From positions 806,001 to 870,000 of the forward strand of contig CP137320.1 in assembly GCA_033182465.1 (NCBI GenBank): 64,000 nt of DNA, given 5' to 3'. The translations under genes and the position numbers were made by a program. How positions within the stretch are numbered: position 1 is the stretch's first letter; the number at the start of each line of letters is the position of its first letter. This document shows, one piece after another, positions 1 to 64,000 of this stretch. Below the pieces are notes generated by a model that was not told where the DNA came from, did no database searches, and saw only the letters and a list, made by a program, of their open reading frames with translations. The stretch is from Sanghuangporus weigelae (Eukaryota > Basidiomycota > Agaricomycetes > Hymenochaetales > Hymenochaetaceae).

Positions 1-185
1 GGCAAGGCTAATCGCGTATGAAGATACAAAGGAATGCGTCAGTGTAATGAAAGGTGCGCTATACCCGTACTATATCGGGTCAGCGAAAGGAAGAAACTGG
101 CCAAGGCTACACCACGGCGTTTTTGTGTATGAAAAGAAAAGGGGAAACCGAAAAAGATAGCCTTGCATTTTTTTTATCCAAGAAA
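1..185. other. 3' flank of ILV2, no gene seen
   Basis: These bases lie downstream of the ILV2 stop codon, which is on the minus strand. I see no open frame or RNA gene. A T-rich run next to the stop codon (about 168-176) probably belongs to the ILV2 3' untranslated region. Confidence 0.5.
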
Positions 186-2418
186 TTACGCCTTTTCTGC
201 TGCCTTGGCCAACAAGGGATGTAGGATCTGCTCGTGAAGAGCCTTGCCGGCAGGGACCATCGGGAAGACATGCTCGTTCGTCTCAACCAAGCACTCCATC
301 AGCACGGGCCTCGAATTATCATACTCCAGCAGCTCCCTCATCTTCCCCGGCAGCTCCTGCGCGTTGTGCACGCGGATGGCATGCACGCCCATCGCCTGCG
401 CGAGCTTGACGAAGTCCGGATTCTGCATCGCGGTGTGCGAGTAGCGCGCGTCGTAGAAGAGGTCCTGCCACTGCAGCACCATCCCCTGGAACTCGTTGTT
501 CAGCACGATGACCTTCACGCCGATGTTGTACTGCGAGGCCGTCTGCAGCTCCATTGCGGTCATGCTGAAGGACGCGTCGCCGTCGACGTCGACGACGATC
601 TTTTCCGGCGCGGCTACTTTGGCGCCTATGGATGAAGGAAGGCCGAAGCCCATTGTCTATTGAAAATGGCGATTTTAGAATCGATTACTGTGCTAGTAGG
701 AAGTGAGCTTACACCCAGTCCGCCGGATGTAACCAGGGACCGTGGAGTCCGCCATCGGAAGAACTGAGCAGCCCACATCTGGTGCTGCCCAACACCTGTC
801 GAAACGACGACCTTGTCCTTCTTGTCCCGGGTCTGACGGTCAAGCTCTTCAATAACCTCCTGCGGCTTCGAGCGGTCCCCGTCTTTGCTTTTCACATACG
901 TGAACGGATATCTTTGCTTCCACTCAGCGATCTGCGCGAACCACTCTGTTCGCGGGTTGGAGGACTCGATGAGCGGGACGAGGGCCGCGAGGTTCGAGAT
1001 GACGTCGCCGAGGATGGGCACGGTCGCTTCGACGACCTTGTTGATGTTCTTCGGTTGGATCTCAAAGTGGATAATGCCTCCTTGGCCTTGGAGAGCCGCT
1101 TCTCTGGCGGTAGGCGCAAAAGCTATCGAGACAGATAAAAAATAGTCCGAGACAGTTAATATGAAACGGCGACTTACTGTCAATCTTGCCCGTTACACGG
1201 TCATCGAATCGCCCACCAAGAGCGATGATGACATCGGCGTTCTGCATCGCAAGGTTGGCGTACGCGCTCCCGTGCATACCGAGCATATGCAAGCTATGTT
1301 TCTCATCCGTCTCATCAAAGCAACCCAGACCATGCAAAGTCGTCGTCACTGGGATGTTGCCTCTTCTAGCCAACTGAGAAAGCAACTTAGGTCCGAGAGG
1401 CGACGATAAGACACCGTGACCAGCGTAGACCAACGGCTTCTTCGCATTGTTGATGAGGTTGGCAGCCTGCTGGATCAAAGGCATATCTATCGGCGGTTGC
1501 ATTGACTGGAGCGGATTGGAGGGAAGGCCTAGCGGAGAGCCAGGGGTGGTATCTTTGTAAGGGAGCGGAGTTCTTAAGATACCAGCCGTCACATCTTTTG
1601 GAAGATCAACAAGGACAGGACCAGGACGACCGGAGGTCGCGATTTTGAAGGCTTCGTTTATACGCCTTGGGAGCTCAGCAATGTCTTTTACCATGACGTT
1701 CCATTTCGTACAACTTCGTGAGATTCCGACTGTGTCTGCTTCTTGGAAAGCATCTGAGCCAATGGCCGAGGTCGCTACTTGGCCGCAGAATACGACCATT
1801 GGAATACCGTCGCTTAATGCATCTTGCATCGGCGTTACGACATTGGTCGCGCCCGGACCCGAAGTAACGAGAACAACACCAGGTTTACCGGATACACTCG
1901 CATAACCTTCGGCCATATGGCCAGCACCTTGCTCATGTCGAGGTAAGATGAAGTCAAAGTGTTTTGAGTTGTAGATAGCGTCAAAGACCGGAAGAATCGC
2001 GCCTCCTGGATAGCCGAATATGTGCTTGACACCATGTCGGAGCATCATCTCATGAAAAATCTGTCCGCCGGACATTCCGACGAATGATGGATCAAGAACC
2101 TCCCGTGCAGTTTGACGAATGAGCGGGATAGGTTCTCGCAGATTATTCCTCGTTGGTCTTTGCTGGAATTGAGGTGCCGGGGTTGGTCGTCTGTCACAGA
2201 TCTCAGCAAGATAATAAGAATTCGTCTAGGCTTTGGACGTACACGCTCGGTGCAGGCGCCGTCGTCGCTTTTGAAGACGATCGACGAGCATCCCTGACAC
2301 GGGCTTTTGCATCGAAGATGGAGCTAGGTATTGTCGACTTGCTGCGCGACCATTGGACAGGCCGGGTCTTAGGTGCCGCACTGGCCACACGAATATTACG
2401 TGCGACATTTATGGACAT
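186..2418 (-). CDS. ILV2: Acetolactate synthase catalytic subunit, mitochondrial
   Basis: This thiamine-diphosphate enzyme makes acetolactate or acetohydroxybutyrate in the first shared step of valine, leucine and isoleucine synthesis, in mitochondria. Four exons are read, with introns at about 2191-2242, 1123-1177 and 657-712, giving about 689 residues, normal for the family. The start at 2418 gives a basic N-terminus (MSINVARNIRV...) typical of a mitochondrial presequence. After it come the PYR-type domain (GGQIFHEMMLRHGVKHIFGY, with the catalytic Glu in the RHEQGAGHMAEGYA block), the central domain (DDRVTGKID) and the ThDP/Mg-binding domain (GDASFSMTAMELQTA). All splice junctions keep frame and family conservation. 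A Gcn4-type site lies 119 bases upstream of the start codon. Function is family knowledge; the organelle is inferred from the presequence and orthology. Confidence 0.96.
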
Positions 2419-2888
2419 TTTTCGTCGTCGTCGTCGCTGTACGGCGGCGTGTTCAGCGGGACAAGGGCCGCAGGAAGTGAATGAGGGAGAGAGAAGGAAG
2501 CCAGGAATGCTATATGCTATCTTTTTTAGCAGCAAATGAGTCAAAATGCTCGATCGGCTTTATTCGGAAAACACATGGCACTTCTTCCGTCGATCAATTT
2601 GTCCGGATCGATCGACGCGACGCGACCCACTCATCCGTCATTTATATCCCTACCTACTACACCTTACATGATATCATTTCAGACTCGTATCCCGAGTTAC
2701 TCCTATTGCTATCTAGCCATATTATTCTGCCTCCATGCTTCCACTCCCTATCTTTTGATACCGTATATTAACCTTAGACCGACGCTTCTCTGCCAAATCA
2801 TTCTTCAGGTACTGAGAAAAGTGGAGATAGAATGTGCGAGAACGCTGGAGCGAATCAGTCAGCCATAATAGGTATGATAGAGCTCGAC
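2419..2888. other. Intergenic region between ILV2 start and GDSL esterase stop
   Basis: About 470 bases hold the ILV2 promoter and the esterase 3' end. Short open frames here have no recognisable protein character. The Gcn4-type site is the only element I can name. Confidence 0.6.
2537..2543 (-). promoter_or_regulatory. Gcn4/Cpc1-type site upstream of ILV2
   Basis: TGAGTCA (TGACTCA on the coding strand) lies about 119 bases upstream of the ILV2 start codon. This is the core binding sequence of the bZIP activator of general amino-acid control, and ILV genes are known targets in yeast. The match is seen directly; regulation is inferred. Confidence 0.55.
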
Positions 2889-4162
2889 TTACTTGTGCAC
2901 CGTGAAGAGGGGATGAAGGCTATTCAACCAGCTTGAATCAGACTAACTTAGCAAAGTCCGATACTGACAATGATGAAATTGGGCATACAAATAGCTAGAA
3001 ACCGGTGCGCATGGCGGAATCTGCGTAGTTATTTCGGGTGTTCCGTTTTGGTATGCATCGCAGAATCCGGTAGCATTTACGAAGCCAAATGTCTCGGGGT
3101 TATCCAGAAGCGTATTAAAGATAGGCTGGGTGTCGAAAACCAGGGCGTCGGCATCTGTGTGATTCGTGTTGAAAGCCTGAACATTTTCAACGAGCTGAGA
3201 GTTGTAGTCTTTCAGAGCACTTGTAAGCAAAGCGACTGCGCCGCTTCCTTGTTCGATAATAAGCGGTGAGCGATTGGTCGGTGGAACAGTCAAGAAAAGG
3301 AAGGACCGAGCGCCTCTTTGATAGAGATCTTCAACCTGGAAAATTGATGAGAATACTTCTAGTTCCTGTATATGAAGTTTATTTACCTCATCGAACAGCC
3401 TTGCCATCAAGACTTGATGAAAACCCGACTGTGTTATATTCGTCTGCGCATTTCGTCAGGACATCTTTTATTTACCTCGGGAGCTCGCGAAATTCAATAC
3501 CCAACCAAAAGAGTTCCCCTATTTCAACTCGTTAGATTCTGATCAAAGACCTAGTCTTTCTTAAAAAAAAATACTCACCACGTCGTTTATTCCAATCCAA
3601 AATGCAAACAGAGAATTATCGCTGCCCCATTCCGCACCTATGGGCTTGGAAGCCAGGAGTTGGTCGAATTGTGCGACCTGATCCACGATAGACCTTATTT
3701 AAAGCACAGTGAGTAAATCACGCACATAGCAAATACTACAGATGATGCTCACAGTACTGTCGGTTCAAAGGGAGTAACCAGCGCAGAATCAATGGTTGCT
3801 CCTCCCGATGCCAAGTTGAATATCTTGGTGTCCGTAATGTTATATGTGCTCCCTGTAAGCGAAAGTGAGTAAAGAATGCTTGATGACGAGGGGGAAAACG
3901 ACCTAAGAATTGTACCCAGTTTTGACCGTTTGACGACGTCTTTCCAAGTAATGGTTAAATCCGAATGGCATATACGAAACGAAGGGATAAAACTTACAAA
4001 ACCTGGTACAGACGAGTCAACTCCCGCGGAAATGTTGAAACCATCCGTGGTATACGAGTCCCCGAAAGTGAACAGAAATTGCGTCGAGTTCCATGCTAGC
4101 TTTCCGTTTGCACAGATGACTACAACCAGAGGCACAACTAGTCCGAGAAAAGCGCGAAGCAT
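2889..4162 (-). CDS. Secreted GDSL-type esterase (CE16-like)
   Basis: This is a multi-exon gene for an SGNH/GDSL hydrolase resembling fungal carbohydrate-esterase family 16 acetylesterases, which remove acetyl groups from plant polysaccharide fragments. The start at 4162 gives a hydrophobic signal peptide (MLRAFLGLVVPLVVVICANG). Block I is FTFGDSYT with the catalytic Ser. Block II is LASGGATID, with the oxyanion Gly. Block III is WIGINDV with the Asn. The LTVPPTNRSPL segment is typical of CE16. The last exon joins across an intron at about 2932-2988 to give SSYFWLNSLHPLFTVHK, carrying the catalytic His. The residue three before that His is Asn, where many GDSL enzymes have Asp. The protein is probably extracellular. 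The true substrate cannot be read from the sequence. Confidence 0.87.
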
Positions 4163-4725
4163 GGTAGTCAGATGCAGTGGCAAGGTTGCTCAAACCATTG
4201 CTCGAGGAGTCCCGGCTTCATATACGTGTATCCACACCGTCCGTAGATATTTCTGTTCCTCATATGCATTCGGAGCAACTGAGTCCGGACCGACAAAGGA
4301 CCGGCGCAGTACACCGTCCAAGACGTGCTGGCATCTCGTGAGCAGAGCATAGCCGTATCCGGGTTGCGAGGAGGCGTGAAGTTGCTTCAGAAAGAAGGAG
4401 TATAGACTGGTATCCAGAAGGCACAAACGAAAGGTCATGTGTTGGGAAACAACGATCCGACAGACTTGCCAGATAGTCTCATTGAGAGAGCTGGACAATC
4501 GAGAAACTCCATTACTGAGAGCTTATCTAATAAGGGATTCAGGATTATTGCATAGTAGACGTAGACTAGTAGGGGGATTTCGCTTTCAAAATTTCAGCAT
4601 GACAGTGTGGTTAGAGAGGACACCAGCCAAACGAATCTGAATTTTACGTAATGGCACCTTGTTACGATCGCGATCGTGTATGGACGCGTCCCGTCATTCA
4701 TCTCAAGTCCATAGACGTCGGTATA
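4163..4725. promoter_or_regulatory. Divergent promoter region, GDSL esterase / AP-2 mu
   Basis: This 563-base stretch separates two divergently transcribed genes and must hold both promoters. Several short open frames occur on both strands, but none resembles a known protein. I identify no specific site. Confidence 0.5.
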
Positions 4726-6545
4726 ATGATCTCGGTGAGGAATACGTTGATTACATCCTTTGTTCGTCGCTGACGCCTTTGCAGGCGTTCTTCATATTCA
4801 ACCAGAAGGGCGAGGTTTGTGGGAGATTTCGTTCTTTACTGTGTCTTGACATTTGACGTCCGTTCCTGTGTAAGGTGCTCATTTCCCGTCTGTACCGGGC
4901 AGACCTCAAGTGCGGCAAGAAGTGACGCTATCGATTAGTGGAACTGAGCTGATGAGTATACTATAGACGCTCTATCGCTGATGTCTTCCGGATACAAGTT
5001 GTATCGAATAGTGACGTGCGGTCACCCATAATCACCCTTGGATCAACGAGTTTCTTCCATGTGCGGACCAACAACCTCTATATTATGGCTGTAACGAAGT
5101 ATTTCGAACTGCCCAAACCTCCAAAGAGCGTCTGTGCTAATGATGTCACCAGGAATAATGCGAATGCTGCGCTTGTCTTCGAGTTTTGCTACCGATTCAT
5201 TTCGATTGCGAAGGCTTACTTTGGGAAGGTGGATGAAGAGTCTGTCAAGAGCAACTTTGTGCTGATATACGAACTCATTGACGGTGCGCTGGGACAATAT
5301 TAATAACTTTCCGACGCATAACTTACCTTTGACGATCACAGAGATCATCGACTTCGGTTATCCTCAGAACAGTGAGACGGATACTTTAAAAGCCTACATC
5401 ACTACGGAGAGTATCCGCGCTTCTCCCGCGGCTCTGGTGAGTTATTCTCGTATACACGGCCTGCTGTTGCTAATATACACGTGAAGGAGGAGTCTTCGAA
5501 GATCACAACGCAGGCGACCGGAGCTATTAGCTGGCGGCGACCCGACGTCAAGTACAAGAAAAATGAAGCGTTTGTGGATGTTGTGGAGACAGTTAACCTA
5601 ATCATGAGTGCAAAAGGTGCGCTACCAAGCTTATTTTATTCAAAGCTCGGATCCAGAAGTCTTTCCTTAGGCACGGTTTTGCGAGCAGACGTCGATGGGC
5701 ACATCCTTATGCGGGCATATCTATCTGGAACTCCTGAATGCAAGTTCGGACTGAATGACAAGCTTGTACTGGATGCTTCGGAACGAGGAATGAGTGATGC
5801 TGTCGAACTTGACGATTGCCAGTTCCATCAGTGCGTGCGCTTGAATGAGTTCGACACCGATCGAACAATCAGCTTTGTACCTCCAGATGGGGAATTTGAG
5901 CTAATGAAGTGAGTTCCGTGTTCCATTCTAACGAGTGTTGCTCACTGACTGTCGAAGATACCGATGTACATCCAACATAAATCTACCGATAAAGGTCATA
6001 CCATCCGTGACTGAAATCGGGACAACGCAAGTCTCCTATATCGTTAGCATAAAGACAAACTTCAATCCGAAGCTATCTGCGACAAGCGTGGTTCTTCGGA
6101 TACCTACTCCGTTGAACACCACGATCGTTGACTGCAAAGTACAAAACGGAAAGGCAAAATATGTCCCTGCAGAGAACGTCATTGTTTGGAAGTATGTCGA
6201 CAGGATTCGTGGATGTTGATCTTTCACTCAGCATTTTTTCTTAGAATTCCGCGAATACAGGGAGGGCAGGAATGCACATTGTCTGGAACAGCCCAGCTCA
6301 CAGCAACGACACACCGACAAGCATGGGCGCGACCGCCTATCGATGTGGATTTCCAAGTGTTAATGTTCACTGCATCCGGGCTTCTCGTCCGTTTCTTGAA
6401 GGTATTTGAGAAGAGCAACTATCACAGTATCAAGTGGGTGCGGTATCTGACGAAAGCTAATGGTGGATATCAGATTCGAGTGAGTTTAACATGCCGCTGT
6501 ATCCAAATGAGAGTGATTGTTCTGACGCTTAGCCTGTAGTTTTGA
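4726..6545 (+). CDS. APM4: AP-2 complex subunit mu (clathrin adaptor)
   Basis: This is the medium chain of the AP-2 adaptor, which binds YxxPhi cargo signals and PI(4,5)P2 at the plasma membrane during clathrin-mediated endocytosis. The first coding exon is only nine bases (ATG ATC TCG, 4726-4734). An intron with donor GTGAGG follows, and exon 2 continues as AFFIFNQKGE, giving the classic MISAFFIFNQKGEVLISRLYR start. Next are the longin-like N-domain (VRSPIITLGSTSFFHVR, NLYIMAVTK) and the linker. The mu-homology domain includes ISWRRPDVKYKKNEAFVDVV, LDDCQFHQCVRL and FVPPDGEFELMKYR. The last splice gives the expected C-terminus YQIRF. An AP-1 mu is less likely because the N-terminus and SWRRPDVKYKKNEAF block match AP-2 better. 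Frame is kept through all junctions I checked. Confidence 0.94.
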
Positions 6546-6861
6546 AGAGGTGGACAATTGCATTTTATACCCTAGCTCAGCGCGATCCGCATGAATTTAA
6601 TCAGGATTCTTTTGTAGTATTGTATGTACGTTTGTCGATAAATTTAGCAACTAGCACCACAAACAAGATATACCCAATGAGAGTCGCGTGCACATCAATA
6701 TGCGAAGCTTATCTAATGTATTTGACCGGGCAAGTCGGGACGCGCTGCACTTGGACAGAACCGTCAAAGTGCCTCGAGCTTGTATACAGTCCCTAATTGC
6801 TGCTCAGTTATCTCCCACTCCCCTCTTGGGCGTACTGCAGCTTTCTAGTTAGCAGTACCCC
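6546..6861 (+). promoter_or_regulatory. Intergenic region between AP-2 mu and the SAPS gene
   Basis: These 316 bases hold the 3' end of the adaptin transcript and the promoter of the downstream gene in the same orientation. I see no additional gene; the short open frame at 6542-6796 has no family character. Confidence 0.5.
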
Positions 6862-9800
6862 ATGTTCTGGAAGTGCGTTGCTGACTCTGACTTGCTGATG
6901 TGAGAGCTGAGGTTCCAACCCCACAGATTTGGATTCCATGATACCTCGACTATAGACGCGTTACTTGACAAGGCCGAGGTATCGCTCGAGGCAATCTTAG
7001 ACGAAGACAACCTCTTGCAGGAATGTAAATCTCAGAATACGCGCCTTGTTGACTACTTCTCAAGAGTAGACGTCCTCCAACGGTTCTTTGGTTATGTCTC
7101 TGGAAACATAGAAGCAGAAGGGCCCAGCAAATACAAGTCTGTCATGTACATTTATCTTCCTCGCGTCTGTTTAGCTAACCATCCGCTTTTACTATGTTTA
7201 CAGATACCCTTATGTTGCAACAGAAGTATTGTGCAGTGAAATCTGGTCCATTGTTGAGACATGTCTAAACAACAGAGACCGGTTACTGGCTCCCTTCTGG
7301 GATGCCGTACTGGTCCGGACAGTAACCGACACGAAAGATCACAACATCATGGCGTCTCACTTCGCCAAGATCAATGCCACATTTCTGATGAAGAAACCGC
7401 ACGAGGTAACGTTGGTATACTGCACTAGATGTCCTGGAAACAGACCATGTTTCACAGATGCTCTCTTTCATTCAATCTCTACCTAATATCGTGGACCGTA
7501 TCCTTCGCCACATAGAAACTCCTGCAATTGTTGACCTACTGGTGCGAATCATCCAGCTGGATGAATACGCGTCGGACACAGGCGTGCTAGAAGTATGTCA
7601 TATATAGCTTGCTCATTGTTGAGCTCTCTTGACGAGACGGCACGCAGTGGCTCTCGACAGAGCGATTAATACCCCGGCTCGTGGAGCTTCTTTCTCCTTT
7701 TCATCCGTCTTCCACGCATGCCGTCGTGTCTGAGCTGGTCAAAGGGATCATATCAATGTCGGCTCCATCTCCCGGAGCGGGCATTACCGATGGTTTGCAA
7801 AACGGCCCAGCGTCAAATCTGTTTGCCCGACAACTCGCCAAGAGAGAGAATATCGAAAGGCTGGTCGGTTTCATGCTTGACGACTTCTCATTCGAGATGG
7901 AGCTGCTAGAAGCTCAGAGGGACGTTACTAATGGTCCAAGTCCCAAGCACACAGAAACGACTTCCGAAATCACTGCATCACTTCCACCAGCTTCTCCACC
8001 AATACCCAACCTCGACACTGCTATCTCATCGGGCACGCATGCAATTTCTATCATTATTGAACTTATTCGCAAAAACAATTCCGATTATTTTGAGCCGTAT
8101 CTTTTTCATACCATTCGAAATCGGCTTATTCAGATTCAGCAGTACATGCACGTACAAAGCGATGAAGGGCGGGAATCTTTGGAGCAAGCATTCAACGAAA
8201 TGGTGAATAGGATGGGTGTCGTCCATTTTGGACCTTTATTAGAAATTATGTGCGATCGGTTAGAGAGGTTCCAGCAATTACTGCACAAGCCTCGATCTGC
8301 GGTATGCACTTCTACCACCCAGATTCACAGCCGGGGTGCTGACGTTACTGTTTTTCCAGAACGAGACTGTTCCGACGACTCTTGGTCCTCTGGTTCCGTT
8401 GACGTTTGAGAGGTTCAGGATCTGCGAGCTTTACGCAGAACTTCTGCATTGCTCAAACATGTCCCTACTCAATCGCCCACCAGAGTATGATAATTTGTAC
8501 GATGAAGAAGGTCGCCTCAAGGGAGGATTATCTGCAATGGAGTTTCTAGCTCAGGTAATTGCGATTGGGTCAGCAACAGATGACCAAGGTGACATGGACG
8601 CCGATGAAGACGAAATGGAACCTGCGCAGGAATTGCCGGTCCATTCAACTGACCTCTCCTCCCTCGATTACTCAGACGAGGACGAGGACATGAGCACGGG
8701 CGATGGTGCAAGCAGTTCGGAAGCAGACGGCATGGAGGAAATCGATATGTCTGAGGAAACGCATATTGCCTCGCCTCCACCTGCTTCACCTCGTGAAGAA
8801 GATTCATCGAACGAACATCCTCCTCTGGCGGTGCCATCTGCACCAATCGCCTTTACCTTGCCGACAACTAGCGAGTTGTCCAGACAGGAATTCAGTCGGA
8901 TACGAAGCAAGAGCCGTTCACCTTCCTTGACGAATTCTGACCGCTCATCCGTTATGTCTCGTCCTGCTTCTGCGGGTTCGAGGCGTATGAGGCGGTCCGG
9001 GCTTTTAGAAACTTCAGGACATTTGCCTATTGGTGATAAGCTGAAGCAAAGATTTACGGAAACGAGGGTTCTTTCTACTCTTTTGGTAGTCATTCTTTTA
9101 ATGAACTAAATAATTCTATACTGACAGCCTAATGATAGGACCTGTTTTTCTCCTTTCCTTGGAACAACTTCTTGCATAGCGTCGTGTACGATGTGCTGCA
9201 TCAGATTTTGACTGGACGAGTAGAGCACGGTCTAAATAGAGAGCTCACAATTGCTTTATTCAGAGATGCACGTCTGCTTTATCGCATCGTCGAAGCACAG
9301 AAAAAGAACGACGCGGATAGGTCAGTGCGTTCTTGGCTGACCTTCAATTGATGCTTATGTGTCATATCCAGTTCGAAACCTGGGCATGTTCGATTGGGGT
9401 ACATGGGCCACCTGACGCTAATATCAGAAGATGTGATCGGAGCTCTTGAGCACTATCCTCCAGATCTCAAACTTCTTCTTGGTCAATATGCTCCCCGTCC
9501 AGATTGGGACGAATATGTCAGCGGTCGATACCATGAAACGAAGGTGAAAGACACTAGTCTTCTCGGCGGAGGCAAACCGGTTGTCGCACCTGGCACCGAA
9601 CGAGGAGCTGCGAAGTGGAAAGTGGACGAAGCGGAAATTGGGCCTACTCCATTGCCTGCAATCAATGGCTCGGAGGCAGTATGCTCTCCTGAAGCGACTT
9701 CCCAGATGAGGGGTGAATTTAAGAGAACTAATCGAATCACGCGCGAACCGAGCGCAGATTTTGGTGCCGCTCCACTTAATCATGACGATGAAGAAGACAA

Positions 9801-10488
9801 CGGTCCTCCTCAGGTGAAGCCTTTTTATCATTGTTTCGAGTATTCAACACTGATAGTCCCTTAGTTTGCAAGCTATCTTGCTCAGGCCATGTCAACGCAC
9901 ATAACATCATCCGACGATAATTCCGACGAAGACGACGAGGATGGAGGCTGGCTAGCCCAGAAGTTTGATATCTCTGATCCTCCCATCACGGCACGAAATC
10001 ATTCTTCAGATCGTAGACCATTAGATCCCGGGGGTCTTGAGGTAAATTCATTTGGTAAGGACAAATGTGGGTTTTTATTGAGTTTTGCAGGATCCGTTCA
10101 CGCCTCGTGAGGCTACTTCAAGCTCTTCTGGTGCCAATGCGTTTGATGATAATTTCGCATTCGAAGTGCGTACTATGGTCACGATACGAATAAATTCTGA
10201 CCCTCTCCATTGCAGGATGATCAATTCGGTCCATTCTCTGATACGGCAGCCGCTCCGGAAAGCAACCCCTTTTCTTCGTTCACGGGGTCCGCGGAAGACA
10301 TGGACGAAGCTTCTTTTGACGACTTTGGTGATTTTGGCGAATTCCAGGCTGCCGACAGCGATGTCACAGCTTCTGGTGGGAGTTGGTCATTCGCTAGTGA
10401 TACAAGTATCAGTTCTGGCTCAGATGATACGGAGGTGATTGATGTCACAAACTCGCCTCAGGACCATCGGACAGATTCTCAAAAGTAG
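6862..10488 (+). CDS. SAPS-family regulator of the Sit4/PP6 phosphatase
   Basis: Proteins of this family (yeast Sap155/185/190, human PP6R) bind the Sit4/PP6 catalytic subunit and direct it in cell-cycle, TOR and membrane-traffic tasks. The start is a short exon, ATG TTC TGG AA, spliced to A TTT GGA TTC CAT, giving MFWKFGFHDTSTIDALLDK, the family's normal N-terminus. The helical repeat region follows (RLVDYFSRVDVLQRFFGYV, FWDAVLVRTVTDTKDHNIMA, FLMKKPHEMLSFIQSLPNIV). Later come acidic Ser/Asp-rich linkers, including a stretch around 8580-8760. The C-terminal tail (10205-10350) contains FGPF, NPF and FGDFGEF, which look like clathrin-adaptor and EH-domain ligands. The gene has many short introns. 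The identity is well supported; which yeast paralogue it matches cannot be decided. Confidence 0.92.
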
Positions 10489-10719
10489 ATTGCTTTCTCT
10501 GACAAACGCTGTTACTACATACATGACTGTTGTCGAGAACTTTTTTAGATCATGCATATTAATCCGAGTCGCTCCTGTTCTCCAGATGCTGACACATGCC
10601 AGCTTCGCCTGCTTATATAGTTAATTCTTAAAGAAGGCTTGCAACAGACTGTCAATGGCCAGTGTCGTTGCGTCGGCCATTTTTGAAGTAGAACCAGCCG
10701 CCGCTCCTGAATTTGCGAG
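10489..10719. other. Convergent 3' ends of SAPS gene and FAH-family gene
   Basis: A 231-base spacer between two stop codons on opposite strands. It presumably contains both 3' untranslated regions; no gene or repeat is visible. Confidence 0.5.
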
Positions 10720-11750
10720 TCATTCTGGCTTGAACTGATATCCTGAGTCGCGCTGTATCGCTGTGAACTGGATGGTGCTGAGGACGGCTCCCGATTCCGT
10801 GCTGAGCTCAGCTGTTATTTCGTCCCCAACGCTCACAGGTCCGACACCAGAAGGTGTTCCCGTCAGAATCAAATCACCTTCCTATATTGTGAACATCAGC
10901 TAGGATGCGGTGTATTCATATGAGTAACACAGACCTCTAGGGTCATTATTGAAGACACATGTTCTATGAGCTTAGAAATCGGGAAAATCATGTCTGCCGG
11001 AGTTCCGTTTTGTTTAATTGTACCATTTATCTAAAGTGATAGTTTATATTTTTAGCCGTCGTCGTCGAAAGGATGAAAGAAATGCCTTACCTTTATCCAG
11101 AAGTTCAGTTTGTTGGGGTCAGGAATTGCAGAACGATCGATAAACGACCTAGCTTGTGGTGTAAGCTAGAAAGATCGATGCTTAGCTAGCAGACTACTCA
11201 CCCGATGGGCGTGAAGGTATCAAACCCCTTGGACGCTGTCCAAGGCAGCCCTTTCTTCTTGACGTCTTCTTGCATATTCCGTGCCGTCATATCAATGGCA
11301 AGGGCTGCAAAGAAAGCAAACATAGTCAGTAACGTAGCTCTTCCAGAATGAAAGATAAATGTGCGTACCATACCCAGCTATATAGGAGTCCGCTTGAGAC
11401 GCATTGATGTCCCTCCCGGATTTACCAACGATCACACCGAGTTCAACTAAGATTCAATGACGAATTAAATTAAGTACTATGGCGAGTACAGTAGCATACC
11501 TTCATGGTGTGCTAACACTCCTCGTGGAATTTCAATCTTTCCACCAGAGGGCAAATAACTCGTAGTGGGCTTGAGGAAGAAGAATGGCTCTTTTGGAACT
11601 GTATTATTCAGCTCCTTGACATGTAGAACATAGTTTCTCCCGATAGCAATAATCTAATGAGTACATATTCGACTCTCAAATACAAGCGATGTTATCCAGG
11701 ATTGTACGCACTTTCTTTCCGGTACGAAGAAATGACGAAGCAGCAGACAT
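10720..11750 (-). CDS. Fumarylacetoacetate hydrolase family protein (FAHD1-like)
   Basis: This metal-dependent FAH-fold enzyme is closest in pattern to FAHD1 (acylpyruvate hydrolase/oxaloacetate decarboxylase), which is smaller than true fumarylacetoacetase. The start at 11750 gives MSAASSFLRTGKK, spliced to IIAIGRNYVLHVKELNN, matching the IxCIGRNYxxHxxEL start of the family. Next are PFFFLKPTTSYL, the metal-binding HHEVELGVIVGKSGRDI (Glu ligands) and IAGYALAIDMTARNMQ. The C-terminal LILTGTPSGVGPVSVGDEI block follows, and the stop comes after FKPE. There are several introns of about 50-60 bases. It shares a 158-base divergent promoter with STT4. Cell location is uncertain; the family is often mitochondrial, but no clear presequence is visible. 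Confidence 0.9.
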
Positions 11751-11908
11751 CTTGACAATATGTGAAGTCCGAGTCGAAAGTTCGAGAGATGCCGATCGCG
11801 GCGAGGATTCCGTCGATCACGTGCCAGTCGGGGCCGTGCTGAAGATTAGTTACGGTCTGAGGGTCCAAAGGAGCGTTGAGCTGCATACTCAATCTTAATC
11901 TTTACGAC
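11751..11908. promoter_or_regulatory. Shared divergent promoter, FAH-family gene / STT4, with E-box
   Basis: A 158-base spacer between two start codons. It contains a CACGTG E-box at 11818-11823, a possible bHLH (Cbf1/USF-type) site. Its use is inferred. Confidence 0.45.
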
Positions 11909-14900
11909 ATGGACTGGTGAGTAAAAAAAACCGTCTACCTTCCGAGTGATCGGAAGCTCATGCTTCTGCAGCCTGGACTTTGGTAATCTGCAGTCACTCA
12001 TCTATGCCGATCTTGCGAGAAATATCGGTGAATGCAAGGATGAAGAATCTATTCAACCAGCTGTGGATTTAATCAAATCTAGTGTTGATATTCCGTCGGA
12101 CGAGAAAACAGAGTGCAAGGAAAATGGATACTCCTCAGAGCGAATCTTCATGGTTCGTGTACGTTCAACGACTTTCAACCGGTCGCTAACGACGCTCGCA
12201 GACTGCCTCAAAGGTTTCTTGCCACGTCGGCTTTGCTCAACTCGCAACAAATTTGCCCGCTTCGCAGATCGACAGTACCGTGCCAGTTCTCCTGGAGATA
12301 CTGCGTGAAATACCCACTATGGATTTTGACACTACTTTACTTTGGCACAGTAAGTACATCCTTCATATGTCTGTCGCGCCGCACCAATCCTGAATCACGG
12401 GCCGCCGATTAGAGTGGGCACTTCCCGACCAGATCGTATCGGCAACCGTATCCGCTCTTTTGCGACTGGCTTCTTCGTTTCCTCGACATAGGTCTTCTGT
12501 AACGTCATCAATTCTCGAGTTTTCAACGATAATAATAGAACAGCTCAAAACCGAGCACCGTAAGTGCAATAATCTATTCGATGGACTCCATCTCACTCTC
12601 TCTTGGTATCTCTAGCAAATAATGTACTTACTCAATATGCGCCTTCGTTCCATGGCTTTTATCGCGCTATAATTTCAACGCCCTTCACATGGTCCGCGGA
12701 CGAGTGGAGCTGGCTAACAGAGAATATGAATAAACTATTACTACCTGAGGTCGTCGATCACTTGAATGACTTGCTTCCGCAGTCATTGCAATCTACTCAA
12801 TCAAAGCCTGAGGATGCTAGGTTCATTCAAAGCTTCCTTATCCGTTATGTCTCTCAGGACCGTCCGTTAACCGGATATTTCATCGTTTGTTGCGTCATGG
12901 AAATTATATGGACTGTGCTGGCACAAACGCTTTCTCCTCCAGCTGAAGGTTCGATGGACTTCGGGCCGGAGGTTCTCGCTGAAGAGGAAGCTGTTGCCGC
13001 TAACGAAGTCTGGGAGCGGCTGACACGTATGCCTGTTGAGCAACCACTCCTCTCGAAATCCCAGGAGATGTTGAGGAAGGTCGCTGGATATGCTATCCGA
13101 TGCTTCTCGGATTTGCTACAGCAGATCGAAGATATGGATGCCGAACCTTCACTCGATACCTATGCGTGGGAGACGATGTCAGAGTCACTGGTAAGGCACG
13201 ACTTTGGTGTTGTGATTGGTGCTTGATCTGAGCATGGATTCAGAAACTAGCATCGGTATGCTCTGTTGCCTTGCAAGAGCCGATGGACGAACTACTTTCA
13301 CGGCTGAGACTACTTCTCAGCGAAGCGTCTCCGATTTCTGATCACATGGTTCAGGAAGCAGCACTGAAATCCACGACTGTGATCGTTCAGAAGTAAGGGT
13401 CTTCCTCACAGAGTTTGGTCTTGGCTCATGATCATCGTCAGTTTCCCTTCGCTTGCGTCGACTATGTCCAGTCATCTACGACGATTTGTTACATCGCCTT
13501 TACCGATCTTTGAGTACGAGTTTGCCGCTGAGTTACGGGCTCCTTTGCCCCTTGCAGCGGCAGCGAAATGCTTGTCGCTATGTATCAAGCTTGCGCCAGG
13601 AGACGATTTTATCATGTCGAATATGTATTCATTGCTGAACTATATCTCTGCCACGAGCAAAGAGCCATACGAAAGTCCATGGAGTACACCAGTCACGCCA
13701 TTGCCATCTGTGCACTCTCAGGATCACGCTGTCCAATCGCTGAAGACTGGTTTACAGATGTTCAATGAAGATCAGCAGCGGCTTATTGGAATCACTACGA
13801 TTTCCGTGGTTACCTGTCTAGCTTTGGAGTTCAAACTTGATGAGGTCTAGCACTTCATTTGCAATGATCAGAATCCGCTTACTCACTGTATTACAGGTCA
13901 CTCGACTTACTACGTCGATGCTACTACAAAGACTCCGCTCGGCTGAGCCAACGGTTGAGGCAGCCATTGTCTACAACCTCGTTGATCTTGCGACAATCGC
14001 GCCAAAGAACACGTTCATAGATATCACAAGGGTACTCTCAACGATTAGTCGCTACGGAAATCGTGATGACCCTCGCTTCTCACATAACACTGTCAGCTAT
14101 TATGATCTTCTTTGTCACGCGTCGTCTGATTTGATGCCCGCAGGTTGTCGCAGCTCAAACAAAACTTGCTCAAGAACTCCGCAAGCGTCCCGAGCTTCGT
14201 GATGTCTATCTCTTCGAATTACTGAACCTCTTCATCGACAAGGGAGTTGCGATCCAGAACGCCATAATTTCGAATCATCTTCTAAAGGTAAACTAAACGA
14301 CCCTGTGCAACTTCTGATGCTAACAATATATGAATATAAGATCGATGATATGGTGGATCAGTTGGGCTCCCTTCTCTTACCAATTGATGCACTACTCACC
14401 CAACCCGATTTCAATCCATCTGAGGATGCTTCTACGGATGCTGTTTCACTTTTCCGTAACCTTTGGTTCTTGAGTGTTCTGTTCCAATTTACAAACCCGG
14501 AAGAACGTGGAGTACCATCTGCCGAGTGGCAGGTTGCAGCCTTGACGAGGATAGCAATTAAAACACCTGCTATTGTGCCAGAGGAAGTTCCTGACTTTGT
14601 GACAAGCTCTTTGGAATACAACACGATCATTCGTAAAGAATATGCGCAGATAGTACGTTCAGCTCTCATTGATCTATATCTCAAGTCTGACACTGGTGTC
14701 TTGGTCAGGCTATTCAACAGCATCGTCCCTTGCTTCTGAAACTCGTTCCTTCCCATTACAGCGAAATCCGATATCTTCTTCCCAGTCAAATCATTTTCCT
14801 TTTGACGATGCATGATTTGGAAGCGATGCGATCAGCCGCGGGATACCCTTCGTCCTTGCCGTTGTACTTCGTGAACGAAAGCGTTAATACCCACGAAGCC

Positions 14901-17900
14901 CTTTCCTCGTGTATGAACTCAGTCGCGGAGAAGGTGAGTAGTCAAAACGAAATGCGTATGAATTCCTTTTGAAGGGGAGCAGGTTATCCAGGCTACGATC
15001 GGGGAACTCAGCAAGCTGGTCATTGAACATAGCTTACCAAAGACAATGTCCAGTGAACTACGACAGTTACTTGTGCTTTGTTGTCACCGTGTCGCACGCG
15101 TTCGCGATATTGCTTTAAAGTATATCGACCGCCTAATCACATCATTCCCGTCTTTGATGTGTGATAGGCCACTTGTATTCGCTATTCTGGAGGTTCTAAC
15201 TATGCTGAGACGAGCCTGCGAAGGCGAGTTTACTGACGAGGTATTTCTTCTCCCTTGACCATGATCTTTTAAGACTTTTGTGCTAATGTTAGAAATAGTA
15301 CGATCCTGTATTTAATTTCCGTTCCGAGCAATACGGGATCGATCTAGAGATGTCCGACTCATATAAGACTCGGAATGATATTTTGGCTTCCTTGCACAGT
15401 CATTCCAATAACTGGCTCGGCCTTGCTTTGGCCCGTGCTCCGATTGAATTGCAAGCTACTCTTCAGGTGGCTAGAGTTTTACTGCAATGTAGCATCTACT
15501 TATCGAGTATGTAGAAGTATTTGGTCGCCGGTCGATTGGGCACTTCAATCCAATCCACGGAACTCGGCGCTTCTGTTGCGCTCCAGTTTGCAGCCGCAAT
15601 CGGACCATCAGAGCGGAAGCTTGGTAAGGAACTTTTTTGTTGAACTATTCTTCGCATGCAGGCTAACTATGTGAAGCACCGATTTCTGGCACTTCAGCTT
15701 GGCGCCCGGATCGCTCAAGAACATTGGCCTCGCAGATCGCTTTCGAAGAGAGGTGTGCTGGAGAAATGAGGAAGAGTCTAGCTCTTGATGACCGCAATCG
15801 TAAGATTCTAAACTTGATAGTCGGCATGAATCTGCTAACTACATCTTTTCATGTGCTATAGGATCTTTCGACTACGGGCAGATGCACCCGAAAGTGAAGA
15901 TTGCTAAAGCTTTGAAGGAGGTGCAAGCAAAGGATAGCTCGATGACCGTGTCGGATATGAAGGAGCTCCTGTTCCGATGTGTTGCTTGTCTTACTTGTGA
16001 TAGGGTAGGCGACCTCATCATGAGTATAAATCATGTCACGATATCTTCTCTCAGGCCGATTATGACCTCTTACATCATCTTGTTGCCCTGCCATTTGCCG
16101 TCTTTAGCCCATTGGTTATTACGGCAAGTATTGAGGCTTGGACATGGCTAGTCGCCGAAAGTCCTGAGCTGGAAATCCCTTTGATGATGGAGATCAACAA
16201 TTCTTGGGTTACAACGATCAGAAAGGGCTCGGGGCTATTCTGCGATACGATTAGGTACCCCTACTTCACTTCTTTCAAACTTGAACTGAGACTGATAAAC
16301 ATCCCTACAGCTCCTCCGATCCTTTCATGCATCCCATAGAGTATAGCCCGACGGACAAGTCTATCATGGACCTGGCAAACGCTGCTGCACGCAAGCTTCT
16401 TTCGCCGCATATCCTAATCCTGCAGTTCCTTCTCAGTCGTTTTCAGGCTGCTCGGTATCAAAAACCTGGTTTGATGCTACTTATCCTACGTCTTGTACTC
16501 TGCTCGGCCAGGGAGCATCGAGAGATGAGGTAATGACACCTGTATCTTCCATGAATCATCGCTGCATTAAGGACCACGTCTTTTCTAGTACTCATCCTTT
16601 GGCTCGTGAAGCTAGATTCTCTTTCCTCTTGTTCGGATTTGAGGCTCTGAAGAGCTCAAAGATGGATGCATTCTGCGAAAACAGGCTTCGCGAGGCATTA
16701 TACCATACAGCATTCTCTTGGTTTGCAGTACGACCTCAGTATGTGCATGTCTTATGCCAGCTTTTCGTTGGATTCACATAAGCTCCAGGTGGTCTTATGG
16801 TGCAAGCCGAGTACAAGTGGAGGCAGACATTAAAATTCTTTCGGATTTCTTAACATTACTTCAGGCTGACTCTATCCTGGGAATCAATAAGCTCTCTAGT
16901 ACATCGTTCGTACCAAACATGAGTGTAGCAGGTACGTCTCTTCCTTCTCGGTGGGACTACCGGTTCTCAAAGATAGGAAGAATCCGAAATGAAGAACGCG
17001 AATCGCCTGTTGCGCCTCCTCGTGGAAAACGAAATCTTCCGCCTTACCGTATGGAATAATCCACTCAGTGACGTCAAACGATTCGTTGATCCGTATGGTT
17101 CTTTGGAACGAATAATGGTCGATGTACGTATTATAGCATGTCATTCAACTTTTTTGACTTATACTTTTCAAAGGGTGCATGGATTAGGGAGATTCGGACA
17201 GCCTGGAAAATCGATCCTGCCCTTGTCGTTTATCTGCCCGAACGCTTCAAGAGTATCATTGTCGAAAATGAATGTGGAAGATGGATTAGAGCCCATACAC
17301 AGGAGGTGCTCGATTATCCTGAAGCTCTAAATTTCCTCGTAGGCAAAGGTCTCAGCACCGTAATCCAGCGCGACTTGAAGGTCTAGGATCTCTACCGTTC
17401 TTATGGTCGAGTACTGATTCCTTCCTAGTTTGTCTTGCTATGGGCACCTGTAACTCCGGTTGTTGCCGTGACTTACTTTGAACCACGATACTCTAATGAT
17501 CCAGTGCTGCTCCAATATGCTCACCGTGTCCTTGAGCAACATCCCGTTGAACTGACTTTCTTCTTCGTGCCGCAAATAGTCCAGGCTCTTAGAAATGATC
17601 CTCTAGGCGAGTGCCACAAAGTTCCTGACTGTTTTCTCCGTCGCTGAAGTCACAAAAGGATACGTCAAGAGGTTCATATTTGAGACAGCCAAAATATCTC
17701 AGCTTTTCTGTCACCAGATAATATGGAACATGAAGGCAAATTGCTATAAAGACGACGCAGCAGAGAAGGTTGGAAGTCTGAAAGAGCTTAGTAAAGACAA
17801 GAAACTGACATCGATACAGGAGGATCCACTCAAACCGTCGCTTGATAAGATGACAGATCTTGTCGTTAATTCCCTTTCTGGTGATGCCAGAACCTTCTAT

Positions 17901-19404
17901 GACAGGGAATTCGGTTTTTTCAATGAAGTGACCTCTATATCCGGGAAGTTGAAGCCTTTCATCAAGAAGAGTAAGCCGGAGAAAAAGGTACACTTTTGCA
18001 TTATCTATGCGACTGGTTCTAATAAACCTTCGAAGGCGAAAATCGACGAAGAAATGGCCAAGATTAAACTCGAAGTCGGCGTCTACTTGCCTAGTAATCC
18101 GGATGGCATAGTCATAGACATTGACAGAAAGTCAGGACGACCACTTCAGAGTCATGCGAAGGTATGTTCGATGGATGATACGAGTCACCAATATAACATG
18201 CAGGATATTGCAGGCTCCATTCATGGCCTCGTTCAAAGTGCGGAAGGAGCGTGTTGTGGTCAGCCAGACTCCTGAAAATGTCCTTGACGAGGAAGCGGCA
18301 GGGAAGGAGATGGTCGAAGAGCAAGACGTCTGGCAGGCTGCCATTTTCAAAGTTGGCGATGATTGCCGACAGGATGTCCTAGCTCTTCAAATCATCGCCA
18401 TGTTCAAGAATGTCTTCACAAGCGTAGGGCTGAATTTGTACCTCTTCCCGTACCGAGTTACAGCCACAGGCCCGGGGGTGAGTCTTGAGATATTATCCCT
18501 CTGTGTTCCCTGGAATGAACGGCCCAAACATTTCTTAGTGCGGTGTAATAGATGTCGTACCAAACGCAACATCGAGAGATGAAATGGGCCGAGCTAAGAT
18601 CAATGATCTGCTTGGGTTTTTCACGGCCAAATATGGTGGCGAAGACACGATCTCGTTTCAGCGGGCACGCCTCAACTTCATTCAGTCTATGGCTGCCTAT
18701 TCAGTTGCGTGCTACATCCTCCAAATAAAGGACAGGCACAACGGCAATATAATGATAGATGGTGAAGGGCATATAGTTCATATCGGTATGTAGCTTGAGC
18801 GTGCTTCTGCCGTTACGAGTTCTATTTAACTTTGATTTAGACTTCGGTTTCCTCTTCGACATAGATGAGTATCTAAATTTTGTACACTATGATGAATTCG
18901 TACTTACTGTCGTTTCACCTGATGTTTACGTCCAGGAGTAAGTTTACTTTTTCATCTTGCACGACTACATGCTAAGAATGCTTCTAGGGTATCAAATTTG
19001 AGCCTAGCTCATTCAAATTGAATCACGAAATGGTCGTTCTCATGGGTGGTCGTTATTCAAGAGGGTACACCCTTTTCCAAGAGCTGACGATCAAGGCCTT
19101 CCTTGCTATTCGACCTCATGCAGAACAGATCATTAGCACGGTGGAGTTGATGCTTGGTACTGAGCTACCCTCGTTCAAGGGAGAGCCGACTATCAGACGT
19201 CTCAGAGATAGATTTGCACTGCATCTGAATGAAAGACAAGGTGCAGATTTCATGACGGGCATCATCAGAAACGCTCATGAAAATATGAGAAGTACTGCAT
19301 ACGATGAGTTCCAGCGGGTGAGCATTATTCTTCATTTGCCTATGTCCCGGAACTAAATGAAAACATCTGATTCACAGCTCCAGAACGGAATTCCGTACAA
19401 GTAG
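11909..19404 (+). CDS. STT4: Phosphatidylinositol 4-kinase STT4 (PI4K type III alpha)
   Basis: This large lipid kinase makes PI4P at the plasma membrane, feeding PI(4,5)P2 and cell-wall-integrity signalling. The likely start is an 8-base exon, ATGGACTG (11909-11916), spliced to give MDCLDFGNLQSLIYADLA. A long helical region follows, roughly 12000-17700. The lipid-kinase-unique/PH-like region contains KVHFCIIYATGSNKPSKAKI and VYLPSNPDGIVIDIDRKSGR. The catalytic core has VFKVGDDCRQD-type lysine context (AAIFKVGDDCRQDVLALQII), the catalytic loop IKDRHNGNIMID and the DFGFLFD activation loop. The C-terminus is FMTGIIRNAHENMRSTAYDEFQ...NGIPYK, standard for Stt4. In the activation segment the frame needs an AT...AC intron and an 8-base micro-exon, listed separately. 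More than 20 introns are likely; internal junctions in the helical region were checked only in part. Confidence 0.95.
18865..18929 (+). other. STT4: AT-AC intron in the STT4 kinase domain
   Basis: Exon 18841-18864 encodes the end of HI-DFGFLFDI and finishes ATA G. Family conservation demands GPGG next. The only way I find to obtain this is to remove 65 bases beginning ATGAGT and ending TTTAC, which joins ATA G to GT CCA GGA (I-G-P-G). The 5' end equals a normal GTGAGT donor with the first G changed to A. The 3' end is AC in place of AG. The U12 donor consensus ATATCCTT is absent, so this looks like a major-spliceosome AT-AC intron. GT-AG alternatives shift the frame. Splicing itself is inferred. 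Confidence 0.8.
18930..18937 (+). other. STT4: 8-base micro-exon in STT4
   Basis: GTCCAGGA is flanked by the AC end of the AT-AC intron and a strong GTAAGT donor. The next intron (18938-18987, acceptor TTCTAG, branch-like GCTAAGA) leads to GGT ATC AAA TTT GAG. Joined, the exons read FDIGPGGIKFEPSSFKLNHE, matching fungal Stt4 kinases. Confidence 0.8.
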
Positions 19405-19630
19405 TAGAATTGAGAAGTAGATTGTGTTCCTTGATTATACAAACTCGTCTAGTTTCCTCTGTACTGTACATTCACGAACAAGAAATAAGCAGTTGCTTAG
19501 TCATCTGATTTCCTGAACCTCTTTCCTTTTACGCGCTGTCTCCTCTTACGCGCGTCTTGACCGTCCTCCTCCTCCTACTCCTAAGCTCATCACCACTCTT
19601 GCGATCGTCCTCTTTCAACGACAACACAAC
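19405..19630 (+). promoter_or_regulatory. Promoter and 5' leader of the myosin light chain gene
   Basis: A 226-base spacer between STT4 and the light-chain gene on the same strand. A pyrimidine-rich tract with CCTCCTCCTCCTACTCC at about 19563-19580 lies 50-70 bases before the ATG, a common feature of fungal core promoters and leaders. Confidence 0.5.
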
Positions 19631-20487
19631 ATGGTGAGCAAATAAATCACTTGAAAACTTGGTCAACGGACTGATGTTGACTGTCTGATGAATTGTAGAG
19701 TGATAACGCAGGTAACGCGTCAACCCTTCTCCTGCGGCATGCTTGTTCCAATTCCTGATATCACTTTGTCCATATCTTCTCTGATGCCGCATGTTCAATC
19801 ATCGCGACATACCCGCTTGGATGTTCATGTCGTGAACCGCAGAATACAAGGAAGCTTTCGCGCTTTTCGACAAGAAAGGAACTGGGGCTGTCCCTCGAGA
19901 GACTCTGGGCGACCTTCTACGCGCTCTAGGCCAGAATCCGACGCAGGCAGAAGTTGCGGATATCGTTGCCAATGCACCGCGAGAAGGTGAGTGTCAAATG
20001 CTCCTCTATTTCGGTGAAGTGATTGACTATTTTCGTTCTGATACGCTTCAGTCGACTATAAGACGTTCTTGACCATTTTGAACCGACCAGATGGGTTCAA
20101 GCCTGCAGGGACCGCTGGTGAGTCAACCTGACCTTTCATTGCATACTCGCCGTTGCACGATCATCTGACTACGAGAAATTTGACGAGTAGAGGAGTTCAT
20201 CCGAGGATTCCAGGTATTCGACCGCGAAGGGAACGGCTTCATCGGTGCTGGAGAACTGCGTTACGTGCTCACACAGCTCGGGGAGAAGATGACAGACGAG
20301 GAAGTCGACGAGCTGCTCAAGGGTGTTCCAATTGGAGCGTACGTTCTATCTCCCGCCTCTTCGCTCTTTCCCATTTGATTCCCCTATTACGATAACTTTC
20401 TAACGAGGCTTTTATGCGGTCTTTTGTGTGTATAGGGACGGAAATGTCAATTACGAAAGCTTCGTGCGCACCATTCTCACTCAGTAA
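19631..20487 (+). CDS. MLC1: Myosin essential light chain (Mlc1/Cdc4-like, EF-hand)
   Basis: This calmodulin-superfamily light chain binds IQ motifs of type II and type V myosins and acts in cytokinesis and polarised transport. The start codon stands alone at the end of exon 1 (ATG then donor GTGAGC). Exon 2 is only 13 bases (19699-19711), and a 131-base intron follows it. The protein begins [20 protein letters not shown] and continues with [76 protein letters not shown] and [16 protein letters not shown], about 148 residues. The EF-hand loops are largely degenerate, which separates it from true calmodulin and fits an essential light chain. Confidence 0.92.
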
Positions 20488-20682
20488 CTCGTCATCTTGT
20501 ATCTTTCGCGATATTTCATTTGTCACGGCATAATATTGTATTTCTGATATGGACACGATGGAAGGTCAAAGATTAGACAGCAGAGGAATGTCGGTGCTCT
20601 ATGTATACGATACACAAATGAAGTTGTATGGGGCAGAATGTCCACAGTTAGAGACAGGGAAAGTGCATTGAAGCAATGTGCA
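20488..20682. other. Convergent 3' ends of MLC1 and UBX gene
   Basis: A 195-base spacer between opposite stop codons, with no additional gene visible. Confidence 0.5.
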
Positions 20683-22246
20683 CTACTCTTCCTCTGTATC
20701 ATAATCACTATCTCCATCGTTTTGATTCTGCGTGCTTCCTGGAACAAGTGCTCGACCTGGTATCGTCTCCAAGACCAATTGTGCTCCACCTCGTAGTCCA
20801 TCAATAGTAGATAAAGTGGTAGATGCCGACCAAGGCACTTCCCGACGTGGGTACGCAAGCGCGAGCTTGAAAGACCAGCACTCTTCTGAGATGCCTGATT
20901 CAGAGGAGGCGAATCCTGGTGGAGGGGATGTCGGATCCTCCTCATTCGGGGAGTCTTTGGGGACGAGCTGGGACGCGACGAAGACGTATAGGGACGTCAC
21001 TGAATCGGAAGATGTGAAATGACGGACTTGCACACGTCCGTCAGGGAACCGTACACCGATGCGGATGGAGTCCTTTCCAGGCGTAGCATCTGGTTTAAGG
21101 AGCGTCCGTCTGGCGTAGCGGTACCATAGCAAACGATTAGCCTCCCGCGTCTCGCGTTCCTCCTGTACTCTCCTTCGTTCCGCTTCTTCGCGTGCGAAAG
21201 CAAGCTCCTGCATCTCAATCTCCTCCCGCTGACGCCGTTCCTCTTCCCGCTTCCTCGCTGTGCGTAACCGATCCTCTTCCGCCGCACGCGCGAACGCAGC
21301 GTCTTGCTCTTCCCGAAGACGTCGGTGGGCGTCGCGTTCTGCGGTGGCGGCGCGTAGACGCGCCAGGAACGGAGTAACGCGCGGTAAAAGTGAGTTTGTC
21401 AGATGCAAACATAGCGCACGGGGTGATGTCGGTCCGAGCTCTGATGCTGGGAGGTCGGCATCATTTGGCGTCGAAGGGCCCTGATGCCGAGAGAGGACGG
21501 TCAGGATAGGAGCTTCGGACAACTGCGACCCTCTGCGCTGTTGGACCCCGACGAAAGCGACGAATGGGTATGTTGTTGCTCCGAGCTTCTGGGCGGCTAG
21601 GGAATAAATGTCATTTACGATATTTGTGCAAGCTGATAGAATCGTCCAGTTAACTACCTTGAAAGGCATCGTAGTCCCTAACGTCTCCTCCCCACACGAT
21701 AAAGTCATTAGTTCTTAAAATCTTGTTGAACTCTGGGTCAACAAGAGTAGTTCTAGGAAAGCATGAGTTGAAGCTAAAAAAAAGAAGAATTCATCACTCT
21801 CACCTTTTGAAGTCTGGCACATCTTCATGCTCCTCGCTGACAAGAACCACACAAAAGAGCCTTGTATCTTTCTGAGACTTCCTCAGTGCACTCTCATAGC
21901 TTCCCAAGTAGAACTCGGGAATAAAGGCGCGATGCGCACGGGCGCTTTCAGTGCGCCTACTAAGCGTACTAGGACCTGGTCCAGCCCGTGCTTCTGCACC
22001 ACTCGCAGTAGTCACGCCGACATCATCACTCAGCCGGCTTTCTCGAATGGCGCCCGTCTCCTCTTCAAGTTCGCGTACCCAGCGGTCGGCAACGCTCGCA
22101 GGATCACCGGCGACGTTCCGTCTGTTCGAGCTTGGCAGCCATGTATAGAAATAAAGAAAAAGGCGTTGGATGGTGCTCAGTGAGGATGTGAGTGGATAGA
22201 GTATGATGCGGACGAGCGAGCCTAGGAGTTTTGCGAGTGTGTTCAT
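20683..22246 (-). CDS. UAS-UBX domain membrane protein (FAF2/UBXD8 or Ubx3-like)
   Basis: Proteins of this class recruit the Cdc48/p97 ATPase to ER and lipid-droplet membranes for protein turnover. The start at 22246 (MNTLAKLLGSL) is preceded by an in-frame stop. A hydrophobic hairpin-like segment lies at about residues 5-35 (LGSLVRIILYPLTSSL, IQRLFLYFYTWLP). Next is a linker, then a thioredoxin-like UAS domain (DTRLFCVVLVSEEHEDVPDFKR, NDFIVWGGDV, TTYPFVAFVGV), then a charged coiled coil (EEDRLRTARKREEERRQREE). The C-terminal UBX domain contains IGVRFPDGRVQVRHF and LALAYPRREV. The p97-binding loop reads YPR where FPR is usual. No N-terminal UBA domain is seen, unlike FAF2. It shares a 144-base divergent promoter with DRN1. 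Confidence 0.85.
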
Positions 22247-22390
22247 GTGGTCCACTGCGCGGTCGACGATGAGGAAGACACGGGTGCGGGATCAAAGAAC
22301 GGAAGAGCGGGGCTGATCTTTGCTCACAAGTTACCACGCTTCCGAGGCGCGTCTCTTCACGCTGCTGACCGCGAGTGACCTCCGAATAAC
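22247..22390. promoter_or_regulatory. Shared divergent promoter, UBX gene / DRN1
   Basis: Only 144 bases separate the two start codons, so both promoters must lie in or overlap this spacer. No specific site is assigned. Confidence 0.45.
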
Positions 22391-25076
22391 ATGGCCTCGT
22401 CCACAACACAGACTCAAGTAAAAATGTAAGGCGCACAATTTTATATTCAATTCATAGGAACGACTGACTGAAGAATAATCAGACTGAACGTAGGGCCTGC
22501 TATCGGAGCCATTCGAGACTTGTTTGCAAAAGTCAAGGCCATCGACGCGAAACATGGCAAGTTTGACCTCGTCATTTGCGTCGGCGATTTCTTCGGGCCT
22601 GTAGAGGGTGAGCATGTATCAAAGGAAGTCGACGAACTGTTGAGAGGGGAAATTGAAGGTATGCTAGCTCAAATGGTATATTATATATACCAAATGCTCA
22701 TCATAAACTATTCAGTTCCTCTATCATGTTATATCATGCAAGGAGACAACCCACTTCCCCAGGCCGTAATCCAGAAGTATGCAGAATCAGGAGGAGAGTT
22801 ATGCACGAATCTATTTCTGTTGAGTAAGAAGTTTGGTGTGCTCTGCCCGCGAATTATACTGAAGTTGTTCGCAGGTAAATCGGGTGTTCTCACTACTTCA
22901 CATGGATTGCGAATAGCATGCCTTGGAGGAGTGTATGACGAGCAGGTTTATGCTTCTGCAACCTCACCTCTTGTATGTTGCATACTGCATGTCTGAGTAT
23001 TGAAGACTTAATGTTTCTGTAGGGCTTCTCAGATCCTTATTTCTCTGCCCAGACAGCGGAGAAGTTAATCTCGAGCATAACGACGACCTCTTCCACCACA
23101 AACTCAAAATCCTCGTCTCTTGCTGACCTCCTCAAAACCTCGACTTCATCGCACCTTATTGACGTATTCATCAGCCACATCTGGCCGGCATCCATCACCC
23201 GCGCTTCAAATTCTCCGCCTAGCGAATCTAATGGAGTAGCTCCAGTGGATGAAATCGAACGAAAAGCGAAGCCTAAGTATCATTTCACCGTCGGTGCAGG
23301 TTACCCTCCCCAATACTGGGAACGTGAGCCTTATGTATGGGATGATGAGAATGGGAGAGTGTCGCGATTCGTTGCCCTCGGGGCTTTCGGTGGCGAACAC
23401 GGGTCGGGGAAGAAACCCAGGGTGAGACTCGACTTGATTTATGCTATGTTTCTTCTCAATAGTTGACCTTTATCCCAGTGGTTCTATGCGTTTTCCATCG
23501 CTCCCGGATCTGCACTATCATCCGCCCAAGCAAAACCTCCAAACGTGACTCCGAACCCATTCACCTCTCCGACATTCTCAGGAGCCGGGTCTATCAAAAG
23601 ACCGGCCGATATGGATGACATTGACAACTTCATATTCGGTGCAATTACTCAACCCGTGGCGAAGAAACCTCGATCGGGTAGGTTACCACCTTTTATTATT
23701 GTCTTACTGCTCGTTGACAACATTTATAGAGAAGGGCGAAGATGGAAAGCCACCGCCAGGGTATAAGTGCAAGATATGTGAATCAACCGATGTAAGTGAA
23801 TACTTGACCACATAAAAAAAAGCTGATTAAGCTTTGTTCAAGCACTTCATAAACGAATGCCCGGAACGAAGTAAACCGCCTGAAGGCTATATTTGCAAGA
23901 TTTGCAATACTGTAAGTCCTTTTTCCGCCTTTTTCTCCGGTCATGACTTTACGCACGTTGTCATATAGCCCGGGCATTTCATCCGCGACTGCCCTGAAAA
24001 GCACGCCACCGGAGACACAGGAGGGCGGAAACCAAAACCAGGATATGTTTGTCGAGCGTGCGGGAGCGACGCACATTTAATTCAGGATTGTCCTGTTGCT
24101 AATCAGACAAGACATGAGCGAGAATCAAAGGGCCGTCATAAGTTCCCACCAAAAGAAATTGCTCGTAAGTGCTTTTCAAAGTGCTTCTGATCGTAGTTGT
24201 GGATGAATCTTGAATCACGTTGTTAGCCAATGAATGCTGGTTCTGCTTATCGAATCCAAGTGTCGCGTAAGGACATACCTCTTTTTGTTAGGTACTACCA
24301 AAGCTAACTTTAGCTGCAGAAAACATCTCCTCGTCTCAATCGGCTCGGAATGCTACCTCACTCTCCCAAAAGGACAAATCATACCGACCGGCTCTCATTC
24401 TTCCCCAGATTCGGACATCTCCAAAGTCCCGGGCGGAGGGCACGTCCTCATCGTACCCATCACGCACTACCCAACGCTCTCCTCAATGCCTCCGGACCTC
24501 TCCATACCCATCGTAGCGGAAATCGAGCAGTACAAATCCGCGCTACGCGCGACTTACGCCAAACACCACTGCTCTGCCGTCAGTTTCGAGGTGGGGATCT
24601 TGAGTGGGCGAGGCGGGCACGCACACGTGCAAGTCGTGCCGATCCCGAATAGTCGATGTTCTCGCATAGAACAGGCATTCGTCTCGGAGGGCGGGTTAGC
24701 TGGGATTACGTTTGAGGAGGACCCGGATGCGGCGCTCGAGAGTTGTTCGGGTGGAAGGCAGAATTATTTCAGGGTTGATTTACCCGATGGACGGAAGATG
24801 GTGCATTTGATTAGACAGGAGGTGCCATTTAGTATACAGTTTGGAAGGTGAGCAAAGGCATTATTATTCTTTTAATTTTCAACTTCCGTGAGGTTGGTTG
24901 GCTTGTCTAATTATTATGATTTCCCTTCCTTCTTTTACAGGCAAGTACTGTGTAGAGTCCTCAGCGTACCCGACCGACTCGACTGGAAGGCATGTGCTCA
25001 GAGCGAAGCAGAAGAGCGAGCAGACGCGCAGGCGTTTAAGCAGGCTTTCGCGCCTTTTGACAATACCCAGAGTTGA
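22391..25076 (+). CDS. DRN1: Lariat-debranching partner Drn1 / CWF19L1
   Basis: Drn1/CWF19L1 proteins associate with late spliceosomes and stimulate the lariat debranching enzyme Dbr1. The start MASSTTQTQVKI is spliced to LNVGPAIGAIRDLFAKV. An N-terminal metallophosphatase-like region follows (FDLVICVGDFFGPV, GLRIACLGGVYD). Next come three CCHC zinc knuckles, CKICESTDHFINEC, CKICNTPGHFIRDC and CRACGSDAHLIQDC (about 23770-24095). The C-terminal CwfJ domains start with ECWFCLSNPSV and contain the HIT-like GGHAHVQVVPIP motif. The gene ends FAPFDNTQS. An intron interrupts each of the first two knuckles just before its His. There are many introns, and all joints checked keep frame. Nuclear location is inferred from orthology. 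Confidence 0.92.
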
Positions 25077-25617
25077 TCACTTCTGATCTTATGGGCTTTG
25101 TCTCTTTGACCCTTGCACTTTGATGAGATCGATATAAGTATGTAGTATCGAGTATCGTAGTTAATCTGCTTCCTTATGCAGATCACGCTACCATCGTGTA
25201 ACTTGATGAGCGCTAGAAGTTAGGCGCCGACGTAATAGCCCCGCCTGTAGGCGCTCAAGCAGAACAAGCGCCTTCGAAGAAGACGCTGAGTTGCCAGGTT
25301 CTTCGAGCGTCGATCTTCTGAAGAAGCAGCTAGTCGGGCGCTTATCCATTACAGGCAGATCGGACTCCACGTTATAGGACAAACCGCCAAATAATTTGAA
25401 TAACACTCGACACGATTCAGATAAGCATTTTTAGATCGAAGGGGAAGAGTGAGCAGCAAAGAATATCAGGTAAGTTCAGGATTTAGGATAAGGTGTCGCG
25501 AAAAGGAAAAGGAGATAGAATGAGTGACGGAGAACTTGTCAAAGGCTGAAAAAGAGAACAAAGAGATAAGGGAGGGAGCATGGGCGTTGGTATGAGTACC
25601 TGTTAGTAAAGCTGTAT
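25077..25617. other. Convergent spacer between DRN1 and VCX1-like gene
   Basis: A 541-base spacer between opposite stop codons. Open frames at 25188-25406 show no family character. It presumably holds two 3' untranslated regions. Confidence 0.5.
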
Positions 25618-27866
25618 TTATGAGACCCAGACTATGCGAGAACGTCAGTCAATTTTTAAAAAAATGAGAAGGGGTGAAAAAATTTCGACTTACACGCTAG
25701 TGCGATCACGATATACAGGGTGAGCAACCTGAGTTCATATTATATTCACAATCGCTTAGAGACCATGACTCGAACAACTTACATGAGGCCTTCCATATAA
25801 TTTGACTTTCCGTCCCTAGTGAAGCGCTTTAAAATCTCGAACCACAGCATATGACAAAGGGACAACGTACATAACCAGCAGATTCACTAGGAACACAGAC
25901 ACAAACAATGTGATAGTCTAAGCAGAGCGCCCAAAGTCAGTGCCCCACAAGATCAACGATAAATCAAAGCGAATTTCAAACCTCAAAGTCAGCAAAGAAC
26001 AATGTGAGCTCGTGTCCCGATCTAAAAGAAAAAAAATTAAAATCAACACTCGGCCCGAAGAGTGTCTATAAATAAACTCACATCCAGCCAACGATTACAA
26101 GTAGTGGAACGACAAATGTTGCAATTTGCTAAGTCCAACCAAGTCAGCGATGCCATGCGTGTTGTAATCTGGTGCTACGCACAATCGAGCTCCCCACGCA
26201 GATACCGATGGTGAGTTCAGTCTTGTTCTTCAAAGCCATCCATACCGCGGTAACGTGTTCCGCGGCGTTTGCAACGATCGGAAGAAGAATGATACCGATA
26301 AACGCCTTGGGTATATGATATTTGCTTGCTGTTTCTTCAATCGATGCGACCACTTCATTTAAGATTGAGCATTAGTAATATAGTCCTGCAAAACTGGTAC
26401 GGGGAAACTCACGGTAATCGGCGCAGAAGGATGTTACTACAGTGGAAAGTAGGAGGCTGCAGCGCATTGATTAGAAGTCGATTTATAATCATAGACCATC
26501 AACACATACGACGAGCAGGCCGCGACAACGCTCATCCTCGGCGTCTCAGTCTCTTCTTCACCTTCAGTCTCAAAGTAGTGCGCATGCGTCTTCAGCTACG
26601 TAGAATGCATAAACATGAATCCCTACACTCAGCACCGAAACTCAGACGGTGATCGGCGCACCTGAAATATGAGATACCCGACATAGACAATAAGCAGTAA
26701 GATGGCTGTCCCTCGCGATATAGCCAACAGACCCTTTCTTGATGGATCACGGGCAGGCAGCATAGCTCCATCACTCGCGAGAAATGAGCCGAAGAGATTA
26801 TTCAGCCCGCCTTCATCGTGACTAAAAGGGCTATCATCGGCAATTTTAGAACTGTGATAAGCAGCAGGGATGACCAGAGCTAGTCGTAGACGACAACAGC
26901 GTCAGTTGAGGGAGCACGAGATTTCTCGATAATACAGAAAAGAAGCCGTACTTATGCAAGCCAGTGACATGAGCTGATCCATACAATCAGATAAGCAACA
27001 ATGAACGTTACTCATGAACTTACAGAGGCCGAACTACGAATGATCGAAGTCAGTCTGAATTCCACGCGGATTAGCTGGGACCGCTTACGCTTGAGCACCC
27101 GTTTCTTGGAATTTGTTTTCTTTCCGTCTGGTACCACCTTTTGACAAATTCCGATGAATTCCATATTAGGTAAAGATAATATACGAGGCGATACGAACCA
27201 GCCAAAAAGGAACAGCCAAGCACAAGGAGTAAGTTGGACAGTATCGAACCCAACATCTATTCGGTTATGTTTATTATAAGGCATGTCTTTATAGTCAACT
27301 AGACTTACGGATGTCTGTACAATGCGAATTTGATCTAATAACCATAGTTAGAAAGCTGCAAGTAAGCTGCGAAAGTGCGCTTACTTTGGAAGAGCGCCGC
27401 AACGCCGACAATAATTTCGACAGCATTGCCAAAAGACGCGTTCAAAAGACCGGAGACCGTCTGACCTAATTTGAGCGAAAGCTGGTCCGTGGCATCTCCT
27501 AGGAGCTGCACATATGCGTGGCGTCAACGGGCCACGGTCATTATGGGGTGACTGTGAGACAGACAAAAAAGAATAACTTGCCTTCGCCAACGGCATGATC
27601 GCAATGAAAGAGAATAAGAATCTAAGACCGGCATCCCAGTCAAGCCAGTGACTAAGGAAGCTCAAGGGTACGAAGACGAGGAGGACGTTAAGCCAAGAGC
27701 CAAAGAAATAGAACTTGTAAGATTCAGCCCAAGAAGGCTCTCCTTCGGCTTTTACAGTACGAAGAACGCGCCGAGCGAAAGGGAGATGGGCAGTGCTACC
27801 ATTGAGGGCATCACCGTTGCCGTTGAGGAGGGCTGTCCGCTCGTTGAGAGAAGATGCACCAGACAT
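25618..27866 (-). CDS. VCX1: Vacuolar Ca2+/H+ exchanger (Vcx1-type CAX)
   Basis: Cation/proton exchangers of the CAX family load calcium into the vacuole in exchange for protons. The start MSGASSLNERTALLNG is followed by a hydrophilic N-terminus and the first membrane segments (WLNVLLVFVPLSFLSHWLDW, LRFLFSFIAIMPLA). The c1 cation-filter region reads LSLKLGQTVSGLLNASFGNA then VEIIVGVAAL. Another conserved segment is TSMLGSILSNLLLVLGCSFL. The second half carries the c2 region on short exons around 26144-26400 (IVANAAEHVTAV). The last exons give VNLLVMDGKSNYMEGLMLLT then LYIVIALAFWVS with the stop at 25618, matching the family's C-terminus. The gene is highly fragmented by introns. Vacuolar location is inferred from the family. 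Confidence 0.91.
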
Positions 27867-28088
27867 GGGAGGAAGCGATAAAGGAACGAGCTGAGTTGAG
27901 TTGAGGAGCAGCGAGGCTGTGTGTTAATGTTCAAAGTGTACGTTTGTTGACCCCAAATCCGGAAGGCACCGCCTTTCTATAAACAGTGAATCGAATCGAA
28001 GCATCTAAATGACGAACCGATCTATTCTTTTACATTCGGTAATTTCAGATTAGATCTTAGGTAATCATTTCGAATAAATAAATAATAC
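27867..28088 (-). promoter_or_regulatory. Promoter of VCX1-like gene and 3' end of PGM-family gene
   Basis: A 222-base spacer between two minus-strand genes. No specific site is recognised. Confidence 0.4.
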
Positions 28089-28967
28089 TTATTTCTGGGC
28101 TCTATTCTCTATCTTGTTGGTGTTGGTATCTTTTACACTCTCTTGAGGTATCTCGTCCGCATTCGTAACTACCGCAGGCATCAAGAGATGCGAAATATCA
28201 GCATATCTTTCCAGTACGCCTCTCCCATCTCTCCGCATCGCAATCGTCGTTATTGAGGTGTTAAAACAAGATCCAATGGTTACGTTCGGCGCAGCATCTA
28301 GCCTTTTCGACAACACCAATTCGCGGGTTAGAGTGGCTATAAATGCGCCATGCGAGATGATCAGGATATTGTATGTTCGGGGTTGGATCGGAAGTGTAGG
28401 AAGCTTTCGTTCAATCGTTTCCATCCACCACTCGATTGCACGACGAGTGAATCTACTCTATGTTAAATGAATATCTCAAATAAGATGAGATGAACGACAT
28501 ACTGAGGACCGGTCTCCACCGATTTCGGGAGCTTGGTTTTATCGTATTGTCCAATTTTGACGCCTTGTAACTCCCCCATGTACTACACTAAACATAAGAA
28601 TCGCGTAGAGCCACGGAGTAAAATAGACTTGCGCGTTCACGGAGCCCCTTGTCTTTAAAAAGCGGTGTCTTGGGATGGTGGAGCAAAAGGACCTTGGCGG
28701 TCTACAGAGCATTCATACATTGTAAGCTAACATCAAGGATTGTGGTTCACGCACCTGAGCTGCTCGTTTCAAGTCACTTGTAATTGCAACCTCAAAGTCC
28801 ACACCTTTCAGCGCATCTGCGCATAAATGTGCTTGTATGACCCCATCATCGTTCAATACGGTGTCCATCTGACCCTGTATTATCCCTTCCCTATTCTCAT
28901 TCGTCTCCCCGTGCCGGACGATTAAAACGCGAAGGACAGGGACTGGACTGGAATAAGAAAGCGACAT
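28089..28967 (-). CDS. Histidine phosphatase (phosphoglycerate mutase family)
   Basis: This is a cofactor-independent-mutase-unrelated histidine phosphatase of the 2H superfamily, broadly like fungal PhoE/fructose-2,6-bisphosphatase-like enzymes. The start at 28967 gives MSLSYSSPVPVLRVLIVRHG. The catalytic RHGETNENREGIIQGQMDT motif comes early. The second catalytic histidine lies in ILIISHGAFIATL. The middle exons encode DLKRAAQ, TAKVLLLHHPKTPLFK and the MGELQGV region with the acid residue. Three or four short introns are present, and the stop follows NRAQK. Substrate cannot be told from the sequence. It shares a 169-base divergent promoter with MAK21. Confidence 0.88.
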
Positions 28968-29136
28968 GGTAGAGAGTTACAGAACGACATTCGACTGCTC
29001 CAATTAGGTCCAGGTCCACCATCGTGGAAGCAATCGGCATCGTCCGGCAAGGTAAACGTCGATCAAGTCGATCATCAACAATTTCTACTCTACGGATTCA
29101 AATCTTGCTAGGAAGCAATTTTTCCTCTCAGCGTCC
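28968..29136. promoter_or_regulatory. Shared divergent promoter, histidine phosphatase / MAK21
   Basis: A 169-base spacer between two start codons on opposite strands. I see no clear ribosome-biogenesis (RRPE/PAC) element. Confidence 0.4.
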
Positions 29137-32100
29137 ATGGCTCGTGTGCAGACAGCTAAGAAAGCCTCGCATGGTCCCTCAAAGCAGTCCTTAAAACTCC
29201 CTGAAAAAGATAGCAAGCCGAAGAAATCTGGCGAGAAAGAGACAAAGTCCAAAAAGCCGAAGGGAAAATCACCTGTGAAGGCAAACCAGCAAAACGATGG
29301 TCTCAGAGACGAAATCATCGCTTTAGGCGGAGATGAAGAAGATTACGAGCTTTTGAAGGATGTAAATAGTGATGAGGATGTAATGGCGACTGGTAGCAGC
29401 AAAAAAGATGTGAGTAACGCTGTAAACATTTCCTTTTCGAATTATATTGACAATGCTTGAGGCTACTTTATCTAATGACGTCGAGAAATTTATGGAAGAG
29501 CTGAATTTCTCATCTGTAAGACCAAAAGACGAAATCGACGTTGAAGAGGGCGAAGATGAGGAGGATGAGGAGAATTCTGAGGATGAGGATGAAAGCGAGG
29601 GAGGATCGTCTGACGCTGCCTCCTCAGAAGTCGATAAGCAAAAAGATCATAAGAAGGAAGAAAAGCAGAATATCACAGTACCAAAGGTTGGACCAAATGC
29701 ACGCCTTGTAAGTCAACATATGCCAACTTCTCGACCATAGCCTAATTACAGGATACACGTTTAGGTACTCGAGCCGTCGCCCCAGTGGAACTCTCTCCTC
29801 TCTCCTCTTCCTTCGAGCAAAGCTTCACTTGGGCCGCCGTCGCCTCAAACCCTTTCTCAAAAGCAGTCGCATGCCTCCTCTTTACATGCATCCGAACTAG
29901 CAGCCTACGAAAACGCAACATCGACCAGTAAACTTACTGCTTCTTCCTCGGATGCCGCGTTCCTTCAGAAGATTCTTACGGGTGGTACCTTAAGCGACCG
30001 TCTCTCAGCGCTGACTCTGTTGGCACAGAGCAGTCCTCTGCACAACACGCGTGCGCTAGAGACATTGAGAACAATGGCGAATAAGAAGGGGAGGGAGGAG
30101 AGCCTGAAGGCATTAAGAGCGATTTGCGATTGGTGGGTTGGCGGCGGGGCTCCTGACAGGAAGCTCAAGTGAGTCGTGCAACTATGCATGGATGGAGAAA
30201 TTACTGATGTTTGCGAAGATATTTCATTGACCAACCTCTGAATCACCCCGGCGTTACGGACAAATATCTCCTGCTATGGTATTTCGAAGACTGGCTGAAG
30301 AAGTACTTCTACACCATCCTTCAGACTCTTGAGGTATGTTATCTTAGTGTTGAATTATCTCATTGCTTCTGAAAGCGATGGCCGGTTCGCAGACCCTTTC
30401 CCTCGATCCCTTACCATACGTCCGACTTCAAGCAATGGCCTTGATCTTCATCCTTCTTCGGGACAAGTCAGAACAGGAACAAAACCTTCTTAGACTTCTC
30501 GTCAACAAACTAGTAAGCTGGTTTTACTCCAATACAGTGTTCTTCTGTTACTTACATGTTTTCCGGTTGACAGGGAGACTCAGAGCGTTCAGTCGCCTCT
30601 CGTGCTTCCTATCACCTCCTTCAACTGCTCCAAGCTCATCCATCCATGAAAGCAGTCGTCGTACGCGAGATAATCTCCCTTGTTCTCAAACCTGCGCGAG
30701 GAAGCACTGCTGCTACTAGCAGCACGAAAACCGACTCAGGAGCAACGCATCTCAAATTTACAACCAGTCCCGCAAATTCAACTCCGAAACCGAAAGGAAA
30801 ATCGCAAGACAAGAACGATAAGAAGGATCTACAACAGGAGCATTCCAGGTACTATGCAGCAATTACGCTGAATCAGATCATGCTCTCTACGACAGAAGCA
30901 GATAGAGGTGTCGCCAGGCAGCTCATCAGCCTGTATTTTGAGCTATTTAAGGAGATCTTGGGAACTCCTGGGCGGCCGATTGACGGTAGTGAGAAAGGAG
31001 ATGGTGCCGAGAGTGTCGTGGATCATTCGCGATATGCGAAAGAGATGAGGAAGAAGCAGGGGGAAAGAAAAGGAAAGGGAAAGGAGCAGGGCGATCGTGA
31101 AGGTTTCGCTGAAGTAGAGGATTCCAACTCGAGGTTGATCTCTGCAATTCTGACCGGCGTCAATCGAGCCTTACCATTCGCAAAGCTGAGTCTGGACGAT
31201 GTCGAGTATGTATTTTCTTTCGTCTTTTCATCTGAGTATTCTGACGAGCTTTCATCTCCCTTTGTGAAGATTCAGCAAGCATGTAGACACACTCTTCCTC
31301 ATTTCTCACAAATCCACCTTCAATATCTCCCTCCAAGCTCTCCGGCTCATCATGCTGATTTGCCAATCCCTCAAATCAACTCCATCGACCTCCATCTCAT
31401 TCTCCGCCCTGTCCACGTCCATCACGGATAGATACTACAGAGCCCTATATGCATCCTTACAAGACACCCGGCTCAACTCCTCGAATAAATACGCTATGTA
31501 CCTAAACCTGCTTTTGAAATCCTTGAAGGTGGATACTAAATCGGAGAGAGTGAAGGCCTTCGTGAGGCGATTTGTGCAGCTGCTTGTTGGCGCGGGCAAT
31601 GGAGGAGCGGAGTTCGTTGTTGGTGGACTTTATTTACTCGGAGAAGTATGTCCTCTACAACGTTCCATTGCTCTTTCCAGAGAAGGCTGATTTTTGCTTT
31701 AGCTCTTCAAAGCCCAGCCGGCACTGATTGACCTGTTGGGCAAGCCTCGTCAAGCATCTGGAGAAGGAGAGCCTCATGAATACGACCCTAGGAAACGAGA
31801 CCCTCAATACGCGAGCGCAGGTGCCAGTCCAATATGGGAACTAGTCAGTGAAAAAAAAATCGCTCATCATCTAGAGCACATAGTAAATCTTATTAAATCG
31901 ACTCTAGATTCCCCTCCTCTCACACTACCACCCAACGATCCGTCTTCACGCCTCCCAGCTTCTCTCAGGATCAGAACTCACGGCAAACGCCGACCTCTCG
32001 CTCAATACCCTCTCACACTTCCTCGACCGATTCGTATACAGGAACCCAAAGAAGCCTAGGCCGAAGGGCGCGAGTGCTATGCAGCCCTCTGCAGCCGCGT

Positions 32101-33124
32101 CTACGCACGACGGCACAAGCATTCGAATCCTCAAGGGCACGACGACTGATGCCGCTGTGATTAATGATGAGAGGTTTTGGAAGAAGGATATTAGGAACGT
32201 GCCGGTTGATCAGGTAAGGAAGGACGACAATGAGCTTTTCATTTGGTCGTTTGAACACCTCATTTATACCTGTCGTTACTACATAGGTATTCTTCCACAA
32301 GTACTTCTCAAAGAAGAACGAGAAGGAACTTGCAAAGGCGGAGAAGCTCTCTAAGAGGAAAGGCGGCGAGGCCAGCGAGGACGAAAATGACGACGATGAC
32401 GAAGGGGAGACTGAAAAGGCCGACGATGCAAGATCGGAACAAGGATCAGATAATGATGAAAAAGATGATGATGATGAGAGCGAAGGAGAGGCTGAGATCT
32501 GGGAGGTCAGTATTGCCTTCTTCTTACGTTTGACAATGAAGCTGATTTAATGGTCTCAATTTTATCTCTTAGGCTATTAAAGCGACAAACCCGGACCTTA
32601 ATCCAGACCTTGACGACGAAGAGGACAACCTACCTTCGGACGATTCTGAAGCCGAGTCTGACTCCGAGGCCGATGGGAATAGCGACGTATCTGCTTCCGA
32701 GGGAGAAGACGACGAAGAGGGGCAAGAAAATTTCGGCACAGACGAAAAGACACACGAAGGTAAAGTTGGAGAAGACGAAGAATCCGACGAAGCTCTCTCA
32801 CTCGCCGAAGCCTCCGACGCAGAAGACCTCATCTCGCTAAACGACATCGAGCTTCCCGAAGGTCTCATCGCATACCACTCCTCTTCAGGCCCTGAAGTCT
32901 CCGAAGCAGAATGGGGAGGCTTCTCCGACTCTGATCCCGATATCACAGTAAGACGAAAGCCAAAGGTTGATAGCAACAAAAAACGAAAGCGAGAGAAAGG
33001 GAACGAGAGGGCCAAAGGACAACAAAACAAGAACAAACGTCGCAAGTTGCGCTCGTTACCCACGTTCGCTACGTATGAGGACTATGCGAAACTCATTGAG
33101 GGGGAGCCCGAGGATAACATCTAG
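29137..33124 (+). CDS. MAK21: Ribosome biogenesis protein Mak21/Noc1 (CEBPZ family)
   Basis: Mak21/Noc1 works in the nucleolus with Noc2 in early 60S ribosomal subunit assembly and export. The N-terminus from 29137 is Lys-rich (MARVQTAKKASHGPSKQSLK), followed by acidic stretches. The HEAT-like core includes YFIDQPLNHPGVTDKYLLLW, FEDWLKKYFYTILQTLE, LPYVRLQAMALIFILLRDKS and VVVREIISLVLKP. The CBF/Mak21 domain contains the hallmark EYDPRKRDPQYASA, then LIPLLSHYHPTIRLH-type helices (about 31925-31980), LTANADLSLNTLSHFLDRFV and FFHKYFSKKNEKE. The tail is very acidic and then basic, ending EGEPEDNI. An intron at about 31845-31910 must be removed to pass from PIWEL to IPLL; unspliced, this part reads as a misleading open frame. 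Confidence 0.94.
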
Positions 33125-33602
33125 TATTCTCAATATGTCTCAGTACTACTAAATACATAAGTAGTGTATATCCGCATGCATTCAAAGTTCCGTTCAGCCC
33201 CTGGAAGAAGGAGAAATTCCAATTTAGTAATCAGATTAGGTGTAAAATGCCTCGCAAAAATTGCATTCGGGAGGAGATTGTTCGTCAAATTTCCGTAACA
33301 TTCTTACACAATCACGACAACCACCTACACAGAGTCGTCACAAACACCTTGGTCATCAGCTTACAATATTTCTCATTCTGAAATGATTCTACTTAACCGT
33401 CCATGAGGGGTGAAGGACAAAAAAAAAAGAAAAAAACAGAGGTCTGACTTGTTTGTATATTGTATATACCAAATCTTTGCGCTTGTAGATTGATTGAGAG
33501 TAAGCCGAATGGTAAGGTGCATAGCGTGTATGTAATAGCTCCCGGTGCCATTCAGTTTGATGTTGATTGTTTTGAAGTATGACCTGTCCGACCTCAGGAC
33601 AC
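33125..33602. other. Convergent spacer between MAK21 and DOA1
   Basis: A 478-base spacer between opposite stop codons, with an A-rich run near 33420-33437. It presumably holds two 3' untranslated regions; no gene is seen. Confidence 0.5.
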
Positions 33603-36600
33603 CTAGCTGGAAAGGAGGGCCTCTACGTCCTTGATAACAGCGCTCGTCCTATCCTCCAGGAATCGTGACCTCAGACCTGGTAAGGCTTGTCGAAGCTCGC
33701 TGACTTGGCCTGAAGTCAGACTCGCGTTCTGAGCTTTCAATGCGAATAACTTAAAAAAAAAAGATATATCAGTCCAATTCAATAGAGCCAAATAATCAAA
33801 GAGCAAGAATGGGGAATGCTCACAGTATTCCCGAGCGCGACGAGAGCTCGATAGGCAGTTTCTCCATCTTTCTGTTCTTGACGCAGGATCTAGACCGAAT
33901 GCGGAGTTAACGGACATACATCATGACAGATCGTGTGAGATTGGACACGAACCATAGAGATCAAAGATAAATGCTGCTCGCCGATTGAAGGGGATAGCAC
34001 GGGGCCTTTCAGCCGTACACATGAAATGCTATTTGACGAATGCGATGAGCAAGACGTCTTCACCACCGAGGAATCGCACTTACTTGAACACAAAAGTAGC
34101 CAAGGCCACTCGATGGTTCTTCGCCAGCGCGTCATACGGTGCACGCCCTAGTTCACCCAATATCGCACCGACCCAGTCTCCGAGCCCCACAGGAGTACTT
34201 TCATTGATTGAATTCGCCAACGCTCGAAGGGTAAGCAGCATATTCGTCTCGCGAGATTTCGGAATCTGGCCGTCCCACGGTGCATCCCATTCAGCCGCCT
34301 TGAGCAGAGAGGCGAAGAACTGCTGCGCTACTTTTGAGTCGGCATATGCGGACGGGCAATTACCGCTGATCAGCCGGGCTAGATCGATAACTGGAAGCAA
34401 CGCCAAAGAGCTCAGGTGACATGAGTCTGATCGCAAAAGCTGACGAACTCACTGGGAAAGCGGGACGACGATGGCCATCGTTCTAAAATTTGTTCTACAG
34501 CTTCTAAATGTGCCTTGTCAAGAGGAGGCGCCGTTATTTTGCCCGGCGAGGTCAATGCCTGATTTAAATATGCATATGCTTCGTCGAGCCTCTCCGCTTC
34601 CGGGCCATAGATCACCACAGCCATCGTTGACTGAGAGAATTCTCGGATAAGAATATCTCACTGCACAAAGATAAACAGGCCTACAATCTCGTTTCGGAAC
34701 CCGTCGTCGAGTTCGCTAACTTTGCCGCGCATGGCGTTTACGTTTCCTTGCTTGAACGACAGGAACGTTGGCTGCGCATGATGGTCATTGGACATAATGC
34801 CTCTATAACGATGCGAGACGAGGCTGATGACTCACCACTGGGACAACCGATGTCGACCGTGAGGGCGTGGCTGCCTGGGGCGGAGGTGCCGCCGTAGGTG
34901 GTGCATACCGCGAACCACCCGTGAGCGGATCACCGTATCCCGAGGGTGGTGCTGAAGGCGTAGATATGGTTGGAGGCTGGTAGCGAGTGGCTCCAGTGAA
35001 AGGATCAGCATACGCCGGCGACGCTGCGGGACCAGAGCTACCACCGCCTTGATATCGTGATGCTCCTGAGAGTATCCACGACAGAATCCGGTAAGTGAGC
35101 TTATATTAATGGCGCGGGATGAGCACATACCAGTGAAAGGGTCGGAGTACTCGGAGGTTGTTGATAGGCTCACTCCACTCGTATTCTGCTGGATAAACTG
35201 AACCACCTGGTCCAAGTAGCTCATCGGCAAGTCGTGTGATGCAAGGAATCGCTGCGCAGCAGTAAAGGGGTTCTCTATCAACAGCAGTCGAAACTCAATC
35301 CATTCATAAATGGAGTGGTGTAAGGGAAGCACCTACCATTCGCATTATAGGGTAGCTTCAGTGGGGGGACACCGTCTTGAATATCTACATCGAATACATA
35401 ATCGTATTCCTTCCCCTCGTATAATTGCTTCCGTCCAGATCCAACCGCGTCAACGACATCCCCGATCTTCTGCCATGCCGTGCTAGTCGAATCCCACTGC
35501 ACGTTAGAATAAGCACGGGTGAGAAGCGAGATAAGTAGCGCATGGAATGTACGGAAAAAATACTTTCCTGGTGAGCCTCGACTCTATCTCCATTTCGGAC
35601 CATTTTGACCTCTCCAGGCTTCTTACCTTCCATGTCGACGATTGTTTAATCAGCAGCTCGATAAAGCTAGAAGATAAACAAGGAGATCATACGCACCCGG
35701 AGCTGTGAGAGCCTCGAGTCCAGGCAGGTCGGTCTTTTTCACATCTCCGACTTGTTGGCTACATGCACACACATGTACACACGAATGCAAGGCAGGGTCC
35801 CAGGACAGATGATCAGAGCAAACAAGGGAAAATTATCGGAGTCAGAAAAGTCCGGCGATATTATCGAACAGGGGGGGAGAGGGGGAAAAGGCAGATATCG
35901 GTAAGCAGGGTCTAGATGCACTTACGAGGGGAGTGCTTGGCTTGCAACTAACTCGTCATATTCTTTTAGCTCATTTGAGGATGCCCACCGCTCTTCCGCA
36001 GTGCTGAAGATTCGCACGACGCCATCGCTCGATCCAGTAACGATATCACCGTTTGGCATCGAAGAAACCGCCCATACCGATGTCGCAGGATGGACGATTG
36101 TCTGTATACACTCCTCATCTACGAAAATTGCGTTTTTACCGTTAGACGGCGAAAAGAAGAAGGGGCACATGGCGTCTCACCCCGCCAGACGCGAAGTGTG
36201 CGATCTTCTCCGCCTGAAGCAATCTCACCGGTAGGTAAGACCGTGAGTGAATAGACAAATGAAGTATGTCCCGAAAGCGTGGATACTACGTCCCCTTCGG
36301 TGGTCCATACTCTAATCTCTCTAAATCAGTCGTCGACATCATATGAGCAGATGCTAAAGTAAGTGTAGCAGATATGAATACCCATCGTTGGAGCACGAAG
36401 CAAAACCAATATGGGGGATCAGCGCAAGACCACGGACAGCCTGAGTGTGGCCACTAAACGTCCGAACGAGTTTATGCTTCATCCACAACCTGATTGTTTT
36501 GTCAGCGGAACCTTTAGTTCCAAGTTAGCATGGAGGTAGGATAGATTCTGAGACGATTATTGAAGCGAACCAGTTAGAAAAGTCTCCTCTGCCTCGTCGA

Positions 36601-37303
36601 GTATTAAAGCTGCCCAGACAGACTGTTCATGACCCTTGAGTTCGTAGACCTGTTGGAAATTACGCCATACTCTTGCTGTCCTAACAAAGCTCGTTGATGG
36701 AGGGACAAGGTAGGGCTAAGCATCGTATGAACGCGTACCTGTCCCAAGAACCAGAAATGAGCAATCCCGATTGCGAAGCGTTCAACGCGCATACATTGTC
36801 CGTATGTCCTACCAGCGCATATCGCGGCTCATCGGAAGGCGCGTCGAGCGGATAGACGTTGATGACGGCTTCGTTACCGCCAGTCACCATGTACCCTACA
36901 CGCCACATATCGAAGAGAAAAACAAAATAATCCTCGGTCAATGCTCTCGTTTCCGATATGCCGAAGCATTAAAAGCAAGGCCGACGCACCTCCGGGAGCT
37001 TCTGAAGAAGGCGAGATGTACGTGATGGCATTTAGGAACTTGTTGCCTGCACGGAAAGTGAAATCATGAGAGAACGCATTGGAGGAAGTACGCGTCCAGG
37101 AGCGCGCTGTCTTGTCGCGCGATGCCGAGAGGACGAGATCGTTGGATGGCGATGCCACTGCGCGAACCTGTGAATATGCATACGATGTAATACGGCGGAC
37201 GAGGAGTTGGTAAGTTTGGATCGTCAAAATGCATGCACATATAAGGATGTGGACGCACGTCGGAGGAATGTTCGCTGAGCGATGCGGAGAGCTTGTACGG
37301 CAT
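33603..37303 (-). CDS. DOA1: Ubiquitin-binding WD40 protein Doa1/Ufd3 (PLAA)
   Basis: Doa1 binds ubiquitin and Cdc48 and acts in ubiquitin homeostasis, endosomal sorting and mitochondrial protein turnover. The start at 37303 gives MPYKLSASLSEHSSDVRAVA. Seven WD40 repeats follow (NDLVLSASRDKTARSW, VTGGNEAVINVYPLD, LLISGSWDRTARVW, FLTGSADKTIRLW, GEIASGGEDRTLRVW, NGDIVTGSSDGVVRIF). The PFU domain includes PGKKPGEVKMVRNGDRVEAH, YDYVFDVDIQDG and NPFTAAQRFL. A linker holds three repeats of the form Y-x-DP-[FL]-TG-x-x-RY. The C-terminal PUL armadillo domain includes GDWVGAILGELGRAPYDALA and ALATFVFK. The stop follows DVEALLSS. Many short introns are present. Confidence 0.94.
34890..35170 (-). repeat. 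DOA1: DPFTGxxRY tandem repeats in Doa1 linker
   Basis: Three units read YSDPFTGASRY, YADPFTGATRY and YGDPLTGGSRY, each followed by a Pro/Gly/Ser-rich spacer. The first unit is split by an intron after ACT G. Similar DPFTG segments occur in other Doa1/PLAA proteins (established knowledge). Confidence 0.7.
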
Positions 37304-38157
37304 TGTTGCTATGGAGAGAAAGAGAGAAGTAAGAAGAGGAATGATAACTCTTGTGAGAGTGGCGAGCCGGATGAGGATGGACGGGTTTGAAGTAAGTACA
37401 GTATTAGTATACCACTGCACTCGCACTCGCGCTGGCCTAGATCGTCTGTCAAAAGCATTCTTAAAATTTTATTTTATTTCTAAAGCAAACTCATATTTCT
37501 ATTATTTTATGTACACCTTTCTAACGAGCCTCCGACCGGTAGATACCCAGTGCCGGAAGAGATACAAAGGTGCGCTATGCCTTGCTCCATTATTTCATCT
37601 CCATGCGAGTCCTCTTCCAGCAGCTCATCGGCCGTGGTTAGTATCCGTGCTCGACGATTTGCCAAAGGAAGAGCGGTTCGTTCGTGTTTATCCTTCCGCG
37701 ATACTGTATTATATAATTACCTGTTTAGGGCCGGCGCCGACTTCACTCGATACGGTACAGTTACTACAACAAGCAGTACTCGTTGTTTCATTCGTTCGTT
37801 CTAATATATTTCAAAGCACGTAAGTATACGACACGGCAATCGATGAACAGAATAGGTCCAGATCAGTTTAAAAAGCTCTTGTTTCGGAAGAGTCGCTCGG
37901 AAATAATCACAGAGTGCACGATTCGTCCAAGAAGCACATAGCGTGGGCCAGTCGAAGAGTCTTTCTTTCTGACAATTGCAAAGAAAACAGGTCTAGGTCA
38001 TTCAGCATCACTTCCTTCCTTCGCTCAAGATACACGTGTCGGGGTGCCAAGTTCCAGAAGCAGTCATACCCCAGTTTCGAGCGCTCCTCAGCTGCCTTGC
38101 ATCTCCACTCGATTATCGGCAAGATCCTTCGTCTAGTTGTCCACTTGTCGATTCGCT
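37304..38157. other. Gene-poor stretch between DOA1 start and HOP1 stop
   Basis: 854 bases hold the DOA1 promoter (minus strand) and the HOP1 3' end. Open frames of 60-180 codons occur on the plus strand (e.g. 37293-37823), but they have low-complexity or compositionally odd translations and no recognisable domain. Confidence 0.5.
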
Positions 38158-41100
38158 TCATTCTTCAATGTCAACGTTCTCCTCCACAACGGAAATCTTC
38201 ACTCTCTTTCTCGTCTTCACCGTCTCTTGCGATGACGATCCAGATCGTCTCTTCAAGTCGGCTGCGGCCACCGGCATCGAAATGAACTGGGTCTCATCTT
38301 GCGTCTGAGATTCAATCTGCAACTGGGCATCGCGTGTCTCTCCCCCACAAGCAGGGTCCTCCTCGGCCGCATCCCTGTCCCGAATGGTCGGCGCCGTGTG
38401 ACAACACGTCAAGTTTGAAGAGAAAAAGACTGACCTCGCTCGTAACTGCCAACGGACATTAATGATTAAAAGCCGAGAGCATGCCAAAGTGATGAACTTA
38501 CTAAAGGAGTATTTGGGCGACAGTCTGATCCGTCTCCCTTTCCTTTTTCCGATTTCTGATTCTTAGATCTTTTTAAATTACGACCCTGTGATATAGCGAA
38601 TTAGCACTTCACCATGAATAGTTCACCGGCGTTCTCATACCAATCCTATCATGGTCTTCTCGGCCTCGCTATCTGGACTGAAGTAATCCCGATATAATGC
38701 CGAGTTCTTACATGCCGCATTGAATACGTATTTCTGCACTCGCTTCGCGCTTTTAACCTTCTTCGCTGAGCGTGTTGCACGAGAGCGAGTCTCAAGCAGC
38801 CCATTCTTGTCCATCTCAATGACCTCCATCAAAATGAATCCTATGGGTGAAGTGGTGTGGGCGTCACAAAGTATCATAGTACAAAACGCACCCCACCTTC
38901 TCGCTCCAAGCGATTCCACAGCTGCTCGGAGAGCGAGACACTGCATTTTGTCAGTTTCCGGAACTCCTTGAGACTTCCGGGATTATGAGTTTCTACAAAC
39001 TTAATAGCCCGCCTAAGAAACCGAGCAAGAGAAGAGCTTGTCAGCTGTTATCGCTTCGCGTAAAGAAATTCAGACCGAAAGAGTGTTAAGTCTACGAAAG
39101 CAGCCAGGATCTCTGGATACTTGTCCTTGATGAGGTCGAACTTGATATCGCCCTGTAGGCGACAAGGAATGCAGACATATTTCGCGGGTAGGCGGGAGTC
39201 GCTGGTTGAGTCATAACTAAAATAATCATTCAGTTTGCTCTGTGCGATGATGTATGCCCGAATGTGCACGCGTACCCCATGCACCTATTCATACAAGTTA
39301 GAATATGCATGAAGAATCAGATGGGTATGATTACCTGATATGCAGCCACTTCTCGCAACCCTCACAAAAGACGGCATCGTCGTCATCCTGTTTCTTGTCA
39401 GCAGATTCCAATTTGATGAACGAATTCACTCACATCGTGTTCACAAACACAAGAAACTTCTCCTGACACGGATTTTCTGCCCGAAACCCTGCAGGTAGGA
39501 GCTTCAGAGGCATTACTGACATCATCTCTGGCGTTGCCCCGAATAGGCTGTCGGTCATATATATTCATCGCCTGAGATTCCATGTCTATCGAGACGAAAA
39601 ATCAATTCCATCCTCTAGACATGAATTTTATATATCAGAACCAAGCATCTCATTGCTGGCGGCCCAGTCCATTGCCGACCCATCGAGAGCTGCTCGCAGC
39701 ATTTGCGTGTCAATTGTAGCCGTCAGGCTCCGATCGTTGATGGGTCTAGGGGAAAGAGCAACTTGAGAGGTATCAAGCTGCTGCGTAGGCTCGAGCTCTT
39801 CCTGAGCATTCCTCCTCGCCCGCTTTTGAAACAACAGTACAGATAATTTGACATATATGAAGCAGAAAATAACGTACCAGTTCACCAACTCGACTTGGTA
39901 CGATGTCCGGTTTCCCAAAGAATTGGGCAGGGCATTCAACGTCCATTGCGTCATCTTTTCCATCCTGGTTTGGGACTATGCTACCATCCGCCTGCCTCAA
40001 ACCTAATGGGCTGATAATAGCAATGCCCGAGTCATTTGCGTAATCCGGGTCGTTCTCGCCTTCTGCGTCATCATCAGTCCACCGAGAATCTTCGACATTC
40101 CACGCGAGCTTGCGATTTTCCGCGTCCTTCTGTTGGGTTTCGACTTGCTTGGCCCTCAGCTCGGCGTCCGGTTGGCCTTGTGAACCAGAAAATCCCTTAT
40201 TTGTGATTTTCCCGATGCCAAGATATTGTGAATCGTCCTTCTCATCGTTCGGTATGAAGCGAGCGATTGACTGTACTTGAACATCAATACTACAATTCTG
40301 TCAACAGTAATATTTCCAATTAGATTAAAGAACCGAACCCATGATGAGGTGTCGCGACGGCGCCTATGCTAAACTTCTCCGGAATTTCAGATCTGTTGTG
40401 CGTCGTGAAGACGAATCGGTCCTTCTCTGGATCACCTGGACGAAAATATGGCGGCTCATAATCTGGCGGAGTATTTTCTCTATAGAGTATTTTGAACGTA
40501 GCGAAACGGCGTTCTGCATGCATTTGGTCAGTTGGTGACCCGTACTCACAAATTGCAATACACACTCGGTAACGGTTCTAAGGCTTGGGTGATAAGGACC
40601 AAGTTCTTTATAAGTGACTGAAGAGCATCAATCAGTGCTCATGCGTCGAAAAGAGACCACATACCTTGATACTTTGTTTGACGTCTCCTAGTGTCGGTGC
40701 TCTTCCTTTAAGGGTGGCTTGAGAGACTGGATCTGAATATTCGGCCCTTAACCGAGGTTTCAGTGATAGTTTGTCAAGCTGATCGTCGAGGGACATGATC
40801 GGAACAGTGACTGTCGTTCCGGGAACCGCATAATACTGCGAGAGTGATGAGGCTTATAGAACAGTAGGCCACTCAGGTACGCACAGTAAAGTTGAAAGTG
40901 TAGGATTCTATGATGCTGGTAGCACAGTAAATTAGAAGGCATAAAATAAACGGATAAACGGCGGTACTTTTTAGGGTCATTGTTGTCCTGTCAGGGAAAT
41001 GGGTATCCGAGAGCGGAGATAGAGATTGTGTGACTTACAAGGTAGATTGCGAATATAAAGCTCTTGAGGTACTGACGCTCAATGGCGTCAAAAATGCCGT

Positions 41101-41618
41101 GTTCCTGTTGTAATCAGCATTTGGATGATGAGCAGTTCAAGCAGCCCAGTCACCAGATAGTTTAGTAGTTTATCTGCCTCAGTTGAGTATCCTCGAGCGA
41201 CCGTTTTGATAGTAATACCGCTTATATGACGTGAACTCCTTCCCGGAGAGTCTTGAGTATCGTAAGCCATAGAGCCTCGTTCTCCAGCCATTAGTCTGCC
41301 TTCACGATGGGATAAGAAATTACAGATATCTCATGAACAAGCCTGCAGCACCTTCGCTGAAATTCTCCTCGGGAAGTAAGTTCCTGACATGTGCATTCGG
41401 TAAGACACCCTCCAGAGTAGCCTGTGTATATGCGTCTGATAATTGAGTCAGACTTTGACCCACCTTAGATAAGCCACACAGCCGAAGCTGGCGCTCAGAA
41501 GCGTCTTAATTACGGCTAAACTCTGTTGGGAGCTAATTGCAGTCTACAGCAACCTCAGTGGATGGGTGATAGGTGTCTGTACCAAGCATACCTGTTGGCG
41601 TACGGACTGACTCTGCAT
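38158..41618 (-). CDS. HOP1: Meiotic chromosome-axis HORMA protein Hop1
   Basis: Hop1 organises the meiotic chromosome axis, promotes double-strand breaks and enforces inter-homologue repair. The start at 41618 gives MQSQSVRQQ spliced to TAISSQQSLAVIKTLLSASF. The HORMA domain continues through LKSFIFAIYLDNNDP, YTFNFTYYAVPG, LGDVKQSIKNLVLITQALEP and ERRFATFKILYRENTPPDYE. A linker carries SQ/TQ motifs (EPTQQLDTSQ, about 39758-39800). A PHD-like finger reads CVCEHD...AVFCEGCEKWLHI...KYVCIPC. Next is a probable winged-helix region (YPEILAAFVDLTLFR, LWNRLEREGFILMEVI-type, KKVKSAKRVQKYVF). The tail has another SQ/TQ group (ESQTQDETQ) and ends SVVEENVDIEE. The domain order matches the PHD-wHTH chromatin-binding region known for fungal Hop1. 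There are more than ten introns, and not every junction was verified. Confidence 0.9.
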
Positions 41619-41851
41619 TACGAAAAACACAAATTAAGTGTGATTGTAAGGCTACGATTGTGTGAGAATGAAAAAGGGCTTTGAAAGTTCAGTGGAGGAG
41701 AACAATGGGGAACGCGTCTCGGCTTTCGACGCGACGCGTCGCGTTACGCGGAGACTGAAAATGTTTCCACGGGCACGTGCCTTCATACTGGATGACCAAT
41801 CTCAGGAACGCGGCAAATCTGATTGGTGTTAGTACCGTTAACGCATCGATA
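41619..41851. promoter_or_regulatory. Shared divergent promoter, HOP1 / ankyrin gene
   Basis: A 233-base spacer with two ACGCGT MluI cell-cycle boxes (41712-41717 and 41734-41739). The second sits inside a perfect 16-bp palindrome (41729-41744). A CACGTG E-box lies at 41774-41779. MCB elements bind MBF-type factors that drive S-phase and meiotic genes in yeasts. Sites are seen; function is inferred. Confidence 0.6.
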
Positions 41852-42413
41852 ATGGCTTTGGAATCACCAAAGGCCCCCTCCGATTCGTTTCAAAGGGAAA
41901 GACAACCCTCTGTGTCGGATCTCCCTCAGGAAACACTTGAGTTTGCCGCGAAAGTTTTCAATCTTGCGCGAAACGGAGAAGACGAACTGCTCGGTGCATA
42001 CGTAGATGCTGGTCTACCTCCAAACCTCACCAACGATAAGGGTGGATTAACGTTCTTTGCTCAGGCCACTTGCTCTGTTGACTGATTCCCGGATCATCAT
42101 AGGTAATACGCTACTCATGCTAGCTGCATATAGCGGACATGCATCCACCGTGCGACTGCTTCATTCGAAAGGAGCGGATGCAGACAGCCTGAATAATAGG
42201 GGACAGTCACCGCTCGCAGGTGCCATTTTCAAGAGCCACGAAGAAGTTGTTCGCGTTCTGGTTGAGCTAGGCGCAGACCCACGCGTTGGCACGCCAAGCG
42301 CAATAGAAACGGCGAAGGTGTTCAGGATGCTGGAATGGCTGGATATGTTAGGCGCGACGGAGGAAGAGAAGAATGCTCCAACGCCTGGTGTGTTCGGTCT
42401 TGGGCCAGGTTAA
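41852..42413 (+). CDS. Small ankyrin-repeat protein
   Basis: This gene encodes about 160 residues with one intron (AAC GAT AAG G joined to GT AAT ACG CTA, removing about 42033-42101). It begins MALESPKAPSDSFQRERQ, though an in-frame ATG at 41792 could give 20 more residues. The ankyrin units read NDKGNTLLMLAAYSGHASTV, then NNRGQSPLAGAIFKSHEEVV and a third partial one ending GADPRVGTPSAIETAK. Short two-to-three-repeat ankyrin proteins like this occur in yeasts and fungi, but the role is unknown. It is divergent from HOP1 and shares its promoter. Confidence 0.82.
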
Positions 42414-42545
42414 ATCAACTGCGGAACAAATAGAAAAGCAAACTTGTGTATTTTATGCTGTAACCATGACTGGAAAAACAATGTGGATAGCAATCAGACG
42501 TGGGTTGGAGCGGGAAGTCGTTAAACAGTCTATGTGAACTTGATG

Positions 42546-43789
42546 CTATGGCTTTCTAGCTGCAGCGAAAGAATTGATAAGCGTATGTCCAAATTCACAT
42601 TCTCCAAGACATACTGTGATCTCTCCTCCACGATAGCTTCCTCTTTTCTTCTTATTTTTCTCCTTACGGAAACCATCACCTCGTGTAACAATTAAGTCCG
42701 CATGTGCTCGCTCGCCATAATCACCGCGTTTTGATCCCTAAGTGATGAATAGAGCCCGTCAGCTCGCTAAACTAAACTGCAAAGGAACGGAAGAATCGTC
42801 ACGAACACGTGAATGAAACGAGTTGTCTTTGAGCCGCTCATCAGCAAACTTGACCGTCTCAGTCTTTATACGCTGAAACGGAGCGTTGCTTTTCCGAGCC
42901 TCTTTCCCTCGCCGATTCGACCTGGGAGGAGTGCTCGGTGATAACGGCTGCACATCCACAGAACCCAGGGCTTTTGTCGCATCGAACCCTCCATTTACAG
43001 CCGTTCTCTTGTCGACTTTCTCCTCGTCGAGCTTTCGCGTCTTGAGCGTTTCCTGGACCGTTCCGACATGACTTTGGTTTCCTTCGGTCTTTCTTTTTTT
43101 CGCTGGGGGCATTCCATTCTCCGATCTAGATTTTGAACCAAGAGGCGAAGAAGTCGTCCCAGAGTCTGAATTTGAAATCGTGTTGGAAGATGACGATTTA
43201 GATGACGAGACCGCTTTGGACTTATTAAGTGAAAGAGAATCTGATTCTGTGTCTGAATCGGACTCGCTCTGCTCGCTAGAGTTGGACTCGTCACTGGAGC
43301 TGGAGCTTGAACTCGAGCTCCGGCCTGATGTGGATCGACCTCTCTTTTCTGAATTCAATGTTGACGCAATAGTAACGCTGTCCTCTGGGGAGAAAAATGC
43401 TACGGAGGGATTAAAACACGATATAAATGCCAGTCCAAGGGACATACATACCGGCAATGCTGTGACTACTATCATAACACGTAAATTCAGTCTTCATAAT
43501 AGAAATGAAAGTAGGTAAGACATACAGTACAGAGGACGTGGATCTCTGTATCCTTTTCCATCGCTCGATGATGTCTCCCAGCGGAGCATCTCGCCTGTCT
43601 AAAAAGTCGCTCATTTCGATCCACTCCTGCAAGGCTTTCTTCACGTCTTTTGGAGCATCAAGCCTTCCTTTATTATTCGCCACTTCGGAAAGCGCTTTAA
43701 AGATCTCTGAGGCGTCGATGAGTTACGGAAGGTGTAACTACAAGATGAGAGTTACCCTTCACGCCAGGCTCGAGTAGTTCTTTCTTCAT
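42546..43789 (-). CDS. SRP40: Nucleolar phosphoprotein, Srp40/NOLC1 (Nopp140) type
   Basis: Srp40/NOLC1 proteins chaperone snoRNPs in the nucleolus. The start at 43789 gives MKKELLEPGVK spliced to EIFKALSEVANNKGRLDAPK, an N-terminal LisH-like helical part with DVKKALQEWIEMSDFLDRRD. The middle is a Ser/Asp/Glu-rich stretch (SGRSSSSSSSSSDESNSSEQ), a probable CK2 target. The C-terminal Srp40 domain is PFQRIKTETVKFADERLKDN, then YGERAHADLIVTRGDGFRKE, KNKKKRGSYRGGEI and a final VCLGECEFGHTLINSF before AAARKP and the stop at 42546. The protein is shorter than animal NOLC1, as in yeast. It shares a 188-base promoter with RIB4. Confidence 0.9.
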
Positions 43790-43977
43790 GATAGTGTCGA
43801 ATCTGTCGATGGTTAGAAATTTGAAAAAAGGTGATTTTTTTGTGGTGCTCATCACGTGACCACTTACACGACGCGTACACTACTACACTTCCTCCGAGTC
43901 GTCTGTCTTCTCGTCATCTTCAGTTGCCTCAGACCTACGCAATAAATCAAGTAGCAGGTGTTGCCAAGTAGAAGACA
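43790..43977. promoter_or_regulatory. Shared divergent promoter, SRP40-like gene / RIB4, with E-box
   Basis: A 188-base spacer contains the palindrome TCACGTGA at 43852-43859, a strong CACGTG E-box of the kind bound by Cbf1/USF bHLH proteins. It lies 63 bases from the SRP40-like start and about 120 from RIB4. Binding is inferred. Confidence 0.5.
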
Positions 43978-44719
<742 letters not shown>

Positions 44720-46642
44720 ATAAAGACAATGTACAATGGATCAAATCGATAAATTTGTACTTCTGGTGTTCTGGACTGTCGGGAGAGTTCTGAGGCTCCA
44801 TTTCACTGATCCGTGCAGGTACTTCACTAATTTTCTGGAGTGCCTGGGATCCTCGTACTATGGATCGTCGGGCCGCCGTCGCTGTATTGTTGCGTTATTG
44901 GATAAGCTCGGCGTTCATCACCAATGAATGCGGATCCAAGATCTAGGTACTTCTCGAAGGAGTGAATGCTGGTACTCCCTCACTCTGGCAGACTCCTCTA
45001 TGACTTGCTGGACGTGGCGTAAAAATTGTCGGCTTTTCACGCGACGATGAAACTTTGGATGACGATATTTTTCATGGGCTCCCTTGTGGCTTCTTTCCTG
45101 AGAGATTAGCCCTATTACTGGACTTCGGCTAGTCTACGATGCAGGGTGTTTATATTCTAGCCGGAATGCCTAATGCTGATGCATGTGGTGCAGTAAGGTG
45201 GCTTCATCTGAGTCCGCGCTGAAGTTCTCATATTACTGCTGTCAGATTCCTTCAGCGGTCTTAACGCGGAATCTTCTCAAGGTACACATGACTTCTCAAT
45301 GTGCCTTACTGCTGAGAAGGGAGAGCAAGCCCAGGATAACAATTTTGTTCTTACACTTTCCCTGAGGTTCTGGCCTCTAGGTAACGCCAGTTCGCAGCTC
45401 AACTGTCTTTGTCTTTATCTCGCCGGGGCTCTTGAGAAAGCCGTCCTTGCGGTCTGTTAATAGCCTCCACAAGAAGAATCCACATGATAGATGTAGCCCG
45501 GATCTCGAGGTTCTGAAATATCAAAACAGGCAGATCTTGTAAGACTTGTGCTCCGGTATTCCTGGGTGAAGTGACAGTGAGGAGTTGAAGATGCATCAAG
45601 TGTTAAGACACAAGAAAAGATTTCAAATGATGCAGAGACTCTGAGGCAGTGCATAGTCACTGAGGCCACTCTTTGCACCTTGTCCTGTCTATTAAGATCA
45701 AGGGCAAAAATCTATAGTTGAGGGTTTCCGGCAGATCTGTTTTGTCGAACGTCAAGCGCTAACTTCATGAGAGAAGCTACATGGGACGTAACAGTGCCAG
45801 TAGTCGCCACTCACTAAAGGGTGCTTCTCGCCATGACCAGGCAATCGTAACGCATACTATGGATCGACTTGTCCCAATGTCTATGTGGGCATAGTCTTAG
45901 CTCCGAACCATTGGCGTACTAGTTTACCAACTCGTGTCCTTTATGATTCGACCAAGGCGGATGACATTCCGAACAGTAAGGGCAAATATATTCTGTTCTG
46001 CCATAAGCTATTCGGTTCCCCGGAATTTGATTTAATAAGACACGGTTATCTTTCTAGAAGTACCAAGAAGTGCCTGTGACTTGTGCACCATGTCGGTCAG
46101 AGTAGACATTCTCTCATGACCAAGGTTCTGCTAAGGGGATTATAAGGGACGGCCCGATGTATTTGACGCGCAGCTCGGAAGTTGTTCTGGGAGTGAGCGA
46201 ATAATCTCCACCTTTGCCCAGGCACAAGGGGAATGCTGAAGGTTGGGCTTCTGCCAAAGGATTACAAGGAAGGTAGGCCACAAAGTGTTTTGTCGGACGG
46301 CTAATAGGACAGGACATTTGTATTTTGCCAATTCGTGCCTCCGGCTATTGCACACCTTTTATGCGAAGATCGGCATTGCAGTAAGCAACCATAAAAGGAT
46401 ATTTCGGAGATTGCCATGCACCTGCCACGCGATCACAGAATTTACGAAGATCACCATGTACAGGAACTGTGATAAAGAAAAAAAACAAGGGAAGCCTTAC
46501 TAGCAATTGCAATACCTCTTTTCTTTCTCACCTACCTTCATCCCGTGCACATATTTAATGAGCACAATGTATCCACTTTCCTTGCTTTGCCGTAGAGCCT
46601 TTGGCATATATCTCCTTTCACCGACAGTACGGTGACCTAGCT
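44720..46642. other. 1.9-kb gene-poor stretch, no recognised gene
   Basis: Between RIB4 and the carboxylesterase there are only short open frames (up to about 87 codons) with frequent stops in all six frames, and none resembles a protein family I know. I see no tRNA, no obvious terminal repeats and no poly-A tail of a retroposed element. It could be the decayed remains of a gene or mobile element, or the promoter of the esterase plus untranslated sequence. Nothing can be called. Confidence 0.5.
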
Positions 46643-48484
46643 ATGGTGTGGGTTCGCTTTTTTATGTTCTGGCCGCTGTTTGCATCTCTGCCTTTGATTT
46701 CGCGAGCTATTCCGTTACAATCTCCGTTGTCCGCACGCCAAGGTGCGATACCTGAAGTGCCCGTAGATGTGTTAGTAAACTCATATATTATTTTTCAGGT
46801 GGAGACATATCATTCAACACCAGCCTTGGACCAGCGCCAGGGGTTCTTGACACCTCCTTCGTAGCACGCCTTCCTGTTCGGTACGCAACGTCAAGTAGGT
46901 GGCAAAATTCGGTAATTGCCAACGTTTGGGAGATACCGTAAGTCATATCGTCGTGCATCCGAATGAGTACCAAGCCAACAAAACAACATTTTGAAAGGAA
47001 CAACCTGACAGATCCAACTGCAACTCCTCGTGCATGTCCACAGCCATCAAGCAACGAGAACAGTGCTGATACAGATGAGGACTGTTTGAATATGATTTTA
47101 TACGTGCCTATATCTGGTACAAATATGCCGACGATGATGTGGTAAGTAACAGCTTTTCTTGTTCCTGGTCGGAATCTAAATACAATCTTTTACAGGGTCC
47201 ACGGCGGGTCCTTTATCGTTGGATCGGCGTCAGGTCCTGGACTCGATGGTTCTGCTCTTGCGGAAGCAACTGGTTCAATAGTTGCAGTTATCCAGTATCG
47301 GCTTGGAGCTTTCGGATTTCTTTCACCGGATGGCGAAACAAATCTTGCAGTAAACGACGTGATTACTGCACTAAATTTTCTGCAAGAGATCCTGCCTGGC
47401 CTGAATGGAGACCCCAACAAAATCACCATTGCTGGACAGAGCAGCGGAGCGTCGATGGTTCGTGCACTCCTCGCCACTCCTTCGGCTTCTAGTTTATTCC
47501 AGAGCGCAATCCTGCAGTCTGATCCCATGGTAATTTATCAGCAAGTATCCCAATGATATGAGAGATCTGACTGTCTTTATTATCACTCAGAATTTCGGAT
47601 TCTTGTCGACGAATACCTTTAACACTCTGAACGACTATTTCGTTTCTCAACTAAGTTGCAGCGCCGCAGACACCGCTTGCTCGTCGAGCCTCTCTACGGA
47701 CGAAGTTCTCAGCGCTTCGATGTCCGTCTTCGGGGCCGGTGCCTCTTTAGATGCGGCAGCGGGCGCCTTTGAACCAATGCGGCCTGTAAAGGATGGGTCA
47801 CTAATAGCGAACGCCCTCGACCTGACGGAGTCGTTCCCTAGTCAGTCTAAACCAATCATCGTTACCACCGTTCAGAACGAGGCGGGTCCGGCTATCTACG
47901 GGACGTACGCAGATGCGGTAGCAGAGAGTCAATGGGACGACTTCACGACGGGTTTGCTAGGCTCCTCCCGCGCATCGGTGGTGGTGAACTCCTCTTTTTA
48001 TGTTGTGCCTGCCGAGTATGCCGCAAGTAATTCCACCTTTGATGCTCGCATCCAATTCGACACGCTTGGAACGGACTTGATCTTTCGCTGTCCGTCCTGG
48101 TCATTCGCTCGATTATGGGCAGGTGCTGGTGGAAGGGCGTATATTGGAGAGTATGCCCTCGGCGTAACCTACCCGTCCAACTCCGGGATCGAATTTTGCA
48201 CGAGCGGCGGTGTATGCCATGAAGATGACATAGAAATAGTCTTCGGCACTGCGAGTTCTCCCTCCGCTGCGCAAGCCAGTCTGATCGCATCTATGCAGGC
48301 GAGCTACGGAGCTTTCTTCTCCGGAGGCACTCCGGCTAGCTCTTGGCCCACGGTATCTGGCGATGACGCGAATGCAGTCATTCTCGGAGGCGCCAACAAT
48401 GGGAACAGTGCTGCTGTCGGTGCTTGCGATCCTGATTTCTGGGGATTGGCCGTTTCTTACGACTATCAATTGTTCGATAACTGA
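46643..48484 (+). CDS. Secreted type-B carboxylesterase/lipase
   Basis: This alpha/beta-hydrolase of the cholinesterase/type-B family hydrolyses ester bonds, probably outside the cell. The start at 46643 gives a signal peptide (MVWVRFFMFWPLFASLPLIS then RAIP). Conserved landmarks are SSRWQNSVIANVWEIP, the EDCLNMILYVP disulphide block, the oxyanion-hole HGGSFIVGSASGPGLDGSAL, and the nucleophile elbow GQSSG in ITIAGQSSGASMVRAL. The catalytic His context is CHEDDIEIVFGT. Exons read through VKDGSLIANALDL and end DYQLFDN. The length of about 540 residues fits the family. Five or six introns occur, mostly in the first third. Substrate is unknown. A preceding in-frame ATG at about 46601 would spoil the signal peptide and is less likely. 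Confidence 0.88.
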
Positions 48485-48820
48485 CAAGGATGACTTTGTA
48501 GATAGAATTTGCTCATACTATTCGCTTTCTCAGTTCCTTTTGCCACGGTCATCCAGTGGTATAAAATTCAATTTCTTCCTTCATCGGTCGTCACAAATCT
48601 CGGACTTGATGTTCTTTACAATTTCTTGCATTTGCATTCCTGCGCCATTACTGTAGCCGTAACTAGAGCAATCGACTCTGCTTTCGAATGGATATTTTAT
48701 TTCTCAGGTCAGGAGACTTGATCCTAATGTCCGAAAGTGGGATATGCAAATCCTGTCATGTGATGTATTCCCATTTCTTGCTGATCAAGGGCGCACTTGC
48801 GGAAATGAACCGTGTCGACG
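48485..48820 (+). promoter_or_regulatory. Intergenic region between carboxylesterase and JHD1
   Basis: 336 bases between two plus-strand genes. An out-of-frame upstream ATG (48805) sits 16 bases before the chosen JHD1 start. No known site is identified. Confidence 0.4.
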
Positions 48821-51037
48821 ATGAGACCTAGCAAAAGCCGACGAAGTAAAGACAGCACAGAAGCAAGCTCGACTATTGATGCGCCAGCGCTAGCGAGCAA
48901 TGACAAGCAACGATGTCCGCAATGTAAGGATGATGACCAAGGCATCGATGAGGCTGCGCTTGCCAAAGAGCATTGGGTGCGCTGTGAGGGACCATGCAAA
49001 ATCTGGTTTCATTGGCGATGCGTCGGTGAGGGGGGCGACCTCGAAGCGATAGATAAATGGTACGCGAATTGAGAAATGTTTGCGATCTGTGATTCCTGAT
49101 GCATATTCATTTCTTACACAGGTATTGTAAACCATGCTTAGCAGCCGATCCGAGGCGTACTATAACGTTGAAACCTCCAGCACGCAAGTCGGCTCGGAAA
49201 AAGCCCGCACGCGACTATGCAAGCCTGCACAACGGGATACCAACTGCCGGCGCGGACAAATGGCACGCGCTTCTCCAAGCAAAGGAGTTGTCAGGCGCGT
49301 TTGCTCGCGATCCGTTCAAGCGGATGAACGGTACTGAACTCACTACCGAGTGGGCGGACCATAATCCAGACGCATTACTGGAACCAGTGCTGATTGAAAG
49401 CCCTGAGGGTCTCGGTATGTCGATGCCTCCAGCTGGTCTGACAGTGTCAGACATAGCCCGAATTGTAGGCGAAGACTCACCGGTGGAAGTTATGGACGTT
49501 GCTACTCAGTCGAATACTCCAGGATACACGCTTGGAAAATGGGCGAGCTACTTCAGTACCCCTGAAGGTTCCCGAGATCGAATCCGCAATGTCATATCTC
49601 TGGAGATTTCTGGTACGCCTCTAGGCGACCAGGTCGTTCCTCCCCGACTCGTCCGCGAATCTGACTGGGTAGAAAAATACTGGCCGCCTAACAAAAAAGG
49701 ACCCGGTCATGCCTATCCGAAAGTCCAGCTGTACTGTCTCATGGGAGTGGCAAAGGCATGGACCGACTGGCATATCGACTTCGCCGGTTCATCCGTCTAC
49801 TATCACATTCATAGCGGTGCAAAGACCTTCTATTTCATCCGACCTACATCCGCCAATCTCGCCGCTTATGAAAAATGGTCCGGGTCTGAGCTTCAAACGA
49901 GCACTTGGCTCGGCGACCTTGTCGATGCCGTATACAAAGTCGACCTCGTACAAGGTAACACAATGATTATTCCGACAGGTTGGATCCACGCAGTGTATAC
50001 TCCCGTGGATACAATTGTGTTCGGAGGCAACTTTCTCCACTCGTACAATGTTGCTACTCGTAAATCCGTCCTCTTACGTTCTTGATTATTCATATACTCA
50101 TTTTTTTATTGTACTAGAGCTACATGTAAGGGAAATCGAGAACTCTACGCGCGTTCCGAAGAAATTCCAATTCCCATTCTTCACAAGGTGCGTCTCAATC
50201 CAGTGACCTCTCCGTCAATCACTAAGCAAATATTCTATCAGATTATGTTGGTACGTCGGCGAGGCGTCCCTACGCGCCCTCAAAGCGCGCGAAGAATTCT
50301 CCCCTCGCGTCTTATCATCCCTCGAAGCACTCGCACGCTTCCTGATAAGCGAAGCCCGACTGATAGAGCACAGCGACGGCCGTTCAGTTGGAAGTACAAA
50401 AGCCGCCGACGCAACCCGACGAAAAGAAGCAAAAGAAGCCGTACCTAGCGATCGCGTTAAAGATGCTCCGGCTCTCGCACGGGAGTTGCGATGGCGAGTG
50501 CGACTTGCAGCTCACGGCTCGAGTGATGCCGAGGAAGACGGAGGCGTGGAGGGCTCTGTCCATGCGGGTGTGAAGCGAAAACGAAAGGCAGGTGTCGGCG
50601 CACGTGCGGAGAGTGGTAATCCCAGTGAGAACGGACATAATCATTATGAGCCATCGCCGGAACCGCGGTTTAGGAACTTCGAGCCTAAGAGGTGGGATGC
50701 GTATAACGTTCAGTCAACAGTGGAAGATCGTGTACGAAGACGTGTGCCTGAAGGCCGAAAGCCACCTTCTGTTCCTTCTTCGGACACTGGCGGTCCAGAA
50801 GCAAGAGCCGATTGGGCTCAAACGTGGCTCGACTTCAACGATGCGAACGAAAGCAAAGAAAACGGGAGCGGGAAGTCTGAGATTGAAGTAGACGTTGAAA
50901 CCGTGCAACCAGAAGTCGTCGTGAAACGTGAAATCATGACTCGCGTGCGCAGGACGGAACGCGGTCTCGAGAGGCAGCGAGTGGAACGTACAATAGAGGT
51001 CTGGGAGTGGGAAGGATCGGAAGTGAAAGCTGAATAG
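48821..51037 (+). CDS. JHD1: JmjC histone demethylase with PHD finger (JHD1/KDM2 family)
   Basis: JHD1/KDM2 enzymes remove methyl groups from histone H3 Lys36 using Fe(II) and 2-oxoglutarate. The start at 48821 gives MRPSKSRRSKDSTEASST. A PHD finger follows (CPQCKDDDQG, HWVRCEGPCKIWFHWRC, KWYCKPC). The JmjC domain contains WHIDFAGSSVYYHIHSGAKTF with the Fe-binding His and Asp and the 2-oxoglutarate Lys, then GWIHAVYTPVDT with the third metal His, so it should be active. After FLHSYNVAT an exon encodes QLHVREIENSTRVPKKFQFP and the next begins RLCWYVGEASLRALKAREEF, both standard JHD1 C-terminal elements. The tail is basic/acidic (VKRKRKAGVGARAE) and ends WEGSEVKAE. Confidence 0.93.
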
Positions 51038-51538
51038 TTGGTCATCGACGACTTCGTTACTCCATTGCATAACGTGCCTTTTCCTTCCAAATACGCTTGA
51101 GCTCTCTCCGCCTGAATTACTATCATTTGTCGGGTTACTCTGGTCTTCATTCCAAGAATTTTTCTGAACAATGTTTATCTTTCATCATATTGTATTTCTG
51201 AGTTTTGCAAAACAGCACCTTTGTCATCCCAGAAAACACGCTAAATGTCTATCCAAATGTTCAGTCGCTGAAGATAATTCAAACAACGATCGGTTCCATG
51301 GGCCAATGTAGGCACATTCGCGAGATCTAAGTGTCTCATTCAACGGCACTGCAGGGTAGTTCGGATCGAAAAAGACAAAACAGCTATCACTGTCATTATA
51401 CATACCGGACCAAACCACAAAACGTACAGTGTATACAATATTGCCAAAACTGAGCTCGAGCACCAAGAAACGAGATCACTACACAAGTAAAGCATTCTAC
51501 ATAAAAAGACAACATCTCCTATAGTAATACAGACCGGC
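51038..51538. other. Convergent spacer between JHD1 and WC-2
   Basis: A 501-base spacer between opposite stop codons. Minus-strand open frames at 51224-51549 have no recognisable domain and probably lie in the WC-2 3' untranslated region. Confidence 0.5.
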
Positions 51539-53349
51539 TCAATATCCATAGCTGCCCTCGCCTTGATGCTGGTTCACCGGCCATTGGTACTGCCCATACA
51601 CAGGTTGATAATGATCTTGTCTCGGGGGCTGTTGCGCTAGAGATTGAGCCTGAGTCTGAACCTGACTGTGGTCTTGCATGTATCCATGCGAGTGCGAGGA
51701 CGTCGGTGATGGCTGCATCGCGCTTTGCGAAAGCAGCAACGTAGAGATCATCGGGTGCGCAGCGTAATGCCCGGAGCCTAATGCCGGGATTTGGCTTTGG
51801 TTCTGAGTCTGAGACTGCGAGAACGTCGCGTGCGTAGGTGAGGGCGTCAGCACCTGCTGTGGTGCAGCGCCGGCAGCAGTAACTACATTCTCAAATCGGC
51901 TTTGGCTTTGGCTTTGGCCTTGGCTCTGATGATGATTCTGACTCTGACTCTGATGCGAGGACGGCGGGCGCATCATCTCCGTCGGCGGCGTAACCGAGAG
52001 CGCTGGATTCGCGACAGGAGCACCTGGGCCTCTCGCACTTCTGCCGGAACTCCCAGACGGCGAGTTTCCATCTAATCCTCCTCCTTCGCGTGATCCCGAA
52101 TCCAGTTGTTGTTGGGTCTGCACGTACGGAATAGGTACGTCGTCCGTCCGCTTTGAGCGTTTCGCCCAACGTAACCCGCACGCATTACACAGCGTCTTCG
52201 GGCCTCTCGGTCCCTTCCTCCATTCCGGTGAATCCGTCCGTCCACAGGTGACGCAAACGTATTGCTGTCCATTGCCCTTCTTCTGCTGTAAATAGCGCAA
52301 GAAAACAAAGCAAAAAAAAAATAACAATTGATTTGATAAAATTGGATGAACATTAGCTACCATTAAAGAAATAGAAAAAAAGGGCCCGCTTACCTTCTTC
52401 TTCTTCCCGCCGTCTTCGACTTCTTCGTCCCTGGTGTTGTTGGTATTCGCGCCAGGCACAGTGGAGTCTACGAACCCAGTTTGCATCGCACTAAAGCTCC
52501 CGATCGTGCTGTTGGCAGTGGACGGACTTTGCATCCCGCCGTCCCGTGAGCTCGCTGGGAACTCAAAGGTCGCGAATTGTGGTTGGTGAGATTGCGGCGG
52601 AGATGAAGACATCCCTAGAGGGAAGTCGTTAAGGACTCCGGACGGCATGACGTCCTGTTGAGCTTTGAGATCCTTCAGACGCTGAGTTAACCTCTCGTTT
52701 TCAATTTTCAGCTCCAAGAATGTATTTAAACTACCACGGACAGTTTATCAGTCCCGAAGAAGCCTACGCGAAACGCGAAATAATAAAGTAGACTCACACA
52801 GCCATATTCCTGCTTGGATAAGGTTTTGCGACGAGAAAGAAACATTTGCATTCGGTATCGTCTGGTAGATAAAGGGCATGTCCTCGGACTTCGAATAAAA
52901 GCTCCTTGTTCCCTTGTTCCGAGCTTGATTTCCCAATTGGTTTGCACTTCAAACGAGCGTAACATGAAAGATCATGCCGCGAACCCAGGCTCTTTTGTAG
53001 GTGATCATCAAAGGTTCTCTTATCGATGTCTTATGGTGGTTGTAAATGAGCACCGTCAAACAAATGAGACAACCTGGAATAGTAAGCACACACCATTAAC
53101 GATATCTAAAACATCTCTCTCCGATAGTTCCTCTACCTCCCAACCAAGCACCTCTGTCACATTCGGAGCGACATACTGAATCAGACCGTCGGTGTCGAGG
53201 ATGAGGGTTACCGTGTCGGGTAGTTCGGAAATGAGGATATCCGCCCACTTCTTGCGCTTCGTGAACTCAAACACCTGAGCCTGACGTTGCGGTTGCTGAG
53301 ATTGCTGCCGTGGTTCGGATGGCGCGAGAGCTGGCGACTGGAGTGCCAT
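51539..53349 (-). CDS. WC2: White collar 2 PAS-GATA transcription factor
   Basis: WC-2 pairs with the flavin photoreceptor WC-1 to activate blue-light genes, including fruiting-body and mating-related programmes in mushrooms. The start at 53349 gives [24 protein letters not shown] domain follows ([40 protein letters not shown], then [50 protein letters not shown]). A short coiled coil is next ([20 protein letters not shown]). The GATA finger is [33 protein letters not shown], spacing C-x2-C-x18-C-x2-C. A long Gln/Ser/His-rich tail rich in SQ/TQ dipeptides ends GEGSYGY. Four introns. Upstream lies a 4.2-kb gene-poor region. Confidence 0.95.
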
Positions 53350-56300
53350 TGATGAGGAAATTGAACGCGAACGATGGGGCGGAGAATATTAAGGGAATGT
53401 TGAAAGAAGAAGCGAACAGGAGCCGTTCGCTCTGAATGAAAAGTGTTGTCTGAGTCGATATCGTAAGTCAGGGCAGAGAACTGGCGCCTGCACTCCAACG
53501 CAACATCTTGCCACCGGACGCCGTGCGCGTGCCACCCCGACGGTGCCCCGCTCTATCCTACTTCTTCTCTTTGTCCCGCCGCACATTGCATTCGAGGTTA
53601 AAACTGAGAAGAGTAGCCGAATCGCCGTAAACTCCGTAGGGATGCGAGTGCGTGAAATTGGCTAACCGATCATCGTCCCTACGTCAATTAGTCCTTTCAT
53701 TCAACATCAACATCGGCATCATCTCTGCCACGACGACGACGACGACGGATTAATTCTAGTGTGTGGCGTATCAAATATCATAGGAAGCAATCGTCGCTTG
53801 TCTCGGTATCAAATCTCGTCTTATTGTTCGTCTGGCGTCTGTCTATCGTCGAGGCGTCGTGCCGATCAGTGAAATACAGTCGACACTCGACAGTTCCTTT
53901 CCCTATAGCGATCTACGCATCATGTCTCAAATCGATATTTCACAACACAAGAACAAGAACATTTCACTGCTGGCATACTAGTACCTGATGAAATCTGGAC
54001 GCATGGATAAATTAATCCCATATTTACACGGATGTCACTCGAAGTATATTTCCTGCTGTACGTCCCTCGATTCCTTTTTTTCTATCGGATTGACATCAGA
54101 ACTGAGGATGGGCTGTGCAGAACAATAAAGGGATGTTCCGTGTGACCCTCAGATCCACATCGTCCCCGGATCTCATGGCCCTGGTGGCTGACGCGTCTAA
54201 CTAACAACTAACTATCAGAAAAAGCACTGAAATGGCTGACTAAACTCAAACAAGGACAAGATCGATTCATGATCTCATCAGTCAATGCTACTGACTCTAA
54301 ACACTTCGTCAATGCCTGCGGCAACCTAGCCTGGTTTATCTTTGTTAGATCCCTGGGTCCAATGTGTGATCCTGTATTGGTCCATTCTCAATCTCAAACG
54401 GATCCATGACGAACGGACCAGCGATCAATTTCGAACGAAGCTTTTTCACCATTCTACTTTTCGGATGTTCGACTGCATCAGCTTTGATTCCAGACACGAA
54501 AAAAAAATCGGAACAGAGACGGTTGAAGGGCGAAGAATGGGCCAGAACCTAGTGATTCGCTCCATAAGGTATATGCATATCATTCTCCTTACTCGACGCT
54601 GTCTTCTGTCTGTCTTCTACTCGATCTACGCCAACAACCTACTTCACTCCTAATTCTCCAAGCTCACACGTTAAGAAAGAACGAAAAAAGAGGATCTAAG
54701 ACAAACTCAAAAAGAAAGACAGGAGGGATCGACAAGTTTTCATTTCCCTCTCATTCCAGATCTCTCTCTTCCTCTCGGGATCTTCTTCTTGCTCCTGCTC
54801 CATTTCTATGCTGTTTGGTTTCGGCTTTTGTATGTTTACTGTGCCCGTGTGCTGTGCGGTCATGGTCAAGGGTGGCGTTACCCAAACGGGCACCGATTCT
54901 TTAATTTCTAAGTGAGAAGGCCATAGGAAAGGAAAGTATGTCTCAGATGTACTTGAACAAGAGCAGTCCACCAAGAGTTTCTATTTTCCGTTCCGCAAGC
55001 CCTAATCCCTGTATACATGTGTACACTAACTCCTCTCTCCATTCCAGGACGAGATCTTCCAAGATCCAAGACAACTTCTTCCTGTAAAGTCCCTTTCTTT
55101 TCGCCTTTTTTTAGGTTTAGGGCGGGGATCTTCTTTCTATTCTATCCAGTTCTATATCCATTTTCTGTTATATCCGTTATTCGCGTTGCGTGTGTATGGC
55201 GGCGCAGCAGTAATCAAGAGCTCGTAGATCACGGCATTCTTCTTGGGATTTTTCTTTTCTTTCCTTTTGTTCAATTTCCATCCCATCGTCCTCCACATTG
55301 CGTGTGCATTCCAGGCCCATTGATCTGTGCCCGGGGTCGGACATGGATTACAGTCTCGTCGGGAACGGACGGAGCGATGGAGAGAGGAGAGCACGTGGGG
55401 CCGGATTATTGTCCTCTCTCCTGCGGTTGCGTGCTGTGCTTTCCGTGCTCCTCGACAACACTCCGAAGCTGCCGATGCTAAGTCCAGGCAGGTCCAGATT
55501 TTTTTAGCTCGGGGAAGGCAGGGGATTCTAATTGCGACTTATAGTGTCGATCCTCTTCGAATTCTTCTCCAATGTAACGACAGACAGAAGATGAAGGCGC
55601 AGAAGAAATACTGCGTATATCAAACTAAATTTCAAAACCTGCCGGTGTCATTAATCCTCTAACGATTCTTCTGGGCTGGGAGTCGGATTTGCGCGAAGTA
55701 CTCGTCTCTAATTTTTCGACTTCTGATTCTTTCCATTTATTATCTGTATGAAACAATGCGGACTTTCTACAATATGTAGTACGAGCGACTACTCTAATAT
55801 CCATATGTTCTAGCTCAAACAGAATAGGGATATCGGCTTCTCGTCATATTCTCGTAAAAAAATCAGATAGTACTAAGGTAGGTTAAGCTCATACCAAGTC
55901 TAGTTACTTCACAATTACTGCGTAGAAATTGAAGGATAGGGAGCAATCTTCCATTTGATATTTCATCGGTTGGGCGAACCCGGAACAAATAGCTTGGAAT
56001 ATCTGGACGGACGAGGAAAGACCGCCGCATCCTCCTCCTCATGCCCGCCTCATGTCCTTCACGAGTCTCAACAACAAATTTCAAAGTAGAAATAACCGAA
56101 GAAGATTACACGAAAAAAAAAAAATCTAGATCATTCTGAATGTCTATGAAAGGCAAATCATTCGCGTGCGCAGGTATGGAGGAGATGCCTCTCTCGTGCT
56201 CCCTCGAGGCTGCACAGAGGAAGCGAGCAGCGGTTGTGAATATGTAAAATAAAAACGAATTTGATTTTAATCTGCTGAGTATTGTATTCTGATACTCGCT

Positions 56301-57548
56301 CGGAGATATCCGGGCTGTGTCTGTAATGGCCTCGATGTCCTAAGCCTAAGGATCGGGTCCTGCGAGGTGCTGATAATTACTCGCTTTGGAGAATCGCATA
56401 TCGTCCCTCAGGGATTCGACGGACGCTCGGTGCACTCGGTGGCGATTCACGGCAAAGCAGGAGAAAACTATAATCATAATCAATCATCCTACCGAACATA
56501 GGTACTCAGAATGAATTTCATTTCAGACCTCAGAGACAAGACGATTAATCCACACACACACACACAAAAATGGCTTACAACCCAAAATATCACCAATTGA
56601 CTACAACAGCTGCTTTCAGTGTGCAGTAGCTCTACTTATCTACAATTACAAACATTTTGTCTGTGCGGCTATATAAATTTCTCGGGAGCTAAGTACGTCT
56701 GGGAGTACCTAAATCAAGTAATGTTTCAAAACTTTCCAATTCACTTCCATCCATCTTTCCAGCTTCTCATTTCATCTAGCGGACTTCGTGCACCGCTAAC
56801 GAGTCGAGTGAGCAAAGGAACGAAATGAAAGGACAAGGACAAGGACTTGTGTCAAACAAGAGAGCGGAGGGAGGTAAAGATCGTCGTTTGATGATGAAAA
56901 GTGTGCGGATGTGCACAATTGTTAGGGAGCAATGTTCTACACGTAGGCAAGATGAGCGACAAGATACGAAGAACTCGAAGAGGTATTGTTGCGAGAACGA
57001 AGCTGAGACAATCGAAGGGTCAAAGCAGACCCAATAAAACAACAAGATCATGACGACGACGAGGCGAGTGAAGAAAACAGACTTTTTCGAATGAAAACAA
57101 CCAAACCAAAGACGAAACGTAGAGAAAGCGAAATGGAGAATGTAGACAAAGTCCAATGAGAACAGGCGAAAAAGAGAAATCATCTCCCAACAAGAAATGC
57201 TGCTTTTTTTGCAGAGCGAGTTTGTAAGGTACCTTTCAAAGGAGCGAGTGGACGAAGGTGGAATCGCCGGCGACATCGAGTCGGATGGGATAGAGAGCGT
57301 TCGGCCTGCGTACGAGTCCAGCGTGGACACGCAACAGGACACAAAAAATTAAAACGAATCTCGTTAAGTGACGCGGATACGGAAAGTGTCGAAGGTCGAA
57401 GTTTGTCGAAAATCAGCGCCAATGTATTAGGCTCGCAATCGAAGACACAATAAAACGCAGGTATCCAAGAAAGCCGTTCATTAGATTGAGTATCGGAAAT
57501 GCACGAGGGAGGGAAGGAAGAACGGAGGAGCAGGACCTTAAAATGGAA
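53350..57548. other. 4.2-kb gene-poor region upstream of WC-2
   Basis: This span runs from the WC-2 start codon to the stop of the BTB-like gene, both on the minus strand, so it holds the WC-2 promoter and leader plus the 3' untranslated region of the BTB-like transcript. Open frames of up to about 150 codons (e.g. 55017-55481 +) translate to low-complexity, Pro/Ser/Phe-rich peptides with no domain. A pyrimidine-rich tract occupies roughly 54750-55300 on the plus strand, and a (CA)n run lies at about 56551-56565. No coding gene can be supported; an unannotated non-coding transcript is possible. Confidence 0.55.
56551..56565. repeat. (CA)n microsatellite
   Basis: About seven and a half CA units, followed by AAAA. 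A simple repeat in the gene-poor region. Confidence 0.9.
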
Positions 57549-58774
57549 TTACGACCTGTGTCTGCGAACTGGCGAGAACGTCGCTGCTCTGGGCGAATTC
57601 CGCGTACGTGATCGACCACGGGGAGGTTCTTCGTCCATATCCACGTCCATTATGGGTACGTCACGGATCATCTTCCTCGATAGTACCGGAACGCCTATAG
57701 GCTCGTCATCGGCAAGCGTTTCCAGTGAACCATCCGTATCCGACATGCTGTCGTCCGAGTCGTCATCATAGTCAGAGTACGCGTCACTCTCATCGTCTTC
57801 CTCTTCGTCCGAACCCGATTCGCTATCCTCATCCACATCGCTCCCGTATGGTAAACATCTGTCTCCATCATCTCCACAAACGATAGGCGGTACGCCTGGC
57901 CCTACTCGCTCAGAATACCACCGCCCGAGAAAAGCTTTCATGCGCGAGCGCATACCAAGGTATTCTACGTTCCTTACCACATCCGCCCACTGTACGGTCC
58001 CCGCATCCAGCGCGCTCTTCAGAGCGTCAAACGTGCCAAAGTACATGAAATGTACGAGGTGTGGGAAAGACGACGGATCCGGAAGTGGAAGGTGGATGAT
58101 GGGATGGGAGGGCATGGAGGGCATGATGATGTACGGTTGCCGGTGCGGCGGTAGCATACTCCGTGGGACCGCAGGCGGAGTGTTGGGAGAATCGGGGCGA
58201 CCGTTCTCATCTGAGTGCGACGGAGGCCGTCCGCTGAAAAGATCACGGAAAAGCGAAGACTGTGCGAGCAAGTAGTCCAGATGAAGCTGTAGTAAATAAT
58301 AAAGCGAATAACCGTACGTACGTAAGAAAATCGATACCCCAGAATTGAGAGAATAAGCGCTAACGTACCTTGCTCGTCATTCGAGTAGGGCGTGTCACGG
58401 GCGCATTGGGCTCCGTGGCTCGACGGCCTAAGCCACGCTGAGGAGGTGGCTGAGCAGCCGTGGCATAATTAGATGAACAATCGGTAGAATTACGCGCGGC
58501 GCGGCGCTGAGGGACGATAGGCACGACTGTCAAGGTGTCAGACTTGCGAGCTGCTGACGAAAGATGAAGGCTACTTACTGATTGTGCAGTCGGCGGTGTG
58601 TGGCTTGTCCCAGTAGTTTACAGCGAGATTATGGAGCTGGTCGAGGATATAAGGCAGGGGAACGTTCTCGAGCGCTGGGGGAGGGAAGGGGCGGGCGAAG
58701 GCGAATGGGTTGACGAAAGAGGAAGAAGGTCGGCCAGCCTGGGCGCGAGTGAAGAGCTCACTGTCTGCCACCAT
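57549..58774 (-). CDS. Acidic BTB/POZ-like protein of unknown function
   Basis: The start at 58774 gives MVADSELFTRAQAGRPSSSF, followed by ENVPLPYILDQLHNLAVNYW and, after an intron, a linker with VTRPTRMTSK. The next exon reads LHLDYLLAQSSLFRDLFSGR, which looks like the dimer helix of a BTB/POZ fold, and continues to FPHLVHFMYFGTFDALKSAL and a helix pair (VEYLGMRSRMKAFLGRWYSE). A very acidic Asp/Ser/Glu stretch (about 57690-57840) precedes a basic tail (PRGRSRTRNSPRAATFSPVR) and the stop at 57549. Such BTB-like proteins are common in Agaricomycetes. Function is unknown. The fold call rests on pattern only, so it is moderate. Exon borders near 58280-58560 are approximate. Confidence 0.75.
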
Positions 58775-60018
58775 AGTGTGTTGAGGAGGAGAGTGGCAGT
58801 CTTGAGGAGTGAGAGAGAAAGGGAATGGGTTGGGATAATAAGTAGCAGACGAGATGAAAGAAAGGAGAGAAAGAGTACTAGCTAACAAATAACAACAACT
58901 AATAGCAGGTCAGCTCCGTGACGCGTGATATGATATACTATTATTTATTTTATCTCAGATTATCTCGCCGGCTCACCACGTGCTTCCTTCCATTCCTCGC
59001 TTCGTTGCTGTGCTCAGATCTTATTGTCTTCATAGACCCCGTATCACCCCCATCCAATCATGGTAACCTCTCCCTCTGCCCTGTGCCGTCCCCCGGCTCA
59101 CCACGGCTAGGCACGCTCAGATCCGGCCAATATCCAATCTCTCTTCTCCTCCCACAGAAAACCCAATCTCAGCACATCTCCTTACGCTCCAAAGAACGTT
59201 CGATAAAAGGAAAATATCTATTCAGTCCTACACACTCACTCACACTACACTTCCTTCATTAGTTTCGCCATTTAGCTGGATTACTTAACAAACAAAAGCA
59301 ACACGAGGGATGCGATGCGAATGCACGCAAATTCGGAAAGACAGAAGAAGAGAAATCGAAAAAGAACGTCAGTCAGAGAGAGAGAGAGAGAAATGGAGGC
59401 GAGATGAGATAGCTTTGGAAAAATAAAAGGATTGTGGAGTTGATCCCGTCAGTGTACACTTGGTTGCAAAGTAACGAGTGATGAAAAAATCGAGAACAAA
59501 AAAAAAGTTGAAAGCAGGCACGGTGGTTATATCTACGCGGGCGGTTGCTGCAAAACGAACGAAACCGTTGCTCTGTACGTCGTCCGTTGTCGAGCGTCGA
59601 GCGTCCCAGGAGAAGAATGAGAAGGAGCGGGAAATCGAAGAATCACGTCAAGAAATGATAGGGGAGCGTTACTTGGCGATCAATCGATCAAAGAGAATTC
59701 GGAAGTGCCCACCTAACGAGCGCTACAAAGCAACGACCTAATTAGGATGGTCTCGACAGATCCCCCTTCTCGCTGACGCTTCGGATTCCAGATGAGAAGA
59801 CACGGCTGTATGGGTATTGAGATAGACTGCATAGCACCCGATCGGGAACTAAGCAAAGGTCGGTTTCGTGGGTGTGATGGTCGGTGTGGGGTGGTAACGC
59901 AAACGGCAGAACGGCAGAGCAAAATGCAAAGCAAGAAAAGCAGCAGGGTTGAAGAAGGTTGACGATCCCAGGTAACGGAATAAACGGACACGGACACGGG
60001 TTCGAGAGGAACATCGCG
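58775..60018. other. Intergenic region between BTB-like gene start and LIS1 stop
   Basis: 1.24 kb that holds the BTB-like gene's promoter and CT-rich leader on the minus strand and the LIS1 3' end. An (AG)n run lies at about 59375-59391. Short open frames have no family character. Confidence 0.5.
59375..59391. repeat. (AG)n microsatellite
   Basis: About eight AG units, non-coding, in the LIS1/BTB spacer. Confidence 0.85.
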
Positions 60019-61716
60019 CTAGGGCGTCCAGACTTTGATAGTCTGGTCGACGCTCCCTGTCGCGACTACATTTACCCGCTTCTCCTCCTCGCCCTTACCA
60101 TCCGGCCCCGCTCCCGCCCCATTCAGTACCGTTCCCCCCGTCGTCGCCCGTCCCCACGCCATACTTTGTACAAAATGCCCGTGTGCCTCGACGGTTTTGA
60201 TACATCGCCCTGTCGCGAGCTCCCATACTCGGATGGTCTTGTCGTCCGAACACGAAAGCAGGAACTTCCCAGTCGGATGGAACACGAGTGCACGCACCCA
60301 GTTGTCGTGGCCCGGCTGGACACATATTTATCAGTATCCGATGCACGACACGAAAATAAAACTATAAGCCTGACAAGATTGCGAATCAGTTGTCCGGTCG
60401 TCGTATCCCATATCTTAATGAACTTGTCACGCCCGCCCGTCGCTGCATATAACCCAGGCTGTCTGGATCGATCGGCAGTAATCCCGCCCAGCTCTCGAAT
60501 TGCTGGATACGCATTTACAGGTGCGAAGACGATCGTCTCTACGACATTTTCGTGCCCTCGCAGTTCTACTTTTGAGTCCCCCGATTGATAGTCCCATATT
60601 CGCCCAGTCTACCAGATAGAAATTCGTAAGTTGGATACTGGAACCAGAAATCGTGCACGAACGTGGTCGTTTGAACAGCTTGCTAGCAAGCGGCCATCGT
60701 CAGAAGGGGCAACGCATCGTACCCATTCGCCGTGTCCTGATAGTAATCGTACTTGATGCCTGCACAAACCCCATCAGAGCCAAATGGAGAAAAAAGGATA
60801 CCAAACTCACCCTAACGCAACATTCCAAATACGTATGGTTCGATCTCGCCCAGCACTTACAATAAAATCATCTCCAGGCATAAATCGTACAGATGATATG
60901 CTATGATCGTGACCCGCCATGGTCTTTATATTCTTCCAGTCATTTTGAGTATCCCAGATTTTTATAAATAAGTCCGCCGCGCCAGACACTGAATCGAATT
61001 GTTAACGCAACTCGGCGGAAGTAAATTGAACAAAAACGGAACGCGCACCGAGGAGGTTCCCTTTTGAATCGAAGTCTATGTCGTTCACCGCTCGCGTATG
61101 GCCCTTGAGCGTACGATCAAATTCGCCCGTCTCCCAGTCCCAGATTTTGATTGTTGCGTCATTACTCGCGGAAGCAAGTAGAGAATACAGAGGATGGAAC
61201 GTGACTTTTGTGATTTCTCCTCTGTGGCCTGTCAAGACGCGTCCCGCCGGAGCTCGAGGTACCCAGTCGGATTGAGATGCAGCGCGTTTAGCAGGGGACA
61301 TCGATACTTCTTCTTGTAAAGCAGCATTACGGTTCTCCAAATCCATTATCTATGTCGCGAAATCATAGAGCGAGTAGATCGAAAGCATATGTCAAGTAGA
61401 GATCAAGACACTGTTCATCCGCATTCAACTCGCACGCAACACGCAAGACAAACGCACCTTCTTCTGCAATCGAATGACACTCGTCCACTTCTTCTCCAAC
61501 AACATCGCATATTTAGACTTTGGATCCGGGGTATGGTCAACATTTGCTTCGCTCTTTAGCGCACTATAAGCTTCAGTGAAGTTCTGAGAATGGAGATACT
61601 CGAGGATGGACTTGTGTCTAGCATGTAACAAAGCATTTCATAAGAATCCGTGTCGATAGGATATGTTTGTGGCTAGCTCACAGTTCGTCCTTCTGTCTTT
61701 CAGAAAGTAAGGACAT
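60019..61716 (-). CDS. PAC1: Nuclear distribution protein LIS1/PAC1
   Basis: LIS1 binds dynein and keeps it engaged on microtubules for nuclear migration. The start at 61716 gives [12 protein letters not shown] spliced to [20 protein letters not shown], the LisH dimerisation motif. A coiled coil follows ([17 protein letters not shown]). Seven WD40 repeats come next: [119 protein letters not shown] and a final [15 protein letters not shown]. The C-terminus is [14 protein letters not shown] with the stop at 60019. About 440 residues, standard for the family. It is divergent from the polyglutamine gene. Confidence 0.95.
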
Positions 61717-62591
61717 GACGGCCGATTTGGTTTGTCCACCCGTGTCCGTTCGCCGGACAATGGATGACAACTATTGAAGACTTATGATTAACAGCAACCC
61801 GCTGAAGCAGCGCCTTGCCGAGCGCGTCGAACGTCGAGAACGAAGAGTCTAAGCTGCTGAGCTTGATGTTAACGAGCCTGTTCAAGTTGCGTTACATTAT
61901 GGACGCGTGCCATCGTGGGAACTGGCTGCTATTTGTGGCTGTCACGCCTGATAATTCCATTTTTGTCATATTTTCCTTATTCGCCTTTCAGAGCCGAGCT
62001 GTAGGATAATGTTAGACGATGATGAACTGATCTTGCATATTCCTTGCTTGTGAAGAGTAGGAGGCAATAGAAAAAGTTAAGGATAAATCTAGGTGTGACG
62101 CCGCTAAATGCTTTTGTTACCCATAGGCGGCCGAGTGTCGTAATGATGTGACACTGAGATTACCGCCAGGCTTCCTCCTTACCAAATTTTTGTGCGACTT
62201 CCTCGCGTTTCTTGGCTTACTTCCTCTCGACAACACCTTGCCAACTAACTATCATCTACATATTCGTCGTCGTCGTCGTCGTATCGCACGTACTGACTAC
62301 GGACGAGCAATAGCGAAGTGAAGGACGGCTTTAGAGAGCGTGTATTACAAGACACCAGACCTGCTGTGCCGGCACAGACTCGTTGACACCGCCTGACAAC
62401 CGCTTCGTCTCTCTCATCTCGTCTCCTCATTCTTGCTTGCGTCTCTTTCTTCCCGTCGTCTTCTCTCTTTCTTACTGTTTCATTGCACCCTACGAGCCTT
62501 TCTCTCTAGTACTCTCTGTCTTCTTTGCTTGATAGAATCGATCGAACGTTCCTGAAAGGTATTGATCCGTATACGATAATACTAGCACACG
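61717..62591. promoter_or_regulatory. Divergent promoter region, LIS1 / polyQ gene
   Basis: 875 bases between two start codons. A (CGT)n run of six units lies at 62265-62282. A pyrimidine-rich leader (about 62440-62525, with TCTCTTTCTT-type runs) precedes the plus-strand start, typical of fungal core promoters. No gene is seen. Confidence 0.55.
62265..62282. repeat. (CGT)n microsatellite
   Basis: Six CGT units, non-coding, in the spacer upstream of the polyQ gene. Confidence 0.85.
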
Positions 62592-63463
62592 ATGTCCAAT
62601 CATCCTGTCTCGCCCCCGCCTATCCCGCCGAGCTCCCCGGGTGCTACTGGCGTCCGACGTGTACATACTATATCAGCTGCATCGCGAGCTGCCCGTGCTG
62701 GTTCACGCCTGCTGTCATCGGAAGAGGCACAACAGCAACAAGTCTGGAACGATGATGAGGTAGTCGATCAAGACTGGGTTGGCGGAGTCGGTGCTGTTGG
62801 CGAGAAGAGCTCGAATCTGCATCGTCAGGCATCTCTCCCAACAAGGTATAACAGGGGTTCGTAAATTATCAGCTACCATCTACTAGTATTTTGACATATA
62901 TATATCTTCCGCAGCATTCCCGCGCGGTAATCAAAATCGCCAGGGTGGTACGATGACTCCTAGGACGATGAATAGTCTTACTGCGATTGCTGCTGAGCAA
63001 GGCCAGGAAGGCGAGGAAGAGGAATGGGAGAACGACATGAAAGGTTGGAACGGTGACGAGGTAGTTGCATCATGCTATTACTTCCGTAATATCAATCATG
63101 TCTGACTGAAGCTCTAACTTTTAGCGCTTTGATGCACATGACATGGCGCACTACCAGCACGTAGTGGACTCCCAGTCAGGCTCCTCGCAAGGACATTCGC
63201 CGTTGTCACCGTCTTTCCCTGCACATACAACCTCGCCTCCTCCGGCTGAAGTTAATGTAAGACGTAACCAATCTTTGACCTATGGTGCGGCTGCCGGAAA
63301 TGTCCGTCGCATGGCAGTCAACTTGCGACGCTCCGGAACGCTTCAAGCTCATATGGAACGTCCGCACGCGGCTTCTTCCGCCTCACCTCCGAGTCCACTT
63401 GACAACGAGGAAGACTTTGCCGACGAAGTTTATAATGAAGAAGATTATCAATACGCTTTGCTT

Positions 63464-63531
<68 letters not shown>

Positions 63532-64000
63532 GTCGTATGGTCACACACCCACATCTTCGATTGGTCGTAGCTCGCCCTGGAGTACATCAAACAATGTCAA
63601 CGAATGGAAGTATGGCAACAATAACAATGGCTCGAGCGCTATTGACGATGTCCAGCGTGTAATGTCGGCTTTAGAACTCTCCAGCGCCAATCTTTCTCAG
63701 CAGAACCAAAACTTTGCCAATAGCGGGGCTAATCAAGGTCTTCCTCCGCGCCTTAACCAGCATGGCGGCGCTATTGGCCAGGGAGCTGGTTTGCGTCGTC
63801 CTTCTGGCAGCATTGGGAACGGAAGCAGCAACGGTAATGAAATCGGTATGAGCATGGGCATGGGCATGGGCATGGCTCAACGTGGAGGACCAGACAAGTT
63901 ATCGCTCGTCACGGACCTTGACACAAGTAGCATCAAGAGTGGGCCCAGCAGCGCTGGTACCAATGTCCCGAGTGTCGGGCATGGAAATGGTTTCATGCAG
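62592..64000 (+). CDS. Polyglutamine protein, 5' part (runs off window); possible RNA-binding protein
   Basis: Only the N-terminal part is in the window. Exons read MSNHPVSPPPIPPSSPGATG, then VRRVHTISAASRAARAGSRL, then across an intron AFPRGNQNRQGGTMTPRTMN, an acidic WENDMKGWNGDE, and RFDAHDMAHYQHVVDSQSGS. A run of 23 glutamines follows (63464-63532, mixed CAG and CAA). The rest is Asn/Ser/Gly-rich with GMGMGMGM repeats. Several basic-residue phosphorylation-type sites occur (RRNQS, LRRSGT, LRRPSG). No folded domain lies in the visible part. Disordered N-termini like this precede the repeats of fungal Puf/Pumilio-type RNA-binding proteins, but this is only a guess. The open frame continues to position 64000. 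Confidence 0.8.
63464..63532 (+). repeat. CAG/CAA polyglutamine tract, 23 codons
   Basis: Twenty-three consecutive Gln codons in frame, the first eight mostly CAG, then a uniform CAA run and a terminal CAG. Read from the complementary strand it gives a poly-Val/Ala artefact frame. Confidence 0.95.

Follow-up and report, generated by a model that had tools for sequence, protein, structure and literature searches.

The question raised by this locus is how the transcript of a phosphatidylinositol 4-kinase gene is spliced at a point where the reading frame and the protein family both call for the removal of a segment that begins with AT and ends with AC, and which spliceosome would remove it. The window analyzed is a stretch of 64,000 nucleotides from Sanghuangporus weigelae (contig CP137320.1, positions 806,001 to 870,000, forward strand), and a preliminary description had read positions 18865-18929 as an AT-AC intron handled by the major spliceosome. 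That reading turned out to be the best of the models tested, judged by homology, donor and acceptor quality, the absence of U12 signals and reports on the lineage. Reasoning from the DNA, we infer that 18865-18929 is very probably a spliceosomal AT-AC intron that the major (U2-type) spliceosome excises from an STT4/PI4KA-type kinase transcript.

The window was modeled with an ab initio gene finder, a crude tool that returned 22 models containing 143 introns. These predicted introns are short and dense, as would suit a basidiomycete. The STT4 model (Table 1) is home-made in the same sense, and its start codon and some of its introns are uncertain. When the AT-AC splice is applied, the C-terminal 653 amino acids align with PI4KA over 635 query residues (best chain 6bq1_E, E = 5.8e-152), and HIDFGFMFESSPGG stands opposite HIDFGFLFDIGPGG in this alignment. 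The chain is one that we take to be human PI4KA. A pseudogene is unlikely because of this match; the open frame of the model was obtained partly by construction. Deletion mutants of STT4 were not obtainable in Cryptococcus neoformans according to the text of PMC5052723, so that at least one basidiomycete probably cannot do without the gene. Within the model, the predicted intron at 17621-17684 (plus strand) has a low score (-6.0) and lies inside an open frame (17607-18275), and it may be no intron. A search with NCBIfam profiles returned nothing useful, with one sub-threshold match to UbiB.

Several neighbors on the plus strand can be described briefly. An adjacent gene encodes a CwfJ_C_1 domain at 24234-24848 (PF04677, E = 5.6e-21), a family that is spliceosome-associated. 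The ab initio model at 4651-10488 probably fuses two genes, with a SAPS domain (PF04499) in the second part and, presumably, a likeness to the mu subunit of an AP complex at its start. The model at 62592-64000, which is cut by the end of the window, predicts a protein with a long polyglutamine run.

Table 1. Coordinates of the STT4 gene model and of the proposed AT-AC intron with its surroundings
Feature	Position	Strand	Basis or remark
STT4 / PI4KA-type phosphatidylinositol 4-kinase gene (predicted)	11909-19404	+	28 introns predicted ab initio; PI4KA match
Exon end, encoding (D)FGFLFDI and position 1 of the following Gly codon	18841-18864	+	follows GT-AG intron 18786-18840
Putative AT-AC intron, 65 nt, 32% GC, donor TAG/ATGAGT, acceptor GTTTAC/G	18865-18929	+	frame and motif restored; best of 20 models
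Putative 8-nt exon GTCCAGGA, completing the Gly codon and encoding Pro-Gly of PGG	18930-18937	+	frame, homology
Putative GT-AG intron, 50 nt, GTAAGT...TTCTAG	18938-18987	+	frame, site scores
Downstream exon GIKFEPSSFKLNHEMVVLMGG...	18988-19317	+	upper part missing from the ab initio prediction
Likely branch-point A in TACTTAC / CTTAC, 23 nt from intron end	18906	+	probable choice among several

The exon upstream ends with ...GACATAG at 18864, the candidate intron reads ATGAGT...GATGTTTAC, and GGTATCAAA comes after the second intron. Each of the elements on which the preliminary description was built (the exon end, ATGAGT, TTTAC and the GTAAGT donor) was found in place. When 18865-18929 and 18938-18987 are both removed, the result is DFGFLFDIGPGGIKFEPSSFKLNHEMVVLMGG in a single open frame, and DFGFLFDIGPGGIKFEPSSFK is restored opposite DFGFMFESSPGG of PI4KA, which bears out the earlier assertion that excision of these 65- and 50-nt segments recovers the family sequence. 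Very short internal exons were also predicted elsewhere in the window, at 19699-19711 (13 nt), 27024-27033 (10 nt) and 38435-38445 (11 nt); these may be artefacts or real micro-exons.

It had further been claimed that GT-AG options either break the frame or lose the GPGG motif, and this is true of the GT-AG options enumerated. Within 18865-18937, AG occurs just twice, in neither case as the end of a GT-AG intron that keeps the frame. The frame is kept by six GT-AG introns that run to 18987 (from the GT at 18882, 18900, 18909, 18912, 18924 or 18930), in which GPG gives way to 6 to 22 other residues. Pairs of introns were enumerated with starts of GT, GC, AT or GA and ends of AG, AC or AT, and the frame was restored by 21 pairs, 8 with stop codons and 13 without. 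The 13 stop-free pairs comprise five AT-AC (18865-18929 included), five AT-AT and three AT-AG; the non-GT options other than 18865-18929 were absent from the preliminary description. Two in-frame GT-AC pairs were rejected, both yielding stop codons. The good donor is shared by just 2 of the 12 other stop-free pairs, namely AT-AT 18865-18923 and AT-AG 18865-18935, and the donors of the remaining 10 score from -3.67 to 2.99, as against 5.0 for 18865.

The products of 20 stop-free models (the 13 pairs, the six GT-AG introns and the gene finder's own choice) were ranked by BLASTP against segments of PI4KA and PI4KB; a further stop-free option, AT at 18861 to AG at 18987, was left out of this ranking. 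The product of the 18865-18929 AT-AC splice was the best of the 20 on both targets, with 97.8 bits for PI4KA and 78.6 bits for PI4KB, and the other 19 reached 73.9-93.6 and 52.8-74.7 bits, respectively. The nearest models were AT-AC 18877-18929 (93.6/74.3 bits) and AT-AC 18871-18929 (93.2/74.7 bits), which depend on poor donors (-2.57 and -3.67, vs 5.0). The two pairs that share the good donor scored 92.8/73.9 bits (AT-AT 18865-18923) and 92.0/71.6 bits (AT-AG 18865-18935), and the six single GT-AG introns gave 83.2-91.7 bits for PI4KA and 67.4-70.9 bits for PI4KB. When four products of 48-54 amino acids were searched against the PDB, the AT-AC product alone found matches at E values up to 1e-3 (10 sequences). 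The PF00454 profile does not discriminate among splice models, with 143.9 bits for the single intron from the GT at 18882, 141.0 for AT-AC, 139.3 for AT-AG and 126.5 for 18938-19061, a lean of 2.9 bits toward the rival from 18882. This profile is broad, and the PI4K-specific comparison was therefore given more weight.

Ab initio scores taken by themselves point elsewhere. The gene finder chose a GT-AG intron at 18938-19061, with a total of 5.37 vs 3.72 for the AT-AC model before any penalty, and other canonical models also outscore AT-AC once a realistic AT-AC penalty is charged. When AT-AC introns were allowed at penalties of -9, -7, -5 and -3, the program never called 18865-18929. It made no AT-AC call at all at the first three settings and two elsewhere at -3 (19304-19440 and 19485-19549), one at the predicted 3' end of the STT4 gene and one shortly beyond it, both judged implausible. 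The intron 18938-19061 was itself judged to be wrong; it leaves out GIKFEPSSFKLNHEMVVLMGGRYSR, a stretch that resembles PI4KA, and its product obtained 73.9/52.8 bits in the BLASTP ranking. Reading through without a splice meets no stop before 18938, and the codon score of this frame is not negative.

If the first and last bases are set aside, 18865-18929 resembles the ordinary introns of the 64-kb window. Site and length percentiles were taken from 132 of the 143 predicted introns, after three models with scores below 5 had been dropped, and the U12 and GC comparisons used all 143. Against this reference, a rough yardstick only, given that its introns were chosen by the same scoring model, the donor falls at the 85th percentile of the predicted GT-AG introns if +1 is disregarded, the acceptor at the 45th if -1 is disregarded, and the length at the 83rd (median 57 nt). 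The description of the donor as an otherwise perfect GTGAGT is sound: ATGAGT retains positions +2 to +6. GTGAGT, identical in these five positions, heads the donor hexamers of the predicted introns with 18 cases. The GC content of the segment is low, near the 5th percentile of the 143 introns (median 42%; predicted coding sequence, 51%). A scan of both strands for AT, a donor this strong and a terminal AC found a single case among 127,834 stretches of 65 nt, which was 18865-18929 itself, the segment from which the donor threshold had been taken; the same rule with GT...AG found three. AT sites with that donor score occupy 16 of 127,982 positions, and AC occurs at 5.6% of positions, so that the two would coincide at one given register with a frequency of about 7e-6.

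The choice of branch site is less clear-cut. The CTTAC motif (score 3.89) ranks between the 25th and 50th percentiles. The top-scoring motif, CTGAT at 18922 (5.03), is only 7 nt from the end of the intron, closer than in nearly all of the 132 predicted introns, and a third option, TTCAC at 18917, lies 12 nt from the end. For the 50-nt intron that follows, CTAAG is the top branch-site prediction, with a weak score of 0.04. RNA folding of the intron region was unremarkable (z = 0.38, 1.59 and 0.23), and a stem joining the splice sites is therefore unsupported.

Among the alternatives, an AT-AG intron at 18865-18935 (71 nt), again followed by the 50-nt intron, would leave the donor base as the sole unusual feature, and the protein would then read DFGFLFDIGGIKFEP. 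This model is in frame, its CCAG is the first AG past the likely branch site, and its ab initio total of 3.10 compares with 3.72 for AT-AC, both before any penalty. In Ganoderma lingzhi, moreover, the text of PMC11590231 lists slightly more AT-AG than AT-AC introns (21 vs 13). Even so, this model is very unlikely, and it is doubted chiefly because an exon of only 2 nt (GA, 18936-18937) would remain between the introns. The splice also removes the Pro-Gly of PGG, its product falls 5.8 (PI4KA) and 7.0 (PI4KB) bits below that of AT-AC, and the 49-residue product has no PDB match at 1e-3. In yeast, splicing should stall at the second step when the first base is A and the last is G, a further point counted against this model.

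An equally small chance attaches to a single GT-AG intron that would run from a weak donor within 18882-18930 to 18987, with part of the stretch coding for an insert in place of GPG. Introns of this kind have canonical ends, all six keep an open frame, and their ab initio totals range from -2.64 to 3.33; the PF00454 profile leans to the 18882 product, as noted above. Their donors are poor, however (log-odds of -3.18 to 0.99, as compared to 5.67 for the GTAAGT at 18938), and the two best of these donors lead to long introns of 106 and 88 nt. PGG is lost in all six, with PI4KA scores 6.1 to 14.6 bits lower than for the AT-AC product. Such an intron would also turn ATGAGT, the exact Pro-Gly codons and GTAAGT into mere accidents.

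The probability is lower again for an ordinary GT-AG intron with a sequencing or assembly error at each end: the segment differs from a consensus intron by two single bases only, and the window comes from a single source, but two independent errors would be needed, exactly at two interacting bases, in a gene whose C-terminal part has a 635-residue alignment to PI4KA. Editing of the first intron base from A to I was rejected, because the AC at the 3' end would be left unexplained.

The remaining question is which spliceosome would act on an AT-AC intron at this site. The ends (AT at 18865-66, AC at 18928-29), the U1-like donor body and the G at +5 are those of U2-type AT-AC introns. For the U12 type, the donor consensus RTATCCTT (from PMC2846911) and the branch-site core CCTTAAC (from PMC3033335) were taken from the text of those papers. 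At 18865, three of eight donor positions agree (ATGAGTATC vs ATATCCTT). The branch consensus also has a longer form, which was used for the 9-position match. Near the 3' end, the best agreement with TTCCTTAAC is five of nine positions, the commonest value among the predicted introns here (78 of 143). An Rfam scan of the 64-kb window alone gave 0 matches, a result of little weight for the presence of U11, U12, U4atac and U6atac in the genome. Searches for related loci by pattern gave 5 stretches in viral contigs and 47 in genome contigs, none of which was confirmed. The text passages of PMC10639083 and PMC2846911 report no convincing minor introns in Basidiomycota, the latter on the basis of one species, Phakopsora pachyrhizi, with 2 other AT-AC introns. 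U12-class RNA genes are described in the basidiomycete Cutaneotrichosporon oleaginosum (text of PMC7072748), and U12 machinery may therefore not be absent from every member of the group. Removal of 18865-18929 by the minor spliceosome, which the AT-AC ends might otherwise bring to mind, is extremely improbable in light of these donor and branch mismatches and of the reports on the lineage.

AT-AC introns are rare but documented in fungi. The main text of PMC11590231 sets the 13 AT-AC introns of the Agaricomycete G. lingzhi against 89,855 GT-AG introns (0.014%) and describes a Sanger-confirmed AT-AC junction in chr6g0094801, a gene left broken by automated annotation; the figure legend names a DNA polymerase delta zinc-finger domain. 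For Coriolopsis trogii, the text of PMC13395996 gives a frequency of 0.0235%, with AT-AC one of five types among 11 sites amplified by PCR, and the selected sites are said to be confirmed. These are Agaricomycete genomes like the present one, and the main-text passages of the two papers contain no STT4 case. Broader figures are 0.019% of introns in fungal annotations (a table in PMC7072748), 0.03% of predicted introns in one fungal study (text of PMC4084796) and 69 of 14,305 RNA-seq junctions in Trichoderma longibrachiatum (text of PMC4324775). The G. lingzhi and C. trogii rates correspond to about 0.02 to 0.03 AT-AC introns per 143, and a single find in this window is therefore uncommon, though unremarkable over whole genomes. 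Titles and abstract openings, a scope that leaves subscription journals and supplements outside, contained no AT-AC intron in STT4, and absence from print is not claimed. What is new here is the host gene together with the 8-nt exon; AT-AC introns as such are already documented in Agaricomycetes.

Two better-studied systems provide useful comparisons. U2-type AT-AC introns of animals were reportedly treated by Wu and Krainer in 1997. The class represented by SCN4A intron 21 (Dietrich et al. 1997, as described in the text of PMC2831892) has the same AT-AC ends, a U2-like donor body and G at +5, and that paper regards its members as descendants of U12 introns. Unlike that class, 18865-18929 looks like an altered version of a short, ordinary fungal intron, in a group reported to lack minor introns. 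In yeast, a fungus without a U12 spliceosome, the major spliceosome likewise handles such ends: the text of PMC6726248 describes compensation between the first and last bases of a mutated intron, in which AT-AC was the most efficient pair after GT-AG (Parker and Siliciano 1993), and an AT-AC protointron in SUT635. The yeast cases are a laboratory mutant and a noncoding protointron, whereas the candidate here would be a constitutive intron in a housekeeping gene. The same AT-AC chemistry would explain 18865-18929.

The intron would have arisen from an ordinary GTGAGT...TTTAG-like ancestor by two substitutions, one turning the first G into A and the other turning the final G into C. The donor, otherwise normal and intact from +2 to +6, would still be recognized by U1 and U6, and U2 would bind the TACTTAC-like branch site. 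The A at the first position and the C at the last would then stand in for the usual G/G contact of the second catalytic step. The next intron would be an ordinary GT-AG intron, and between the two would lie the 8-nt exon, source of the Pro-Gly in the activation segment's conserved PGG.

If the AT-AC stretch alone were retained, the reading would continue as ...VQEVSNLSLAHSN and then reach a stop codon. It is unlikely, but conceivable, that this splicing step is slow or tunable on account of its AT-AC ends and the 8-nt exon; variable efficiency could then control, through unproductive transcripts, how much is made of a lipid kinase that is probably essential. On that reading, if related species share the A/C pair, it would have been selected for a regulatory role and not have come about by drift. 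On the practical side, gene finders limited to the common splice sites break such genes, and the one used here skips kinase residues similar to PI4KA. The AT-AC intron proposed for 18865-18929 is a clean natural candidate for an exchange of the first and last bases to A with C, in a lineage from which minor introns are reported missing.
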